64,000 nt of DNA, taken from NCBI GenBank assembly GCA_037355855.1, contig CM074764.1:2170001-2234000 (forward strand), written 5' to 3'. Every line of letters begins with the position of its first letter. Position 1 is the stretch's first letter. Under the pieces are notes generated by a model. The model did not search any database. It saw only the letters and a list, made by a program, of their open reading frames with translations, and was not told the DNA's origin. A program made the translations under genes and the position numbers. Of this stretch, positions 1 through 64,000 are shown in pieces. The stretch comes from Pseudo-nitzschia pungens. Its lineage: Eukaryota; Bacillariophyta; Bacillariophyceae; Bacillariales; Bacillariaceae.

Positions 1-250
1 ATGGTAAGTGAACCACATCAAGGTTGGAGGAGGTATTAATCATGGATTTGGATTCGTCTAACTGTGCATCATTGACTTGCCTGCTTGCTCCTGATAGGGA
101 GGCGACCGCAACTGCTGATGAAATAGGATGCAACAGCAAATGAAATATAATGCAACGGTGAGTGAAGCACATCAAGATCTGGGGTATTGATAATGGATTT
201 CAATTATTCTAATTCTGCATTGAGTTGCCTGCTTGGTACTGATAGGGAAG
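1..250 (+). repeat. Family A repeat, about two tandem units
   Basis: The sequence repeats almost unchanged at 5993-6245. Each unit carries a GGTAAGTGAACCACATCAAG-type start, a stretch of about 60 bases, and a block reading CTGCTTGCTCCTGATAGGGA. The same family occurs on the opposite strand at about 56.65-57.83 kb. No credible reading frame is present. Confidence 0.85.
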
Positions 251-655
251 AATCAACTTTAATGCGACGGGGCAACTGAAAAATGATGCGACGGGGCAAC
301 TGACACATATCGCAACTCAAAAATGATGGGATCGCAACTGACAAAATGATGCGATTGCAACTGATGAAATATGATGCGATGTGATCGCAACTCAAATATG
401 ATGCGATCGCAACTCAAACAATATGATGCGATCCCAACTGAAATATGATGCGATCGCAACTGAGGAAATATGATGATGCGATCGCAACTGACATATAATG
501 CGATCGCAACTCAAATATGATGCAATCGCAACTGAGGAAATATGATGATGCGATATGATGCGATCGCAACTGAGGAAATATGATGGGATTGGAACTGAAA
601 TATGATCCGATCGCAACTGAAATATGATGGGATCACAACTCAAATATGATATAGG
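251..655. repeat. GCGATCGC-rich short tandem array
   Basis: Imperfect tandem copies of a unit of about 20-22 bases (GATGCGATCGCAACTGAAAT type). The unit holds the 8-base palindrome GCGATCGC or one-base variants. Reading frames here are repeat-encoded and not convincing. A shorter version follows the second family A copy at 6260-6410. Confidence 0.85.
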
Positions 656-1425
656 AAGTAAATTTGTGTGGTGGTGGGAACAAGAAAAAATGAATTGAGA
701 ATAAAATTGTTACTATAAATTCTAAAATTTTTTTGAAAGATTGACTGCGTCCGAAAACTGTTTCGCGACCCATCGCGACCAATCGCGACCCGATCGCGAC
801 CGGATCGCGACTTGTCTAAAAAAAACACGACCCCAATTTTTTATTTCACAACCTTTTTTCCATTATTCTCAACCACATTTCTCCCTTTTCTCAACTCCCC
901 CAACGTGTCGACGGAAATGTTCTGTTCTAGACCCTGACATTCAGTCCCTCTTCACACTTTCATTCCATTTTACACATTTGACACACTTGACTCAACACAA
1001 CAAATAATTTTTAATCCAATTTACTTCAATCAAACCAAAGGGTTACGTCGTGCACCTTTGTGAACTTTTTTTTTCAGTGGTGTCACATCACATACCGGTA
1101 CCCCAGCTAAGAATCGCATCACAAAAACACACACCACCATGCCGAAAGCTTCGTCGGACCCAAGGCACTTTGCCAATGAGCCCAGAATACCCAAGACATT
1201 CCATTGTCGCAACTGCATTGCCTCCGGAAGAAGTAGAAAATCAAAATCCTTCAAGGGATACAAACAAGAATCGAGCCACTTTCACACCTACCGATATGTC
1301 TGTAGAGGACTTTCATTTCACTTGAAGTCCAACATTGATTGCCGAACTTATTATGTTAAGAACGATCTTATGGATTTTATTTCTTCTGCGAAAGCAGAAG
1401 TCACCCTCCCTTCAGTTCGACACCC
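656..1425. other. No recognised gene; CGCGACC-type repeat edge
   Basis: At about 741-815 lies CGTCCGAAAACTGTTTCGCG followed by several ATCGCGACC copies. The first motif is the reverse complement of the ends of the duplicated repeat at 7285-7298 and 7722-7738. A short open stretch at about 1170-1325 (plus strand) could be a gene fragment, but I cannot support it. Confidence 0.5.
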
Positions 1426-1429
1426 CCAC

Positions 1430-2415
1430 CATCACAGCAAGCAGCAGCAACGCGTCGACAATACAGGGAGAGCAGGGGACAGCAAGCAGCAACCATGCGT
1501 CGATAATACAGGGGGGACAGCAAGCAGCAAGCAGCAGGAACGCGTCGATAATACAGGGGGGGACAGCAAGCAGCAACGCGTCGATAATACACCAGGGGAG
1601 ACAGCAAGCAGCAGCAAGCAGCGACGTGTCGACGTGTCGATAATACAGGGGGGACAGCAAGCAGATAGAGGTGCTGAGTGAATGAGCCAATCAAAAAAAT
1701 CGATTTTCCAGTACAAATTGTACAGGGATTTATGTAGAAAAAAAATCTAACACAGCAGCAACAAGGCGTCAATACAAACAGTCAATACAAACAGCAACAC
1801 GTCAATAATACAGGGGGGACAGCAAGCAGCAGCAACGCGTCGATAATACAGGGGGGGGGACAGCAAGCAGCAGCAAGCAGCAATGCGTCAATAATACAGG
1901 GGGGGACAGCAAGCAGCAACGCGTCGATAATACAAACAGCAACGCGTCGATAATACAAACGCGTCGATAATACAGGGGGGACAGCAAGCAGCAAGCAGCA
2001 GCAACGATAATACAGCAGGGGGGACAGCAAGCAGCAAGCAGCAAGCGGCAGCAACGCGTCGATAATACAGGGGGGGACAGCAAGCAGCCGCAAGCAGCAA
2101 GCAGCAACGCGTCGATAATACAGGGGGGGACAGCAAGCAGCAACGCGTCGATAATACAGGGGGGGGACAGCAAGCAGCAACGCGTCGATAATACAGGGGG
2201 GGGGGACAGCAAGCAGCAAGCAGCAACGCGTCGATAATACAGGGGGGGGGGACAGCAAGCAGCAAGCAGCAACGCGTCGATAATACAGGGGGGGACAGCA
2301 AGCAGCAACGCGTCAATAATACAGGGGGCAACAGCAAGCAGCAAGCAGCAACGCGTCGGAAGCCGCAACCACGCGTCGATAATACAGGGGGGACAGCAAG
2401 CAGCAAACAGCAACC
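1430..2415 (+). repeat. 36-bp minisatellite with variable G tract
   Basis: More than 20 head-to-tail copies of a unit close to CGCGTCGATAATACAGGGGG plus GGACAGCAAGCAGCAA. G-tract length and the number of AGC/AGCA triplets vary between copies. Copies broken at about 1690-1790 flank an AT-rich insert. Long frames on both strands exist only because the unit lacks stops. The same unit recurs on the opposite strand at 63.0-63.2 kb. Confidence 0.95.
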
Positions 2416-2469
2416 ACCTATATTTTAAAAGCAGAAAATACGAGAATATTTTTAACGAACTACGCATAC

Positions 2470-3062
2470 CTTGTGTTTGTCGTCGTCCCTCCCTGTTCCG
2501 ATCGGTGTTCATCGTCGTCCCTCCTTGTTCCAATCGGTGTTCGTCGTCCCTCCTCCTTGTTCCGATCGGTGTTCGTCGTCCCTCCTCCTTGTTCCGATCG
2601 GAATTCGTCGTCCCTCCTTGTTGTTCCGATCGGTGTTCGTCGTCCCTCCTTGTTCCAATCGGTGTTCGTCGTCCCTCCGTTCGTCATCCCTCCCTGTTCG
2701 AATCGGTGTTTGTCGTCTCTCCTTGTTCCGATCGGTGTTCGTTGTCCCTCCCTGTTCCGATTGGAATTCGTCGTCCCTCCTTGTTCCGATCGGTGTTTGT
2801 ACAAAATAAACAACAGTCCGTTAGTTCCCCCGTCGTCCCTCCTTGTTCCGATAGTCTGCTTCGTCCCACCTTGTTCCGATCGTACCTTTCGTCCCTCCTT
2901 GTTCCGCTCGTCGTCGTCGTCCCTCGTGTCGTCGTCGTCCCTCGCTTCGTCGTCGTCCCTTGCGTCGTCGTCCTCTCTCGCGTCGTCGTCCTCTCTCGCG
3001 TCGTCGTCCCACCTTGTTCCGATCGTACCTTTCGTCCCTCCTTGTTCCAATCGTCGTCGTAT
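2470..3062 (+). repeat. 29-bp minisatellite (GTCGTCCCTCCTTGTTCCGA type)
   Basis: Tandem units of about 29 bases: GTTCGTCGTCCCTCCTTGTT followed by CCGATCGGT. The second half (about 2900-3010) decays to short GTCGTCGTCCCTC units. Long ORFs in all frames are repeat artefacts. Confidence 0.95.
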
Positions 3063-3780
3063 TTGATTTTCGTCGCGCGTTGTACTCGTAGATATCTGGG
3101 TAAGCCAGGTGACCCAAGGTCTGCAGCCCACCCGATCTTGATAGCAAAAGATAACAGGAAGGATTTCAAGAATGGCCAGTTCTTTACTTTCTTTGCCATT
3201 AACTCTCCAAGATGGTACCAGGCGCCTTGATCCCACTTTCAACTGGACCGGCCAGAAAATTCCAACAACGAAAATTATGAAAATTATGACACATACTGTA
3301 GGAGGGAGATGTGGGGCGGAAAATCGATTTTGTGACGAACCACAAAATTCACCGCGATGCTGCACCTAATGTACGTAGCTAACAGTACTGTTTGTACAGG
3401 CCAAGAAAAAAATGACAGCAATGTACGTAGGTTATGGTACTAAGTCTACAGGCTGAGCAAGAGGGAAAAAATGACAGATGTACCTAGTGGTACGTACCGA
3501 CCTTACCCATACAGTGGGGATGTGTAGGTTTCCAGTAGGGTGTATACTATACGTACTATACGTACGGTACTGGTACAAATCTTTTGGCGCAAAGTGGTGG
3601 AGGTACGGTAACTTACTGCTGGTACATATTACACAGGATGAGCCTTCCCCGAGATGGTAGTAGCATTATAAGATATAGAGACCACCCTTTCCACAGTACT
3701 AGTACACACTAATAGTGGCACAATACAATGCATGTATAAGTGTGGTGTTGTTGGTTCAAGTCCCATCATGAAAATGCCTT
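3063..3780. other. No recognised gene
   Basis: A mixed stretch between the 29-bp array and the 181-bp satellite. It contains GTAC-rich microrepeats and duplicated ATGTACGTAG motifs (3370-3430). Short open frames at 3090-3370 on both strands show no recognisable domain. Confidence 0.4.
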
Positions 3781-5625
3781 TTGCTACATCACGATTCCAT
3801 AGCAATATTTTTGCTGCGAAGCACATGTCACTAAGTGATCTATTCAGTTATTCAATGGTGACATCCATACCATTGGTGATTTTTGAATACTTCTTTTTGA
3901 ATAGTCTTGCCCATGCATAGGATGAGAAATATTCACACTGGAACCACACAGATACTGACCACATTCATTCAGATATTTGATTTTACAGTAGTTTCTACTA
4001 AAGGCTGCGGTACTGGGCCAAATATTAATTATTCAGTGGTGATACCCAAACTATTGGTGATTTTTGATTATTTCTTTTTGAATAGTCTTGCCCATGCATA
4101 AGATGAGAAATATTTACACTGGAATCATACAAATACTGACCAGATTCATTCAGATATGTGATTTGGTACTTTTTTCTAGTAAATTTTCCAGTATTGGACC
4201 AAATATTAATTACTCATTGGTGACACCCATACCATGGGTGATTTTTGAATACTTCTTTTTGAATACTCTTGCCCATGGATAGGATGAGAAATATTCACAC
4301 TGGAATCACACAAATATTGACCAGATTCATTCAGATATGTGATTTGGTACTTTTTTCTAGTGAATTCTCCAGTAGTTAACCAAATATCAATTATTCAGTG
4401 GTGACATCCAAACTATTGGTGATTTTTGATTATTTCTTTTTGAATAGTCTTGCCCATGCATAAGATGAGAAATATTTACACTGGAATCATACAAATACTG
4501 ACCAGATTCATTCAGATATGTGATTTGGTACTTTTTTCTAGTAAATTTTCCAGTATTGGACCAAATATTAATTACTCATTGGTGACACCCATACCATGGG
4601 TGATTTTTGAATACTTCTTTTTGAATACTCTTGCCCATGGATAGGATGAGAAATATTCACACTGGAATCACACAAATATTGACCAGATTCATTCAGATAT
4701 GTGATTTGGTACTTTTTTCTAGTGAATTCTCCAGTAGTTAACCAAATATCAATTATTCAGTGGTGACATCCAAACTATTGGTGATTTTTGAATACTTCTT
4801 TTTGAATAGTCTTGCCCATGCATAGGATGAGAAATATTCACACTGGAATCACACAAATATTGGCCACATTCATTCAGATATGTGATTTGGTAGTTTTTTC
4901 TAGTAAATGCCGCAGTACTCCTGGGCCAAACATTAATTTATTTGTGGTGACACCCAAACTATTGGTGATTTTTGATTACTTCTTTTTCAATAGTCTTGCC
5001 CATGCATAGAATGAGGAATTTTCACACTGGAATCACTGAAATACTGAACAGATTCATTCTGATATGTGATTTGGTAATTTTTTCTAGTAAATTTTCCACT
5101 AGTGGACCAAATATTAATTATTCAGTGCTGACACCCAAACTATTGGTGATTTTTGAATACTTCTTTTTGCATACTCTTGCCCATGCATGAGATGAGAAAT
5201 ATTCACACTGGAATCACACAAATATTGGCCACATTCATTCAGATATGTGATTTGGTACTTTTTTCTAGTAAATTCCGCGGTACTGGACCAAATATTAATT
5301 ATTCAGTGCTGACACCCAAATTATTGGTGATTTTTGAATACTTCTTTTTAAATACTCTTGCCCATGCACAGTATGAGGAACATTCACACTGGAATCACAC
5401 AAATACTGACCACATTCATTCAGATATGTGATTTTACAGTATTTTCTACTAAATGTCGCAGTACTGGGCCAAACATTAATTATTCAGTGGTGACACCCAA
5501 ACTATTGGTGATTTTTGAATACTTCTTTTTGAATAGTCTTGCCCATGCATAGGATGAGAAATATTCACACTGGAATCACACAAAGAATGGCCAGATTCAT
5601 TCAGATATTTGATTTGATGGTATAT
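3781..5625 (+). repeat. 181-bp satellite array, about ten copies
   Basis: Head-to-tail 181-base AT-rich monomers, each with GGTGATTTTTGAATACTTCT and CTTGCCCATGCATAGGATGA. 181 is 3x60+1, so each monomer shifts frame and produces overlapping 64-residue frames; I treat these as artefacts. A higher-order two-monomer period of 362 bases is visible between about 4088 and 4810. The first copy is diverged. A solo monomer lies at 33.67-33.82 kb and an inverted array at 58.1-59.3 kb. Confidence 0.95.
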
Positions 5626-5992
5626 TCACTGAGGTAGTACTGTTCTTGCTGCTTGTAGTAGTAGTACAGTTATACACTGCTGCTACATACTACTGCAGTG
5701 CGTAGGTAGTAGTACATAAGAGGCAGTCCAAAATTATGGCGCAGCGGGGCTGGCTCTCTGTGGTTTAGGTGGCGCGTGATATCACCATCATCAGCTTTCT
5801 ACTGGTTTCTACTATTACTTCAGTACGGTACATACTACTACTAGTAGTAACTCTACTGCTATCATGTAGAAGAAATCAATTCTCGGCAAACACATGCATG
5901 ACAGAAAATGCATGTGTCGTAAATCTTACTTCACATAATTTTGGGTCGGAACGGAACAAGAAAGACGGCAACTGAAATATAATGAGATGGAA
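5626..5992. other. Spacer between satellite and family A, no gene
   Basis: TAC/GTA-rich sequence. It includes AAAATTATGGCGC near 5732, which also appears inverted at about 57.92 kb in the matching position between the inverted satellite and family A arrays. Confidence 0.4.
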
Positions 5993-6412
5993 ATGGTAAG
6001 TGAACCACATCAAGGTTGGAGGAGGTATTAATCATGGATTTGGATTCGTCTAACTGTGCATCATTGACTTGCCTGCTTGCTCCTGATAGGGAGGCGACCG
6101 CAACTGCTGATGAAATAGGATGCAACGGCAAATGAAATATAATGCAACGGTGAGTGAAGCACATCAAGATCTGGGGTATTGATAATGGATTTCAATTGTT
6201 CTAATTCTGCATTGAGTTGCCTGGTTGCTACTGATAGGGAAGAATCAACTTTAATTCGACGGGGCAACTGAAAAAGGATGCGAAAAATGATGCGAAAAAT
6301 GATGCGACGGGGCAACTGACACATATTGCGATCGCAAGACAAATATGATGGGATCGCAACTGACAAAATGATGCGATTGCAACTGATGAAATATGATGCG
6401 ATGTGAGGAGAC
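5993..6412 (+). repeat. Family A repeat plus short GCGATC array
   Basis: Near-identical to 1-370. It differs by short insertions (extra GATGCGAAAAAT copies at about 6277-6305) and then diverges at about 6410. Confidence 0.9.
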
Positions 6413-6489
6413 CTTTACTGGCAGTACAGATACCGGTATGGATGAAATTATCACGATGACCATTATTTAAAAATCGTTTGAACCAAAAT

Positions 6490-6800
6490 TTGTGTGGTGT
6501 GCATGAGGACGAAGACGATCGGAGCAAAGAGCAACGACGATTTCAAGGACGACGAAGACGATCGAAGCGAAGAGCAACGACGATTTCAGAGAGGACGACG
6601 AAGCCAATCAAAGCGAAGAGCAACGACAATTTCAGAGAGGACGACGATTTCAGGGAGGACGACGAAGAGGAAGGCGACTTCAGGGAGGACGAAGACGATC
6701 GAAGCGAGAAGCAACGACGACTTCAAGGACGACGAAGACAAGGACGATCGAAACGAAGAGCGACGACGATTTCAAGGACGACGACTTCTTTTAACGAACC
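6490..6800 (+). repeat. Degenerate purine-rich repeat (GACGACGAAGACGATC type)
   Basis: Short imperfect repeats of AGCGAAGAGCAACGACGATT and AGGGAGGACGACG. Both open frames encode only low-complexity Arg/Glu/Asp sequence. Confidence 0.75.
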
Positions 6801-6894
6801 AAAATTTGTGTGTGCGTGTGTGAGAAAATTGAACAGAGAATAAACAATTATTAGAGTAATATCAATATTTATCAAAAGAAAGACTTATATTTTG

Positions 6895-7738
6895 CATCAT
6901 AGTGTTTCAAAATTTTTTTTCATGGGGGTCGCGATTCCTGGGCTTCGGGTAATAATTGTGATTTTTGTGATGAATTTCTTGAGGGGTGTGATGGGAAATA
7001 CTTTGTGTCGGGATGAGAAATCAATTTTTGGGAGTGAATTTCTGCAACAGTCTCATAATATATAAAGATGGTAGGGTCGGTAATAATGAGTCAGATTGAA
7101 AAAAAAAATTGGGTCGAGTTTGAATTTTATTTTTTTTTCTCGTAATTCTCGTAATTGAGGTAGTAACTGGGTCGCGATTGGGGGTTGCGAATCGGGAGAG
7201 AGCTAGGAATCGAGCTACGTCAAAATGAGCCAGGAATAAATCGCGACCCCCCTAAATAAATTCTTGGGAGGGGTCGCGAAACAGTTTTCGGACGTGGTTT
7301 TGCATCACAGTAATACAGAATTTCTTAGGTGAGGGTCGCAATTCGTGTGAGGAGAGGGGTCGCGATTTCTGGAGTAGTCCATAATTTTTGTGAAGAATTT
7401 TTTGAATGTATGCTGGAATTTCTTGAGGGGTGTGCCGGAAATAATTTGTGTTGTGTTCAAAAAAAAGAATTAATTTTTTTGAAAAAAGCACGAGAAAATT
7501 AGAATGGGGTTGATTAATTTGATTAAGTGACTGAAGAAAATATTTGAGTCTTAAAAAAAAATTGGGTCTTGTTTGAATTTTTTCTCTTTTTCTTGGAATT
7601 GAGGTAGTTATGCGGTCGCGATTGGGGTTGCGAATCGCGAGAGGGCTACAAATGGAGCTACGTCGAAATGAGCCAGGAATAAATCGCGACCCCCCCAAAT
7701 AAATTCTTGGGAGGGGTCGCGAACCAGTTTTCGGACGC
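6895..7738 (-). repeat. Direct duplication of about 435 bp with CGCGACC motifs
   Basis: Two diverged tandem copies (about 6895-7298 and 7299-7738). Each ends in GAGCCAGGAATAAATCGCGA, then TAAATTCTTGGGAGGGGTCG, then an AGTTTTCGGACG terminus. The terminus matches the reverse complement of the motif at about 743. The ORF within it is not domain-bearing. Confidence 0.8.
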
Positions 7739-7761
7739 CTATGTATACGTACTATGTAGTA

Positions 7762-7816
7762 GGAGTTGAACGAGCGCGTAGCGCGCGCAACTAGGGTTGC
7801 ATTTTAGACATACGGT
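7762..7816 (+). repeat. Flanking direct repeat with palindromic core, left copy
   Basis: About 55 bases nearly identical to 10764-10818. It contains a 29-base imperfect palindrome at 7764-7792 (core GAGCGCGTAGCGCGCGC). Tyrosine recombinases act on inverted-repeat core sites, so this may be an att-like junction of the Crypton-like element. Confidence 0.65.
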
Positions 7817-10249
7817 GTTGGTATGATTACAATATGCAACTAAAAGAATGAGTACCAGAAAACATGTAGAATTTCTACATGGGCTCATTTGGCGCGCGCA
7901 AAACTCATTTGGTTACATTTGGTTACATTCTCTCACTCAGATGGGTGTCAGCGATGCCTAAGACCGTTAGAACGCATCACAAAAATATTTCCAAGTCAAA
8001 AACTCAGAACACCGTGTAAAATCACGTGATAAAAATTGACATCGATTCTTTTTTTAAATGTTATCTGATTTTACTTGACATCTCGTCGGCCAATCTGAAG
8101 AGCAGATCCACAGACCGACAAGGGTAACAACAATAAACTTGAAATAATTAAACATGCCTTAGCAGCAACAACAGGGGTACTTCCCCTATCCAACAAACAA
8201 CAATCAGCAACAGCGCCTCAGCAAAGCCGCGGATCTGGACCATTTTTGTTGTCGTCCCGGATCAAATTGATTAGACGTGTCATCGACCCGTCCCCGAAGA
8301 CACAACGGAGCTTATTACATGCTGTGTTGAGGTCATTTCCCCTATCCAGCAAGCGCTCTACAGCATCCCATATCAGCTTCCTTCTTGCATATTTATACTT
8401 GCAGCGTCCCCTCTCTCTTCTAGTGAAGTCCCTTGCTGGCTTCCGACCACCGATGCCGTTCTGATACTCGTCCCACATTGCTTCGATGGTTCGCGGATGC
8501 GGAAACAGAGTAGCAGGCTTTCCAGGATTTGAAACACCTAGTGGTACAGCGCGTCTTGCCACTGCTCCTCCTCCAGCTCTCCTAGCAGGAGCAACCGATA
8601 ATCCACGAACGATTCCAAGAAGCGTTCACAACTGTCGCTTTATCTCTGCAATCTCGGACAACTGGTGGTTCTTTACCTCTGCCACATTAGTTTGTATAGT
8701 ACAGATCTTTGCATAAATTGCATTCCTCCACTCTTGTCCTCCTCTTCCAAATCCACCAGTCTCTCTGTCCTCTGTATCCTCATCAGGAACCTCATCCATG
8801 TGCACGACACCATCGTTGTTCGAAGGGATGATTCGAATCTGTTTGATCGGGTTGTTCCCATCGATCTCTCTACTGGCGTTTGATGCAGTGTATCTATTAA
8901 CAATCCTCTGTTGCAAGTCAGGGGGAACTAAGTCAGCAGCAGTAGCATCAAAGCATGCCCAAAGCAGAGGCTTTGCAAGGATGGCGGGGACGCCTCTCCC
9001 AAACGTTCCCCGAATCGCTGGAGTTACAGACGCCACAAGCCAGTCCGCCGTCACATTGCTGGAGTCCTTCTCCTTGTAAAAACAGATCCCTCTGTGGCAA
9101 AGCTTGCTTCCAGAGTTAATATCCGGCCAATCCAACTGGATTTCCAAGTATCGGTCTTGCATCGACTTGGTCCTCCATCTAGCTCTATAGTTGACATCAT
9201 CCTTTGCAGCGCCACAGCGTCGGGACATAGTAGTTGCCCACTTCTTAACAGAGTGTGTCCCTAGTTGCTTGCTTCCGGCATATCGAAACCGGCCACCATC
9301 TAGTACTGCTTTCATTCCTCTTTGGTATGCAAACTTGCAGATGTCAGCCTCTTTGTCTTGTTGTTTCGTTGGAGATCCAGCGTTCGAATCTCCCTCAGCA
9401 AAGAGCCACTGACTGAGACGCCCAGCTCCATGGGTAAGCCATGTCTCTAGATAGACAGCAAGACCAAGCAATACACAGAACCGGGGATCCATGGAGCCCA
9501 TCAGCAACTGTAGGGGACAGTCCTTCTCCTCATGTACGTTCTTTGACCACCTCATCTGTGCAGTTAGATACCCTGGATAGGTTAAACTCTCTTGCAGGCT
9601 CTTCTTCCTCACGTGCGACGTATCGTCTCCTCTTGCAATAAAATGGAGCTGAAACTTCAGCATTGCGAGGTGGCGCAAGTTTGTGATAGTAGGAGTTGGT
9701 CCAATCAGATCTAGCATTTGGAGAAACTCATCCATCGTAAAAGCTCTGTCAGCTTGTCCTTCCTTACCCAGCAATCGCGCCTCCTTCTTCTTGACAGCTT
9801 TGATAAGATTGTTAATTTTCTTTGACTTAGTGGGATTCCCCTCCTCTTTTGCGTCATCCCAATTTGCACTGACTGGCATGAAATAGGAGATCGATTTCTT
9901 CCAGAACTCCAGGGTAGACGCTCTTGCGTAGTATGGATTGTCCTCCGGGCCGGGATCTGCCAGTCCATATGCCCTGTAACACATCCAGCTGTAGATGTGC
10001 TCCGGTTCGACAATAGAGAGTTCAGCGTTTGTAAATACCTTGTTGCTGGGGTGGATGATCCCTGTAAAGTGGCTCATCATCTCAAGCAGTATGGCATGAT
10101 ATCTCAATATCTGTGTGGGCGCATTGACGTCATTGGGGAGGTTTGGTGGTCCAAGGTTCTCCCGACGGGGAATAACGGGACGAGGGGGGCGATCCCCCTC
10201 ATTTTGTTGTTCGACGGGTTCTTCTTCTTCTTCTTCTTCTTCTTCTTCG

Positions 10250-10290
<41 letters not shown>

Positions 10291-10794
10291 AGGAGGGGGA
10301 GCAGGACGAGCAGGGGGGGGTTCTACATCTGCCACCTCTCTCCTGGCTTCTTCACTCCTACTGCTATTATTAAGACGCTCCTGATCAGTGGCAGTTAAGG
10401 GGAATGCAGCTGCGAATGCTACGGCGTTTCGGGCTGCGTCCGCTGCTTGTTGCCTGAGCCTTGCGCGCCTCTCACTTTGCCGGACAGCTCTTGGATTCAT
10501 AGACAGTTGCCTTGGCATGCTGCTGCTGTTTTTGGGCAAAAAATAGTGAGGAGATAGTGAATTTTGTGAAGTACACGGAGAGGCGCTTGACAGAATGTTC
10601 TGCGATAGACAAGCCATCCTCAATTTAGAAACGCAACGGAAGGGTTGCGCACCTCGTGTTAAAATACGGAGGAAAAAACTACTGTTTACACAATCTTAGG
10701 GGGGTCTGGAGCGCAACCCATACTGTACTCATAGAGGCCAAAAAACGTTCCTGAATGAGACGTGGAGTTGCACGAGCGCGTAGCGCGCGCAACT
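7764..10794 (-). mobile_element. Crypton-like tyrosine-recombinase element
   Basis: The body encodes a tyrosine recombinase with a GCR1_C-like DNA-binding tail, on the minus strand, between two direct repeats with palindromic cores. No terminal inverted repeats are seen, as expected for Cryptons. The noncoding 3' part (about 7811-8240) is homologous to the sequence on both sides of the Ty3 element at 45.65-45.83 and 51.72-51.94 kb, so this family has at least two copies in the window. Exact ends are uncertain. In the second copy homology starts at TACGGTGTTGGTAT, just inside the palindrome, so the palindromes may be host target sequence rather than element termini. Confidence 0.7.
8218..10617 (-). 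pseudogene. Crypton tyrosine recombinase with in-frame TGA
   Basis: An ATG at 10617 opens a 663-residue frame with an N-terminal Ala16/Glu10 low-complexity stretch. The recombinase core follows: IARGDD (box I Arg), MRWSKNV, GTHSVKKWATTMSRR, a conserved RARWR, and RYLE as the candidate nucleophile (about Tyr490). The usual HxxR motif reads HSVK, so the second catalytic Arg is Lys. The frame stops at TGA (8626-8628) but stays open in the same frame to 8218. That tail encodes a GCR1_C-like DNA-binding domain (MWDEYQNGIGG, then KYARRKLIWDAVERL). One stop and one active-site change argue for early decay. Stop readthrough is the alternative. Confidence 0.8.
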
Positions 10795-10818
10795 ACGGTT
10801 GCATTTTAGGTATACGGT
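10764..10818 (+). repeat. Flanking direct repeat with palindromic core, right copy
   Basis: Matches 7762-7816 with a few mismatches. The 29-base core (10766-10794) pairs at ten of the outer twelve positions. It lies about 165 bases upstream of the thiolase start, so the Crypton-like element abuts that gene's promoter. Confidence 0.65.
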
Positions 10819-10981
10819 ACCGGTACAGACTCTGTTTGCATTCAGACTCGTAATTTACGGTGGGCAACAATCATCACAACATCACAACCCTCAATCAATA
10901 CACAAAATATTCTCAACATATACAATAATATTATCATACACAGCAATCCGTATAGTACCGTACTTCTTAGGAGACTATAGC

Positions 10982-12250
10982 ATGAGCCCCGCAACAACAA
11001 AAACAACAACAACAACAACAACAACAACCACCACCACCGGAAAACCCTCCCCGAGGAAAGATCCCGGCGACGTCGTGATCGTCTCGGCCCTCCGGACCCC
11101 GCTGTGCCGGTCCCGCAAGGGAGCCCTCGCCAAGACTCCCCCCTCGACGCTGCTGAGCACGGTCCTGGAAGCCACCCTGGAGCGGACCGGCGTGGGGGGC
11201 GAGGACATCGAAGATCTGGTCCTCGGCAACTGCCTGCTGCCCCCGTCGGGATACGCCGCCATGCGCATGGCCCAGGTGGTGGCGGGCATCGACGCCGAGA
11301 CCACGCCGTTGGCCTGGATCAATCGGCAGTGCAGCTCGGGACTCCAGGCGGTGGCCTGCGTGGCGGACAACGTTGCCTCGGGCAAGATAACCATGGGCAT
11401 CGGCGGGGGCGTCGAGTCCATGTCGACGACGCCGATGTCGTCCATAAAGGCTCCCGACGTGGACTGGGATGCGATGAAGAAGGCCCATCCGAAAACGCGC
11501 GTCATGGACTGCCTCATTCCCATGGGCGTGACGAGCGACAACGTCGTGTCGCAGTACGGATTGAAGCGCGAAGACCTGGACGAGTTTGCGGCGCGGTCCC
11601 ACCAAAAGGCGGCGGCCGCCCGGGCCGCCGGCAGGTTTCGCAACGAGATTGTTCCGGTGGGCGACGTTGGGGAGGACGACGGCATTCGGCCCACCACCAC
11701 TCCCTCGATCCTGGCCAAGCTCAGGCCCGTCTTTTCGGAGGACGGCAAGACGACCGCCGGCAATTCGTCCCAGACCACCGACGGGGCGGCCGCCGTTTTG
11801 GTCACGACCCGGGCCGAGGCCGAGAAGCGGGGATTGCCCGTTCTGGGAATCTGGAGGGGATATTCCGTCAGGGGCGTTCCCCCCCGCGTCATGGGGATCG
11901 GACCCGCCGTGGCCATTCCTTCCGTCCTGAAACAGTGCGGCCTGTCGATCGGCGACATCGACGTCTGGGAGATCAACGAGGCCTTTGCGTCGCAGGCCAG
12001 CTGGTGCGTCGACGTCCTGAACATCGATCCCTCCAGGGTCAATCCGAACGGGGGAGCGATTGCCCTCGGGCATCCGCTGGGGTGCACCGGGGCCCGGCAG
12101 ATCGCGACGCTCCTCAACGAGCTGCACCGCACGAAGCAACGCTTCGGGGTCGTGTCCATGTGCATCGGAACGGGAATGGGAGCGGCGGCCGTCCTGGAGG
12201 TCGAGCCACAAGCGCAGCCGCAACCGCAAGCACCCAATTCCAAGCTGTGA
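10982..12250 (+). CDS. Peroxisomal 3-ketoacyl-CoA thiolase with C-terminal SKL
   Basis: Thiolase-superfamily enzyme of 422 residues. It is expected to cleave 3-ketoacyl-CoA with CoA in beta-oxidation; an acetyl-CoA C-acetyltransferase role is the alternative. Visible residues: nucleophile Cys117 in NRQCSSGLQ, Asn332 in NEAFASQ, His364 in GGAIALGHPLGCTGAR, and Cys394 in MCIGTGMGAA. The protein ends NSKL, a PTS1 peroxisomal signal. The N-terminus is a poly-Thr run encoded by ACA/ACC repeats, and I see no PTS2-like nonapeptide there. The start is the first in-frame ATG; upstream in-frame sequence has only a TTG. The coding sequence is GC-rich with C/G third positions, unlike the flanking repeats. 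Several long antisense frames over it are shadows. Confidence 0.95.
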   Translation: MSPATTKTTTTTTTTTTTTGKPSPRKDPGDVVIVSALRTPLCRSRKGALAKTPPSTLLSTVLEATLERTGVGGEDIEDLVLGNCLLPPSGYAAMRMAQVVAGIDAETTPLAWINRQCSSGLQAVACVADNVASGKITMGIGGGVESMSTTPMSSIKAPDVDWDAMKKAHPKTRVMDCLIPMGVTSDNVVSQYGLKREDLDEFAARSHQKAAAARAAGRFRNEIVPVGDVGEDDGIRPTTTPSILAKLRPVFSEDGKTTAGNSSQTTDGAAAVLVTTRAEAEKRGLPVLGIWRGYSVRGVPPRVMGIGPAVAIPSVLKQCGLSIGDIDVWEINEAFASQASWCVDVLNIDPSRVNPNGGAIALGHPLGCTGARQIATLLNELHRTKQRFGVVSMCIGTGMGAAAVLEVEPQAQPQPQAPNSKL

Positions 12251-12814
12251 GAGCCTACCGATCAAGATCAAAATCAAAACGAAAACGAAAACGAAAAATG
12301 TACTATAATATTATATTATTATTATTATTATTTTGAATGATGCTGTTACAGTACATTATTATTATTTTGATGTCTTCACAAAACTAATCATAATGTGTCG
12401 CTTGTCGTGTCGTTGTTCCGTGCGCACACTTGTATTCTATTCACGGAACAAGACAATAGTACCGCATTACTTATTTCTTCTTCCCACTCCGAGACGAAAC
12501 CGAAATTCAATCGGCATGCACGTGGATGCATCGGTATGGGTAAGGTTACGAGCGGGACTGCCAATACAGTACCGCAGAGTACGGTAATTTACAAGCATCA
12601 CGAAACTCTTGGCGCAATCGCACCGGTTCCGCTCTCCCCCTGTTGGAGGCGGAAACGATCTCGATCGGACGGATCCCGGTTGCCCGCCAAACGCATCCAA
12701 ACAAACTGGTGGAAAGAATATAAAAGTGTTCTCTAAGGTAAGTAGTGGGTACAGCATGCAGTGGTCTAGTAATAATGGTAAGGGGATCCATGGAAGGAAA
12801 TGGCTAACAGAACC

Positions 12815-12882
12815 GAATAGAATGGAATGGAATGGAATGGAATAGGAACCGAATCGAATCGAATCGAATCGAACCGAACAAA
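12815..12882 (+). repeat. (GGAAT)n / (CGAAT)n microsatellite
   Basis: Consecutive GGAAT units followed by CGAAT units; one of several 5-base microsatellites that flank the host genes. Confidence 0.95.
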
Positions 12883-13284
12883 AGAGAAGAGAACACGACA
12901 TTCTTCCAGCGATGCTGTTGTTGTTATTAGTTTCAAAACAGAAACCGCCGAGATGTCCACGGCCGCATCCCATAACTCCGAGCCTTTTTCATCGTTCGTA
13001 TTCGTGTCCAACTTGGTAGTTTTGCGCACATTCTATTACATATTATCTCTCCGAAGAAACAAAAAAAAATAATAACAATCAACCTAATACTGTGATGCGA
13101 CGACACAAGGGCGCAAAGAGAATGGACTTCCCAACCAACATCCAATGAAAGCAGAAATGTAGGAATGGCAGTAACCGCAATAAAGGAATGCAACGGATGA
13201 ATGAATCCGGCACGATCACGAGTACCGTGTTGGTCGCTCGTCGACTCCGTTCCCAGTTCTATTCCCGTTCTGTTCCGTCCCAAT

Positions 13285-13362
13285 TCATCCGCTCCGCTCC
13301 GCTCCAATCCGCTCCAATCCGCTCCAATCCAATCCAATCCAATCCAATCCAATCCAATTGAC
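13285..13362 (+). repeat. (CCGCT)n to (CCAAT)n microsatellite
   Basis: CCGCT units grade into CCAAT units without interruption, the same 5-base period as neighbouring microsatellites. Confidence 0.95.
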
Positions 13363-13689
13363 CCACGTTCCGAATTCACCCGACCTGTTTTTGTGTTTGC
13401 TTTTGTTTTGTTTTTTTTTTTCTTCTTCTTTTTTTTGTTTTGGTTTTGTATTGTTTTGTTTCTAGTTTCGTTGGATTTTCCTTCCGGGTGTGTTGTGCAT
13501 GCAGTCTTCAATCCAGTTGTGTGAATCTATACAGCATTATAAATATATATCCTATCCTAACCTAGTATATAGAACGCACGGCAAGCCAAGCCAAGCCAAG
13601 TCAAGCCAAGCCAGGCACGCGCACACACACACACACACACACACCGCAAGGGAAGGAATGCAATGCAAACCGTCTCTCTCTCTCTCTCT

Positions 13690-14464
13690 TTACCACCAGG
13701 AGGATTTTTTTCCTTCCTTCCCCTGGTTGTGGCGGGTGCTCATGCGGCGCTTGATCTGGGCGGTTCGGACCGCCTGCTGGGCTCCCGGGGTCATCCCCGC
13801 GTAGGGATCGCCGCTGCCCTTCGCGTCCAAGTGGGCCTTGATACTGGCAAATCGTTTGCAGGCATCCGGGATATCGCTGTTGTCGTCGAGGAGTTTCTTG
13901 CAATAGTTTTCCGAGACCGATACTTCTGTTGGTGTTGTTTGGTATTGTTTGGTATTGTATTGGATTGTTTGGATTGTTTGTGTATTTGTATTTGTGATTG
14001 TGATTGTTTGTGTTTGTTGGGAATTGATGTTGGTGAGTTATTGAGAATGGGAGTGATAGTGTGCGGATGAGCGGGATTTTTGGGGATGTGATGGAATAAA
14101 ATTCGAAGGGATGTCACGCAATGGTGTGAGTCCAAGATCGAAGACTAGTCAGGGCACGGGAAAGAGCGACACAAGCACAAGCACAAGCACAAGCACAAGC
14201 ACAAGCACAAGGACAAGGACAAGGACAAGGACAAGGACAAGGACAAGGACAAGGACAAGGACAAGGACAAGGACAAGGACAAGGACAAGGACAACGACAA
14301 CAATTGATCGTGCCATCTTCACCAGGAAATCATCGTCCCCAAAAAGCAGAAGACGAACCAGAACGCGAGCGATCCACCGATCACGGTAGAAGTGGTCTGG
14401 TCTGGTGTAATTACCGTAGATAGATTGAGCGTTCGTTGCTTCACTTACTCTTTTGGACAGCCAT
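13690..14464 (-). CDS. Small spliced membrane protein gene, function unknown
   Basis: Exon 1 (14464-14449) encodes MAVQK. A 47-base GTAAGT...CAG intron follows. Exon 2 (14401-14323) encodes a hydrophobic segment, TVIGGSLAFWFVFCFLGTM, consistent with one membrane span, and a GTGAAG donor follows. The last exon (13925-13690, after a CAACAG acceptor) reads NYCKKLLDDNSDIPDACKRF and then DAKGSGDPYAGMTPGAQQAV, ending SSWW-stop, with strong C/G third-position bias. The phases of exon 2 and the last exon do not join directly, so an exon or splice site is missing from this model. A hexanucleotide microsatellite lies in the second intron. I do not recognise the family. Confidence 0.6.
14170..14297 (+). 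repeat. (ACAAGC)n then (ACAAGG)n hexanucleotide array
   Basis: About five ACAAGC units then about fifteen ACAAGG units, falling inside the proposed intron of the minus-strand spliced gene. The Thr-Arg frame it produces is an artefact. Confidence 0.95.
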
Positions 14465-15279
14465 GGTTGCGTTTGTTGGGTCAACTCAACTCAGCTCGAT
14501 GTGCGGTAGGATGATGTGTGTATCGCGTATCAGCGGTACGAGTATGATAAACGTGCTCACAACAGAGATGATGATACAGTTATCAGCCAGCAATCCTTCC
14601 TCTGGCAGTTCGAGTACGAGCAGAGAGTAAAATCGGGTAAGGTTACGGTAAGGCTACTACGGTATTGCATCGATGCTCGAACCTCGAACCGGGGGGGGGG
14701 GCATGTCAATCTCAACTCTTATTATTTCAATCTAGCACACAAAATCACACAACCGGTAACCTTATGTAGGACGTACGATGTACGATACGTGTACGTGCAG
14801 TAAATAGATCCGAGACATGAAAAAATTCATTCGCCTCGTCGTCGTCTTGTCTCGCACGATGTGATACAGTAATCTTAAAATCTAACTCGTAGTAATTACG
14901 GTACGGTAGTAGAAGGTAGGATATCCGAGGAACATTGCGTAGCCACCACTACAATTACGGTACTGGTACCAGTACGACGGTTGTGAGGCACTTCCAAAAA
15001 GGACACTTCAAAAAAGAAGAAAGGTATCCATGTCCCGAGAGGATTGTACGGCAAGTGTAGTCGTACACTACGTACTTACGACTTGAATTCTCTCTACACG
15101 ACACCATGGGTCTCCCGTACGGTAATTATGTCTTCCTTCCCTTCCACAAAAACCCAGATACTGTATCGATCCATTCCGCAAATGTCGGGCGGCCAGATGT
15201 CCGAACTTTTCGAGAAGGATTTTCGTTGATGTTTTCTTTGTTCTGCGCGACATTCTTTTTCGTTCCGTGCGAAAGGGAA
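14465..15279. other. Intergenic, no recognised gene
   Basis: Holds GGTACGGTA-type motifs and a poly-G tract at about 14691-14701. It ends in the CAA that is duplicated at the far end of the giant element (15280-15282 and 30472-30474). Confidence 0.5.
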
Positions 15280-15282
15280 CAA

Positions 15283-15790
15283 GAGCGGTCGGAAATAGAA
15301 AAACGCGCGCAATGCGCGGCACGTTAAGTTTTTCAAAATGATATGAACTTACCATACATATCCTACATATTATATCAACGTGTGATCTACGTATTACTTC
15401 GTAGGACTCCACGATTCAAAATTTAATGGGGATCGGAAATAGAAAAACGTGCGCACCGCGCGACAGGTTAAGTTTTTCAAAATGATACGTATGAACCTAC
15501 CGTACATACTACATATATCAATGTGTGATTTACGTATTAATACGTAGAACGAGATAAGTAACGTTCATGAAAAAAATCTCCACGATTCAAATTTAAAAGG
15601 GGGAACCGGGAAACTAAAAATAGTTGTTTTTGGTTCACGTAATTAAAATTAAAATTACGTACGTAATTAATTAATTACATACGTAATTAATATTACGTAC
15701 GATTGGATTTAATTACGTACGATTGGATTTAATTACGTACGATTGGATTTAATTACGTACGATTGAAGATTAATTACGTAACTATGTGGC
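15283..15790 (+). repeat. Left terminal inverted repeat of giant element
   Basis: Aligns with the reverse complement of about 29975-30471 over roughly 0.5 kb with small indels. The first 28 bases are identical. A second copy of the terminal block starts about 145 bases in (15428), as it does at the right end. The inner part is a tandem TTAATTACGTACGATTGGAT array (about 15690-15770). Confidence 0.9.
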
Positions 15791-15966
15791 TTAAATAGGT
15801 AAAGTAGCCAATTTAACAAGGCAATAATAATTCAAATATGTCCTTTATAAATGTAAAACATAAGCCTTTTATTAAAGCCTCCAAATTGCTTCAATTTGAT
15901 GACAAGGACGATGTATGCGCCTTTTCAAGTGCCGCTAACAGCCACATATTCGGTACCTTACGTACG

Positions 15967-16256
15967 TACAATCTACGACTTGCACTAGTAAGTGGCTGTC
16001 AGCGCCACTTTAAATGGCGCCTGGTTACCCAAGTTGAAGTAGGGGCTATCATCTCCACTCTTTACAATCTACGACTTGCACTAGTAAGTGGCTGTCAGCG
16101 CCACTTTAAATGGCGCCTGGTTACCCAAGTTGAAGTAGGGGCTATCATCTCCACTCTTTACAATCTACGACTTGCACTAGTAAGTGGCTGTCAGCGCCAC
16201 TTTAAATGGCGCCTGGTTACCCAAGTTGAAGTAGGGGCTATCATCTCCACTCTTTA
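15967..16256 (+). repeat. 96-bp subterminal repeat, three copies
   Basis: Three essentially identical 96-base units, each containing AGTGGCTGTCAGCGCCACTT (starting at 15991, 16087, 16183) followed by TAAATGGCGCC. More diverged copies of the motif follow at 16356 and 16555. The motif forms a 7-base-arm hairpin (AAGTGGC / GCCACTT). The frame through the units is an artefact of 96 being divisible by 3. Confidence 0.95.
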
Positions 16257-16639
16257 AACTTACCGTTGTACTGCAGAAACGCCCGTTTAAGTGGCGCTAG
16301 AAGTCCTCACTCTGTCGGAGCTGAGTACCGTATGTACGTGAGGTACATACGAATAAGTGGCTGTCAGCGCCACTTTAGATGGCGCCTTTACTGGTAAGAT
16401 TTAGGCGATACAGTACACACACAGAAGCGCCTCTCATGTTGGCGCCTACGGTAATTAAGGCTTACCTTTACCAATACAACAAGTGGCCGTGAGCGCGGTC
16501 AGAACCAAGACCAACCTGTCACACTTGCATGTCGCTTCAGTTATCACGTTATGCAGTGGCTGTCAGCGCCACTTCCAGGGGCGCCTCTACTATTCCAGGG
16601 GCGCCTCTAGCGCCATAGTGAATAGCATCACGTTCAACC

Positions 16640-17602
16640 ATGATTGCAACTGAAGAGATTTTTGATCAAGAAGCAAGAGAGACTCTTTGCTGGCCAAATC
16701 ATCGCAGATGGAACTCGAAAGAGAAGGAAAAACGAATCCGTGCTGTGTTCGGAGCACCGCTCGATCTAATTGCAGACATATGGAATAAGATCTGGGAGAA
16801 GTTGAGAAAGAGAGAGAGGGAAAAGCTTATTGAAGAAGGTGTTCAATACAAGCATCTTCTCTACGGGCTCGTTCTTATCAAGATATACTCGACAGAAGAA
16901 ATCCATTGTGCAGTACTACTTGATTGGCCCTCAACAAAGACATTCCGTAAGTGGTCTTGGTTCTTCGTTGAAAAAATGTCCGAACTTAAAGTTGATGTCA
17001 TAAAGTTAGAGAATAGATTTGGTGGGTACAAAAGGGGAGACGAGGTAAAGACCAACACATTCATGTCCGTTGACTGCGTCGATTGTCCTATATTTGAGCC
17101 CTGGCCATTCGACAGGAAATGGTTCTTGCAGAAAACAAATGGGCCCGCATTGAAATATGAAGTAGGAGTCTGTATCAGAACTGCGCATATCGTCTGGATC
17201 AATGGTCCTTTCAAAGCCAGCGTGCAAGACCCGGCGATATTCAAAAACGGATTGAGTGAGAAGCTTGCAGTTGACGAATGCGTCGAAGCTGATGGGATCT
17301 ACAATATCAGAGAAGATTCTGTTTCAGCGAGGCAACTTAAGAGGCCTGATATCGGATGGGATTCAGAAGCGAGGAAATCCAAGGCACTTGCTAGGTCGAG
17401 GAACGAAAGAGTTAATGGGAAACTCAAAGTCTTCAATGTACTTACTACATCCTTTCGGCATATGAAGCCAAGAGAAGCCATGATGCAGAAGCACAAAATT
17501 TGCTTCACAGCTGTAGCTGTCATTACGCAGTTGAAAATGGAGGCAGGGGAAAAAATCGAAGACTGGGAATACGATGACGAATTCAAGCCGCATTACTTCT
17601 AG
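16640..17602 (+). CDS. PIF/Harbinger-like DDE transposase
   Basis: 320 residues. The C-terminal half carries the DDE_Tnp_4-type core: Asp145 in SVDCVDCPIFEPWPFDRKW, then a KYEVGVCIRTAHIVWINGPF block, Asp218 in EADGIYN, and Glu256 in RSRNERVNGKLKVFN, followed by TSFRHM and a KHKICFTAVAVITQL helix. The N-terminal half (residues 60-130) is probably helical and may bind DNA. This family catalyses cut-and-paste transposition with 3-bp duplications, matching the CAA at the element ends. All three acidic residues are present, so the protein may be active. It lies 1.36 kb inside the left end and points inward. Assignment is from motif memory, not a search. Confidence 0.85.
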   Translation: MIATEEIFDQEARETLCWPNHRRWNSKEKEKRIRAVFGAPLDLIADIWNKIWEKLRKREREKLIEEGVQYKHLLYGLVLIKIYSTEEIHCAVLLDWPSTKTFRKWSWFFVEKMSELKVDVIKLENRFGGYKRGDEVKTNTFMSVDCVDCPIFEPWPFDRKWFLQKTNGPALKYEVGVCIRTAHIVWINGPFKASVQDPAIFKNGLSEKLAVDECVEADGIYNIREDSVSARQLKRPDIGWDSEARKSKALARSRNERVNGKLKVFNVLTTSFRHMKPREAMMQKHKICFTAVAVITQLKMEAGEKIEDWEYDDEFKPHYF

Positions 17603-17815
17603 AAGTCGGCAATCGCCATGAACGCCCCACGGCAACCGCCCTTCTCCGGAGTCTTTACCGCCACACTCAGGGTCGAACGAAGTCTTCTGTATAATTAAGT
17701 GCTCTATTTTAGTGAATAACCTAGAAGTCGGCCGCCGCCCTTCTCCAGATCGCAAGTTTTACTCTGCTTAATAAGAAACTCAAGTCGTCATGCTATATAT
17801 GAACGACATAGGGCT
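17603..17815. other. Short gap with duplicated CCGCCCTTCTCC motif
   Basis: Contains two AGAAGTCGGC...CCGCCCTTCTCC copies (about 17602-17647 and 17722-17747) between the convergent transposase and the next gene. Confidence 0.4.
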
Positions 17816-20344
17816 TTATTTTTTTTTCTGCATCGGTCCAAACACTCTGAGCTCCTGCACGTCGGCATCTTCAGTATGATGCTCCCCATTTGTATTTTTT
17901 AACATGGCTTTGGCAGCCTCCGCCAATGCTTTGGCAAAAGGAACTCTGAACTCCTCAAAATGTTTCGGCACATAAAACATCACGATGGGTTTATTTCTAC
18001 TGTAGCGATTATTCTCCGCCGTTTTCGGATGCTCGACAAGTTGGTCGAACGTCCCCATGAAGTGGATTGAACAAGGTTTTGAATCCCGATCTTTTTTACT
18101 TTGCCATGTAGTGCTTATCTGCAGATTTTGGATGCTCTTCTGAGAAGTTCGAAACAACCTACGAGCAGTTCTATCTTTGCAACTGTGCACAGTGGTTGGA
18201 GGGTCACCAACTTTTCGCTTGCCACCTTTTTTACGGGGTTTTGTAAGCGGCTGAGTCGGGCAAACGCCTTCAGTTTTCATATCATCAGCTGCAGCTGCTT
18301 CTGATGAAGATGCGCCCGGTAGCGAGATGCCAGGCAGAGAGCTGCCGGTTAGAGATGGGGCCAGCAGAGAATTGCCTGCTGGAGATGCGCCCGGCAGAGA
18401 GTCGCCCGGTGGAGATGAGGCCAGCAGAGAGTCACCAAGTGGAGATGCGCCCGGCAGAGAGCTGCCGGTTAGAGATGCGGCCAGCAGAGAGTCAATCGGA
18501 GGAGATGTATCTGTAGGAAAAAGTTCTTCACTTTCTGTATCATCATCAACAGATACCCGCATGCCGCCCGGTCGAGGTGTGTCCGGTAGAGATCTTCCAC
18601 ACAGTGAAGAAGAATACCGCACCAGCTTTGCAAATGGCGACAAAAAATTTGGTTCCTCAAGCAGTGGTTGTGTGGTTTCCGATGAGGGTGTGGGCATTGC
18701 CTGTGTGGCTACCACTGGACTCTGTTTGAAGCCACCTGGTGATGGACCAGTTGTTCCAGGCGGATCCCTTACGTTTCGGGTTATCGGCAACGCCATTTCC
18801 TGTGGCGCCGGCTTCCGAGCCGACGCATTTGCCAGTGGCGCTGACTTCCGAGCTGACGCCTCTTCCTGTGGCGCTGACTTCCGAGCTGACGCCTCTTCCT
18901 GTGGCGCTGACTTCCGAGCCGACGCCTCTTCCTGTGGCAACAACTTCCGAGCCGACGCCTTTGCCAGTGGCGCTGACTTCCGAGCCGACGCCTCTTCCTG
19001 TGACAACAGCTTCCGAGCCGACGCCTTTGCCAGTGGCGCTGACTTCCGAGCCGACGCCTCTTCCTGTGACAACAGCTTCCGAGCCGACGCCTTTGCCAGT
19101 GGCGCTGACTTCCGAGCCGGCGCCATTACTGGTGGATCCTTCATGGTTGACGGAGCATTCTTTGGAGTCGTCGCCATTGCCGGTGGATCCTTAGTCTTCG
19201 GAGTCGTTGACTTAGCCGCTGGCGCCTTCTGGGTTGCCATTGGAGTCGGTGGAGTCTTCTTTGCCGGTGGATCCTTCATGGTTGCCAATTCAGTCTTCTG
19301 AGTTGTCGCCTTTGCCGCTGGCGACTTGTGGGTTGGAGTCGTCGGAGTCGTCAGCTTTGCCTTGTGGGTAGCCGGTGGATCCTTTGGTGCTAGCGCCATT
19401 GGTTGTGGTGCCCCGGAGTCAGCTCCTTTGCCACTCGCGCCTTTGGTGGTGGGTGTGGTTATTGGGGTAACCTTTTTTTTCTTTGATGGTTTCGTGGAAT
19501 CTGGCTTGCGCTTCCTATTGCGTTTTGTTGGTAAGATGAATCTTGGTTTTGATCGCTTTCTGAGCTGTATGCCATGGTGAAGAGCTGCAATATCTCCTCC
19601 CTCCTCAAATATCAACGGATCAGCGCTTTCATCTGGGCGTACAATCCTGCTTGGTGTTCGGGCAGCTTTTTTCTGAGTTGATTCAATGATCGAGCCGGTT
19701 GGTGTTTCCGAGACTTTGGGAGCCAGCATGTCGTTTGATGATGTTTCTTCAGAGAGACCTTCCTTGGTACGGTGATCGCCACCTGGAGTGGTTGGATCGA
19801 CCGGTGCTGCAACTTGGGGAAAGAGACCTTCCTGGGTACGGTAATCATCGACCAGTGCTGCAACTTGTGGAGAGAGACCTTCCTCGGTACGGTGATCGCC
19901 ACCTGGAGTGGTTGGATCGACCGGTGCTGCAACTTGGGGAAAGAGACCTTCCTGGGTACGGTAATCATCGACCGGTGCTGCAACTTGTGGAGAGAGACCT
20001 TCCTGGGTACGGTGATCATCGACTGATGCCGCAGCTTCTTGAGAGAGATCTTCCTCGGTACGGTGATCGCTACCTCGAATAGTTGGATCGACCGGTGCTG
20101 CAACTTGGGGAAAGAGACCTTCCTGGGTACGGTGATCATCGACTGATGCCGCAGCTTCTAGAAAGAGATCTTCCTCGGTACGGTGATCGCTACCTTGAAT
20201 GGTTGGATTATAGTAGGAGGCTGAGTGGGCGCCATCATGGGCATCAAAAAATTCGCTGTCGTTAGAGGAATTGGAAGAGTTATCGTTATGTGCGTTCGAA
20301 GGGTTGCTTCCCGAAGCAGGCCAAAACCAGGCCATGGTTTCCAT
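17816..20344 (-). CDS. Large repetitive Pro/Ala/Ser/Lys-rich protein, unknown
   Basis: 842 residues from an ATG at 20344. Residues about 40-210 hold tandem units of DHRTEEDL/DHRTQEGLFPQVAAPVD type. The middle is Lys/Pro/Thr-rich with basic patches resembling nuclear localisation signals. Residues about 430-560 repeat ASARKSAPLAKASARKLLSQ, and further on are GxSLPGASP units. Only the last 130 residues look globular (FRTSQKSIQNLQI, then MGTFDQLVEH, NKPIVMFYVPKHFEEFRVPF). I do not recognise a family. It lies within the giant element, tail to tail with the transposase. The repeat structure suggests a fast-evolving, DNA- or protein-binding accessory factor, but that is speculation. Confidence 0.7.
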   Translation of the reverse strand: METMAWFWPASGSNPSNAHNDNSSNSSNDSEFFDAHDGAHSASYYNPTIQGSDHRTEEDLFLEAAASVDDHRTQEGLFPQVAAPVDPTIRGSDHRTEEDLSQEAAASVDDHRTQEGLSPQVAAPVDDYRTQEGLFPQVAAPVDPTTPGGDHRTEEGLSPQVAALVDDYRTQEGLFPQVAAPVDPTTPGGDHRTKEGLSEETSSNDMLAPKVSETPTGSIIESTQKKAARTPSRIVRPDESADPLIFEEGGDIAALHHGIQLRKRSKPRFILPTKRNRKRKPDSTKPSKKKKVTPITTPTTKGASGKGADSGAPQPMALAPKDPPATHKAKLTTPTTPTHKSPAAKATTQKTELATMKDPPAKKTPPTPMATQKAPAAKSTTPKTKDPPAMATTPKNAPSTMKDPPVMAPARKSAPLAKASARKLLSQEEASARKSAPLAKASARKLLSQEEASARKSAPLAKASARKLLPQEEASARKSAPQEEASARKSAPQEEASARKSAPLANASARKPAPQEMALPITRNVRDPPGTTGPSPGGFKQSPVVATQAMPTPSSETTQPLLEEPNFLSPFAKLVRYSSSLCGRSLPDTPRPGGMRVSVDDDTESEELFPTDTSPPIDSLLAASLTGSSLPGASPLGDSLLASSPPGDSLPGASPAGNSLLAPSLTGSSLPGISLPGASSSEAAAADDMKTEGVCPTQPLTKPRKKGGKRKVGDPPTTVHSCKDRTARRLFRTSQKSIQNLQISTTWQSKKDRDSKPCSIHFMGTFDQLVEHPKTAENNRYSRNKPIVMFYVPKHFEEFRVPFAKALAEAAKAMLKNTNGEHHTEDADVQELRVFGPMQKKK

Positions 20345-21057
20345 TCAATTGCGGAACAAATTCAAGTCGTTGATTTCAATTCTTTATGAAAGAAGTTTTG
20401 AATTTTCTTTATGACAGGACTTTCCCCCTCTTTATCTTGTCGTAGTGGAGAGCAGCCAACGTCAACGAGCAGCAACCTCCCAGCGTGGACCACAGCAATC
20501 TCCAAGCGTGAACGGGCATCATCCTCCCAGCGTGGACGAGTATCATCCTTCCAGCGTGGTTTCATGCGTGTTTCAAATTTTGAACGTTAGCCAACTCTAT
20601 TTGGGTCGGCGACAACCTTTTTGAGTGTCGAGAACTGGATGAATCCCTCGAGCGCTCCTTTCCAATCCCTCGTCTACGAGAGTCAAGCGCCACCGAGACA
20701 GTCGCCGATCTAAAAAGTGTGGATGCTGTTCCTTAAGTCTCCCAAGCGCCACTGAGACAGTCGCCAGCCTACACTAAGAGTGTCTAAGTGAAAGATGCAG
20801 ATACGAATAGGTAGTAATAATTTTGTTTTGTCTAACTACCGGTACGGTACCTGTACTGTACCGTATTAGTTTGACATCGAATTTCGATGATCTACTGACA
20901 ATTACGGTTTATGATTGGTGAGGGTACGTACGAGTAACCTTACTGGTACCAGGGATGACCCCTGACAACCTTGTATCGTTACCGGTAGGGGTAATCTTAC
21001 CAGTGTACCTTTCGTGGTGCAACGGAATACAAGTTCTCGTAGTTCTTCTTTTCAATT
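20345..21057. other. Intergenic within giant element
   Basis: No gene seen. Contains three CCAGCGTGGAC-type copies (20485-20560) and two AGCGCCAC(C/T)GAGACAGTCGCC copies (20687, 20743), plus GGTACC-rich sequence at 20836-20970. Confidence 0.5.
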
Positions 21058-21588
21058 TTAAGGAGCCTTGTAATTGGGATTGATTCGACCAATCATGCGG
21101 AGTCGTTCAGCGCTTTCCTTCATCTCGCGTGCAACGCGCAAACGCATAGCCGCCCTAGTTTCGCGCTTTTTCTTGGTGTTCTTCTTCAAAACCGAAATGT
21201 TGACTTCATTGATAAGAGCAGCACCGTCGCGAACTCCTCTGTCATATGCGGCTGCCTCCAAAGAAGCCATGTACTGGTTCATGAACTTGATGTAGTCCGC
21301 CTCATTCCAGTCGTCTTCGTCGTCGTCGGCCGCTTCTTCCTCTGCAGCCTCCTCCTTCGCAGCAGCGTTGACGATGCGCCTGGAGATCTTGTAGATTGCC
21401 GCAACAGGTTCAACGACGAGCTTCAAGAACACATACGAGATCAAAAGAAGTGCCAAGGAAAGAGCGACACGTTGAAGGGCGCCCTTGTACATCATCCACG
21501 CAGCAGCGGCGCCCCCAAGCATGGCGGTGCTGAGAACTGGGTGGGTTTGAACCACACTGGGCAAGATTACAGTGGTGTTACTGGACAT
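21058..21588 (-). CDS. Small membrane protein with acidic linker, unknown
   Basis: 176 residues from the ATG at 21588. An upstream in-frame ATG at 21663 would add 25 residues encoded by GACTTGAAAAGA microrepeats, probably leader sequence. A hydrophobic pair at about residues 18-65 (HPVLSTAMLGGAAAAWMMY, then VALSLALLLISYVFLKLVV) suggests two membrane spans. An acidic stretch, then NEADYIKFMNQYMASLEAAA, and a basic Arg/Lys-rich helical tail follow. No family recognised. The body does not look repeat-derived, which supports a real gene. Confidence 0.7.
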   Translation of the reverse strand: MSSNTTVILPSVVQTHPVLSTAMLGGAAAAWMMYKGALQRVALSLALLLISYVFLKLVVEPVAAIYKISRRIVNAAAKEEAAEEEAADDDEDDWNEADYIKFMNQYMASLEAAAYDRGVRDGAALINEVNISVLKKNTKKKRETRAAMRLRVAREMKESAERLRMIGRINPNYKAP

Positions 21589-21977
21589 GGCGAGACTTGA
21601 AAAGAGACTTGAAAAGAGACTTGAAAGAGACTTGAAAAGAGAAAGCGTGAAAGTAGATGACAATCGATTTGCGAAAGAGAGCAGTCAATTTTTATGAAGG
21701 CAAGCAGTACGATCGATTTTGATGCGAAGGAAGAAGTACAATCGATTTATGCGAAGCAAGATTTTACCAAAGAAAGTTTCAATCCAGTTTCAAAAAACTA
21801 TGAGACAGGGTTGGCTCGCAGTTGGTAATGGGTGAAATTCAAAAAACCAACGTTGCAACGGAAAACAACGGAAAATTTCTCAAAATCCTTGCCTATAACC
21901 TTGCGAAATGAGGGTGCGCCTCACATTTTAAGTATCACAAATTATAAAAATTGCATCGTTAATCAAAAGACAGTACA

Positions 21978-22400
21978 ATGGGAAACCAGCCTTCTACCGT
22001 GACACCAAACAATGAACCAAGGCTTGCCGAGGAAGATTGCGACGCCAGGGTCAACGAAGGAAAAGACGACGACTACGTAATGGTCAACGAAGGAAAAGAC
22101 GACGACTACGTAATGGTCAACGAAGGAAAAGACGACGACTACGTAATGGTCAACGAAGAGAGAGAAGATGTGGTCGTAAGGAAACACGAGTCTTATGAAG
22201 ATACCGTTGCCACCATTATTGACGAATATTTCAGTTCAAGCAGAGAAGAAGCGCCCTTGGTCAAAGACCAGCCTTCACTGGAACTCCAGCAGCCACGCAG
22301 CGCGGCGACACGTGTTCCCGCCATGCAGAAAGGCGGTGGGTCAATTCAGATGTCGACTGTCAGGGTGGTGGACGCCACGGAAAAAGGCGAAACGGAGTAA
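21978..22400 (+). CDS. Small protein with predicted N-myristoylation site
   Basis: 140 residues beginning MGNQPSTV: Gly2 and Ser6 match the N-myristoylation consensus, so membrane anchoring by lipid is predicted. Residues about 26-58 are three exact units of VNEGKDDDYVM, a Tyr in a strongly acidic context that could be phosphorylated. The rest is charged and probably disordered. It diverges from the two-span membrane protein gene across a gap of about 390 bases. Function unknown; the repeat expansion looks recent because the DNA units are identical. Confidence 0.65.
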   Translation: MGNQPSTVTPNNEPRLAEEDCDARVNEGKDDDYVMVNEGKDDDYVMVNEGKDDDYVMVNEEREDVVVRKHESYEDTVATIIDEYFSSSREEAPLVKDQPSLELQQPRSAATRVPAMQKGGGSIQMSTVRVVDATEKGETE

Positions 22401-22988
22401 GCTGCACGTTATAATGGCGGTGACAGCCCATTTTAGATACTCAACCACAATCTACAATTCACAACACGTGGGCGCCCCTAACGGTGGCGAATCCAACGAT
22501 TTGCTACATAGACTACGAGTATCATAACTTTTTAAATCATAGTAGTATTATTGACTTTCATTACTTTTTTTCTCATGAATCGCTCATCGCTGCCAACCAG
22601 CAGACGACGGGCGTTCTATTCCTACGTATACTAATTTTTTATGAACTGTTCACCGCTACCAACCAGCAGACAGGGAACTATTCTAATCAAGACATAAATT
22701 GCTCAATGCAGAGCAAGTTCTTCCAGACCTTCTTCCAAGGTTTTGATGGGATCGATCGAAGAAGATGAAATCGAATCATCATCTCCTGAATCGACGACAG
22801 TTCCGCTACCAACCAGCAGACATGGAACTATTCTAATCAAGACCTAAATCGCTCAAATGCAGAGCAAGTTCTTCCAGACCTTCTTCCAAGGTTTTGATGG
22901 GATCGATCGAAGAAGATGAAATCGAATCATCATCTCCTGAATCGACGTCACTCGAATCATCATCTCCTGTATCGAGGTCTCTAAATAG
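22401..22988. other. Gap holding a 157-bp tandem duplication
   Basis: At about 22649-22962 two nearly identical copies of a 157-base block lie in tandem (CGCTACCAACCAGCAGACA ... CGAATCATCATCTCCTGAA). Weakly related CCAACCAGCAGAC copies start at 22596. No gene seen. Confidence 0.8.
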
Positions 22989-24849
22989 TCATAAATCAGT
23001 CTGAGAGTTGAACACAGAAGCATTATTGTGAGTTGTGTCATGTGAGTCGTCATGTGAGTCGCCATCGTCATTTTTTGGTTTCTTTTGGCATGTCTCTACA
23101 ATGTCTTCGCCAACCTCAACCTCATCGTCATCCACTCTTTTTCTACTGGGCGTCCGGCGGCGTGGTGAGTAATGTCGCGTGGGGCTTCGACCTCTTTGCG
23201 GTGTAGTTTCTTGTCCAGTCGGTTCGCGAACGCCCTGCGGCCGTATGGGGGACGGGGGAATGACTTGTCCAGGCGGTTCGCGAGTGCACAGCTCCACCGG
23301 AACAAGAGGGAGCGACGGGAGCAACGGTCGAGGCTCTACTGTCGGAGGAGCGGGGAGCGACGGTAGAGGCACCGTAGGAGGAGCGGGGAGCGACAGTAGA
23401 GGCACCGTAGGAGGAGCGGGGAGCGACGGTAGAGGCACCGTAGGAGGAGCGGGGAGCGACGGTAGAGGCACCGTCGGAGGAGCGGGGAGCGACGGTAGAG
23501 GCACCGTCGGAGGAGCGGGGCGCGACGGTAGAGCCTTTACCGTCAGAGGAGGACGAGGGGCAGGAAACTCACCAAAATTGACAGCACCCTGACGACGGCT
23601 GACTGTTGCAACAGTTTTTTGACCTTCATCGGATTCAGCCTTCTCGTAAAAGAGTATCTGGAGAATGGTCGTATACTTCTTGGCTTCTTCGTCTGGGTGA
23701 TACTCCGATTCATTCGAATCATCTGAAGCATCCATATCATCAGAATCTTGATTCTTCTTCTCCTTCTTCTTCTTTTCGATTGGGACATCAAACAGATCCA
23801 AAACGACTTTTCCGTTTCTGGTGTCCATCGGATAGTCGAAGATAAAGTTGCCTTTGCTTCGCATCCTGTTGTCTTGGTATTGGGATTTCATATTCTTGAC
23901 GTTCAGCCCCATACTGTCGTAGACTCGATGATTCGCAGGATAGCGCTGAATTTCCTCATCGCTCCCGTCTTTCCTGTATGTATCGAGAGTTGTGAGCATC
24001 AAGCACCTTTCCATGTACTCTGGCCACCTCATTTTTATGTTGAAAGTGTGCTCATTGACCCAAGAGATCTCGAAGTGTCTCAACTTGGCGTCATTATGAA
24101 CGAGCATTCTCATCAAGCAATATCCTCTTTGAACTTCGGCTACTTGATCGAATTCGGTCCAACGACCAGAGATCATAATCATAGCGATAGCACCCTTGAT
24201 TGACTGCTCCATTACGGGGCCGTTAATGTGGAGCTCATCGATACGACGGGAGAGGTCGAGGTCAGTGCTACCAGAGCTTTGACGTTTCTTGGGGGTGGGT
24301 GTTCTGAGGATTGATTTCAACGGCATCTTGCCAGGCTTCTTCAGGTCACTGTCTTCAAGGTCGAATACTACTTGGCCTCCAGAATCAGATTTGGATGTTT
24401 CAGATTTGGATGTTTCAGATTCGTAGTCGGAATCCTCTTCACGTTCAAAAATAGATGGATGTCCCCCGTTCGGACGAACAAGCTTGAGTCCTTGCTTTCG
24501 AAGAAGTTCTGCTATTTCTGCCATTCGCTTGTGGAGAACAAGAAGCGTGAGAAACTTGCAATTGGCATTTGTATTTCTTCACAGTGCTCACCGCCATGCT
24601 GCGTGTCGCTAAACGTCTTACCTTTCCAAAGTGGTAGAATGATCCTTTTTTGATTTTGTCAGATATGGAAGCAGATGAATTCCACTGATCTACTCTTCCA
24701 GCTTTATCCGGATCCCAGCCAACCTTGCCTTCTGTCTCTCGGTAAATCCAGTAGTTGTAGATACAGACTTTACCAACTGAGCTTTGCCTTTCAAATTGTT
24801 CTCTCGGCGAAGCCTGTTTCTTCCCAGCTGCTCCTTTGGTTCGTCCCAT
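22989..24849 (-). CDS. Two-exon cargo gene, charged protein, unknown
   Basis: Exon 1 (24849-24622) starts MGRTKGAAGKKQ and ends SFYHFGK. A 94-base intron with GTAAGACG donor and CCACAAG acceptor joins it in phase to exon 2 (24527-22989), giving about 588 residues. Exon 1 and early exon 2 form a compact part (VCIYNYWIYRETEGKVGWD, then RMAEIAELLRKQGLKLV) that could be a small DNA-binding domain. A folded region spans about residues 170-340 (ISGRWTEFDQVAEVQRGYCL, then FNIKMRWPEYMERCLMLTTL). The C-terminal part is disordered with six or more APPTVPLPSLP units and a basic end. PIF/Harbinger elements often carry a second, Myb-like protein; this is the best-placed candidate, but no Myb motif is visible. 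Confidence 0.75.
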
Positions 24850-24911
24850 GACAAATTATGAGAAGTTCAGAACTATTAGTTCGGAACGATTCTTTACACT
24901 ACTACAAAGTT

Positions 24912-24982
24912 CCTATCAGCTGTCCCCCGGTTCTACATCCTCAACTACTAATTTCTACGGAAACCGGGGGACAGCTGATAGG
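24912..24982. repeat. Perfect 21-bp inverted repeat, 29-base loop
   Basis: Arms at 24912-24932 and 24962-24982 are exact reverse complements (CCTATCAGCTGTCCCCCGGT...). They lie 63-133 bases upstream of the two-exon gene's ATG, so the hairpin may fall in its promoter or leader. Confidence 0.9.
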
Positions 24983-25029
24983 AATTCCGTAGTATGCCGA
25001 GAGGCAAGCCGTTGCGAACTTGCTTAGAG

Positions 25030-25685
25030 TTTCGAAACTAGTACTTCATGATCAGGCAAGTTTCTGAGGTCGGTCTTGGTTCTTCAATGTTCAGTACAGT
25101 ACCAACAGGGAACAAAGCGTCCATTTGACAGGCGTAGAGCGTTAGTTCGAGGGGCGTTTTCCGAGTAACTTATTTCTACTTAGTGAAAGTACATCATGTA
25201 ATTAGCACGGTTCGTAATCGTACGAGGAACAAAGCGTCCATTTGACGGGCGTTGATACTCGAACTGTGGAAGAGACGGGCGTTGATACTTGAACTATGAA
25301 AGAGCATGGGTTAATTACTAATCGTAAGTGGGATGCCCGATCTTGTTCTCGTTCAGTGGATGTTAGCGCCACCTCATCAAGACGAGCTTCTCCGAGTAAG
25401 GCTATTCTAATCGTAAGTAGGAAGGCTGATCTTGTTCTCGTTCAGTGGCTATGTGCGCTAAGTTACCGGTATGTCTATCGGTAATTTACCGGTACGGTAA
25501 GAACTTATTCTCCTTGAGAATTGTTACGGTTACGAGTGCTGCAGGCGCCAACGTGAGAGGCGCTTCAAGAATGAAATTAACGCCCCTTAACGTGGCGCTC
25601 AATGAACGGCGCCATTTTAAGTGACCATGCTTGCTACGGCGCTCGCTAAAGTGCTCGCGTGCTCACTGCAGGGCTGGGCATCCGG
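25030..25685. other. Gap with GGCGCC/GCGCCA motif copies
   Basis: No gene. Duplicated GGAACAAAGCGTCCATTTGAC (25106, 25227) and TAATCGTAAGT...TTGTTCTCGTTCAGTGG (25318, 25408) blocks. Variants of the subterminal motif occur near 25360-25375 and 25590-25660. Confidence 0.6.
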
Positions 25686-26275
25686 TTCTAGTACTTATTG
25701 TACACTATGACCATACTCCACGGTAGTTGGAACTGTATCCCATATTCAGTAGCGTAGCAACCTTAACCTTGTAGAACAATGCTACAGTGTGAACCTTGTA
25801 CTGCTAAGAGCTGCTGGGGTGTGTAGCTCTGGTACAAATCCTACTTGAAGGGCCTAGTATCCTGTTTAGCATCCAGTTCAATATCTCCCCTGGCCTGATC
25901 AGTTCCGTCTATCTGTTAGCAAACTAAATATCTTGTAATAAAGAGCTCCTAAGAGCTGCTGGGGTATGTAGCTCTGGTACAAATCCTACTTAAGGGGCCT
26001 AGCATCCTGTTTAGCATCCAGTTCAATATCCCCCCTGGCGAAGTTCCGTCTATCTGTTAGCACACTAAATATCTTGTAATAAAGAGCTCGTAAGAGCTGC
26101 TGGGGTATGTAGCTCTGGTACAAATCCTACTTAAGGGGCCTAGCATCCTGTTTAGCATCCAGTTCAATATCCCCCCTGGCGAAGTTCCGTCTATCTGTTA
26201 GCACACTAAATATCTTGTAATAAAGAGCTCCTAAGAGCTTAGGAGTTGGGGTTGGTACATATCTATCCTACTAGA
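25686..26275 (+). repeat. Tandem repeat of about 141-145 bp, three to four copies
   Basis: Units start TAAGAGCTGCTGGGGT at about 25805, 25950 and 26091, with a diverged fourth from about 26232. Each contains GTAGCTCTGGTACAAATCCT and TAGCATCCTGTTTAGCATCC. The same family is found inverted at 59.39-60.05 kb outside the element, and the leader (25686-25800) resembles the triplicated block at 62.05, 62.74 and 63.43 kb. Confidence 0.9.
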
Positions 26276-27387
26276 GGACCCTACTACCATCCATTCGTAC
26301 TATCACCCTGTAACACTCTAAGGTAGAAATTCGGAGTAGTATGAATAATTGTGTGTTAATTCACTTTACGAGATGGGATTGAAATTAAAGAGAGGAAATA
26401 ATGAGCGATGAGGTCATCGCGACCTCTTCATATAATGTCCATCCCTGTATATAACATATATTCTGTATGTAACCTTAATCGTATAATCGCTCTCTTCTGC
26501 ATGCCTGTTTGTACATACCAGATTTTCGTACTTGAATACCTTATATATATCTGAATCCCATGTGGGATTCGTTTAATTATTAATTCGTAACACTACTAGC
26601 CTACGCTAGCATGTTACACACCCAAGGGGTGCTGTAAGGTACGGTGTCTGAATCTTGAACCTGTACCGCCTTGTACAGTGCTGGTGTAGGTTTCGTACAT
26701 TGGCTGTTAGCGCCGCTTCAAGCGCCGGTGACGAAAATAATTGTGGATGGAGGAGTGTGGGAACTCAGGTTTTTGATTGAGTGACGGGAATCATGGAACT
26801 ACCGCCTTTTACAGTACTGGTGTAGGTTTCGTAAATTGGCTGTTAGCGCCGCTTCTTCCACAAAATTCTTTACAAACGGTACGATATGTACTGTAGAATC
26901 GCCCGTTAAAGTGGCGCTATGTGACCGTTAGCGCCACTTTCATCGGCGTCTCGTGGCTTATGATAATTAATTACTATGCGCTGAGTTTCGATTTTTTTGA
27001 AAATTTGCTAATATAAATATATAGTAATGAAGATCGAATATTCCCTATCAGGGCTTAATGGATGGGAAAGCCCCTCAAAAGGACGCCATGTGCCCCGTAC
27101 GGTAACTCCCACAGCGAAAATTTGATCGTTCCATGATTCACGTCACTCAAAAACCTGAGTTCCCCACGCTGAGTTCCCCACGCTGAGTTCCCACGCTCCT
27201 CCATCCACACTCCCCTCCACGTTAACAGCTCACGCGTTACTTTGCTCACCACTTCCTTCTCTCACAACTTCCTTCTCTGCAACTTGTTTTCACTTCTCTC
27301 ACAACTTCCTTCTCTGCAACTTGTTTTCACTTTGCTCACAACTTCCTCCAGCTCTCTGCAACTACAAGTACCTTCTAAACCACTCCC
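26276..27387. other. Gap with inverted and CT-rich repeats, no gene
   Basis: Contains an inverted pair (about 26740-26800 versus 27125-27215, GGAACTCAGGTTTTTGATTG type), subterminal-motif variants (26699, 26838, 26925), and a duplicated CTTCCTTCTCTGCAACTTG leader (27250-27350) directly before the next coding region. Confidence 0.6.
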
Positions 27388-28827
27388 ATGGAAAACTACG
27401 TCGAACAAATCCTCCGCATCGTGCATGCCGTCCAGGCCATTTCCCCTAACGCGATGCCCGAACTAACTAACGGTGTCCGCCTAGCGGCCGCTTGGGCAAT
27501 CGCCAGCACCCAGGGCGCAATTGGATCCGCCGCTCCTGCTGTCCTTGCGGTCCTCTCAGATGACACTAATGATCCTCCCCATGCAAACGCTGATCTCCCG
27601 GCAGACGCTGATCTCCAGGCTAATGACAATCCCGCACCTAACACTGATCTCCCGGCAGACGCTGATCTCCAGGCTAACGACAATCCCCCACCTAATGCTG
27701 CTGATCTCCCGGAAGACGCTGATCTCCAGGCTAATGACAATCCGGCACCTAACGCTGATCTCCCGGCAGACGCTGATCTCCCGGCAGACGCTGATCTCCC
27801 GGCAGACGCTGATCTCCCGGCAGACGCTGATCTCCCGGACGCTGATCTCCAGGCTAATGACAATCCCCCACCTAATGCTGCTGATCTCCCGGAAGACGCT
27901 GATCTCCAGGCTAATGACAATCCCCCACCTGATGCTGCTGATCTCCCGGCAAACGCTGATCTCCAGGCTAATGAAGATCTCCCGGCAAACGCTGATCTCC
28001 TGATCGCCGGAGACCCTTTCGCCGAGGACGATTCGAGTGTCAAGGTCCCGCCTCCCGGCGAGCCTGATGCAATCGAGGAGGACGATTTGAGCGTCGAGGC
28101 TCCCGACGTTGAGATCGACCACGCGAACGAGCCCCCTTCCGGTTTGATTCAACTCAACTACCGCCGAAATATGACCAAACGCCTCATCCGACCCCAGGCC
28201 GTTCTTGACGAGCTTGCGCGCCGTGACATCATTGGCAACCGCGCTGCGAACGTCTATGCTGTCCTCCGCCAGGGCCGCCCTACGATGCAGTCAAACGCCG
28301 CCACCGGCGCTGCCTTCATCCTAGCCATCCTCGGCCTGCCCAGACTCGACTACGGCCTCAACATTCCGGGTGCTGTAGGTTCTAGCGGCACTTCTATCGG
28401 CCCTGCCACATTCCATAACCACCTCCTCAATCACCTGTGGAATCACAATAGCCTCATCTTTTCCGCCGTGTCTAACCTCCCCATCCACAAAACGCTCGCC
28501 GGGGTCCCGGAAACTATCCCCAACGTCCCCAAGCCAACCCCTACCACGCTCCAGCTTGTAACTGTCGCGTTCGCGCCGACCGCGAGGGACAACCTCCCTC
28601 ACCGCGGCACCGCGTATTTGCGCTTCGCTGTCCTTAATGGCCTTCTTTTTGCCTTCAACGCGTCCTGCTACGCCCATTTGCTCGGCGCACGGCTTCAAGA
28701 ATACCTTCAAAACCCCTTCCACCAGGCCCACTACGCCAGCAACCTTTTCTTCAGATTACAGACCAGAGACCGGACTGGCGAACGTCGTCCCTATACCCAC
28801 GTCGAAACCCGTTACTACTGGGTCTAA
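27388..28827 (+). CDS. Cargo protein with ADLPADADL repeats, unknown
   Basis: 479 residues. A helical N-terminus (VEQILRIVHAVQAI) is followed at about residues 62-210 by tandem nine- to eighteen-residue units (ADLPADADLQANDNPAPN type), strongly acidic and probably disordered. A globular C-terminal part of about 235 residues follows (MTKRLIRPQAVLDELARRDI, then FHNHLLNHLWNHNSLIFSAV, and GTAYLRFAVLNGLLFAFNAS), ending THVETRYYWV. No family recognised. Third positions are C-rich, unlike the 17.8-20.3 kb gene, so the cargo genes may have separate origins. The start is the first ATG after a CT-rich leader typical of a transcribed 5' end. Confidence 0.75.
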   Translation: MENYVEQILRIVHAVQAISPNAMPELTNGVRLAAAWAIASTQGAIGSAAPAVLAVLSDDTNDPPHANADLPADADLQANDNPAPNTDLPADADLQANDNPPPNAADLPEDADLQANDNPAPNADLPADADLPADADLPADADLPADADLPDADLQANDNPPPNAADLPEDADLQANDNPPPDAADLPANADLQANEDLPANADLLIAGDPFAEDDSSVKVPPPGEPDAIEEDDLSVEAPDVEIDHANEPPSGLIQLNYRRNMTKRLIRPQAVLDELARRDIIGNRAANVYAVLRQGRPTMQSNAATGAAFILAILGLPRLDYGLNIPGAVGSSGTSIGPATFHNHLLNHLWNHNSLIFSAVSNLPIHKTLAGVPETIPNVPKPTPTTLQLVTVAFAPTARDNLPHRGTAYLRFAVLNGLLFAFNASCYAHLLGARLQEYLQNPFHQAHYASNLFFRLQTRDRTGERRPYTHVETRYYWV

Positions 28828-28980
28828 CCGCCGCACACCACCGACCAGAGACCGGACTGGCGAACGTCGTCCCTATACCCATGTCGAAACCCGTTACTGG
28901 GTCTAACCCCCGCACACCACCGCCGAGGCCTCCTTTTCTTCAGACTATGCCTATACCCACGTCGAAACCCGTTGACCTCT
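28755..28980 (+). repeat. Duplicated 3' end of the 27.4-28.8 kb gene
   Basis: The segment encoding TRDRTGERRPYTHVETRYYWV and its stop is repeated about 75 bases downstream with few changes, and a shorter third piece (CCTATACCCACGTCGAAACC) lies at 28948. The extra copies are outside the reading frame and look like tandem duplication scars. Confidence 0.9.
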
Positions 28981-29089
28981 CCCTTTCTCTTGAGCTGCTT
29001 GCATTTTATGGGCCCTTAGTAGGATAGAAATATACCATAGCTAGATGCTGATAGCACTGTAACCTTTACCGGTAATCTTAGTCCTAATA

Positions 29090-29480
29090 GGCAGCGGTAA
29101 CCTTACAGTTCCAGAGGCGCCATTTAAAGTGGCGCCGACAGCCACTTTTTAGTAAGGTTACCGGTACGTACGTTCGGTAAGGTTAAGCTCCCAGCCTACG
29201 ATTTTTTGGTCTTAGCGCCACTTAAAGGGGCGTTTCTACCTTAACCTTAGCGTTAAGATCTTACTTACGGTAAGGTTAAGTTTAGAAGTGGCGCTGACAG
29301 AGTGGCGCTGACAGCCATAAAGGGGCGTTACCTTAGGGTTTACAAACGCAAGCTTTGAAGTGGCGCTGACAGCCACTGTAACGTACGGTAAGATCTTAGT
29401 CCGACTGTACTCCGTACCGTATATCTGTGGTTCTAGTACGTAAGTTACCGGTAAGTTAACCTTACGCAGCAGAGTGACTT
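29090..29480 (-). repeat. Right subterminal motif cluster
   Basis: Inverted copies of the AGTGGCTGTCAGCGCCACTT motif occur at about 29127-29147, 29285-29320 and 29355-29375, mirroring the left cluster. Confidence 0.85.
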
Positions 29481-29880
29481 TTAGCGCCACTTAAAGGGGC
29501 GTTTCATGGTAAGTTTAGAAGTGCGCTGACTTACCTGTAACCCTAAACCCTAACTTACCTTACCTTACCAGTAAAGGCGCCATTGAAAGTGGCGCCGACA
29601 GCGCCCCGCACGTAAACCAGTTGGGATATTAGTACGTACGTACCGAATAAGTGGCTATCAGCGGCACTTTGAATGGCGCGTAGAGTGACTTTTAGCGCCA
29701 CTAGAAGTGCGCTGACTTACCTGTAACCCTAAACCCTAACTTACCTTACCTTACCAGTAAAGGCGCCATTGAAAGTGGCGCCGACAGCCCCCAGTACGTA
29801 AACCAGTTGGGATATTAGTACGTACGTACCGAATAAGTGGCTATCAGCGGCACTTTGAATGGCGCGTATACCTTATACGT
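29480..29880 (+). repeat. 186-bp tandem duplication near right end
   Basis: Two copies offset by 186 bases (GTGCGCTGACTTACCTGTAA at 29521 and 29707), each with GGCGCCATTGAAAGTGGCGC and a short CCCTAAACCCTAA stretch. Confidence 0.9.
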
Positions 29881-29974
29881 CTATAGTAATAGCCTACGCG
29901 CAACATTGATAGGCTTAAGTATATTTTTAATGTTATTTGGCTTATTTAATTATGATATAAGCCACTCAAGAGCT

Positions 29975-30471
29975 TAATTGTGAAATCGTGCATAATTAAA
30001 TCCAATCGTACGTAATTAAATCCAATCGTTCGTAATATTAATTACGTACGTAATTAATTAATTACGTACGTAATTAAATCCAATCGTACGTAATTTTAAA
30101 ATTAATTACGTACGTTACGTAAAGAAAACCAATTTTTAGTTTCCCGGTGCCCCCTTTTTTAAATTTGAATCGTGGAGATTTTTTCATGAACGTTACTTAT
30201 CTCGTTCTACGTATTAATACGTAAATCACACGTTTATATATGTAGAATGTACGGTAAGTTCATACGTATCATTTTGAAAAAACTTAACCTGTCGCGCGGT
30301 GCGCACGTTTTTCTATTTCCGACCGCTTTTTAAATTCACTTATCACGTTCTACGTAGTAATACGTAGATCACACGTTGATATATGTAGTATGTACAGTAA
30401 GTTCATACGTACCATTTTGAAAAAACTTAACCTTTTGCGCGGTGCGCGCGTTTTTCTATTTCCGACCGCTC
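29975..30471 (-). repeat. Right terminal inverted repeat of giant element
   Basis: Reverse complement matches the left terminus from its first base. It has the same internal second copy of the end (about 30328) and the same inner AATCCAATCGTACGTAATTA array. Followed by CAA (30472-30474). Confidence 0.9.
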
Positions 30472-30474
30472 CAA

Positions 30475-31757
30475 GACCCGGATGTCACACGGTTTGTGGA
30501 CAAAAGGACGGACGGGAAGTAACCTTACTCGTATGTACGGAAACTAACTATGAAGAATATGATACCCGCAAACAAGTAGTAGTACTTCGTACTACGTACA
30601 AGTACCGTACTTCGTAAGTTTACCTTGCTCGTAAGATTAAGACTTAATTTACTCGTAATCGTACTCGTACCGGTAAGGTTACCGTAACCTTATTGCTTCA
30701 CAAGTCCTCTTCGAGAATGAGTTGGAAGTAAGGTTAAAGAAAAACATGAGCAACAAACTTAAAATGAGCTCTATCGATTCCCATACTATGCCTTTTTCTA
30801 TTTTTTGGGTCATTTTTGGTCATATCTTCTACGAAGTAAACCTTACTACTAACAGACGATACATTTTTATTGGGACCGTCTTAAATACTGAATTCGACGG
30901 GTTTTCTTTCCCGAAAAGGACAACACCACACCCTTGGAACAATTATGTACCGATAGGTTGTACTACTAGTACGTAGATGACGGGCACTGTGAGATTGTAT
31001 CCAAACAAAACTGCCACGTGTTCCAAATCCCAAACGGGTGAGGAAATCTTCGTACTTACATAAGGCATATTCTTACTCGTAACTCTTACTAAAAGGATCG
31101 GAGTGCTGTGCCCAATGGCATTCCCAATTAGCGAGTGCAATTTCATAAGGTTTACCGGTAATTTACGTACTCGTACCGATGCTCGTACTCGTACTCGTGC
31201 TCTCGTTGCATTCCCAAACGCTCATCCCAAGCCCTTACCCCGTGACGGTAGTAAGGTTACGTTCACTGGACAGAACTTTTAGCTTTTGGCAGGGTTTGGG
31301 AATTCTGTATTAAGCACGATGCTAAACGCCATCCGGTTGAATCTTCCTTCCGAGCGACCAAAAGTTGTAAGCCTGTTTGTAAATTTCTCAAAAATTCCCC
31401 CACAGTTCTTGATTGAGATTTTCTCGGAGGAAAGATGTGGAAGTGTCGTCCAATCGTACTCGTACCGGTACCGATATTTTGTTGAGTTCTCGATGATTGC
31501 GTGACCGAAAAATAACAAAAAATACCGTACGTTAATACTACGTAAACCTTACGGTAATACAGTAAACCTTACGTAAATACCGAATATCGGTATGAAAACG
31601 AGTCCCTTACCTGCCGGTATCATTATTGGTTTCGTTCTTAAAATAGTACGATCGGAGATCGGGGCAGAAACCCTCCTCTCCTCAAGGCTATCACCCAACG
31701 CACCATTGTTTTCCTTTCCTTTCTCTCCTTTGTCTACCAGTGTTGTTGACGACCAAA
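30475..31757. other. Intergenic, no recognised gene
   Basis: TAC/GTA-rich sequence with repeated CTCGTACCGGTA motifs. A 72-codon open stretch at 31286-31504 has no recognised similarity. The last part is the lipase 5' region with a CT-rich leader (31690-31740). Confidence 0.5.
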
Positions 31758-33083
31758 ATGGTATCTGCGGAAGCTCCTCCCGTCACGCTTAACGTGTTCG
31801 ACGAAGCGAACCCCATGTTGTACGCCGCGAGTCTTATCTACGCCACTGCCAAAGTGTTGGTGAGTACAAGAACCCAAGACGTCCCACTTGAAATTCCGGA
31901 AGGAAACTCCATGACACCAGAACTCCTGAAAAAGTTTGATGTAGAAGATAGCGATTTCCGTCAGTTCAACGGTGGGAATGGATTGAGCTTCGCCGAGATC
32001 AACGCCATTTTCACCGCAAACAAAGAGGCGATTCACAAAGCCCTGATGAATGACAAATTCATCAAGTCCGGGAAACAAGCCTTCAACATGAAGCTTTACG
32101 AAGAACTTATTGCGTATTTCGATAAGGATGATTCGCATTCGGATGCAGTCTTTTTGTCGACCTACCGAAGCATCGAATCGGGTTTTTCTTGTGTATATGG
32201 TATCGTGAAGGATACCTGGAACAAGCGGATCGTCGTTTCGTTCCGTGGATCGCAGGGCAACCCCTTGACGACGCGCGATTGGCAAACCAATTTCAACTTT
32301 CGGTTGAAGGCACTCGAGACCCCGGAAAGAATTGCCGACTCATTGGAAGGAAGGTTGAAAGAACGAATCTTGATTCACGATGGATTTTACGATTATCTCA
32401 ACAACAATAGAGTCCGAGAAAAGAAGGGAAAAGAACAGCGATACGTACAGATCATGGACGAAATTGAATCCCTGATGAAGGATGAAGAAGGTTACAGTCT
32501 TTATGTCACTGGACACAGTCTCGGCGGTGCTTTGGCAAACGTTTTCGCCTTCCAAGTCGCTGGCGAAGGACCCAAGTATGATTTTATCCCAAGACCTGTC
32601 ACTGTTATTACTTATGCCTCACCATTTTCTGGGACAAGGGGCTACAGAAAGGCATACGAGCAAATGGAGTTGAATGGACTGATCCGGAACCTGCGCATCG
32701 TCGTTGACAAGGATTTCGTTCCCACGTTGTTTCCTACTTCTATTCTCGACCGCTTGCGATTAATGAAGCACTGCGGCATCCAGCTGCGTTTGAACAAGAA
32801 GGGTTATGAGTTCATTCATTCGTCGCGGGACGATTTGTCAAACAAGCTCAAGAATTTCTTGATCAAGCATTGGATTCCGGGATTTATCACCAAGAACATT
32901 ATCAAGTATCACGAACTAGAATTGTACGATGCACGAATGAAAGCCAACTATGATGAGCTCAGCAAGAGAACGCTCGATGATCTCTACAAAGATCCCAAAA
33001 TCGTCGGCGAGAAATTTCTTGCGGCTCAAAAGACAACTACAACGTCGCAAACCGCGAGCGGCAAAGAAGCCGCAGTGGCATGA
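31758..33083 (+). CDS. Class 3 (alpha/beta hydrolase) lipase
   Basis: 441 residues of the fungal lipase-like class 3 family, which hydrolyses acylglycerol esters. Seen: a VSFRGS oxyanion-loop motif near residue 165, nucleophile Ser254 in VTGHSLGGALA, Asp319 in VDKDFVP and His385 in KYHELELY as the triad candidates, in the expected order and spacing. The N-terminal 80 residues (LTPELLKKFDVEDSDF-like, AEINAIFTANKEAI) are extra to the core and look helical. No clear signal peptide, so a cytosolic or membrane-associated enzyme is likely. The start is the first ATG; in-frame upstream sequence has only TTG. Single exon. The tail is Lys/Thr/Ala-rich. Confidence 0.93.
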   Translation: MVSAEAPPVTLNVFDEANPMLYAASLIYATAKVLVSTRTQDVPLEIPEGNSMTPELLKKFDVEDSDFRQFNGGNGLSFAEINAIFTANKEAIHKALMNDKFIKSGKQAFNMKLYEELIAYFDKDDSHSDAVFLSTYRSIESGFSCVYGIVKDTWNKRIVVSFRGSQGNPLTTRDWQTNFNFRLKALETPERIADSLEGRLKERILIHDGFYDYLNNNRVREKKGKEQRYVQIMDEIESLMKDEEGYSLYVTGHSLGGALANVFAFQVAGEGPKYDFIPRPVTVITYASPFSGTRGYRKAYEQMELNGLIRNLRIVVDKDFVPTLFPTSILDRLRLMKHCGIQLRLNKKGYEFIHSSRDDLSNKLKNFLIKHWIPGFITKNIIKYHELELYDARMKANYDELSKRTLDDLYKDPKIVGEKFLAAQKTTTTSQTASGKEAAVA

Positions 33084-33390
33084 TTTCTGCAAAAACTCCC
33101 ATGCTGCTGCTACTGCTACGCGTGCACGCAACAACCGTTCTGATTCTTGTTTCGTTGCGTCGCCTGCCGATGAGATCTGTGCTTAGTGATGAAATTTAGT
33201 ATCATTATTTTCAATGATGATGCATGTAAATTGGTATAAAATAAGAGGTGTTATCGTTGTCAAGGATATCTTCACGAGTAATTGATTAGACGGGACATCA
33301 ATCCTAGTATACTAACAGATATCTCTATGAAGATGTTGTAGAATGAATTTTTGTGCACGTGCAACACAGAAAGCAAGGACATTCTAGTGA
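33084..33390. other. 3' flank of lipase gene, no gene seen
   Basis: Short AT-rich flank after the stop, with GCTGCTGCTACTGCTAC and no reading frame of note. Confidence 0.5.
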
Positions 33391-33662
33391 ATGCAGGGAA
33401 ACATATACATGATGATCCCAGTCTTTCGAGAATGCAGAGAAATAATGGCACGATGATCCCGGTCTTTCAGGAATGCAGGGGACCAAATACATGAAGATCC
33501 CAATCATTCGGCAGTTCAGAGGAACAACGAAACGATGATCCTGGTCTTTTGTGCGTTCCAGCTACCAAAGACATGAACAACGACACGATTATCCCGGTCT
33601 TTCGGCAGTTCAGAGGAACAACGAAACGATGATCCTGGTCTTTTGTGCGTTCCAGCTATCGA
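33391..33662 (+). repeat. Short tandem repeats of GATGATCC(C/T)GGTCTTT type
   Basis: About six units of 40-65 bases carrying GATGATCCCGGTCTTTC and GAATGCAGGG or CAGTTCAGAGGAACAACGAA. The last two units (33509-33575 and 33601-33660) are near-identical. Confidence 0.85.
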
Positions 33663-33664
33663 TT

Positions 33665-33815
33665 GAAGAAAATTCACACTGGAATCACCACACAACATGG
33701 GCCAGAATCACTCAGATATACTACGTATGATTTGACAATATTCTCTAGTTTATTCCCCAGTAGTGGGCAAATATTAAAATTAGAAGTATTCAGTGGTGAG
33801 ATCTGAACTATCAGT
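33665..33815 (+). repeat. Solo diverged monomer of the 181-bp satellite
   Basis: Aligns with the satellite through ATTCACACTGGAATCAC, ATCACTCAGATATACT, TTCTCTAGTTTATTCCCCAG and ATTCAGTGGTGA. Single isolated copy far from either array. Confidence 0.85.
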
Positions 33816-34126
33816 GTTGAAATAAGAGGTTAAATGAGCACGTAATGCTGCTACAATCACCGCTATCACTCCTTAAAGAATAGTTCGAAATTATTAATTT
33901 ACTGGTTAACTCTGTTGGTGAGATAAAACAAAAAGAATGAGATGTTTGCATATACCACTTCATATTGTGTATGTGCTCTCCTTCTTTATTCGTACCCTAT
34001 CCTTGTAGGATCTACGTCTTTTCTTTTTAGCAAATGGTATGGAGTCGTGCACCACCGTCTGTCAGTATTTCCAACACACTCCTGCGTCACGGCGTTAAGT
34101 AATTATGTTGTGCCGATTGCAATACT

Positions 34127-34395
34127 TATGGTTTGGTGGTGCGTGCGTCTCTGGCCTTTCGGAATGCCTTTTCATAAGCTAGATAGTCCTCCTGTTCGTT
34201 AATCCCCAGAATTTGATTCCGGAACTTTCTGAACAGTGAGCCCTGAAGGGGCTTGGTGAACACATCTGCGATCATATCACCTGTTGGACAGTATTCAATT
34301 GACACCTCCCCTTTCTTTACCTTATCCGTGATGAGGAAGTACCTGATGTTAATGTGACGGGTTCGTTTGGTGCTAGATGATTTTCCGCAAAATGG
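34127..34395 (-). pseudogene. Ty1/copia (CoDi-like) RNase H C-terminal fragment
   Basis: The minus strand reads KRTRHINIRYFLITDKVKKG, then EYCPTGDMIADVFTKPLQGS and FRKFRNQILGI before a TAA at 34127-34129. This is the conserved C-terminal end of a copia-type pol, close to diatom CoDi elements as I remember them. No reverse transcriptase, integrase or LTR is adjacent, so it is a truncated remnant. It is cut off at about 34400, where a 17-bp tandem repeat begins. Confidence 0.85.
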
Positions 34396-34411
34396 CCACT
34401 GTCATATTCCA

Positions 34412-34512
34412 CCGTAGCGGGCTACCCCCCGTAGCGGGCTACCCCCCGTAGCGGGCTACCCCCCGTAGCGGGCTACCCCCCGTAGCGGGCTACCCCCCGT
34501 AGTGGGCTACGA
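34412..34512 (+). repeat. 17-bp tandem repeat GTAGCGGGCTACCCCCC
   Basis: Six head-to-tail 17-base units, the last with one change. Each unit holds an internal hairpin (GTAGC / GCTAC). Confidence 0.97.
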
Positions 34513-34529
34513 GCGACCCGTAGTGTGGC

Positions 34530-34655
34530 AGGTTGAGGACAAAACTCGTTGAGGACATTCATTGAGGACAAAAGGTTGAGGACAGGCCAGTTTTGTTGAG
34601 GACAAAAGGTTGAGGACAACATTTTTGAGGACAAAATGGTTGAGGACAATAAAAC
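34530..34655 (+). repeat. TTGAGGACAAAA short repeats
   Basis: About eight irregularly spaced copies of TTGAGGACA(A)AA. Confidence 0.85.
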
Positions 34656-34831
34656 CATGAAAATAAAACGTGTCCGTTTCTTCCAAGTGTTCAAGCTAAT
34701 GCGTTGCAGGCGAAATTCGTTGAAAATAAAGCATTATGGTCGCACATGGAACCGTTGGATGAAGGTGCCCGCCACGCTAAGTGTCCACGTTGTCTATCCA
34801 AAATAGATGGGGGCAATTATAAAACTCACTC

Positions 34832-34864
<33 letters not shown>

Positions 34865-35669
34865 GAAGATCTCACAATGATGGGGCCCGCCACGCTAAGT
34901 GTCCACCATGGAAATCCAAAAGGGGGGGTGCGGCAAATTTCGTCCCCTTCATGATCTACAGAATGTGCGCATTACGAACGATTTCGCGCGCGCGGGAATG
35001 GAAATTAACGTTTTTTTTTTTTTTTTTTCCATAATGTTCCAGTAAGTGGTAATCTTCATGTAAGCCTGAATGTCATTTGTCCATGTCCAATGTCCTCCGC
35101 ACAGCGCGATGAGAACAATTATTTTAGGGACTTGTGAGCCCGCCAAAACAAAAACCCCGTTACATCAAAAAAATTCTTTTAATACAAAAAATAATTGTAT
35201 GTACCGTACGAGTAAGGTTAATACATTACTTACCGTACTTGTACGAGTAACCTTAACCTCACTTCCTTTCATCAGTAAGGTAATAACCTTAGCATCATTT
35301 TTAAAAATTTTTCACAAAACGGAAAGGCTTAATTACTCGAAAATAGGTCTCACTTTGTAATTACCTGGCCATCGTAAGGTTACCGTAGCCTTACCGTACT
35401 GTAACCTTACCGCATTGTATCATAGTAATCTTATTACTTCGTTTTTGTAACTACTGGCACGATTAACCTCACTTGTACAATTATCTAAGACTTACCGGTA
35501 GAGCGACTCCGCTGCTTTTTACTTTACATCCGATGTGTTCTTGTTTGACCGGTCATCAACACAATAGTTTTCTTCCACCGGTGTATTAAAGTTGTTCCAA
35601 TAATTGTTCCAATTGTTCCAATCACGAGATGGCAAACAAGAGGTGAAAGCGACGCCTCCCAGCAGCACA
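34656..35669. other. Intergenic; (AT)n and duplicated GCCACGCTAAGTGTCCAC
   Basis: GCCCGCCACGCTAAGTGTCCAC occurs at 34768 and 34887 around an (AT)n tract (34836-34863). A T-run lies at 35011-35029. GTAACCTTAC motifs fill 35200-35450. No gene seen. The last part is the 5' leader of the sulfotransferase gene with ATTGTTCCA repeats. Confidence 0.6.
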
Positions 35670-37451
35670 ATGAAGATGGGTTCCGGTCCCCAGCCGAGCC
35701 GCCCAAAACAATGGAGGGTGACACCCCCGAGAATATTTCTCTGTCTCGGCATCGTGTGTTACCTCTGGATCGATTTCCAGCTGAGCTTCTTGATCGAGGA
35801 AAGTGGGGTGGTCCCAACCGACCCGCGGCCGGTGCCCCGGTCCCAGCGGACGACGAAGAAACACTCCGAACAACATTCGAGCACCAAAGACTACCTCGTT
35901 TCGTCGTCGCCATCATCATCGTTGCAATCCCAATCAGCAGCTGAGACATCCAAAGCCTCTCGGCTCGGATACATCCACATCGGGAAAACCGGAGGATCCA
36001 CGATCTCGACTCTTCTCCGCAACGGATGCCACTCCTTCCTGCCCAAACCATGCCGAAACGTCACCAACGAGACCGTGGTTTCGAAACTCGTCGAAAACTA
36101 CTACCACGTCCCGGACTTTCACTCCCTCCCCGATTCGAGGGACGCGAGCTTCGTCATGTCCGTCCGCGACGTCTACGACCGCACGGTCTCGGCCTTTGTC
36201 TACAACCTCCCGAGCAACACGAGGCACTACGGCAGGGCGCACAACATCGTCGAGAACAAAAAATGGAAGCGGGACAACCTGCTGGCGTACCAGTGCTTCC
36301 CGAGCCTCGAGGACTTTGCGGCCCTCCAGACGCTCGGCGACTCGGAGAAGTGCGGCTACAAGTTCCACCACTCGCTGATCGTGGGCCGGAACTGCACCAA
36401 GCTGGCGTGCGCCGTGCTCCACGGCAAGGTCCGGAATTTCAACCACCTGTTTTTCAACTACCGCAACATCCTCCGGACCAAATTCCCGAGGGCGGTGCCG
36501 GCTAGAAAATTGTACGTGATCCGGCAGGAATTTCTGTGGGACGATTGGGCGAGGGTGAACGCCATGGTCGGGGAGTCGGAGGGAATGGACGCCGGCGTCG
36601 GCGACGACTCGACGACGAACAGAAACAAAAACAACAAAAACATCGATAACAAAAACAAAACAACAACAACAACAACAACAACAACGAACAACGAAAACGA
36701 AAACGAAAACGAAAACAACAACGAAAGCAACGAAATCAACGTTAGGGACGTGAGCGGCTACGGCGAAATGGTTCGGAACAGCCGCAACATCAGCGAGAAG
36801 GGGAGGCGGCAGTTGTGCACGGCCCTCACGAACGAATACGCCGCCTACTTTGCGATCCTGAGGAAAGCGGAAAACGTCGATGCCGAAAGATTCGAAGCGG
36901 CCAGGGCAATCGCGGTGCGGAACTGTCCCGACCTGGGAATTCTCTCGTCGGAATCCTTCGAACCGACCGGGTCGGAAAAAGAACTGTGGGAACCCGATCC
37001 GGACGAGGACGAGAATGATGAGGAGAAGGACGAGAAGGAGGAGAAGGACGAGGATGGGAATGAAGATGACGATGAGGACGAGAATAAGAATGAGGGTGAG
37101 GTGGAGAATGAAAATGAAAATGAGAACGAGAACGAGGACGAGGACGAGGGCGAGAATAAGAATGATGACGAGGAGGAGAATGAGGAGGAGAATGAGAATG
37201 AGGACGAGAATAAGAATGATGACGAGGACGAGGACGAGGACGATGACGAGAATAAGAATGAGGACGAGGACGAGAATGAGAATGAGGACAAGAATGAAGA
37301 CGAGGACGAGAATGAGAATGATGACGAGGAGGAGAATGAGAATGAGGACAAGAATTCGGACGAGGACGAGAATGAGAATGATGACGAGGAGGAGAATGAG
37401 AATGATGACGAGAATCCGGACGAGAATTCGGACGAGGACGACTCCGAATGA
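35670..37451 (+). CDS. Type II membrane sulfotransferase-like protein, acidic tail
   Basis: 593 residues. A hydrophobic segment near residue 25 (IFLCLGIVCYLWIDFQLSFL) after a short basic N-terminus predicts a type II Golgi anchor. The luminal domain has the PAPS 5'-phosphosulfate loop (YIHIGKTGGSTIS, residues 101-113) and a 3'-phosphate motif (VRDVYDRTVSAFVY, near 165), as in Golgi carbohydrate sulfotransferases. Several conserved-looking Cys follow. Low-complexity inserts (poly-Thr, NENENE) interrupt it near 330-360. The last 150 residues are almost only Asp/Glu/Asn/Lys, encoded by GAGGACGAGAATGA repeats. Such a tail is unusual for this family. The start is the first ATG; upstream in-frame sequence has only TTG. 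Substrate unknown. Confidence 0.85.
   Translation: MKMGSGPQPSRPKQWRVTPPRIFLCLGIVCYLWIDFQLSFLIEESGVVPTDPRPVPRSQRTTKKHSEQHSSTKDYLVSSSPSSSLQSQSAAETSKASRLGYIHIGKTGGSTISTLLRNGCHSFLPKPCRNVTNETVVSKLVENYYHVPDFHSLPDSRDASFVMSVRDVYDRTVSAFVYNLPSNTRHYGRAHNIVENKKWKRDNLLAYQCFPSLEDFAALQTLGDSEKCGYKFHHSLIVGRNCTKLACAVLHGKVRNFNHLFFNYRNILRTKFPRAVPARKLYVIRQEFLWDDWARVNAMVGESEGMDAGVGDDSTTNRNKNNKNIDNKNKTTTTTTTTTNNENENENENNNESNEINVRDVSGYGEMVRNSRNISEKGRRQLCTALTNEYAAYFAILRKAENVDAERFEAARAIAVRNCPDLGILSSESFEPTGSEKELWEPDPDEDENDEEKDEKEEKDEDGNEDDDEDENKNEGEVENENENENENEDEDEGENKNDDEEENEEENENEDENKNDDEDEDEDDDENKNEDEDENENEDKNEDEDENENDDEEENENEDKNSDEDENENDDEEENENDDENPDENSDEDDSE
37011..37440 (+). repeat. In-frame GAC/GAG/AAT microsatellite coding an acidic tail
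   Basis: Imperfect triplet and hexamer array (GAGGACGAGAATGAGAATGA type) kept in frame for more than 400 bases and ending just before the TGA. Confidence 0.9.
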
Positions 37452-37841
37452 GTGCCTCGAGAATATCTGAGCGTAGCAGTTTTCGGGATCCGATGGACGA
37501 TCGCATTGGTTCGAGAAAAAAAAAAAAAACAGATCAAAACCTAGCAGATGAAGTTTGTTTGTTTGTTTGCTCGCTATTGATCACGGTACCGTAGTGTTGT
37601 TGTATGTCTCTGTGATTCATTCCTAATCAATAGTAGTATTATAGTAGTAGTGTGTCACAAAATCGAAAACTACGAGAAGGATGATCATCGACATCTTCAT
37701 CATCATTCTTATCATCATCATCATCGTCGTCGTCGTCATCGTCGCGCTTCAAACCGTGCACTCCGTGTGTGCCGTGCGACGCGACGCACGCACCGCACGG
37801 TACACGTCGTCACCGCGCACCGGGGAACCGAGCCGACGCCC

Positions 37842-39536
37842 TCACACCGTCGCGCAATACCGGTACGCCACCGCCCCGATCGCGGCGAGGCCCGCTCCCA
37901 CCACCAAGAGCTTCGACAGCATGCCGATTGTTGTTGTTGTTGTCGGCTGTTTCGTTCGGGTGATCATCCCCGCCGTTTGCTCGAAGTATTCCAGCCGGAT
38001 GCGGTCGTTCGTTTTCCGGTGCCGGCGCAGGATGCCCAGCTCCACCGACCGCTCGTAGACCTCCGACAGCGGGACGCCCCGGCGTCCGATCATGGCCTGG
38101 GGGTGTTCCCGCACGAGGCCGGGAAATTTCGTGTGCAAAAAGGTCCGGACGATCAAGTGGATCGTCTCGAGGAATTGCTGCGTCTTGTCCATGCTGTACA
38201 GGTGCATCGCGAGGTCGCTGAGGGCGTTTCCCTCCCTCACGCGGGCCTCCGAAAAGGCCGGGAGGGCGGCCTCGAAGTCGTCTCCGGTGTCCTCCAGGAT
38301 CTCGCTAAAGACCTGGGCGTCCCGGAGGGCCGTGTTCATTCCCATTCCGATGCTGGGACTCGTCGCGTGGGCGGCGTCCCCCATGAGGACGACGCCGGCC
38401 TTGAGGGAGTGGTAGAAATTGCAGTGCACCATGCCGGTTTGGTTCCACCGCTGGCCCGCCCACTGCCTCCCGAAATCGTCCCAATCCACGAGCTCGAAGG
38501 CCTTGAAGTTGGCCTTCACGTACGCCGACACGACCGAGGCGTCGTCGCTCTTCAGCTCGGCCGGCAGCTCGGCAAAGAGGTTCCGTGGACAACCGGCGGA
38601 AATGTTGAGCATGCCCCCGGTTTCCGGCAGGGCGATTCCCTGCATGCACGGAAAGACGTCGGGCAGGAGGGCCATGGCCGATTGCGAGACCGACTCCGGG
38701 AGCTTCACGTGGACCTGCTTGAACTCCTGGAAAATGTCCGTGTACTCGAGGGAAAAGTCCGAGTGGCGCTTGACCAGGGCCTCGCGGACGGTCGACCGGA
38801 CGCCGTCGCATCCCACCAGGAGGTCGTAGCCGATGTAGTACTCGTCGTTTTTGGCGTCGGTTTCGGTTTCGGTTTCGGCGTCAACGTCGGCGTTCGCACC
38901 GCCCACGCTGCGAACGAGCACCCGCCGGCGGTCGTAATCGACGTACTGGCACTTGGTTTGGTACAGCGCGGTGTAGTTGGGATCGTTTTCGTGCGTCTCC
39001 CGGATGTATCGGGCCAGGGCCGCCACGATGAAATTGCGATCCACGATAAAGGCCTCGGGAGCGGCGGAGGCTTTTTGGTCTTGTTTGTCGTTTCCTTCGG
39101 AAGGAGACGACGAGGACGAGGACGAAGCCGAAGACGCCTTGATCTTGGACGCCACCTCGTAGGAATCCGTGGTCTGGGCCATCTTCTTGCTCCCGAGGTA
39201 GATGGCGAGTTCCCGGACCAGGATGCCCTCTCCCCGGACGTAGTTTTCGTAGAGTTCCGGGAGTTTCTTGATGGCATCCATCCCGTGGTCCGCCAGTCCG
39301 AGCATCCAGCTGCGGTGCTTGGAAGAGAGCTCTTCCCTCGTGAAACTACCGTAGTCCTCCCGGCCGTCCAGGAGGGTCACGTCGTAGGTGACGGCGCAGG
39401 ATTCCTCCTTGTTCTTGTTCAGCAGGAGGGAGGCCAGGAGCAACCCGGCGGGGCCCGCGCCGCTCACCACGACGCGCTTGCGTTCCTTGGTGCCGCTGCT
39501 TCCGGTCTGCGTGGTTGCTGCGGTGGGCTTGCACAT
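37842..39536 (-). CDS. FAD-dependent monooxygenase, kynurenine 3-monooxygenase-like
   Basis: 564 residues. N-terminal Rossmann motif VVVSGAGPAGLLLASLLL (GxGxxG at 26-31), DG motif near Asp244 (LLVGCDGVRSTV), and GD motif near Asp387 (LMGDAAHATSPSIGMGMN) define a class A flavin hydroxylase. A hydrophobic C-terminal segment (LLVVGAGLAAIGAVAY) before a short tail predicts a tail anchor. This matches kynurenine 3-monooxygenase on the mitochondrial outer membrane, which hydroxylates kynurenine in tryptophan breakdown. Other class A hydroxylases remain possible. Two low-complexity inserts (poly-Ser near 145, ETETETD near 220) make it longer than usual. Convergent with the sulfotransferase gene, 390 bases between stops. 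Confidence 0.88.
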   Translation of the reverse strand: MCKPTAATTQTGSSGTKERKRVVVSGAGPAGLLLASLLLNKNKEESCAVTYDVTLLDGREDYGSFTREELSSKHRSWMLGLADHGMDAIKKLPELYENYVRGEGILVRELAIYLGSKKMAQTTDSYEVASKIKASSASSSSSSSPSEGNDKQDQKASAAPEAFIVDRNFIVAALARYIRETHENDPNYTALYQTKCQYVDYDRRRVLVRSVGGANADVDAETETETDAKNDEYYIGYDLLVGCDGVRSTVREALVKRHSDFSLEYTDIFQEFKQVHVKLPESVSQSAMALLPDVFPCMQGIALPETGGMLNISAGCPRNLFAELPAELKSDDASVVSAYVKANFKAFELVDWDDFGRQWAGQRWNQTGMVHCNFYHSLKAGVVLMGDAAHATSPSIGMGMNTALRDAQVFSEILEDTGDDFEAALPAFSEARVREGNALSDLAMHLYSMDKTQQFLETIHLIVRTFLHTKFPGLVREHPQAMIGRRGVPLSEVYERSVELGILRRHRKTNDRIRLEYFEQTAGMITRTKQPTTTTTIGMLSKLLVVGAGLAAIGAVAYRYCATV

Positions 39537-39539
39537 GAT

Positions 39540-39738
39540 CGGTGTTGTGTTGTGTGTTGTGTTGTGTGTTGTGTTTTGGGTTGTGTTTTGGGTTGTGTTT
39601 TGGGTTGTGTTGTGTTTTGGGTTGTGTGTTGTGTGTTGTGTGTTGCGTGTTGTGTTTTGGGTTGTGTGTTGTGTTGTGTTGTGTTGTGTGTTGTGTGTTG
39701 TGTGTTGTGTTTTGGGTTGTGTGTTGTGTGTTGGATTG
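39540..39738 (+). repeat. GTGTTGT / GTTTTGG microsatellite in 5' leader
   Basis: About 200 bases made of GTGTTGT, GTGTGTT and GGGTTGTGTTTT units begin immediately upstream of the monooxygenase ATG. On its coding strand the leader is ACAACAC-rich and has no upstream ATG in the repeat. Confidence 0.95.
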
Positions 39739-40759
39739 GATTCGATCGCACACGTAAGGATTACCGGTACGGAATTTGTGCTCCTTCGCTGCGGTTTTGT
39801 GGAAGATGCGGTGGTGGTTTACGCAATTTTCTGTGGCAAACGAAAAACGAAACTAGAAAAAAAAATTTAATAATAATGCGAAGCGGTGCCGGCCTGGCGA
39901 AAGAATGAATGAGTAAGAATTCCAACCAGCGACTGACTCTGGAGCTCCAAGATCGTACGTAATCCATTTGAACTACTACAGTACTCTATGTACATAGGTT
40001 CTTACGATATAAATATGAAATGTAGTAAAGTTTAATCTTTTTAGTCAATTACTTCGTATTACTACGTAGTTGTTATTTGGTTCGTCGTGAGTGAAGTGAC
40101 AACACGTTTCGTAATTTTTTTTCGTTACTCGTACATCGCTGAACGTGACCAGTAGGCTAAGAATGTGGTCACGCAATCGCTAATGTTCGAGCATGCATCG
40201 CCCCGGGCTTATATAGGAGTCACGTGTACGATACTCAAACATCCATTTGAAACCTCCCTCCCTCCAACTCAAAACTCAAAAATCAAATCAAATCAAATCA
40301 AATCCAAACGAATAAACGAATCAATCAAAATCATCGCACCACACGAGCTGTCGCGAAAACTATCATTACCGGTACGGTACGGTACGGTACGGTACGGGCA
40401 CCACAGCATTGGACGCACACACCGTTCCCAGCGTTTGAAACCAAAAAAAAATACGGCAAACGAACGCTCACTCACCGCACTAACCGCACCAACTACAACA
40501 AGCAACGACAAAGTGCAATACACGATACTGCTAGTACATGCCCATGGGCCTAACCCGAACAATTCAATTTAGGAAAGGCAAGGCAAGGCAAGGCAAGGCA
40601 TCGTTCGGAAACAAAGAACGAAAGAACGAAAGAAGGATCATCGGCAGAAACAGCAACAGCAACAGCAACAGGATCAGCAACAAGTAGTACAAGCGCTTGG
40701 AACAGCCCGATAATCGCAATACCGAAATAATAATACTAATAATAATAATAATAAGAAGA
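39739..40759. other. Shared upstream region with pentanucleotide repeats
   Basis: The gap between divergent genes holds (AATCA)n at 40279-40303, (GGTAC)n at 40372-40396, (GGCAA)n at 40576-40600, (GAAC)n-like repeats and (CAGCAA)n at 40648-40672, then an (AAT)n run before the rhomboid ATG. No gene seen. Confidence 0.7.
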
Positions 40760-42610
40760 ATGGTAGCCAACGACGAAGCCGGGGTTCCGGCCCCTCCAAA
40801 GTCCCCGGGGAAACCGACGACGACCCCGTCGCTGTCCCCGAGAAAGTCCGTGTCGCCCCGTAAAAAGTACAAACCCTCCCGGGTCACCGTCGAATACTTC
40901 TCCAACAGCAAGGACGCCCTCTCTCCCACGCACAGCGTGACCACCACCACAAACAACAACAACAACAGCAACAACAACCCGACCCCCGAGCGGCGGACCA
41001 CGCTGGAAACGAAGCGGAGCGCCAGCCGGGGCCGTTCGCTCCGGATGTCCAATCCGTTGGCGGCTTCGCGATCCCCGAGTTCTCCGAGATCGCCGCGAAC
41101 GTCAGCGTCGTCGTTGCCGTCGAAGAGAGGGGGGCAGCTGTCGCCGAGATCCAACAGGATCGGCAACACGACGATCCGATCCCAGCTGTCGAACCTGTCC
41201 CGGAAATTGCGAAAAGACAGAAACAAAGACAAAGACAATCAACCCCTGCTGTCCAATGACGATTCCGCGAACGCGAAAACCCCCAAAACCAGGGGCGGTG
41301 GTGCTCGGGCGCAGACACAAGGGCAAACACAAGGGCAGACACAGACACAAACAAAAACAGGAGCCAATTCCAACGCCAATACCTATAGACCTCCGGTATT
41401 GCCAACGCTCGCAGCAGCAGCAGCAGCAGTGGAACCGACGGTACCCGTCATTACTTCCGGATCATCCATCATCGAATCCGGACAAAAGGACAAGTACGAA
41501 ATGGCAGATACCAAGACCGCTTCTCCTCCGCCGGTCAACCAGCTAAAAAACAATACCAGTACCGTAATGAATCATCGCGGCAAACGGGAGAATCTCTCAC
41601 TGAACCAAGTGGAGTCGGGACTGCTCAGCAGCAGCGAGCAGCGAACGGATGGCAGCGACACCCTTGGAACGGAAACGGACACATTCGAAGACGATACGTT
41701 TTCTCTCGAGACGGACGGCCCAAAGAGGAGCTCTTTGAAATCCCGTTTCACCCAGAGCCTGAGTTATGGCTCCTCGTTTGCGGACGGGACCGTCATCATA
41801 CGGCAACACGTGGCGTGGGGTTGTATCTTCTTGTCGGCTGCTCACTTTGCTGTCCTCACTACTCAAGTGCTGATGTGCGGAATTGCAAAAATGAACATCA
41901 ACCCAACGATCGGTCCATATCCCGATGCGTTCTCGGAGTGGGGTGGAAAGAACTCGTATCTGTTGGTCGAAGAACAGCAGTACTTCCGACTGATCACACC
42001 CGCCTTCTTGCACGTTGGTTATCTGCACCTGCTTGTGAATGCATTCTTCCAGCTCGAAACCTGCGCCTATTTGGAGCGGGAATGGGGATTTGTGTCGTGG
42101 TTCCTCATCTACCTCACGAGTGGCTTTGGTGCTTCCCTGGCGGCTTCGACGATCGACCCGAACGTTATAGGTGTCTGTAGTTCGGGAGCGCTCATGGGAT
42201 TGTTCGGGGCCAGAATAGCGCAAGCCATCGTGTGGTCCGTTTTCGAGTCTCGCAACGAGTACGTGGGACAGGGAACGCTCATCTTCGAACGACTCGGTGG
42301 CACCGTGTGCAGCGCTGCGGTGGTGTTCTTTCTCACGTTTCTGACGTACATCGACTGGTCGGGTCACCTGGGGGGACTCGTCACCGGATTCTTGACGGGA
42401 CTGGTGGTCTTCCCCTTTGCCCTCAAGAGCCGAGCGATACGAGCGACGCTGCGCTTCATTGGATTGTTGGGATTGATGACGGGAGGAATGTTGCTCGGCT
42501 TTATTCTCTTCCACTACACGGACACGGACGAGGATCTAGCGGATGCCTGCGATTACTTTCGAAACCTCTACATCGAGGACTATCAGTGCGAGTGCCGAGC
42601 CTTCGATTGA
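40760..42610 (+). CDS. Rhomboid-family intramembrane serine protease
   Basis: 616 residues. The first about 340 are low-complexity, Ser/Pro/Arg-rich and cytosolic (SPRSPRTSASSLPS, poly-Asn, QTQGQTQTQ). The membrane domain follows: WGCIFLSAAHFAVLTTQVLM, an RLITPAFLHVGYLHLLVNAF segment, catalytic Ser475 in VCSSGALMGLFGA and His536 in DWSGHLGGLVTG. This fits the rhomboid Ser-His dyad, which cleaves transmembrane substrates. The usual GxSG is CSSG here, so the first Gly is Cys. A Cys-rich tail (DYQCECRAF) ends the protein. The start is the first ATG after an (AAT)n leader. Confidence 0.92.
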   Translation: MVANDEAGVPAPPKSPGKPTTTPSLSPRKSVSPRKKYKPSRVTVEYFSNSKDALSPTHSVTTTTNNNNNSNNNPTPERRTTLETKRSASRGRSLRMSNPLAASRSPSSPRSPRTSASSLPSKRGGQLSPRSNRIGNTTIRSQLSNLSRKLRKDRNKDKDNQPLLSNDDSANAKTPKTRGGGARAQTQGQTQGQTQTQTKTGANSNANTYRPPVLPTLAAAAAAVEPTVPVITSGSSIIESGQKDKYEMADTKTASPPPVNQLKNNTSTVMNHRGKRENLSLNQVESGLLSSSEQRTDGSDTLGTETDTFEDDTFSLETDGPKRSSLKSRFTQSLSYGSSFADGTVIIRQHVAWGCIFLSAAHFAVLTTQVLMCGIAKMNINPTIGPYPDAFSEWGGKNSYLLVEEQQYFRLITPAFLHVGYLHLLVNAFFQLETCAYLEREWGFVSWFLIYLTSGFGASLAASTIDPNVIGVCSSGALMGLFGARIAQAIVWSVFESRNEYVGQGTLIFERLGGTVCSAAVVFFLTFLTYIDWSGHLGGLVTGFLTGLVVFPFALKSRAIRATLRFIGLLGLMTGGMLLGFILFHYTDTDEDLADACDYFRNLYIEDYQCECRAFD

Positions 42611-43214
42611 CGGATTGATTGATTGATTTGATTGATTGAATTATTGAATCAACGAAGGATTGAAGGAAGGAAGGAGCGAAAACTACAAACTACTTTACGA
42701 ACCAACTAACCAACTATGGGCGGTGAGTGAATCAATCGTCCATTCCTTTCTTCCATCCATTCCTTCCTTCCTTCTTTCAACAGCCATGTCATTCAAGTTG
42801 AGAAGAATTCAATTCGGGGAAGGACATCAACATCGGGAACACACCCACGCCACGGCATGGCATGGCATGGCACGGCACTCACGCAGTGCAAACTATTCAA
42901 CGCAACTACTAGATTTAGAGAATCTCTCCCCCGGATACTTTATAACAACAACAACAATATGTGTGTATACGGTAATTATAAGAATAACTGTTGCTAAGTA
43001 AATAAATCATCGTTTTGTGCTACAATAGTACAGATTCTACTACGAATGGAATGGAATGGAATGCTTTTCAAGGATTCGTGGTTAAAAATATCCTGGATCG
43101 AATTATTTACGGTAAGGTTACCGTAAGGTACTCCAGTAATTACTTCGTAAACCTTAATTCTAATCAGCTGTCCCCTCCACGACTTCAGTGTTGTTTACTT
43201 GGGAGTTTAGGGCA
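42611..43214. other. 3' flank of rhomboid gene, pentanucleotide repeats
   Basis: (TTGA)n just after the stop, (TTCC)n at 42740-42775, (GGCAT)n at 42851-42870 and (GGAAT)n at 43046-43062. No gene seen. Confidence 0.6.
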
Positions 43215-43236
43215 TTGTGGCCCAGGGGTCATAATA

Positions 43237-43895
43237 TCGTTTAGCTGCGGCGGGGTTCTAAAACTGCAGATATGCGCATTTTTTTTTTGGAGTAATCATA
43301 ACTTCTAAAGTATAGATCCAATAGCAACAAGTAATGGCTTGTTAGAAAGCTCTCACTCTCCTCTTTCCATAGGTATATGGTTCTATAGACTTCAGAGGTG
43401 CTCTTGTTGTTGAAAATACTCACTGAAGTTGACACATGTAATTTTGGCACATGCGCATATGCGCATTTTTAGAACCACTTTAGAACCTCACGCATTTACT
43501 AGTAATGACTAATTCGATTCAAGTTTTATTTTGGCCAATTTTAGCGAGGCTTACCGGTAATGACTACTTTGATTCAATAAGTCGGGTTCTCTTTTTTCTC
43601 CGAAGGAACGGCTTTCCAAACAGGGGTCATAATAGAAAGGGGTGCGACACGATGCGCGCTCTATTATTACCCCTGTTTCCAAAATTGAGTAAAATTTGAC
43701 TAGCAGGATCAGTATTCAATAAAAAAGGGTGAAATAGGACTCATCAGATCAAAAATAAACTGATGTTTGACTAAATTGAGTAAAATAAGACTCATCAGAT
43801 TAACATTAAACTGTTATTTGACTAATACGATCAGCAATATAGGATGGTCCTAAAACAACTGGTTTTCAGTAGATTTTTCCGCCGCAGCTAAACGA
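43237..43895. mobile_element. TA-inserting MITE inside the left foldback arm
   Basis: 659 bases bounded by 17-bp inverted ends TCGTTTAGCTGCGGCGG, with TA on both sides (43235-43236, 43896-43897). The undisturbed right arm of the foldback reads straight through this position (44669-44689 region), giving an internal empty-site reference. This is consistent with a Tc1/mariner-type nonautonomous element. No coding capacity. Confidence 0.85.
43621..43675. mobile_element. 55-bp hAT-like miniature element
   Basis: CAGGGGTCATAATAG and its near-inverse CTATTATTACCCCTG enclose 25 bases. TTTCCAAA is duplicated directly outside (43613-43620 and 43676-43683). Its termini and the inner ACGATGCGCGCTC match the outer foldback element, so it is a minimal relative of it. 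Confidence 0.85.
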
Positions 43896-44703
43896 TAAAG
43901 GGGTATGCCACGATGCGCGCTCCAGTACAAAAACTTCGTTCGAATCTGGAAAAAAAAATTACTTATGCTGGCACAAATAGCAAAACCTGTCCCCTCATTT
44001 TTTTTCAATTTGTTTTTAACTAACAAACACTAGTTAAAATACCTTAACTTCAGATAGTAACAACTCTATCAAAAATCAATTCTAATCTATATTTCAAATA
44101 CCTGCATTATAGTTTAAAATGTTTTAAACAAGAATATCCAATAATACTGAGGTTTTGAATGAGCCTAAAGTCATCTATTACTGATACAAAGTTGAAGGCC
44201 ATTTTTAGGCTTTTTTGCATAAAATACCCTTACTAGGTATGAAACATATGATTAATTTACGGCCTTTTTGGGTGCATGACTGGCGAATTTCGGTGCATGA
44301 CTGGCGAATTTCGATGCATGACTGGCGAAGTTGGGTTCATGACTGGGGAAGTCGGGTGCATGACTGACAATTTGTAGCACGTCTGAAGAAAAAAAGGCCT
44401 TCAACTTTGTATCAGTAATAGATGACTTTAGGCTCATTCAAAACCTCAGTATTATTGGATATTCTTGTTTAAAACATTTTAAACTATAATGCAGGTATTT
44501 GAAATATAGATTAGAATTGATTTTTGATAGAGTTGTTACTATCTGAAGTTAAGGTATTTTAACTAGTGTTTGTTAGTCAAAAACAAATTGAAAAAAAAAT
44601 GAGAAAAAAATGAGGGGACAGGTTTTGCTATTTGTGCCAGCATAGGTAATTTTTTTTCTCGCGCAGTGGCATACCCCTTTATATTATGACCCCTGTTGTG
44701 GCC

Positions 44704-45647
44704 TTCATATGGTGCTAGATTTTTCTGCTGGAGTCTACTACTAGTAGTACACAGGACTCACTCACTTGGTCATTTCCAAGAAAGGAACTCTGGTACGGTA
44801 CTACTACCTCTGGTCTGTAGTACTGGGCAATATAGCGAAAATCTTTGCACTTGGGATCAATTTTCAACCAATTCAAATGGTTCTTTTTGGGTTAAACTCT
44901 CCTCAACAAACTCTCTACGCCTGGTTAGACACTAGTTAGGCTGGTGGTATTTGTCTACTACCTTTCATTGGGACTCAAAGTCAGCTTTTACTGCCCTAGA
45001 AATGTGATTTTACCGGTTGAAAGCCTTCCACCGGTCATTTGAAACTCTGGAAAGTTCCCCTAGCAAGCTGAGACAATAACCTTTCATTATTGTATAAGTA
45101 GTGTGAACCAGAAGAGTGTTCTTGACAACGATATTTGTCTTCCAAATTGAGCCATTTTTTGCACAACTGACGCTAAAAACAACATGATAGGGCTAGTAAT
45201 TTAATTTTGTGTGTGTTTTAACACAGTGGTTTTGATGCGCACCTATTTTAATTTTCTGGTAAAAAATTTGGTACAAATTCTACACATTTCTACGTTAAGT
45301 GGTACAGTATTTGGGAACGGATACAGAAGAGTCATCGGTTCAGTTTTTTGGACCAGAGGTAGTAATTTTTTACACTAATTCATGTACAAATTATGCTAAG
45401 ATTAGTACTACTACAATTTGTCCTCCCAACCATGCTGCTGCTGGTGATTGAATTTAAAAAGAAGCAGTTCTTGCAATAGAGGACTTGTTGCAGCCATAAC
45501 CTTACCACCCATGTCCATCCAACCAACCCTTGTGCCCAGAGTTGGTTTTTACATATCTGGTGCTATTATTACTATTATTACATACATAGTAAGTTACTTC
45601 ATATCTATCAACAAGTCAAGATCGCTGGTTGAGTAAGGTTTACTGTA
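44704..45647. other. Intergenic, no recognised gene
   Basis: Low-GC unique-looking sequence with no reading frame above 80 codons and no clear repeat. Confidence 0.5.
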
Positions 45648-45649
45648 CG

Positions 45650-45826
45650 GTGTTGGTATCAACAAATAATGCAACTAAAAGTATGAGTACTAGAAAACAT
45701 GTAGGATTTCTACAGGGGAGGACAAATAGGCGCGCGCAAAGCTCATTTGGTTACATTCTCTCACGTTGGAACGCATCGCAAAAATATTTCCAAGTGAGAA
45801 CACTCAAAAACACTGCATAAAAGCAC
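45650..45826 (-). mobile_element. Crypton-type remnant, part 1, split by Ty3 insertion
   Basis: Matches about 7811-8010 of the Crypton-like element (TACGGTGTTGGTAT, GCAACTAAAAG.ATGAGTAC, GGCGCGCGCAAA.CTCATTTG, CGCA..ACAAAAATATTTCCA). Continues at 51719 after the retrotransposon. Confidence 0.85.
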
Positions 45827-46021
45827 TGCCGTGCACCAAAATACAGTCACGAGCGCACACGGGACTGGATTAAGGATAAGGATAAAAGAAAACAATCGGC
45901 GAGCCGACGGAATCGCTGATTGCCAGAGAGCTCTTAGAACTGTAGCATATAGACTAACTGATAGAGCTCACAATTTGCATATCACTACTATTCTAATCAC
46001 TAGTAGACCCGGGGTATGGCA
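45827..46021 (+). repeat. 5' LTR (195 bp)
   Basis: TGCCGTGCACC...GGGGTATGGCA. By base-by-base reading it is identical to 51524-51718. The first 14 bases downstream (46022-46035, TGATTTTAAAATCA) are a perfect palindrome where the primer site should be. Confidence 0.97.
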
Positions 46022-46798
46022 TGATTTTAAAATCAAGCTGAGTGCTGATGACCATGAGCAGAAAGAGATCGATCGACCAAGGCGCCGACGAGATCGAAAG
46101 ACTGCCGGAAAAAATGGAGGCGCAGAGAAGCAAAACAGGGAGAAGGATATCCAGTGTCTGCAGCACAAGGAAGACCGACCCCAGCAACTGTTAGCGCTCA
46201 AAGAAGGGAGCAACAGCAGCAACAGAGACACCTAAGTACCTAAACAGGACCATGGTCGACAACAGGAAATAATCGAAAAACTCGAAAACACAGACTGAAA
46301 AAGTGACACATAAATCAGTGAATGGACTAGTCGGACCAACTCTGAGTGGATGGACAGACCGAAAAGGGTATGCCAACCAAAACCAAAATATACAGATATC
46401 CGGAAAGGTATACATCAAATACCCAAACACCACTAATCCCACGGGACAACGAGAAGTGGGACCGGCCCGGTGACAGCTTAACAAAGAAGCAACGCCGGAG
46501 AACCACGGGAATCGAATCCCACGAAATAAAAACAGAAACAACTCCGGGGAACCACAGGATTCCCGTGAGCTAAAGAGAGAAACAACTCCCACCACTGGAC
46601 AAGCCTAAGGCAAAATCAGTTACAACACGGAATAACGTGTATTCCGAAAGGGGAAAATCAGTTACAACACGAGATATCGTGTAGACAAAGAGAAAACTGG
46701 AGCAAACTGAAACCACCACTTTTTGCTCATTTCCACCCCAAATAACAACTTACAGAAATACTGTAACTAAACTAAACTAAAATAAAAACTGATTAACA

Positions 46799-48238
46799 AT
46801 GGCGTCTAAAGGAACCAAACTGAAACCCTTTAACATCATTCGGGAGGACTGGCCAGAAGACGCCACCGCCGTAAAAATGAATGTAGACAGCGAACAAGGT
46901 GGAATCGCATTCAGCGACTACCTGAAGGTTCTCAATGGTACTGAAAGACCAGAACTCTTCCTTATCTGGAAGAGAGACTTTGACCAGAAAATTGCTGGCA
47001 ATGACAAACTCCAAGAAGACCAGAAATTGGAGGTTCTACAGAGAATTCTCTCTACTGAGGCACTCGGACTTGTCCAGCGAACGCTCGCTCGGACCTACTT
47101 GGCCGAACCAACCCACAAGGTCCATCACACCAGACACGTACAGAAAAAGATCCAAGAGATCGAGCAAAGGGACCAAGCAAACATACTACTATCAATGGGG
47201 CAAGACGCCACCGAAACTCCCATGGGAGCCTCCAAGGAGACGGCAAAGGAGAAACCTCCAAACGCCGACAAAACCGACACCGCCACGGCGAGATCGGACA
47301 AAGAATCAGAGACCGACAACCTCGAGTCTCCAATCCCAAAGAAGAAGGTCGCAAGCGCCCTCATCCAGTACTACCAATCCCAGGAGTACAGAAAGGATGT
47401 CATCGAGGAATGCATGCATGCCCTCAAGCTCAAAATCTTTGGCAATGACCAACACGGCAAGCGCTCGTATATCGTCCTCCGCCGATTCATGCGAGGCATG
47501 CGCGTGGACCTCAAACATGGCATTAGAGCCTGGGCCAATCGAATGGCCGAACTCCAAAGCTACCTCCCAGAATGCCTCTGGGAATGTGGCAGTGACCAAA
47601 TGGAAACACCAAGAAGTTTCACCCAAGGAGAAATGAAGGAAATCTTGGATTCCAACATGACCCACTCCCAACGCGAGAAGCTGGAGCACATTAGTTGGGA
47701 CCTCTACACCCACTCCTTTAACACCACTATCGACAAGCTCGAAAACCTGGAAATCACCATCCGGAAGGAAGCAATAATGCAACAACGCATCACCGACCTC
47801 GAAAAGCAGACCGGTGTCACCAAGAAGACTCCCAAGGCCGCATCTGGGGGAGGAACCCACCACGGGAAATCCCCTGGCAAAAAGAAGCGCCCTATGGACA
47901 ACAGCAGCAACAAGCAATTGTGCAAAACCTGTGGCAAGGTCCATGCCGGCAAATGCTGGAAACTAACCGGCGGACCCCCCAAGAAGGGAAAGTTCGACCG
48001 GGAGACGCTCAACTTGCTCAAGGAGCATTTTGTGGCAAAGGAAGACTCAGACAACGAGCAGTACTCCAAACCCCACTGGGGAAGGAACTTATCAAATCAC
48101 GAGTACTCCTATGTACTGGCCACGGCCCAAGCTGACCACGAAGTCTCCGATGACGAGATCGATATCTCTGAACGAGAACTCAAAGAGTACAGAAGAAAGT
48201 ACAGAAAGACTTTTAAAAAGAAAGGATCCCACAACTGA
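46799..48238 (+). CDS. gag: Ty3/gypsy gag
   Basis: 479 residues, preceded by a 777-base leader. The capsid-like middle is helical (YRKDVIEECMHALKLKIFG, VDLKHGIRAWANRMAELQSY). A single zinc knuckle, CKTCGKVHAGKC (Cys375, Cys378, His382, Cys386), is a short CX2CX3HX3C version, followed by a basic stretch. Gag packages the element RNA in a virus-like particle. It ends with TGA and the pol frame continues at once in the same phase. Confidence 0.95.
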   Translation: MASKGTKLKPFNIIREDWPEDATAVKMNVDSEQGGIAFSDYLKVLNGTERPELFLIWKRDFDQKIAGNDKLQEDQKLEVLQRILSTEALGLVQRTLARTYLAEPTHKVHHTRHVQKKIQEIEQRDQANILLSMGQDATETPMGASKETAKEKPPNADKTDTATARSDKESETDNLESPIPKKKVASALIQYYQSQEYRKDVIEECMHALKLKIFGNDQHGKRSYIVLRRFMRGMRVDLKHGIRAWANRMAELQSYLPECLWECGSDQMETPRSFTQGEMKEILDSNMTHSQREKLEHISWDLYTHSFNTTIDKLENLEITIRKEAIMQQRITDLEKQTGVTKKTPKAASGGGTHHGKSPGKKKRPMDNSSNKQLCKTCGKVHAGKCWKLTGGPPKKGKFDRETLNLLKEHFVAKEDSDNEQYSKPHWGRNLSNHEYSYVLATAQADHEVSDDEIDISERELKEYRRKYRKTFKKKGSHN

Positions 48239-51200
48239 ATGGTTGATACCATCCACACCGGACCACGGATCATCAACAGATTTGCGGACATCTGTGTGGA
48301 GGTATTGGACCACAAGGGAAGGGGGAGGATGCTCCGGGGCCTATTAGACTCTGGGTGCTCCAAATCCATCATACTACGGCAATTTGTCGACCGAAGTCAA
48401 CTAACGAACCGAGACCAAAGATCTGTCACCTACAATACCTATGGGGGCAAGTTCAGAACCAGGTCTGCGGCTTCAGTGGGACTAAGGTTGATAGAATTTT
48501 CAAACTCCAAGACCATTAAATGGACCTTCCAAGTGGATGAATACCATCACCACGAGGAAGTACCCTATGACATGATCATAGGATCCGACCTAATGGCACA
48601 ACTGGGACTGGATATAAAATACAGCTCCCGTACGATTGAATGGCAGGGTGACTCTATTCCCATGAAGGGGATGGGGGAGCTCTCGAACCCGGACAAATGT
48701 GAGGCAGTATTCTTTGCCAACACACAGAGTCCAATCCTCCAACAAGAGGAAGAAAGGCAAGCCAAAATCTTGGACGCAGACTACTCCAAAGTCGACATAG
48801 ACGCTATGGTCAACGACCTGGAAATTACTGCGGACTCCAAGGAAGCCTTGAAGAAAACACTGAAGAAATTCCCGACACTCTTTGGAGGAGGTCTGGGACT
48901 ACTGAAGAATATAGAACCGGTGTCCATTGAACTCCAACCAGGGGTCAAACCGGTCCGACAGAGGTACTACTCCGTACCCCATGCCTTTGAACAGGCACTA
49001 CGAAAGGAGATCACCAGGCTCTGTGACATCGGGGTATTGGAAAAACTCCCCCATGATGATGATTCACCATGGGCATCCCCCACGTTCTGTCAACCGAAGA
49101 AGACAGGCGATATCCGAGTCCTTACAGACTTCCGGAAGATGAATGCCGCAATCCAGAGGAAACCATTCCCACTACCACGAATAGGGGAAACAATCCAAAG
49201 GTTACAGAAGTTCCAGTCAGCCACGGCGCTGGACTTGTCCCAAGGCTATTATACAATCCCCATCTGCAAGGAGAGCCAAAAGATTTGCTCTACCATTCTA
49301 CCATGGGGGAAGTATGCCTACAAGAGACTGGCAATGGGAATCGCATGCGCGCCCGATATCTTCCAATCAGTCATGATGAACCTCCTTGGCGACCTGGACT
49401 ACGTCCTTGTCTACATTGATGATATCCTAATCATCCAGAGAGAAGGGGAATCTGAACAGGATCACCTCGACAAAATCGATACAGTCCTACAAAGACTGGA
49501 TGACGCCGGCTTTCGAGCCAACCTCAGAAAATCCTTTTTCATGCAAAAAGAAGTGGAATATCTGGGTTTTCTATTAACAACAGAGGGCATTCAGCCCCAG
49601 CCAAAGAAGCTGGAGGCGATGAAGCGCCTGGAAGCTCCCAAGAACACCAAGCAACTCAAGATGTTCCTTGGAATGGTAAATTTCTACCGGGACATGTGGA
49701 AGCGCCGCTCCCACATCCTAGCCCCTCTGAACAAACTAGCAGGGAAAAAGGGCAAAATGAACTGGTACTGGGGTCCAGCAGAGCAGAAAGCTTTCATGGA
49801 GGCGAAGAGAATGCTCGCAGATGAAGCAAAGCTTGCATTCCCGGACTTTACAAAACCATTTCATCTCTACTCAGACGCCAGCGATAGGCAACTGGGAGCC
49901 ACTGTGTGCCAAGATGGCAAACCCCTTGGTTTCTATACCCGGAAACTGAACTCCGCGCAGCTCAACTACACCGTAGGCGAAAAAGAACTCCTGGGCATAG
50001 TAGAGGGGCTAAAAGCATTTGAAGGAATCCTACGAGGACAAGATGTGATTATTCACACAGACCACCTTAACCTGCTCTACCAGCAGATGCCCACCCAAAG
50101 GATGGTCCGGTGGAGACTTCTTATGGAGGAGTTCCACCCAGTAGTCAAGCATGTTGCTGGCAAAGACAATGACGCAGCAGATGCATTGTCTCGTCTGGAC
50201 ATCACAGATGACCCAGCAGACACAGTGGAATGGCTACCACCAAATAAGCCCCTCACCTACGCGGATGAGGAAGAGCACCTCCGGCAACTCCTATTCCCAC
50301 TTGGAGAAGAAGCGCCGGAAGAATTCCAGGGCAATAGTGCATTCCCACTTGCTCCGGACATGATTCAGTTCTACCAGCAAAAGGACACAGAAATCGTGAG
50401 TGCTCTGGAACAAGACAAACGACTGACCACCAAAATGGTGGAAGGTTACAACTTAATCCATAAAGAAGGAAAGATTCTCGTCCCGACCAAACTCAAAGAC
50501 AGAGTCATGGAATGGTACCACAGCATGTTGGTCCATCCCGGAGAAAAGAGAATGGAACAGAGCATTCGCTCAGTGTTCACCTGGAAAGGCCTACGAAAGG
50601 ACGTCCAGGACCTCTGTAAGCACTGCCACACGTGTCAGATGTTCAAAAAGAGTGGCCGGAAGAAGTATGGACTACTACCGGAGAAAGCAGCTGAGGTTAC
50701 CAAATGGCAGAGGGTCAATGTGGACCTCTGGGGACCTGCAACTGTCCACAACAAAAATGGTAAAGACTACCACATCCATGTTCTCACCATGGTGGACCCA
50801 GTGACCGGATGGTTTGAACTGGCTCACCTGAAGGACTCCCCAAATGCAGCAGAAACTCAACGTTTGCTAGACAGTACATGGCTAGCAAGGTATCCGCGCC
50901 CAAAGGAAATTGGCTTTGATGGCGGGAGTGAGTTCAAAGCAGAGTTCCAGGAGCTCTGTGACAACATGGGGATGAAAAGAAAGCCCAGTGGCGCTTGGAA
51001 CCCACAGTCCAACTCAGTGCTGGAGAGGATCCATCAGGTCCTGAAGGACTGTCTACTGTCCTTTAACCTGGAACAAAGAGACCTCCATGAGGAGGATCCC
51101 TTTGAGGAATTCACCACCAAGGCAGCGTACGCCATCAGAAGTGCCATCCACACCACCCTGGGATATTCCCCAGCGCAATTGGTGTTTGGAAGGGACATGT

Positions 51201-51505
51201 TCATGCCTGTGAATTTCCCAGTGGATTGGGAAGCAATCCAAGCAAGGAAGCAGAAAAGCATCCACAGGAGCAACGTCAGGGAGAACCAAAAGAGGATCCC
51301 CCATGTCTACAAGGAAGGAGATTATGTCACCCTGGAAAGGAAGGGCATTATTCCTAAACTATCCTTCCCACGACAAGGACCTTACAAGGTGCTCAAGGCC
51401 CATGATAATGGAACTGTAACTATTGAGACTGCTCCCTTTGTAACCGACCGGGTTAACATTAGGAGAGTGCACCCTTATTATTGCAGGGATCCTATTAAAT
51501 CGTAA
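48239..51505 (+). CDS. pol: Ty3/gypsy pol: protease, RT, RNase H, integrase
   Basis: 1088 residues from an ATG directly after the gag TGA. Protease: LLDSGCSKS with Asp37. Reverse transcriptase: DFRKMNAAIQ, LDLSQGYYTIP and YIDD (392-395). RNase H: LYSDASDRQLGATV with Asp546 and TVGEKELLG. Integrase: zinc site His761, His766, Cys796, Cys799 and catalytic Asp829, Asp894, Glu929. The tail (HVYKEGDYVTLERKGIIPKL ... GPYKVL) resembles the GPY/F module. No stop or frameshift interrupts it. Gag and pol share one frame, so expression needs stop readthrough or re-initiation on TGAATG. The protein copies RNA to DNA and integrates it. Confidence 0.97.
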   Translation: MVDTIHTGPRIINRFADICVEVLDHKGRGRMLRGLLDSGCSKSIILRQFVDRSQLTNRDQRSVTYNTYGGKFRTRSAASVGLRLIEFSNSKTIKWTFQVDEYHHHEEVPYDMIIGSDLMAQLGLDIKYSSRTIEWQGDSIPMKGMGELSNPDKCEAVFFANTQSPILQQEEERQAKILDADYSKVDIDAMVNDLEITADSKEALKKTLKKFPTLFGGGLGLLKNIEPVSIELQPGVKPVRQRYYSVPHAFEQALRKEITRLCDIGVLEKLPHDDDSPWASPTFCQPKKTGDIRVLTDFRKMNAAIQRKPFPLPRIGETIQRLQKFQSATALDLSQGYYTIPICKESQKICSTILPWGKYAYKRLAMGIACAPDIFQSVMMNLLGDLDYVLVYIDDILIIQREGESEQDHLDKIDTVLQRLDDAGFRANLRKSFFMQKEVEYLGFLLTTEGIQPQPKKLEAMKRLEAPKNTKQLKMFLGMVNFYRDMWKRRSHILAPLNKLAGKKGKMNWYWGPAEQKAFMEAKRMLADEAKLAFPDFTKPFHLYSDASDRQLGATVCQDGKPLGFYTRKLNSAQLNYTVGEKELLGIVEGLKAFEGILRGQDVIIHTDHLNLLYQQMPTQRMVRWRLLMEEFHPVVKHVAGKDNDAADALSRLDITDDPADTVEWLPPNKPLTYADEEEHLRQLLFPLGEEAPEEFQGNSAFPLAPDMIQFYQQKDTEIVSALEQDKRLTTKMVEGYNLIHKEGKILVPTKLKDRVMEWYHSMLVHPGEKRMEQSIRSVFTWKGLRKDVQDLCKHCHTCQMFKKSGRKKYGLLPEKAAEVTKWQRVNVDLWGPATVHNKNGKDYHIHVLTMVDPVTGWFELAHLKDSPNAAETQRLLDSTWLARYPRPKEIGFDGGSEFKAEFQELCDNMGMKRKPSGAWNPQSNSVLERIHQVLKDCLLSFNLEQRDLHEEDPFEEFTTKAAYAIRSAIHTTLGYSPAQLVFGRDMFMPVNFPVDWEAIQARKQKSIHRSNVRENQKRIPHVYKEGDYVTLERKGIIPKLSFPRQGPYKVLKAHDNGTVTIETAPFVTDRVNIRRVHPYYCRDPIKS

Positions 51506-51523
51506 CAGTACCATGGAGGAGTA

Positions 51524-51718
51524 TGCCGTGCACCAAAATACAGTCACGAGCGCACACGGGACTGGATTAAGGATAAGGATAAAAGAAAACAATCGGCGAG
51601 CCGACGGAATCGCTGATTGCCAGAGAGCTCTTAGAACTGTAGCATATAGACTAACTGATAGAGCTCACAATTTGCATATCACTACTATTCTAATCACTAG
51701 TAGACCCGGGGTATGGCA
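51524..51718 (+). repeat. 3' LTR (195 bp)
   Basis: Same sequence as the 5' LTR. Preceded by ATGGAGGAGTA, a short purine-rich tract that may prime plus-strand synthesis. Followed by the AGCAC duplication. Confidence 0.97.
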
Positions 51719-51940
51719 AGCACGTACAAAATTTGACATCAAAATTTTCTTTTTATGTTATCTGATTTTACTTTACATCTGGTCGGTCAATCTCAAGAGC
51801 AGATCCACAGACTGACAACAAGGGTAACAACAATAAACTTGAACTTTGAAAACATGCCTTAGCAGCAACAACAGGGGTACTTCCCATATCCAACAAATAT
51901 ACAGCAATCAACAAAGCAGCTGATTTGGACCATTCTTATT
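51719..51940 (-). mobile_element. Crypton-type remnant, part 2
   Basis: Matches about 8030-8245 of the Crypton-like element (TATCTGATTTTACTT, AGAGCAGATCCACAGAC, AACATGCCTTAGCAGCAACA, GGGGTACTTCCC). It runs just into the last codons of the DNA-binding domain and then stops matching; the recombinase body is absent. Confidence 0.85.
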
Positions 51941-52843
51941 GTCTTTCGCTCTTAAGCAACCCCAACTTGAACTTCAAGTTCGACACTGTTTTCAATACAC
52001 AAGCCTCCCCCTGGTCCCTTGATCTATCTATTAAAGCCCCTGTTTTCAAGCAAGCAGCTTCCCTGGTCCCTAAGTGTCTCGCTCAAGGTACCTGTTTTCA
52101 AGCCAATTGCCCCTGGATACTGTTTCCACTAATAAGTACCCGCGAGTTTGAACTTCAAGTTCCCTCCTGAGCCTTTTAAGTGTGCCCTGCCATTCATATC
52201 CCCCGGTCCCTAAGTGTTCCTACTAAAGCCCCTGTTTTCAAGATACCAGCTTCCCTGGGGCTGCTGTATTTCAATTCAAATCGTATCCGATTCGAAATTT
52301 CAAGCAGTGGGCTGCTGTATTTCAATTCGAATAATATCTGATTCGAAATTCTTGCACGAATTTGCAAGCCAGAAGCCTACACTATTTGTGGTAGTTGCAA
52401 AATTGTTCGAATTTGCACAATTTTCAAGCTACGAGTACCGTACGACGAGTACAAGCCTACACAATTTTCAAGCTACTACGACTCCAGTCTACACGATTTG
52501 CAGTAGTTGAAAAATTGTTCAAACTTGCACAATTTTCAAGCTAAGAGTACAGTACGAGTACAAGCCTCTTCCGCGCGCAGAGTTTTTGGGCTCCAAGTGT
52601 GAGACAAATTTTGCTCTTTTTTAGCAATAATTTCCAAGTTCCCCGGTGACTTTTGTGGGTGTGCTCCAGTATATTTTTTGGATCCCCAGTGACCTTTTCC
52701 TTGTCCAGACCAAGGTTACCCTTGTTGTTGCTGCTGTACCCTGTTTCCAGGATACACCCATCTGTATATATACATACAGGTTAACACTAACAGTCTACCA
52801 ATGCCCGAGCCAACACGCCTCTTCAGACTATACTAGCCCCACC
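51941..52843. other. Repetitive leader region upstream of large ORF
   Basis: Loosely repeated blocks: GCCCCTGTTTTCAAG (52036, 52228), TCCCTGGTCCCTAAGTGT, GGCTGCTGTATTTCAATTCG (two copies, 52259 and 52310), and CAATTTTCAAGCTA (three copies). An ATG at 52801 opens an 11-codon upstream ORF ending at TAG 52836. Confidence 0.6.
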
Positions 52844-55834
52844 ATGCCTCCCCCCCCGCCAGCTTCCAGGCGAAAAAGGCCTCCCTTGGCTGCCACTCCT
52901 TCAAACAAACGCGCCTTTATGGGGACTCCTTCCCGCCGACCACCTGCTGGTTCCGTTCTTCAGGCTACTCCCTCTCCCCCTCCCTCTCCCCGTACAGCTA
53001 GGGATTCGCTCCCTTCTGATGATGATATGTCCTTCACTTCTGCTGTGTCTACTGGTGCACTAGATGATGTTGATATGAGCACTGAGCAGTCAGGCACTGG
53101 GCATTCAGACACTGGGCATTCAGGCAGTGGGCAGTCTGACAGTGGGACGTCTGACAGTGGGAAGTCCAACAGTGGGAAGTCCACCAGTGGGAAGTCCACC
53201 AGTGGGAAGTCCAACAGTGGGGTGTCCAACAGTGGGAAGTCCAACAGTGAGACGTCTGGGGATGGTCAGCCAGGCTCTGAGCACTCAGACTCTAAGCACC
53301 CTCCTTCCAAGGTCTCTCCTTCCAAGTCTAGTCTGAAACAAGCTACTCTTGCATTTCTTTCTGACACACCGTCTGCAGAGCGACATGCCCTGCGCCAGAA
53401 AGCCCTGGCTGCTGCCAACAAAGCTCACTCCGATTCCTTCCTCTGGTGCTTCTATGGTAAGGGGCCTTTTACTGGTCGTGCTTCCATTCCCACCCCTATC
53501 CAAACTCTTCGTAAAACTCCAGCAGGATCCCGGCTATGGACTGGGTGTCCTAGTCCCACTCACTTCTTCAGCAAGAAAGATGGGAATGACAAGAAATCCA
53601 TCCATGATGTCTGTCAGTCTGCCATCCCTCCAGCATATGCTCAAGCTTTTCCTGACAACCCTGATTGGAGAACTGCTTCTGTGGAGTCCCTGGTTTCCCT
53701 TGCTTCTCTCTGCTTTCAAGCCTCTGCAGACTGGACCAAGCAACCTTCTGGCCATGCTCTGAAGAGATGTCTTATTGGTTTGGCCAAGATGTCTCCTGAG
53801 TGTTTTGATGACCTGTATTGTGAAGGTAACCTTTTGCCCAGCACTGAAGGAAAAGTTTGGTTGGCAGCCAATCAGGTGCTTGGCTCTCACTGGCATTTCA
53901 AGAAGAAACCTCCTACACCTGCGCCACCTGTGGCTGATGATGCTTCCACTTCCAAATCTTCCACTTCCAAATCAGTGTCCTTTCTTCCTGGTGGTGGTGA
54001 TGCTACTGTCTTGTCCTCTTCTGCTGGGCATTTCCTCCAACGCCGAGGGGTTTGCTCAAGTGATTCCCGAGCTCCTGTGGATGTAACTGCTGGCACCAAG
54101 TGTTCCCATAGTTCTTTTGTCACTCTGTCCCTTCCAAGGTTGATGTCACAACGCCCTGGGGAACTGTATGATGAACTGCTCAAGTCTCTCAAGGAAGCTT
54201 TGGATCTCCTTTGGACTGTTGACAAGCGCCTGGTGTTGTATGTTTTTCCCTCAAGAGCCCGGCTCAACCCCAAGGCCAAGCCTGTTACCAAGCTTTGGTC
54301 TACCCTTCCTGACAGGAAAACCTTGGAATTGTATGTTGCTCAGCTCTGGCTTCGCAGCAGAACTGCTCCTCACTTAAGGTTCTTTGTGGGACACAGTGTT
54401 TCCCTGGAGAATCTCTTTTCTGTCCAGTTGCTCCAGAGGCTCAGAGACCGTGACATGGACCTGAAGTTTGACCACATACAGGCCCCAGTTATTGTCACCT
54501 GTGGCTTTCTCCTTGGATCTTACATGCAGAGTTTTGATCTTGACCACTACAACGAATTGCTTCAGACTCATCCCAGGTTTCAGGCATGTCCTATTGCTGT
54601 TATCAGGAAGAATATCAGCCTGGACAACTCCAGAACTCCTGATCCCAATCCGGTTCTGGCTGCTCATGTTTTATGTGATGCTACAAAGCGCGCCCAAACT
54701 GTTAAGCTCCTCAAAGCCCAGTTCAACCGTTGCAAACCTTCAGACATTGCCTCTCTACCTGATGGTAAATTCTACAAGTTTATTGAGACAGCTACCAATC
54801 CTTCTGACAGACCTCTCCCCCCTTCCAAGCTCAAGACTGTTCGCCAAGCTAAGCACCGCCAAGCCAAATTTATTGAGAGCCATGAAACTGCTCCTGTTTT
54901 GGGGGTAGTTGATCTTGATCTTCCTGTTGACTTGGGTCAAGGGCTGGGTTTGAAGACACTGCGCAGTGTGCTTCTGGGCATCAGAACCCGTGACAATTGG
55001 TCATGGCCTCTTTTTCTTTCTGTTGATACCAGTTCATACCGAGGCGAGATCCTTGCTTTGTACAACATCACTACCAAGGCTGAAGCAATGGCCATGTTGT
55101 CATTCCTGCCTATTTTTCTGGAAGCTCAGTATGGTTCTTGTGTTAGACAATGGTTCTCTTCTGAGTGCTTGACTGAAATGGAAGCTTACCATTGGGATGC
55201 TGCTGTCAACTGTGTTGTGGAAACTGCACCTGCTGCAGATCCAATGCAGGATGACTCTCTTCCCTTTTTTGGTGATGGGGATGCAAGAGATTGGGAACTT
55301 GTTGATGATGACTTGTCAGTTGACCTTGCCCCAGACCTCACTTTTGATCTAGATTTGCACTTCAACCTCCAAGCCCGTGCTGACAGTGGTGGTGGTGGCT
55401 TTGATGACTCCCAATCCATGGATACTTTAGCTACCGGCACTTCCAATCTCACTGCTGTCCAGGCTTCACCGCCTGCAGGTGCTGTTCCTCCTGGAGGTGA
55501 TCCTCCCAATGTTGCCACGGCTGATGCCTCCCCTGGTGTCTCTCCTGATGTCCCCCCTGAAGTTCCTGATCCTCCCAATACTGCCATGGCTGGTGACCTC
55601 CCTGTGGCCTCTCCTGATGCCTCAACTGACGTTCATGCTGCCCTCCCTTCTGGTTTGAATGGTGGTGAGGAAGATGCAGCCTCTGCTTTGCGGCTTGGAG
55701 TTGCTGCTATTGCATTCTCCTCCAGCCATGATGCTAGTGTCAGTGATTTGAGCCATGCCAATGTCTCCACCAAATCAGCTCCGGCAACTCTCTCTTCCGT
55801 GCGACAGACTCGGTTTCCTTCTGATCATGGTTAG
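52844..55834 (+). CDS. Large ORF of unknown function, possibly element-derived
   Basis: 996 residues. The N-terminus is Pro/Arg/Ser-rich. Residues about 80-140 hold SGKSNSGKSTSGKS-type units encoded by AGTGGGAAGTCCA repeats. A long globular part of about 600 residues follows (RQKALAAANKAHSDSFLWCF, TLELYVAQLWLRSRTAPHLR, IQAPVIVTCGFLLGSYMQSF, VLLGIRTRDNWSWPLFLSVD). The end is Asp/Pro-rich. T/A-rich third positions contrast with the host genes. No reverse transcriptase, transposase or capsid motif is visible. A two-ORF retroelement or an unclassified selfish gene is possible; no partner ORF lies downstream. Start chosen at the first ATG of the open frame; upstream in-frame starts are non-ATG. 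Confidence 0.65.
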   Translation: MPPPPPASRRKRPPLAATPSNKRAFMGTPSRRPPAGSVLQATPSPPPSPRTARDSLPSDDDMSFTSAVSTGALDDVDMSTEQSGTGHSDTGHSGSGQSDSGTSDSGKSNSGKSTSGKSTSGKSNSGVSNSGKSNSETSGDGQPGSEHSDSKHPPSKVSPSKSSLKQATLAFLSDTPSAERHALRQKALAAANKAHSDSFLWCFYGKGPFTGRASIPTPIQTLRKTPAGSRLWTGCPSPTHFFSKKDGNDKKSIHDVCQSAIPPAYAQAFPDNPDWRTASVESLVSLASLCFQASADWTKQPSGHALKRCLIGLAKMSPECFDDLYCEGNLLPSTEGKVWLAANQVLGSHWHFKKKPPTPAPPVADDASTSKSSTSKSVSFLPGGGDATVLSSSAGHFLQRRGVCSSDSRAPVDVTAGTKCSHSSFVTLSLPRLMSQRPGELYDELLKSLKEALDLLWTVDKRLVLYVFPSRARLNPKAKPVTKLWSTLPDRKTLELYVAQLWLRSRTAPHLRFFVGHSVSLENLFSVQLLQRLRDRDMDLKFDHIQAPVIVTCGFLLGSYMQSFDLDHYNELLQTHPRFQACPIAVIRKNISLDNSRTPDPNPVLAAHVLCDATKRAQTVKLLKAQFNRCKPSDIASLPDGKFYKFIETATNPSDRPLPPSKLKTVRQAKHRQAKFIESHETAPVLGVVDLDLPVDLGQGLGLKTLRSVLLGIRTRDNWSWPLFLSVDTSSYRGEILALYNITTKAEAMAMLSFLPIFLEAQYGSCVRQWFSSECLTEMEAYHWDAAVNCVVETAPAADPMQDDSLPFFGDGDARDWELVDDDLSVDLAPDLTFDLDLHFNLQARADSGGGGFDDSQSMDTLATGTSNLTAVQASPPAGAVPPGGDPPNVATADASPGVSPDVPPEVPDPPNTAMAGDLPVASPDASTDVHAALPSGLNGGEEDAASALRLGVAAIAFSSSHDASVSDLSHANVSTKSAPATLSSVRQTRFPSDHG

Positions 55835-56164
55835 ATCTTCTGGTATGAGGTTTGATGGGATGCCTTCCAATCCAAATCCCATCAATGCTTCTACTGTTTC
55901 TCCCTTTCCCCCCTCCGCCTCTTCCCCTGTCTCTCATTTTGTCCAATTAACTCTTCATGGAGACTCTCTTGCTGCTAAGGATTCTGACAGTTTTGGTCAT
56001 TCCTTTCCCCAAGCTCCATCATCTACGTCTGATAACTGTCACGCAACCCCGTAGCGACCCCCCGTGGCAACCTCATTTGTGTGCAAATTTAACACGACAT
56101 ATGTTTGCATCACCTTGCGTTGCACAACCTATACGTTCAAGGTTATTGCGCGGTTTGGGTCGCG
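55835..56164. other. 3' flank of large ORF
   Basis: A further open stretch in another frame runs to about 56054 and ends CTGATAACTGTCACGCAACC. A related terminus, inverted, occurs at about 63.83 kb (GGTCGCGTGACAGTTATTAG). Confidence 0.5.
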
Positions 56165-56640
56165 CCAGGGGGTTGCGAAAATCAGACTCCGTGGTTGTGA
56201 AACGCAGACTCCGTGGTTGTGAAAATCAGACTCCGTGGTTGTGAAACGCAACCTCTTACTATTCTGAATTACTTCCTATGTGGTTGCGAAAATCAGACTC
56301 CGTGGTTGCGAAAAGCAACCTATACTATTCTGAAACAATATCAACGTGGTTGCGAAAATCAGACTCCGTGGTTGTGAAACGCAGACTCCGTGGTTGCGAA
56401 ACGCAGACTCCGTGGTTGTGAAACGCAACCTCTTACTATTCTGAAATACTTCCTATGTGGTTGCGAAAATCAGACTCTGTGGTTGTGAAACGCAACCTCT
56501 TACTATTCTGAAATACTTCCTATGTGGTTGCGAAAATCAGACTCTGTGGTTGTGAAACGCAACCTCTTACTATTCTGAATTACTTCCTATGTGGTTGCGA
56601 AAATCAATGTCACACTATTCTGAAACAATTCATAGTTCCT
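56165..56640 (+). repeat. GTGGTTGCGAAAATCAGACT tandem repeat
   Basis: Units of about 21 bases (GTGGTTGTGAAACGCAGACTC type) mixed with longer units containing AACCTCTTACTATTCTGAA and TACTTCCTAT. Confidence 0.95.
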
Positions 56641-57835
56641 GTCGTATCCTATTTTCGTATTCAGTTCCCGTTGCATCTTATTACAGTTGCGTTCAGAAGT
56701 TTTTCCCTACCAGGAGCAAGCAGGCAATCACGTCTCTCGTGGTGGTGTCGGATCCCGATCTGGCCACCGCGCTCGGGTCGAACTCGACGACGTTGATGGA
56801 CGCGATCTTCCGGGAAGCCCCCAAGCCATCCTCGATCCTGGCATCGGCCGCCTCCTCCGCCAAGACAGCCACCCAAAAGATCCTGGCGGAGGTTGCATGG
56901 TTCGATTGTATTTCAGTTGCCGTTGCATCGTATTTTCGTATTGCAGTTACCGTTGCATCTAATTTCAGTTGCGTCCAGTGTATTCTTCCCTACCAGGAGC
57001 AAGCAGGCAATTAAATGCATGGTTAGAAGTGAACTCCATGATCGATACCCCCGGCCAATCTTGATGCAGTTCACTCACCGTCGGATTGTATTTCAGTTCC
57101 CGTTGTATCGTATTCCAGTTCCCGTCCAATCGTATTCAGTTCCCGTTGCATCGTATTTCAGTTGCGTTCAGTATGTTCTTCCCTACCAGGAGCAAGCAGG
57201 CAATTAAATGCATGGTTAGAAGTGAACTCCATGATCGATACCCCCAAGAATCTTGATGCAGTTCACTCACCGTCGGATTGTATTTCAGTTGCCGTTGCAT
57301 CGTATTCCAGTTCCCGTCACATCGTATTTCAGCAGTTGCGTTCAGTGTATTCATCCCTACCAGGAGCAAGCAGCAGGCAATTAAATGCATGGTTAGAAGT
57401 GAACTCCATGATCGATACCCCCGGCCAATCTTGATGCAGTTCACTCACCGTCGGATTGTAGTTCAGTTCCCGTCACATGATCGTATTTCAGTTGCGTTCA
57501 GTGTATTCTGCCTTCCCTACCAGGAGCAAGCAGGCAATTAAATGCATGGTTAGAAGTGAACTCCATGATCGATACCCCCGGCCAATCTTGATGCAGTTCA
57601 CTCACCGTCGGATTGTATTTCAGTTCCCATTGTATCGTCTGTCGTATCGTCCGTCGTATCGTCCGTCGTATCTTATTTCAGTTCCCGTCATATCGTATTT
57701 CAGTTGCGTTCTGTGTATTCTTCCCTATGAGGAGCAAGCAGGTAATTAAATGCATGGTTAGAAGTGAACTCCATGATCGATACCCCCGTCCAATCTTGAT
57801 GCAGTTCACTCACCGTCAGGTTGTATTTCAGTAAT
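56640..57835 (-). repeat. Inverted family A array
   Basis: Units of about 165-200 bases, repeated about six times, each with CCCTACCAGGAGCAAGCAGG, AAATGCATGGTTAGAAGTGA, CTCCATGATCGATACCCCC and GATGCAGTTCACTCACCG, then CAGTTGCCGTTGCATCGTAT variants. It is the reverse complement of the family at 1-250 and 5993-6245. The unit at 56706 is interrupted by the captured exon fragment. Confidence 0.92.
56730..56905 (+). pseudogene. Captured host exon fragment inside repeat
   Basis: A GC-rich stretch inserted between family A units reads VVSDPDLATALGSNSTTL, then AIFREAPKPSSILASAAS and AKTATQKILAEVAWFD, with host-like C/G third positions. It has no start or stop of its own. It looks like a piece of a host gene; the parent gene is not recognised. 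Confidence 0.6.
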
Positions 57836-58139
57836 TTTGTGAAGTTTGGCACACACATTTTATGTGCAGTTTTTGCTTGCTTTTTTACTCATATGTGGTG
57901 TGTTTGCAGCATTTTCAGTCCGCGCCATAATTTTTGACTAATTACGCAAGGTTAATTACTGCCAAGAATATTACGTAAGGTTAATTACTGCTAACAATAC
58001 TCCAAAACCTGGCGCACCCCGACAAGGAAAAAGGACAAAGGACAGACACTGGTCAAAAAGCAGCGGAAAAAGGACAGACATCCGTTCGCAAATCAGCAAA
58101 AAGACACTAAAAAATACACTAAAAGTAACTACTAAACTA
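57836..58139. other. Spacer between inverted family A and satellite
   Basis: Includes GCGCCATAATTTTTGAC (about 57923), inverse of a motif in the left spacer at about 5730; two TTACGTAAGGTTAATTACTG-like copies; and AAAAAGGACAGACA repeats. No gene. Confidence 0.4.
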
Positions 58140-59345
58140 TAAAATGAGTTATGTAAATCAATACATGGAATATTTCCACCATTCCAGTGCCAATAGTCCT
58201 CCCTCTATGTATGCTTGGGAGTATGAAAAAAGTCTGAGTGAGAAACACCCAATACTTTGGATGTCACATCTATTTAATGCACATTTCCTCCAGTACTGGC
58301 ACATTTCACTAGAAAATAGACAAAATGACCTATCTAAATTCAGAAATGGATTATTTCCACCATTCCAGCGTCAATAGTCCTCACCCTATGTATGCTTGGG
58401 GCTATGAAAAAAGTCTGAGTGAGAAACACCCAATACTTTGGATGTCACATCTATGTAATGCACATTTCCTCCAGTACTGGCATATTTCACTAGAAAATAT
58501 ACAAAATGACCTATCTAAATTCAGAAATGGATTATTTCCACCATTCCAGCGTCAATAGTCCTCCCTCTATGTATGCTTGGGACTACGAAAAAAGTCTGAG
58601 TCAGAAACACCCAATATTTTGGATGTCACATCTATTTAATGCACATTTCCTCCAGTACTGGCATATTTCACTAGAAAATATACAAAATGACCTATGTAAA
58701 TTCAGAAATGGAATATTTCCACCATTCCAGTGCCAATAGTCCTCCCTCTATGTATGCTTGGGACTACGAAAAAAGTCTGAGTCAGAAACACCCAATACTT
58801 TGGATGTCACATCTATTTAATGCACATTTCCTCCAGTACTGGCATATTTCACTAGAAAATATACAAAATGACCTATGTAAATTCAGAAATGGAATATTTC
58901 CACCATTCCAGCGTCAATAGTCCTCCCTCTATGTATGCTTGGGAGTATGAAAAAAGTCTGAGTGAGAAACACCCAATATTTTGGATGTCACATCTATTTA
59001 ATGCACATTTCCTCCAGTACTGGCATATTTCACTAGAAAATATACAAAATGACCTATGTAAATTCAGAAATGGAATATTTCCACCATTCCAGTGCCAATA
59101 GTCCTCCCTCTATGTATGCTTGGGACTACGAAAAAAGTCTGAGTCAGAAACACCCAATACTTTGGATGTCACATCTATTTAATGCACATTTCCTCCAGTA
59201 CTGGCATATTTCACTAGAAAATATACAAAATGACCTATGTAAATTCAGAAATGGAATATTTCCACCATTCCAGCGTCAATAGTCCTCATCCTATGTATGC
59301 TTGGGAGTATGAAAAAAGTCTGAGTAAGAATTACTTGATACTTTG
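58140..59345 (-). repeat. Inverted 181-bp satellite array, about 6.6 copies
   Basis: Monomers start at 58144, 58325, 58506, 58687, 58868 and 59049 (exact 181-base spacing) plus a partial copy. Read on the minus strand they align with the left satellite (TTTTCTAGTGAAATATGCCA, GTACTGGA, TGTGACATCCAAA, TATTCCATTTCTGAA). Adjacent monomers here are nearly identical while the left array is more diverged. The overlapping 77-residue frames are artefacts. Confidence 0.92.
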
Positions 59346-59389
59346 GATGTCACATCTATTTGATGTACTTTGGGATGGTACTGGATGGT

Positions 59390-60060
59390 ACTAGGGCCCT
59401 CCAATAGGATAGATATGTATCATAGTTACATACCTTAGCTCTTAAGAGATGAATACCATGTTAGAATATTTACAAGATTCTAACTGAACAGGATACTAAG
59501 CAGGATGCTAAGCAGGATGCTGGGCCCTTCTAGTAGAATTTGTACCAGATCTACATACCCTATCACTTATCAGAGCAATATCATAAATATTCAGTGTGCT
59601 AACTTAAAAAGCGAACTGTGCTAGGGGGGGGCTGAACAGGATGCTAAGCAGGATGCTGGGCCCTTCTAGTACAATTTGTACTAGATTTACATACCCTATC
59701 ACTTATCATCAATATTGGGAGATCTACAGGGGGTGCTAACTGAATAACCGAACTCTACTGTGCAAAGGGGGACACTTAACAGGATGCTACTAAGCAGGAT
59801 GCTGGGCCTTCTATGTAGAGCTTGTACCAGATCTACATACCCTAGCTCTTATCAGAGCAATATTGGGAGATCTACAGGGGGTGCTAACTAATTAACCGAA
59901 CTCTACTGTGCTAAGGGGGACACTTAACAGGATGCTAAGCAAGATTCTGGGCCCTTGTAGTAGTACTATAATTTGTACCAGATCTACATACCCCAGTTCT
60001 TTGCAGATCAATATTGGAAGATCTACAGGAGGGGGTGCTAAACTGATTAACAGGGGTTCA
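59390..60060 (-). repeat. Repeat of about 145 bp, about four units
   Basis: Units with AACAGGATGCTAAGCAGGAT, GCTGGGCCCTTCTAGTA and TTTGTACCAGATCTACATAC. Inverse of the family at 25.8-26.27 kb inside the giant element. Confidence 0.9.
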
Positions 60061-60470
60061 AAGAAACAAACCAAAGGCTTGGATCAAATGATCGTGGGGG
60101 TTTAGAACGCATCCAGTTACAAGGGAGGTGAACAACGCTTCGAGTTACAAAGGAGATATACAACGCTGCAGCCTACGCTAAATTACTTGGAATCGATCGT
60201 AGGGGGAATGAATTACAACACCGGCTTGGAATCGATCGTATGGGGAGTATATATTGTGATTAAAATCAATTAGTCATCTGCTGTTTATTTGAAGTTTAAA
60301 TAAGAGTTGTTTACGAGTACTTGGAATCGATCGTAGAGGAAATGAATACCAAATCGATCTACCACACAGGCTTTGAATCGATCGTAGGGGGATTGACTAC
60401 CACACAGACTTGGAATCGATCGTAGGAGGAATAAATACCACACAGAGGAACAGACCACCGGCTTGGATCG
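60061..60470 (+). repeat. GGAATCGATCGTAGGGGGA-type short repeats
   Basis: Irregular units containing CTTGGAATCGATCGTA(G/T)GG, five or more copies, grading into the ATCGATCGGGG array. Confidence 0.8.
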
Positions 60471-60499
60471 ATGAATCTTCGGATCGTATGGGTTGGAAG

Positions 60500-61355
60500 G
60501 AACAAACCACCGGCCTAGGGTTGCTGAATCGATCGGGGGTTTGGGATGAATTGTAGTAGGGTTGCTGAATCGATCGGGGTTTGGGATGAATCGTAGTAGG
60601 GTTGCTGAATCGATCGGGGTTCGTAGTAGGGTTGCTGAATCGATCAGGGTTTGGAAAAATCGTAGGGTTGCTGAATCGATCGGGGTTTGGGATGAATCGT
60701 AGTAGGGTTGCTGAATCGATCGGGGTTTGGGATGTTTGGGGTGAATCGTAGTAGGGTTGCTGAATCGATCAGGGTTTGGAAAAATCGTAGTAGGGTTGCT
60801 GAATCGATCGGGGTTTGGGATGTTTGGGGTGAATCGTAGTAGGGTTGCTGAATCGATCGGGGTTTGGGATGAATCGTAGTAGGGTTGCTGAATCGATCGG
60901 GGTTTGGAAAAATCGTAGTAGGGTTGCTGAATCGATCGGGGTTTGGGATGTTTGGGATGAATCGTAGTAGGGTTGCTGAATCGATCGGGGTTCGTAGTAG
61001 GGTTGCTGAATCGATCAGGGTTTGGAAAAATCGTAGGGTTGCTGAATCGATCGGGGTTTGGGATGTTTGGGGTGAATCGTAGTAGGGTTGCTGAATCGAT
61101 CGGGGTTTGGGATGAATCGTAGTAGGGTTGCTGAATCGATCGGGGTTTGGAAAAATCGTAGTAGGGTTGCTGAATCGATCGGGGTTTGGAAAAATCGTAG
61201 TAGGGTTGCTGAATCGATCGGGGTTTGGGTTGCTGAATCGATCGGGGTTTGGGATGAATCGTAGTAGGGTTCTTGCTGAATCGATCGGGGTTTGGGGTGA
61301 ATCGTAGGGTTGCTGAATCGATCGGGGTTTGGGATGAATCGTAGTAGGGTTGCTG
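60500..61355 (+). repeat. GTTGCTGAATCGATCGGGGT tandem array
   Basis: About twenty copies of a unit of about 40 bases: GTTGCTGAATCGATCGGGGT, TTGGGATGAATCGTAGTAGG, with shorter or longer variants (TTGGAAAAATCGTAG; added TTTGGGGTG). The long minus-strand ORF is an artefact. Confidence 0.95.
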
Positions 61356-61369
61356 AAGAACACTGACGT

Positions 61370-61543
61370 TCTCTTCTTAATCCTCGACGCGAAAACCAAG
61401 AACTTGAGCGTGTTGAAGTGTTTACCAATCGGTATTCCTTCTTTTTCCACTTCAAGGAGGTTATTCGGACTAAAATACAATGAGCAAAAGAGCCTACCGT
61501 AGGGTGGGTTCTCTGCGTTCTCGAACGGAGTGCAATAAAGCAA
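61370..61543 (-). pseudogene. Possible gene fragment at edge of repeat array
   Basis: The minus strand reads ENAENPPYGRLFCSLYFSPN, then EKEGIPIGKHFNTLKFLVF, before running into the repeat array. The composition is protein-like rather than repeat-like. No start context or family recognised; it may be a captured or truncated gene. Confidence 0.35.
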
Positions 61544-61734
61544 CTCTACTCAAAATAAGTCGGATTGTGAATCGAAACAGCAGTGATTTGTGTTATTCCT
61601 GAAGAAAATAGTGAGTGGAGCACAAAAAAAAAATGATTAGGAGCAAAATACAGTGATTTAAAATACAGTGATTTGCAAAAGAAAAATACAGTGAATTAAT
61701 ACAGAGATTTGCAAAACCGGTGGGTGTCGTGGGT

Positions 61735-62000
61735 GTCGTCGGGTCGGGTCGTTTTTGACACCCATATTGTCATAATGACGTAAAAGATACCAAAAAATAA
61801 TAATAAATCAAATATACGTCATTACGGTGATTAAAGTTATTTAAATACGTATATTATTATTATTGTCATACCGTAATGACGTACCGGTAAGTTACCAGTC
61901 ATTTTTGACACCCATATTGTCATAATGACGTAAAAGATACCAAATTAAAATAATAATAATACTACCGGTACGTAATAATAATATTGAGCGCTACGCTACG
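61735..62000 (+). repeat. Duplicated GACACCCATATTGTCATAAT block
   Basis: TTTTTGACACCCATATTGTC followed by ATAATGACGTAAAAGATACC occurs at 61752 and 61907 with ATA/TAA-rich spacers. Confidence 0.85.
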
Positions 62001-62044
62001 GCGCTACAACCCTTAACCCTAATGGTATTAGCGCTAGCTCGCTT

Positions 62045-62290
62045 AGTAACTGTTTGGGTCAGGTATCCGGTCATAGTACATATTATACACCAATGACCCG
62101 ACCCCGGCGGTAGCATAGTATCTTAGCATGGTATCATGGTAGGTTAGCATCTCCAGTATTTCGTAGCATTAGCAACCCTAACCCTGTAGCATTTAGCTAC
62201 ACCATAATAGGTGCTTTACTCGGGGTACGTACGATTGGTACAAATCGTACGCGACGGCCCTAGTAACTTCTGGTAGCATCCATACTAAGC
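62045..62290 (+). repeat. Triplicated block, copy 1
   Basis: GTAACTGTTTGGGTCAGGTA ... GTACATATTATACACCAATGA ... GGTACAAATCGTACGCGAC. Same block at 62742 and 63433; related leader at 25.69 kb in the giant element. Confidence 0.9.
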
Positions 62291-62585
62291 AGGGGATACA
62301 GCGCTACAGCGCTGCAGGGGATACAGCGCTACGATACAGCGCTACAGGAGGGGATACAGCGCTATGATACAGCGCTACAGGAGGGGATACAGCGCTACAG
62401 CGCTGCAGGGGATACAGCGCTACGATACAGCGCTACAGGAGGGGATACAGCGCTGCAGGGGATACAGCGCTACGATACAGCGCTACAGGGGATACAGCGC
62501 TACAGGAGGGGATACAGCGCTGCAGGGGATACAGCGCTGCAGCGCTGCAGGGGATACAGCGCTACAGCGCTACAGGGGATGAGCG
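62291..62585 (+). repeat. GATACAGCGCTACAGGAGGG tandem array
   Basis: About fifteen units of 9-21 bases centred on the palindrome AGCGCT. A short remnant recurs at 63211-63277. Confidence 0.95.
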
Positions 62586-62741
62586 CAGCTCAGCTCTGTA
62601 TCGTATCGTGACAGCGCTCCGCTAACTCGTAAAATAACAGAGCTCTGTAGCTCCAGTACTGTATTCTACGGGTAGCGTAGTGTGTGCGGAGTAGCGTAGC
62701 GTAGCTCCGCTTAATTAGATTCAAAGGTGTGCTAGCGCGTT

Positions 62742-62970
62742 AACTGTTTGGGTCAGGCGTCCGGTCATAGTACATATTGTACGCCAGTGACCCGACCCCG
62801 GCGGTAGCATAGTATCTTAGCATGGTAGCATGGTAGGTTAGCATCTCCAGTATTTCGTAGCATTATCAACCCTAACCTTGTAGCACTCAGCTACCGGTAC
62901 ACTGTATTAGTACGGATGCTGTACCAAGGGTACGTACAACTAGTACAAATCGTACGCCACAACCCTAGTA
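62742..62970 (+). repeat. Triplicated block, copy 2
   Basis: Near-identical to 63433-63655 and similar to 62045-62290, including TCCGGTCATAGTACATATTG and GTAGCATAGTATCTTAGCATG. Confidence 0.93.
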
Positions 62971-63004
62971 TCTTTGGAGTTAGAGCTACAGCGCTGCAGT
63001 ATCG

Positions 63005-63212
63005 CTACGAGCTGCTGCTTGCTGCTTGCAGTCCCCCCCCTGTATTATCGACGCGTTGCTGCTGCTTGCTGCTTGCTGTCCCCCCCTGTATTATCGACGC
63101 GTTGCTGCTGCTTGCTGCTTGCAGTCCCCCCCCCCCTGTATTATCGACGCGTTGCTGTTGCTTGCTGCTTGCAGTCCCCCCCCCCTGTATTATCGACGCG
63201 TTGCTGCTGCAG
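63005..63212 (-). repeat. Inverted 36-bp minisatellite, about five units
   Basis: TGTATTATCGACGCGTTGCT, GCTTGCTGCTTGCAGTCCCCC units, the reverse complement of the array at 1430-2415. Inserted within the GATACAGCGCTACAGG-type sequence that follows copy 2 of the triplicated block. Confidence 0.95.
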
Positions 63213-63432
63213 CGCTGCAGGGGATAGAGGGGATACAGCGCTACAGCGCTACAGGTGATACAGCGCTACAGGGGATCAGCGCAGCTCAGCTCTGTATCGT
63301 ATCGTTCCGATAACTCGTAGATAATAGAGCTCTGTAGCTCCAGTACTGTATTCTACGGGTAGCGTACGGAGTAGCGTAGTAGCGTAGCTCCGCTTATTAA
63401 TTACAGTAAATTCAAAGGTGTGCTAGCGCGTT

Positions 63433-63655
63433 AACTGTTTGGGTCAGGCGTCCGGTCATAGTACATATTGTACACCAGTGACCCGACCCCGGCGGTAGCA
63501 TAGTATCTTAGCATGGTAGCATGGTAGGTTAGCATCTCCAGTATTTCGTAGCATTATCAACCCTAACCTTGTAGCACTCAGCTACCGGTACACTGTATTA
63601 GTACGGATGCTATACCCGGGGTATGTACAACTGGTACAAATCGTACGCGACAAGC
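63433..63655 (+). repeat. Triplicated block, copy 3
   Basis: Same order and nearly the same sequence as copy 2, showing that a segment of about 690 bases (block, GCGCT array, GTAGCGTAG flank) is itself tandemly duplicated. Confidence 0.93.
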
Positions 63656-63754
63656 CTGGGTCAAAATGGTCGAAAATCAGTTATTAGACGTATTTTTGTC
63701 GCGAGGTGGGGGGGGGTTGCGAAAAACTTGGAAGAAACCTCGCGAAAATCAAGG

Positions 63755-64000
63755 TTAAGGTTGCGCGTGGCATAATTTAGGCTTGATTTTCTCGAAAATA
63801 GGTCGCGTTGGGTCGCGTTGGGTCGCGTGACAGTTATTAGACGTAATTCCACCATTATCACCTTCCAAAACATTGGACCCCAACGTAGAGCTGCCTTTAT
63901 GTCCAGGTCCAAGCACAACTCCCGTCAATTTGTCAAGAGCAATGCAAGTGTGGCGCTTTTTGCTGAACATTGTTTGAATGAATCCAAGCTCCTGCCCTGT
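63755..64000 (-). CDS. Partial coding segment entering from the right edge
   Basis: The minus strand reads GQELGFIQTMFSKKRH, then IALDKLTGVVLGPGHKGS and STLGSNVLEGDNGGI, with codon choice like a real exon, and continues past the window edge. It runs into a CGCGACC-type repeat (GTCACGCGACCCAACGCG) before its stop, so the true end is unclear. Family not recognised. Confidence 0.45.
   Translation of the reverse strand, partial: TGQELGFIQTMFSKKRHTCIALDKLTGVVLGPGHKGSSTLGSNVLEGDNGGITSNNCHATQRDPTRPIFEKIKPKLCHAQP

Follow-up and report, generated by a model that had tools for sequence, protein, structure and literature searches.

A transposon of 15,189 bp lies at positions 15283–30471 of the window, that is, the whole 64,000-nucleotide stretch of Pseudo-nitzschia pungens DNA analysed here. 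Very probably it is a DNA transposon of the PHIS (PIF/Harbinger-like) superfamily that moves by cut and paste and has been active recently in its diatom host. At 14–16 kb its copies are unusually large, on this reading because a transposition core of two genes is accompanied by four others. The same unit occupies six places in the genome, carries a DDE transposase gene and sits at CNG targets, flanked by a triplet at either end. At about 15 kb, the window element is three to four times as long as Harbinger-like transposons usually are; it is bracketed by CAA triplets, the target-site duplication, at 15280–15282 and 30472–30474. The original prediction had proposed these triplets and a single unit at 15280–30474; the unit stands, and that range takes in both triplets. 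Its terminal inverted repeats (TIRs) are about 0.5 kb long, as anticipated, and are identical at 408 of 467 aligned positions. The left repeat (15283–15778, plus strand) starts with GAGCGGTCGGAAATAG, and the right one occupies 29984–30471 on the minus strand; their 29 outermost bases are identical, where 28 had been counted before. The end motif recurs further inside each TIR (from about 15429 on the left, at about 30328 on the right), and smaller related elements match the left TIR from this inner copy onward. A non-coding tandem repeat with a unit of about 141–145 bp (25756–26323) varies in repeat number among copies.

Six long copies of 14–16 kb, namely the window copy and five others, are located on six contigs and have both the interior and the ends in common. 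A further copy on another contig consists of the ends only (1.2 kb). Between copies, homology breaks off at the element ends and the flanks differ. The long copies differ by only 0.04–0.6%, indicating that mobility is recent. In addition, the window itself contains a paralogous empty site for copy C10 (1148–1161, minus strand), where a single CNG (CCG) stands in place of the two triplets of the filled site. At least 19 smaller elements elsewhere in the genome bear the ends of the giant, through the inner TIR unit, without its interior, and they gave no Harbinger-like transposase match. The presence of such ends without the interior would suit the idea that two independent solo repeats flank unrelated sequence by chance. 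However, interior and ends occur together at five further loci, each on a contig of its own, so neither chance nor a pair of solo repeats accounts for the unit, and the outcomes that were to refute the original prediction (no second copy, or unrelated interiors) did not come about. Together with the empty site, these shared interiors refute the solo-repeat reading, which retains practically no probability.

Across 26 elements, small ones included, 50 of 52 flanking triplets are CNG and the remaining two are CAA. CAG and CTG are the commonest CNG triplets, and CCG and CGG also occur. The left and right triplets are identical in 19 of the 26 elements. Among giant-type copies, they are identical in only 3/7, and the middle base differs in the other 4/7, which counts against the explanation that we prefer. 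Assembly error was considered as the entire cause of these mismatches and was set aside because mismatched triplets are also found in the 1.2-kb copy and in 3/19 small elements.

The transposase (16640–17602, plus strand; 320 aa) matches Pfam DDE_Tnp_4 (PF13359) with 28.4 bits against a cut-off of 24.8. In an alignment of 124 sequences including the query, D145 and E256 are each identical in 97.5%, and D218 in 100%, of the 119–121 sequences with a residue at the position. The proposal of an internal Harbinger-like transposase with this triad is thus borne out. A sequence search of solved structures with the transposase gave no credible match. Alternatively, the giant may not be self-mobile and may owe its copies to segmental duplication or to a transposase from another family with shared ends. 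The inner TIR unit on smaller elements and the broken transposase frame of copy C12 are consistent with this view. However, the frame is open in the other five of the six long copies, the nearest other transposases found in the genome are only 31–38% identical apart from one short piece at 47%, and homology between copies ends with the element, in differing flanks. We regard this alternative as improbable.

The transposase gene is convergent with a gene for an 842-aa repeat-rich protein (17816–20344, minus strand), a probable accessory transposition protein. Its C-terminal domain (residues ~704–838) is also found in genes adjoining some other Harbinger-like transposases of the genome, and this sequence relationship suggests that the 842-aa gene is probably the usual second transposition gene of a Harbinger-like family. 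A PHIS transposase is expected to need a second gene, for which the 842-aa gene is the candidate. Outside the giants, 7 of 41 matches to this domain lie within 10 kb of another transposase (0.32 expected); the other 34, including four of the eight strongest, are not near any transposase match. Neither the 842-aa protein nor two of its relatives has a Pfam Myb/SANT match at an E-value of 1, and a database search with the C-terminal alignment yielded 6617 candidates, none of them at an E-value of 0.001.

In the preferred cut-and-paste reading, the transposase would cut at the GAGCGGTC ends and insert the element into a CNG target opened with a 3-bp stagger. The 842-aa protein may bind the ends or escort the transposase, by analogy with ORF1 of other PIF/Harbinger elements. 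The same proteins may also mobilise the smaller elements with shared ends.

The remaining four genes differ in their relationships. All five coding regions proposed besides the transposase are open frames, of which the one of 511 aa was lacking its first exon. It belongs to a spliced gene of 588 aa on the minus strand, in which exon 1 (24622–24849) is followed by a 94-bp GT-AG intron (24528–24621) and by exon 2 (22989–24527), containing the 511-aa frame. One relative of this gene, P0121, is present in another sequence record with 51% identity and the same exon structure, indicating that the 588-aa gene is not a local accident. A sequence search of solved structures with the 511-aa frame found no credible match. 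A gene of about 230 aa (L044, L045) accompanies other transposases in the genome, lying within 10 kb of a transposase match in 6/7 places. Its homology to the 588-aa gene, suspected by eye, was not supported by hhalign (probability 0.4%).

The 176-aa protein (21058–21588, minus strand) has one clear hydrophobic stretch (residues 36–68). Two membrane spans had been expected, and only this single stretch stands out at the threshold used. The 140-aa protein (21978–22400, plus strand) contains 11-residue repeats, and its N-terminus fits an N-myristoylation pattern. Since both genes turned up in every one of the six long copies and at no other place in this genome, the membrane protein and its putatively myristoylated companion are more likely to act for the element than for the host.

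The 479-aa protein (27388–28827, plus strand) is related in its N- and C-terminal parts to the ORF of a probable tyrosine-recombinase retrotransposon. Three elements of the same genome (L043, L046 and L047) bear such an ORF of 331–333 aa, and that of L043 is 42% identical to the 479-aa protein over 248 residues. L043 and L046 are presumed to be retrotransposons from motifs recognised by eye and a weak integrase match (phrog_216, E=0.0013), and all three would be of the DIRS-like kind. They carry reverse-transcriptase-like, RNase-H-like and recombinase ORFs, whereas the giant does not. Pfam and solved-structure searches did not confirm their reverse transcriptase or recombinase, and a solved-structure search with the 479-aa frame also gave no credible match. 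The gene was probably exchanged between the giant and such a retrotransposon, in either direction. Of the five genes originally presented as unknown, the 176-aa and 140-aa genes therefore retain that standing, having been found only in the six copies, whereas the 842-aa gene is a probable family accessory gene, the 588-aa gene is spliced with a relative elsewhere and the 479-aa gene has a relative in a probable retrotransposon. Two structure predictions, with mean pLDDT values of 36.3 and 46.7, were of too low a quality for use.

Whether these genes matter to the element bears on two further readings. The giant may have arisen in a single event that trapped unrelated sequence between Harbinger ends. 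In that case the transposase, possibly with the 842-aa protein, would be all that counts, and the four other genes would be neutral passengers heading for decay. The kinship of the 479-aa gene with a retrotransposon ORF is consistent with such an origin. Codon changes among these very young copies look near neutral, with no sign of selection (17 synonymous, 43 non-synonymous; ratio 0.78, P=0.36). Furthermore, one ORF is already broken in each of three long copies out of the six: the transposase in C12, the 511-aa frame in C2 and the 479-aa frame in C10. However, 33 of 36 ORF-by-copy cases keep both ends, and P0121 preserves the exon structure of the 588-aa gene. In addition, indel lengths are multiples of three in 12/14 coding cases as against 7/21 non-coding ones (P=0.005), a difference to be read with the caveat that fixed repeat lengths in coding regions alone favour multiples of three. 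On balance, neutral passage of the four genes is a substantial possibility that we hold to be somewhat doubtful. A more ambitious reading is that diatoms harbour a distinct, self-sufficient PHIS lineage that targets CNG, carries several genes and uses its accessory set to spread or to control itself. This set would comprise a transposase partner other than Myb, a conserved protein from a spliced gene, the membrane and putatively myristoylated proteins, and the gene common to the giant and tyrosine-recombinase retrotransposons. End joining would then tolerate a middle-base target mismatch, so that the flanking triplets need not match. We consider this unlikely, though worth entertaining.

Long TIRs, a length of about 15 kb and several genes, among them one for a membrane protein and one whose product is putatively myristoylated, also recall a virus-derived or virus-like element with a borrowed transposase, such as Polinton/Maverick. 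Polintons/Mavericks carry genes for a protein-primed polymerase, an integrase and a capsid, and generate a 6-bp duplication. In contrast, the duplication of the giant is 3 bp, and neither Pfam with all six genes nor PHROGs with four of the five non-transposase genes gave a match to a polymerase, integrase, capsid or packaging ATPase. The best PHROGs hit of the 176-aa protein, to a terminase-small-subunit family, is not significant (E=0.014), and a search of viral contigs with the transposase and the 511-aa frame found no relatives. A viral origin is thus highly improbable.

Several transposase families are known to have giant transposons that carry genes. No giant or multi-gene Harbinger was found in the literature searched, which is not proof of absence; in the main text of one review (PMC6431247), the word transposon has 26 matches, and Harbinger or PIF none. 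With a Harbinger-driven giant, the mobilisation of several genes at once would reach a transposon superfamily that is among the most widespread in eukaryotes, in algae of ecological importance, and the copies are young enough for tests in living strains.

By its DDE_Tnp_4-type transposase and its TIRs with a target duplication within the 0–3 bp of the superfamily, the giant falls within the PHIS/Harbinger superfamily but outside the named groups with which it was compared. Like the PHIS elements described in a survey (PMC4482050), it has a DDE transposase, TIRs, a short target duplication and a second gene beside the transposase. However, autonomous elements there average 3.5–4.8 kb with mostly two ORFs, so that its 14–16 kb and six genes exceed the published norm as foreseen, and it differs further in its CNG triplets and the lack of a detected Myb/SANT domain. 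These last two features also place it outside PIF/Harbinger in the narrow sense, to which it had been assigned, because the survey gives that group TWA duplications and a Myb/SANT second ORF (PMC4482050). NuwaI, as described there, has CWG duplications that overlap CNG, but it is reported only in animals, with TIRs of 12–61 bp usually starting with GGG and a Myb/SANT second ORF (PMC4482050), whereas the ends of the giant start with GAG, its TIRs are 0.5 kb long, CCG and CGG triplets occur too, and the window copy is flanked by CAA. In Ectocarpus (PMC12477816), Harbingers have two tail-to-tail genes, and the giant KDZ, EnSpm and Sola-1 elements of this stramenopile likewise exceed 10 kb and carry several accessory genes, although they use other transposase superfamilies than the diatom giant.

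The giant element occupies positions 15283-30471 of the window, with a CAA triplet on each side and terminal inverted repeats (TIRs) whose 29 outermost bases are identical; overall, 408 of 467 aligned TIR positions agree. When the whole genome (66.9 Mb, 28 contigs) was searched, the left end gave six further matches that were complete or almost complete, and the right end matched the same six places. The interior is also present at five of them (contigs C2, C6, C9, C10 and C12), and the place on contig C8 consists of the ends only (1.2 kb). With gaps left aside, divergence is 0.50-0.60% between the window copy and each of the five further long copies, and 0.04-0.29% among those five. Both ORF ends are kept in 33 of 36 ORF-by-copy cases. 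Compared with the other copies, the window copy has 14 coding and 21 non-coding indels, of which 12 and 7, respectively, are multiples of three (P = 0.005), a bias that fixed-length repeat units in coding regions also favour. Few codon changes separate the copies, and their pattern is close to neutral (17 synonymous and 43 non-synonymous; ratio 0.78, P = 0.36). From these counts, it follows that the reading frames of the giant are kept across copies, without evident selection.

Smaller elements of about 2.2-8.3 kb (loci L020, L021 and L024-L040) also carry the giant's inner TIR unit. In all 19, both ends could be read, and the end regions are common with the giant but little else is, as judged on matches of at least 150 bases. 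None of the 19 overlaps a Harbinger-like transposase hit, and they would be candidates for mobilisation by the proteins of the giants. Many of their interiors are satellite-like repeats. The element at L039 contains an 886-aa ORF with a DDE_Tnp_1_7 domain (L039:1350-4010, E = 4.5e-24), which is a nested element. An ORF pair in the window (46799-51505; 479 and 1088 aa), which by eye has the look of a gypsy-type retrotransposon, is nearly the same as a pair within L024.

Target triplets were read at both ends of 26 elements, namely 7 giant-type copies and the 19 small ones. The two triplets are identical in 19 elements (3 of 7 giant-type, 16 of 19 small) and unlike in the other 7 (L009/L010, L013/L014, L015/L016, L019, L031, L035 and L040), always at the middle base only, such as CAG versus CTG. 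CNG accounts for 50 of the 52 flanking triplets, the remaining two being the CAA pair of the window copy. The unlike middle bases look as if end joining had tolerated a mismatch there or the copies had recombined. The sequences on either side of the C10 copy have a counterpart at positions 881-1480 of the window (minus strand), where an empty site reads CTTGGGT-CCG-ACGAAGC uninterrupted; a single CNG at this paralogous, non-identical sequence compares with CGG and CTG at the filled C10 site. The C2 copy sits in satellite-like repeats of the same kind as those inside the small elements; the commonest reading of the repeat around it is CAG followed by G's, and its flanks are CAG and CTG.

The transposase of the giant matches DDE_Tnp_4, with all three catalytic residues conserved. 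It has 121 related proteins at E 0.001; among the 120 matches listed, most are nameless, and the named ones are diatom proteins, by name from Fragilariopsis cylindrus. The labels Psemu1 and CCRYP on such relatives presumably denote Pseudo-nitzschia multiseries and Cyclotella cryptica. The 842-aa gene is convergent with the transposase gene. Outside the giants, the C-terminal domain of its product has at least 41 matched places, 7 of which lie within 10 kb of another transposase hit versus 0.32 expected, as counted with 25 transposase hits other than the giants' own. Among the eight strongest of these matches, four fall inside this distance, and the remaining four have no transposase nearby by either search. 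The tail-to-tail order is seen again in L044, and both genes lie on one strand in L042 and L045. No Myb/SANT domain was found in the 842-aa protein, and a protein database search with its C-terminal domain gave no match. The pair is consistent with the layout of PIF/Harbinger elements, where two genes, ORF1 and the transposase, are both required (PMC2836001). L044 (779-1489) and L045 (4499-5200) also contain a gene for some 230 aa that has no Pfam match. It occurs together with a transposase of another Harbinger-like family at 6 of the 7 places where it was seen, and is possibly another accessory gene.

The 511-aa, 176-aa and 140-aa proteins matched the six long copies and nowhere else in the genome. 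A predicted 94-bp GT-AG intron would join an upstream exon to the 511-aa ORF to yield a 588-aa product. The sole match to the 511-aa region at E 0.001 (2864 candidates) is P0121, a protein of another sequence record, which is 51% identical over the searched region and in which the N-terminal part of the 588-aa protein is also present. In the 176-aa protein, one hydrophobic stretch is clear, and the 140-aa protein agrees with a myristoylation pattern and is putatively myristoylated. The last 218-224 residues of the 479-aa protein match 11 genomic places at 44-47%; a twelfth match reaches 53% over 138 residues, a thirteenth is a 55-residue piece, and all 13 are more than 10 kb away from any Harbinger-like transposase hit. 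At the two places of 13 whose surroundings were inspected (L043 and L046), the related ORF begins 207 and 205 bases after a recombinase-like ORF, which is preceded by reverse-transcriptase-like and RNase-H-like ORFs, their motifs recognised by eye. L043, L046 and L047 are probable tyrosine-recombinase retrotransposons with an extra 3'-end ORF related to the 479-aa gene.

Elements of the PHIS superfamily, which includes PIF/Harbinger-like transposons, have been surveyed as carrying mostly two ORFs, with average lengths of 3.5-4.8 kb, and the PHIS group NuwaI, described there as found only in animals, has CWG duplications (PMC4482050). Harbinger-like elements are known in the diatom Thalassiosira pseudonana (PMC2806351). 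In Ectocarpus, the giant transposons described are KDZ, EnSpm and Sola-1, and the autonomous Harbingers there carry a tail-to-tail pair of genes (PMC12477816). The terms Harbinger and PIF do not occur in the main text of a 2019 review of giant transposons (PMC6431247). From this comparison, the giant is therefore placed in the PHIS superfamily, in no named group tested, as an element whose size, gene set and CNG target are unusual.
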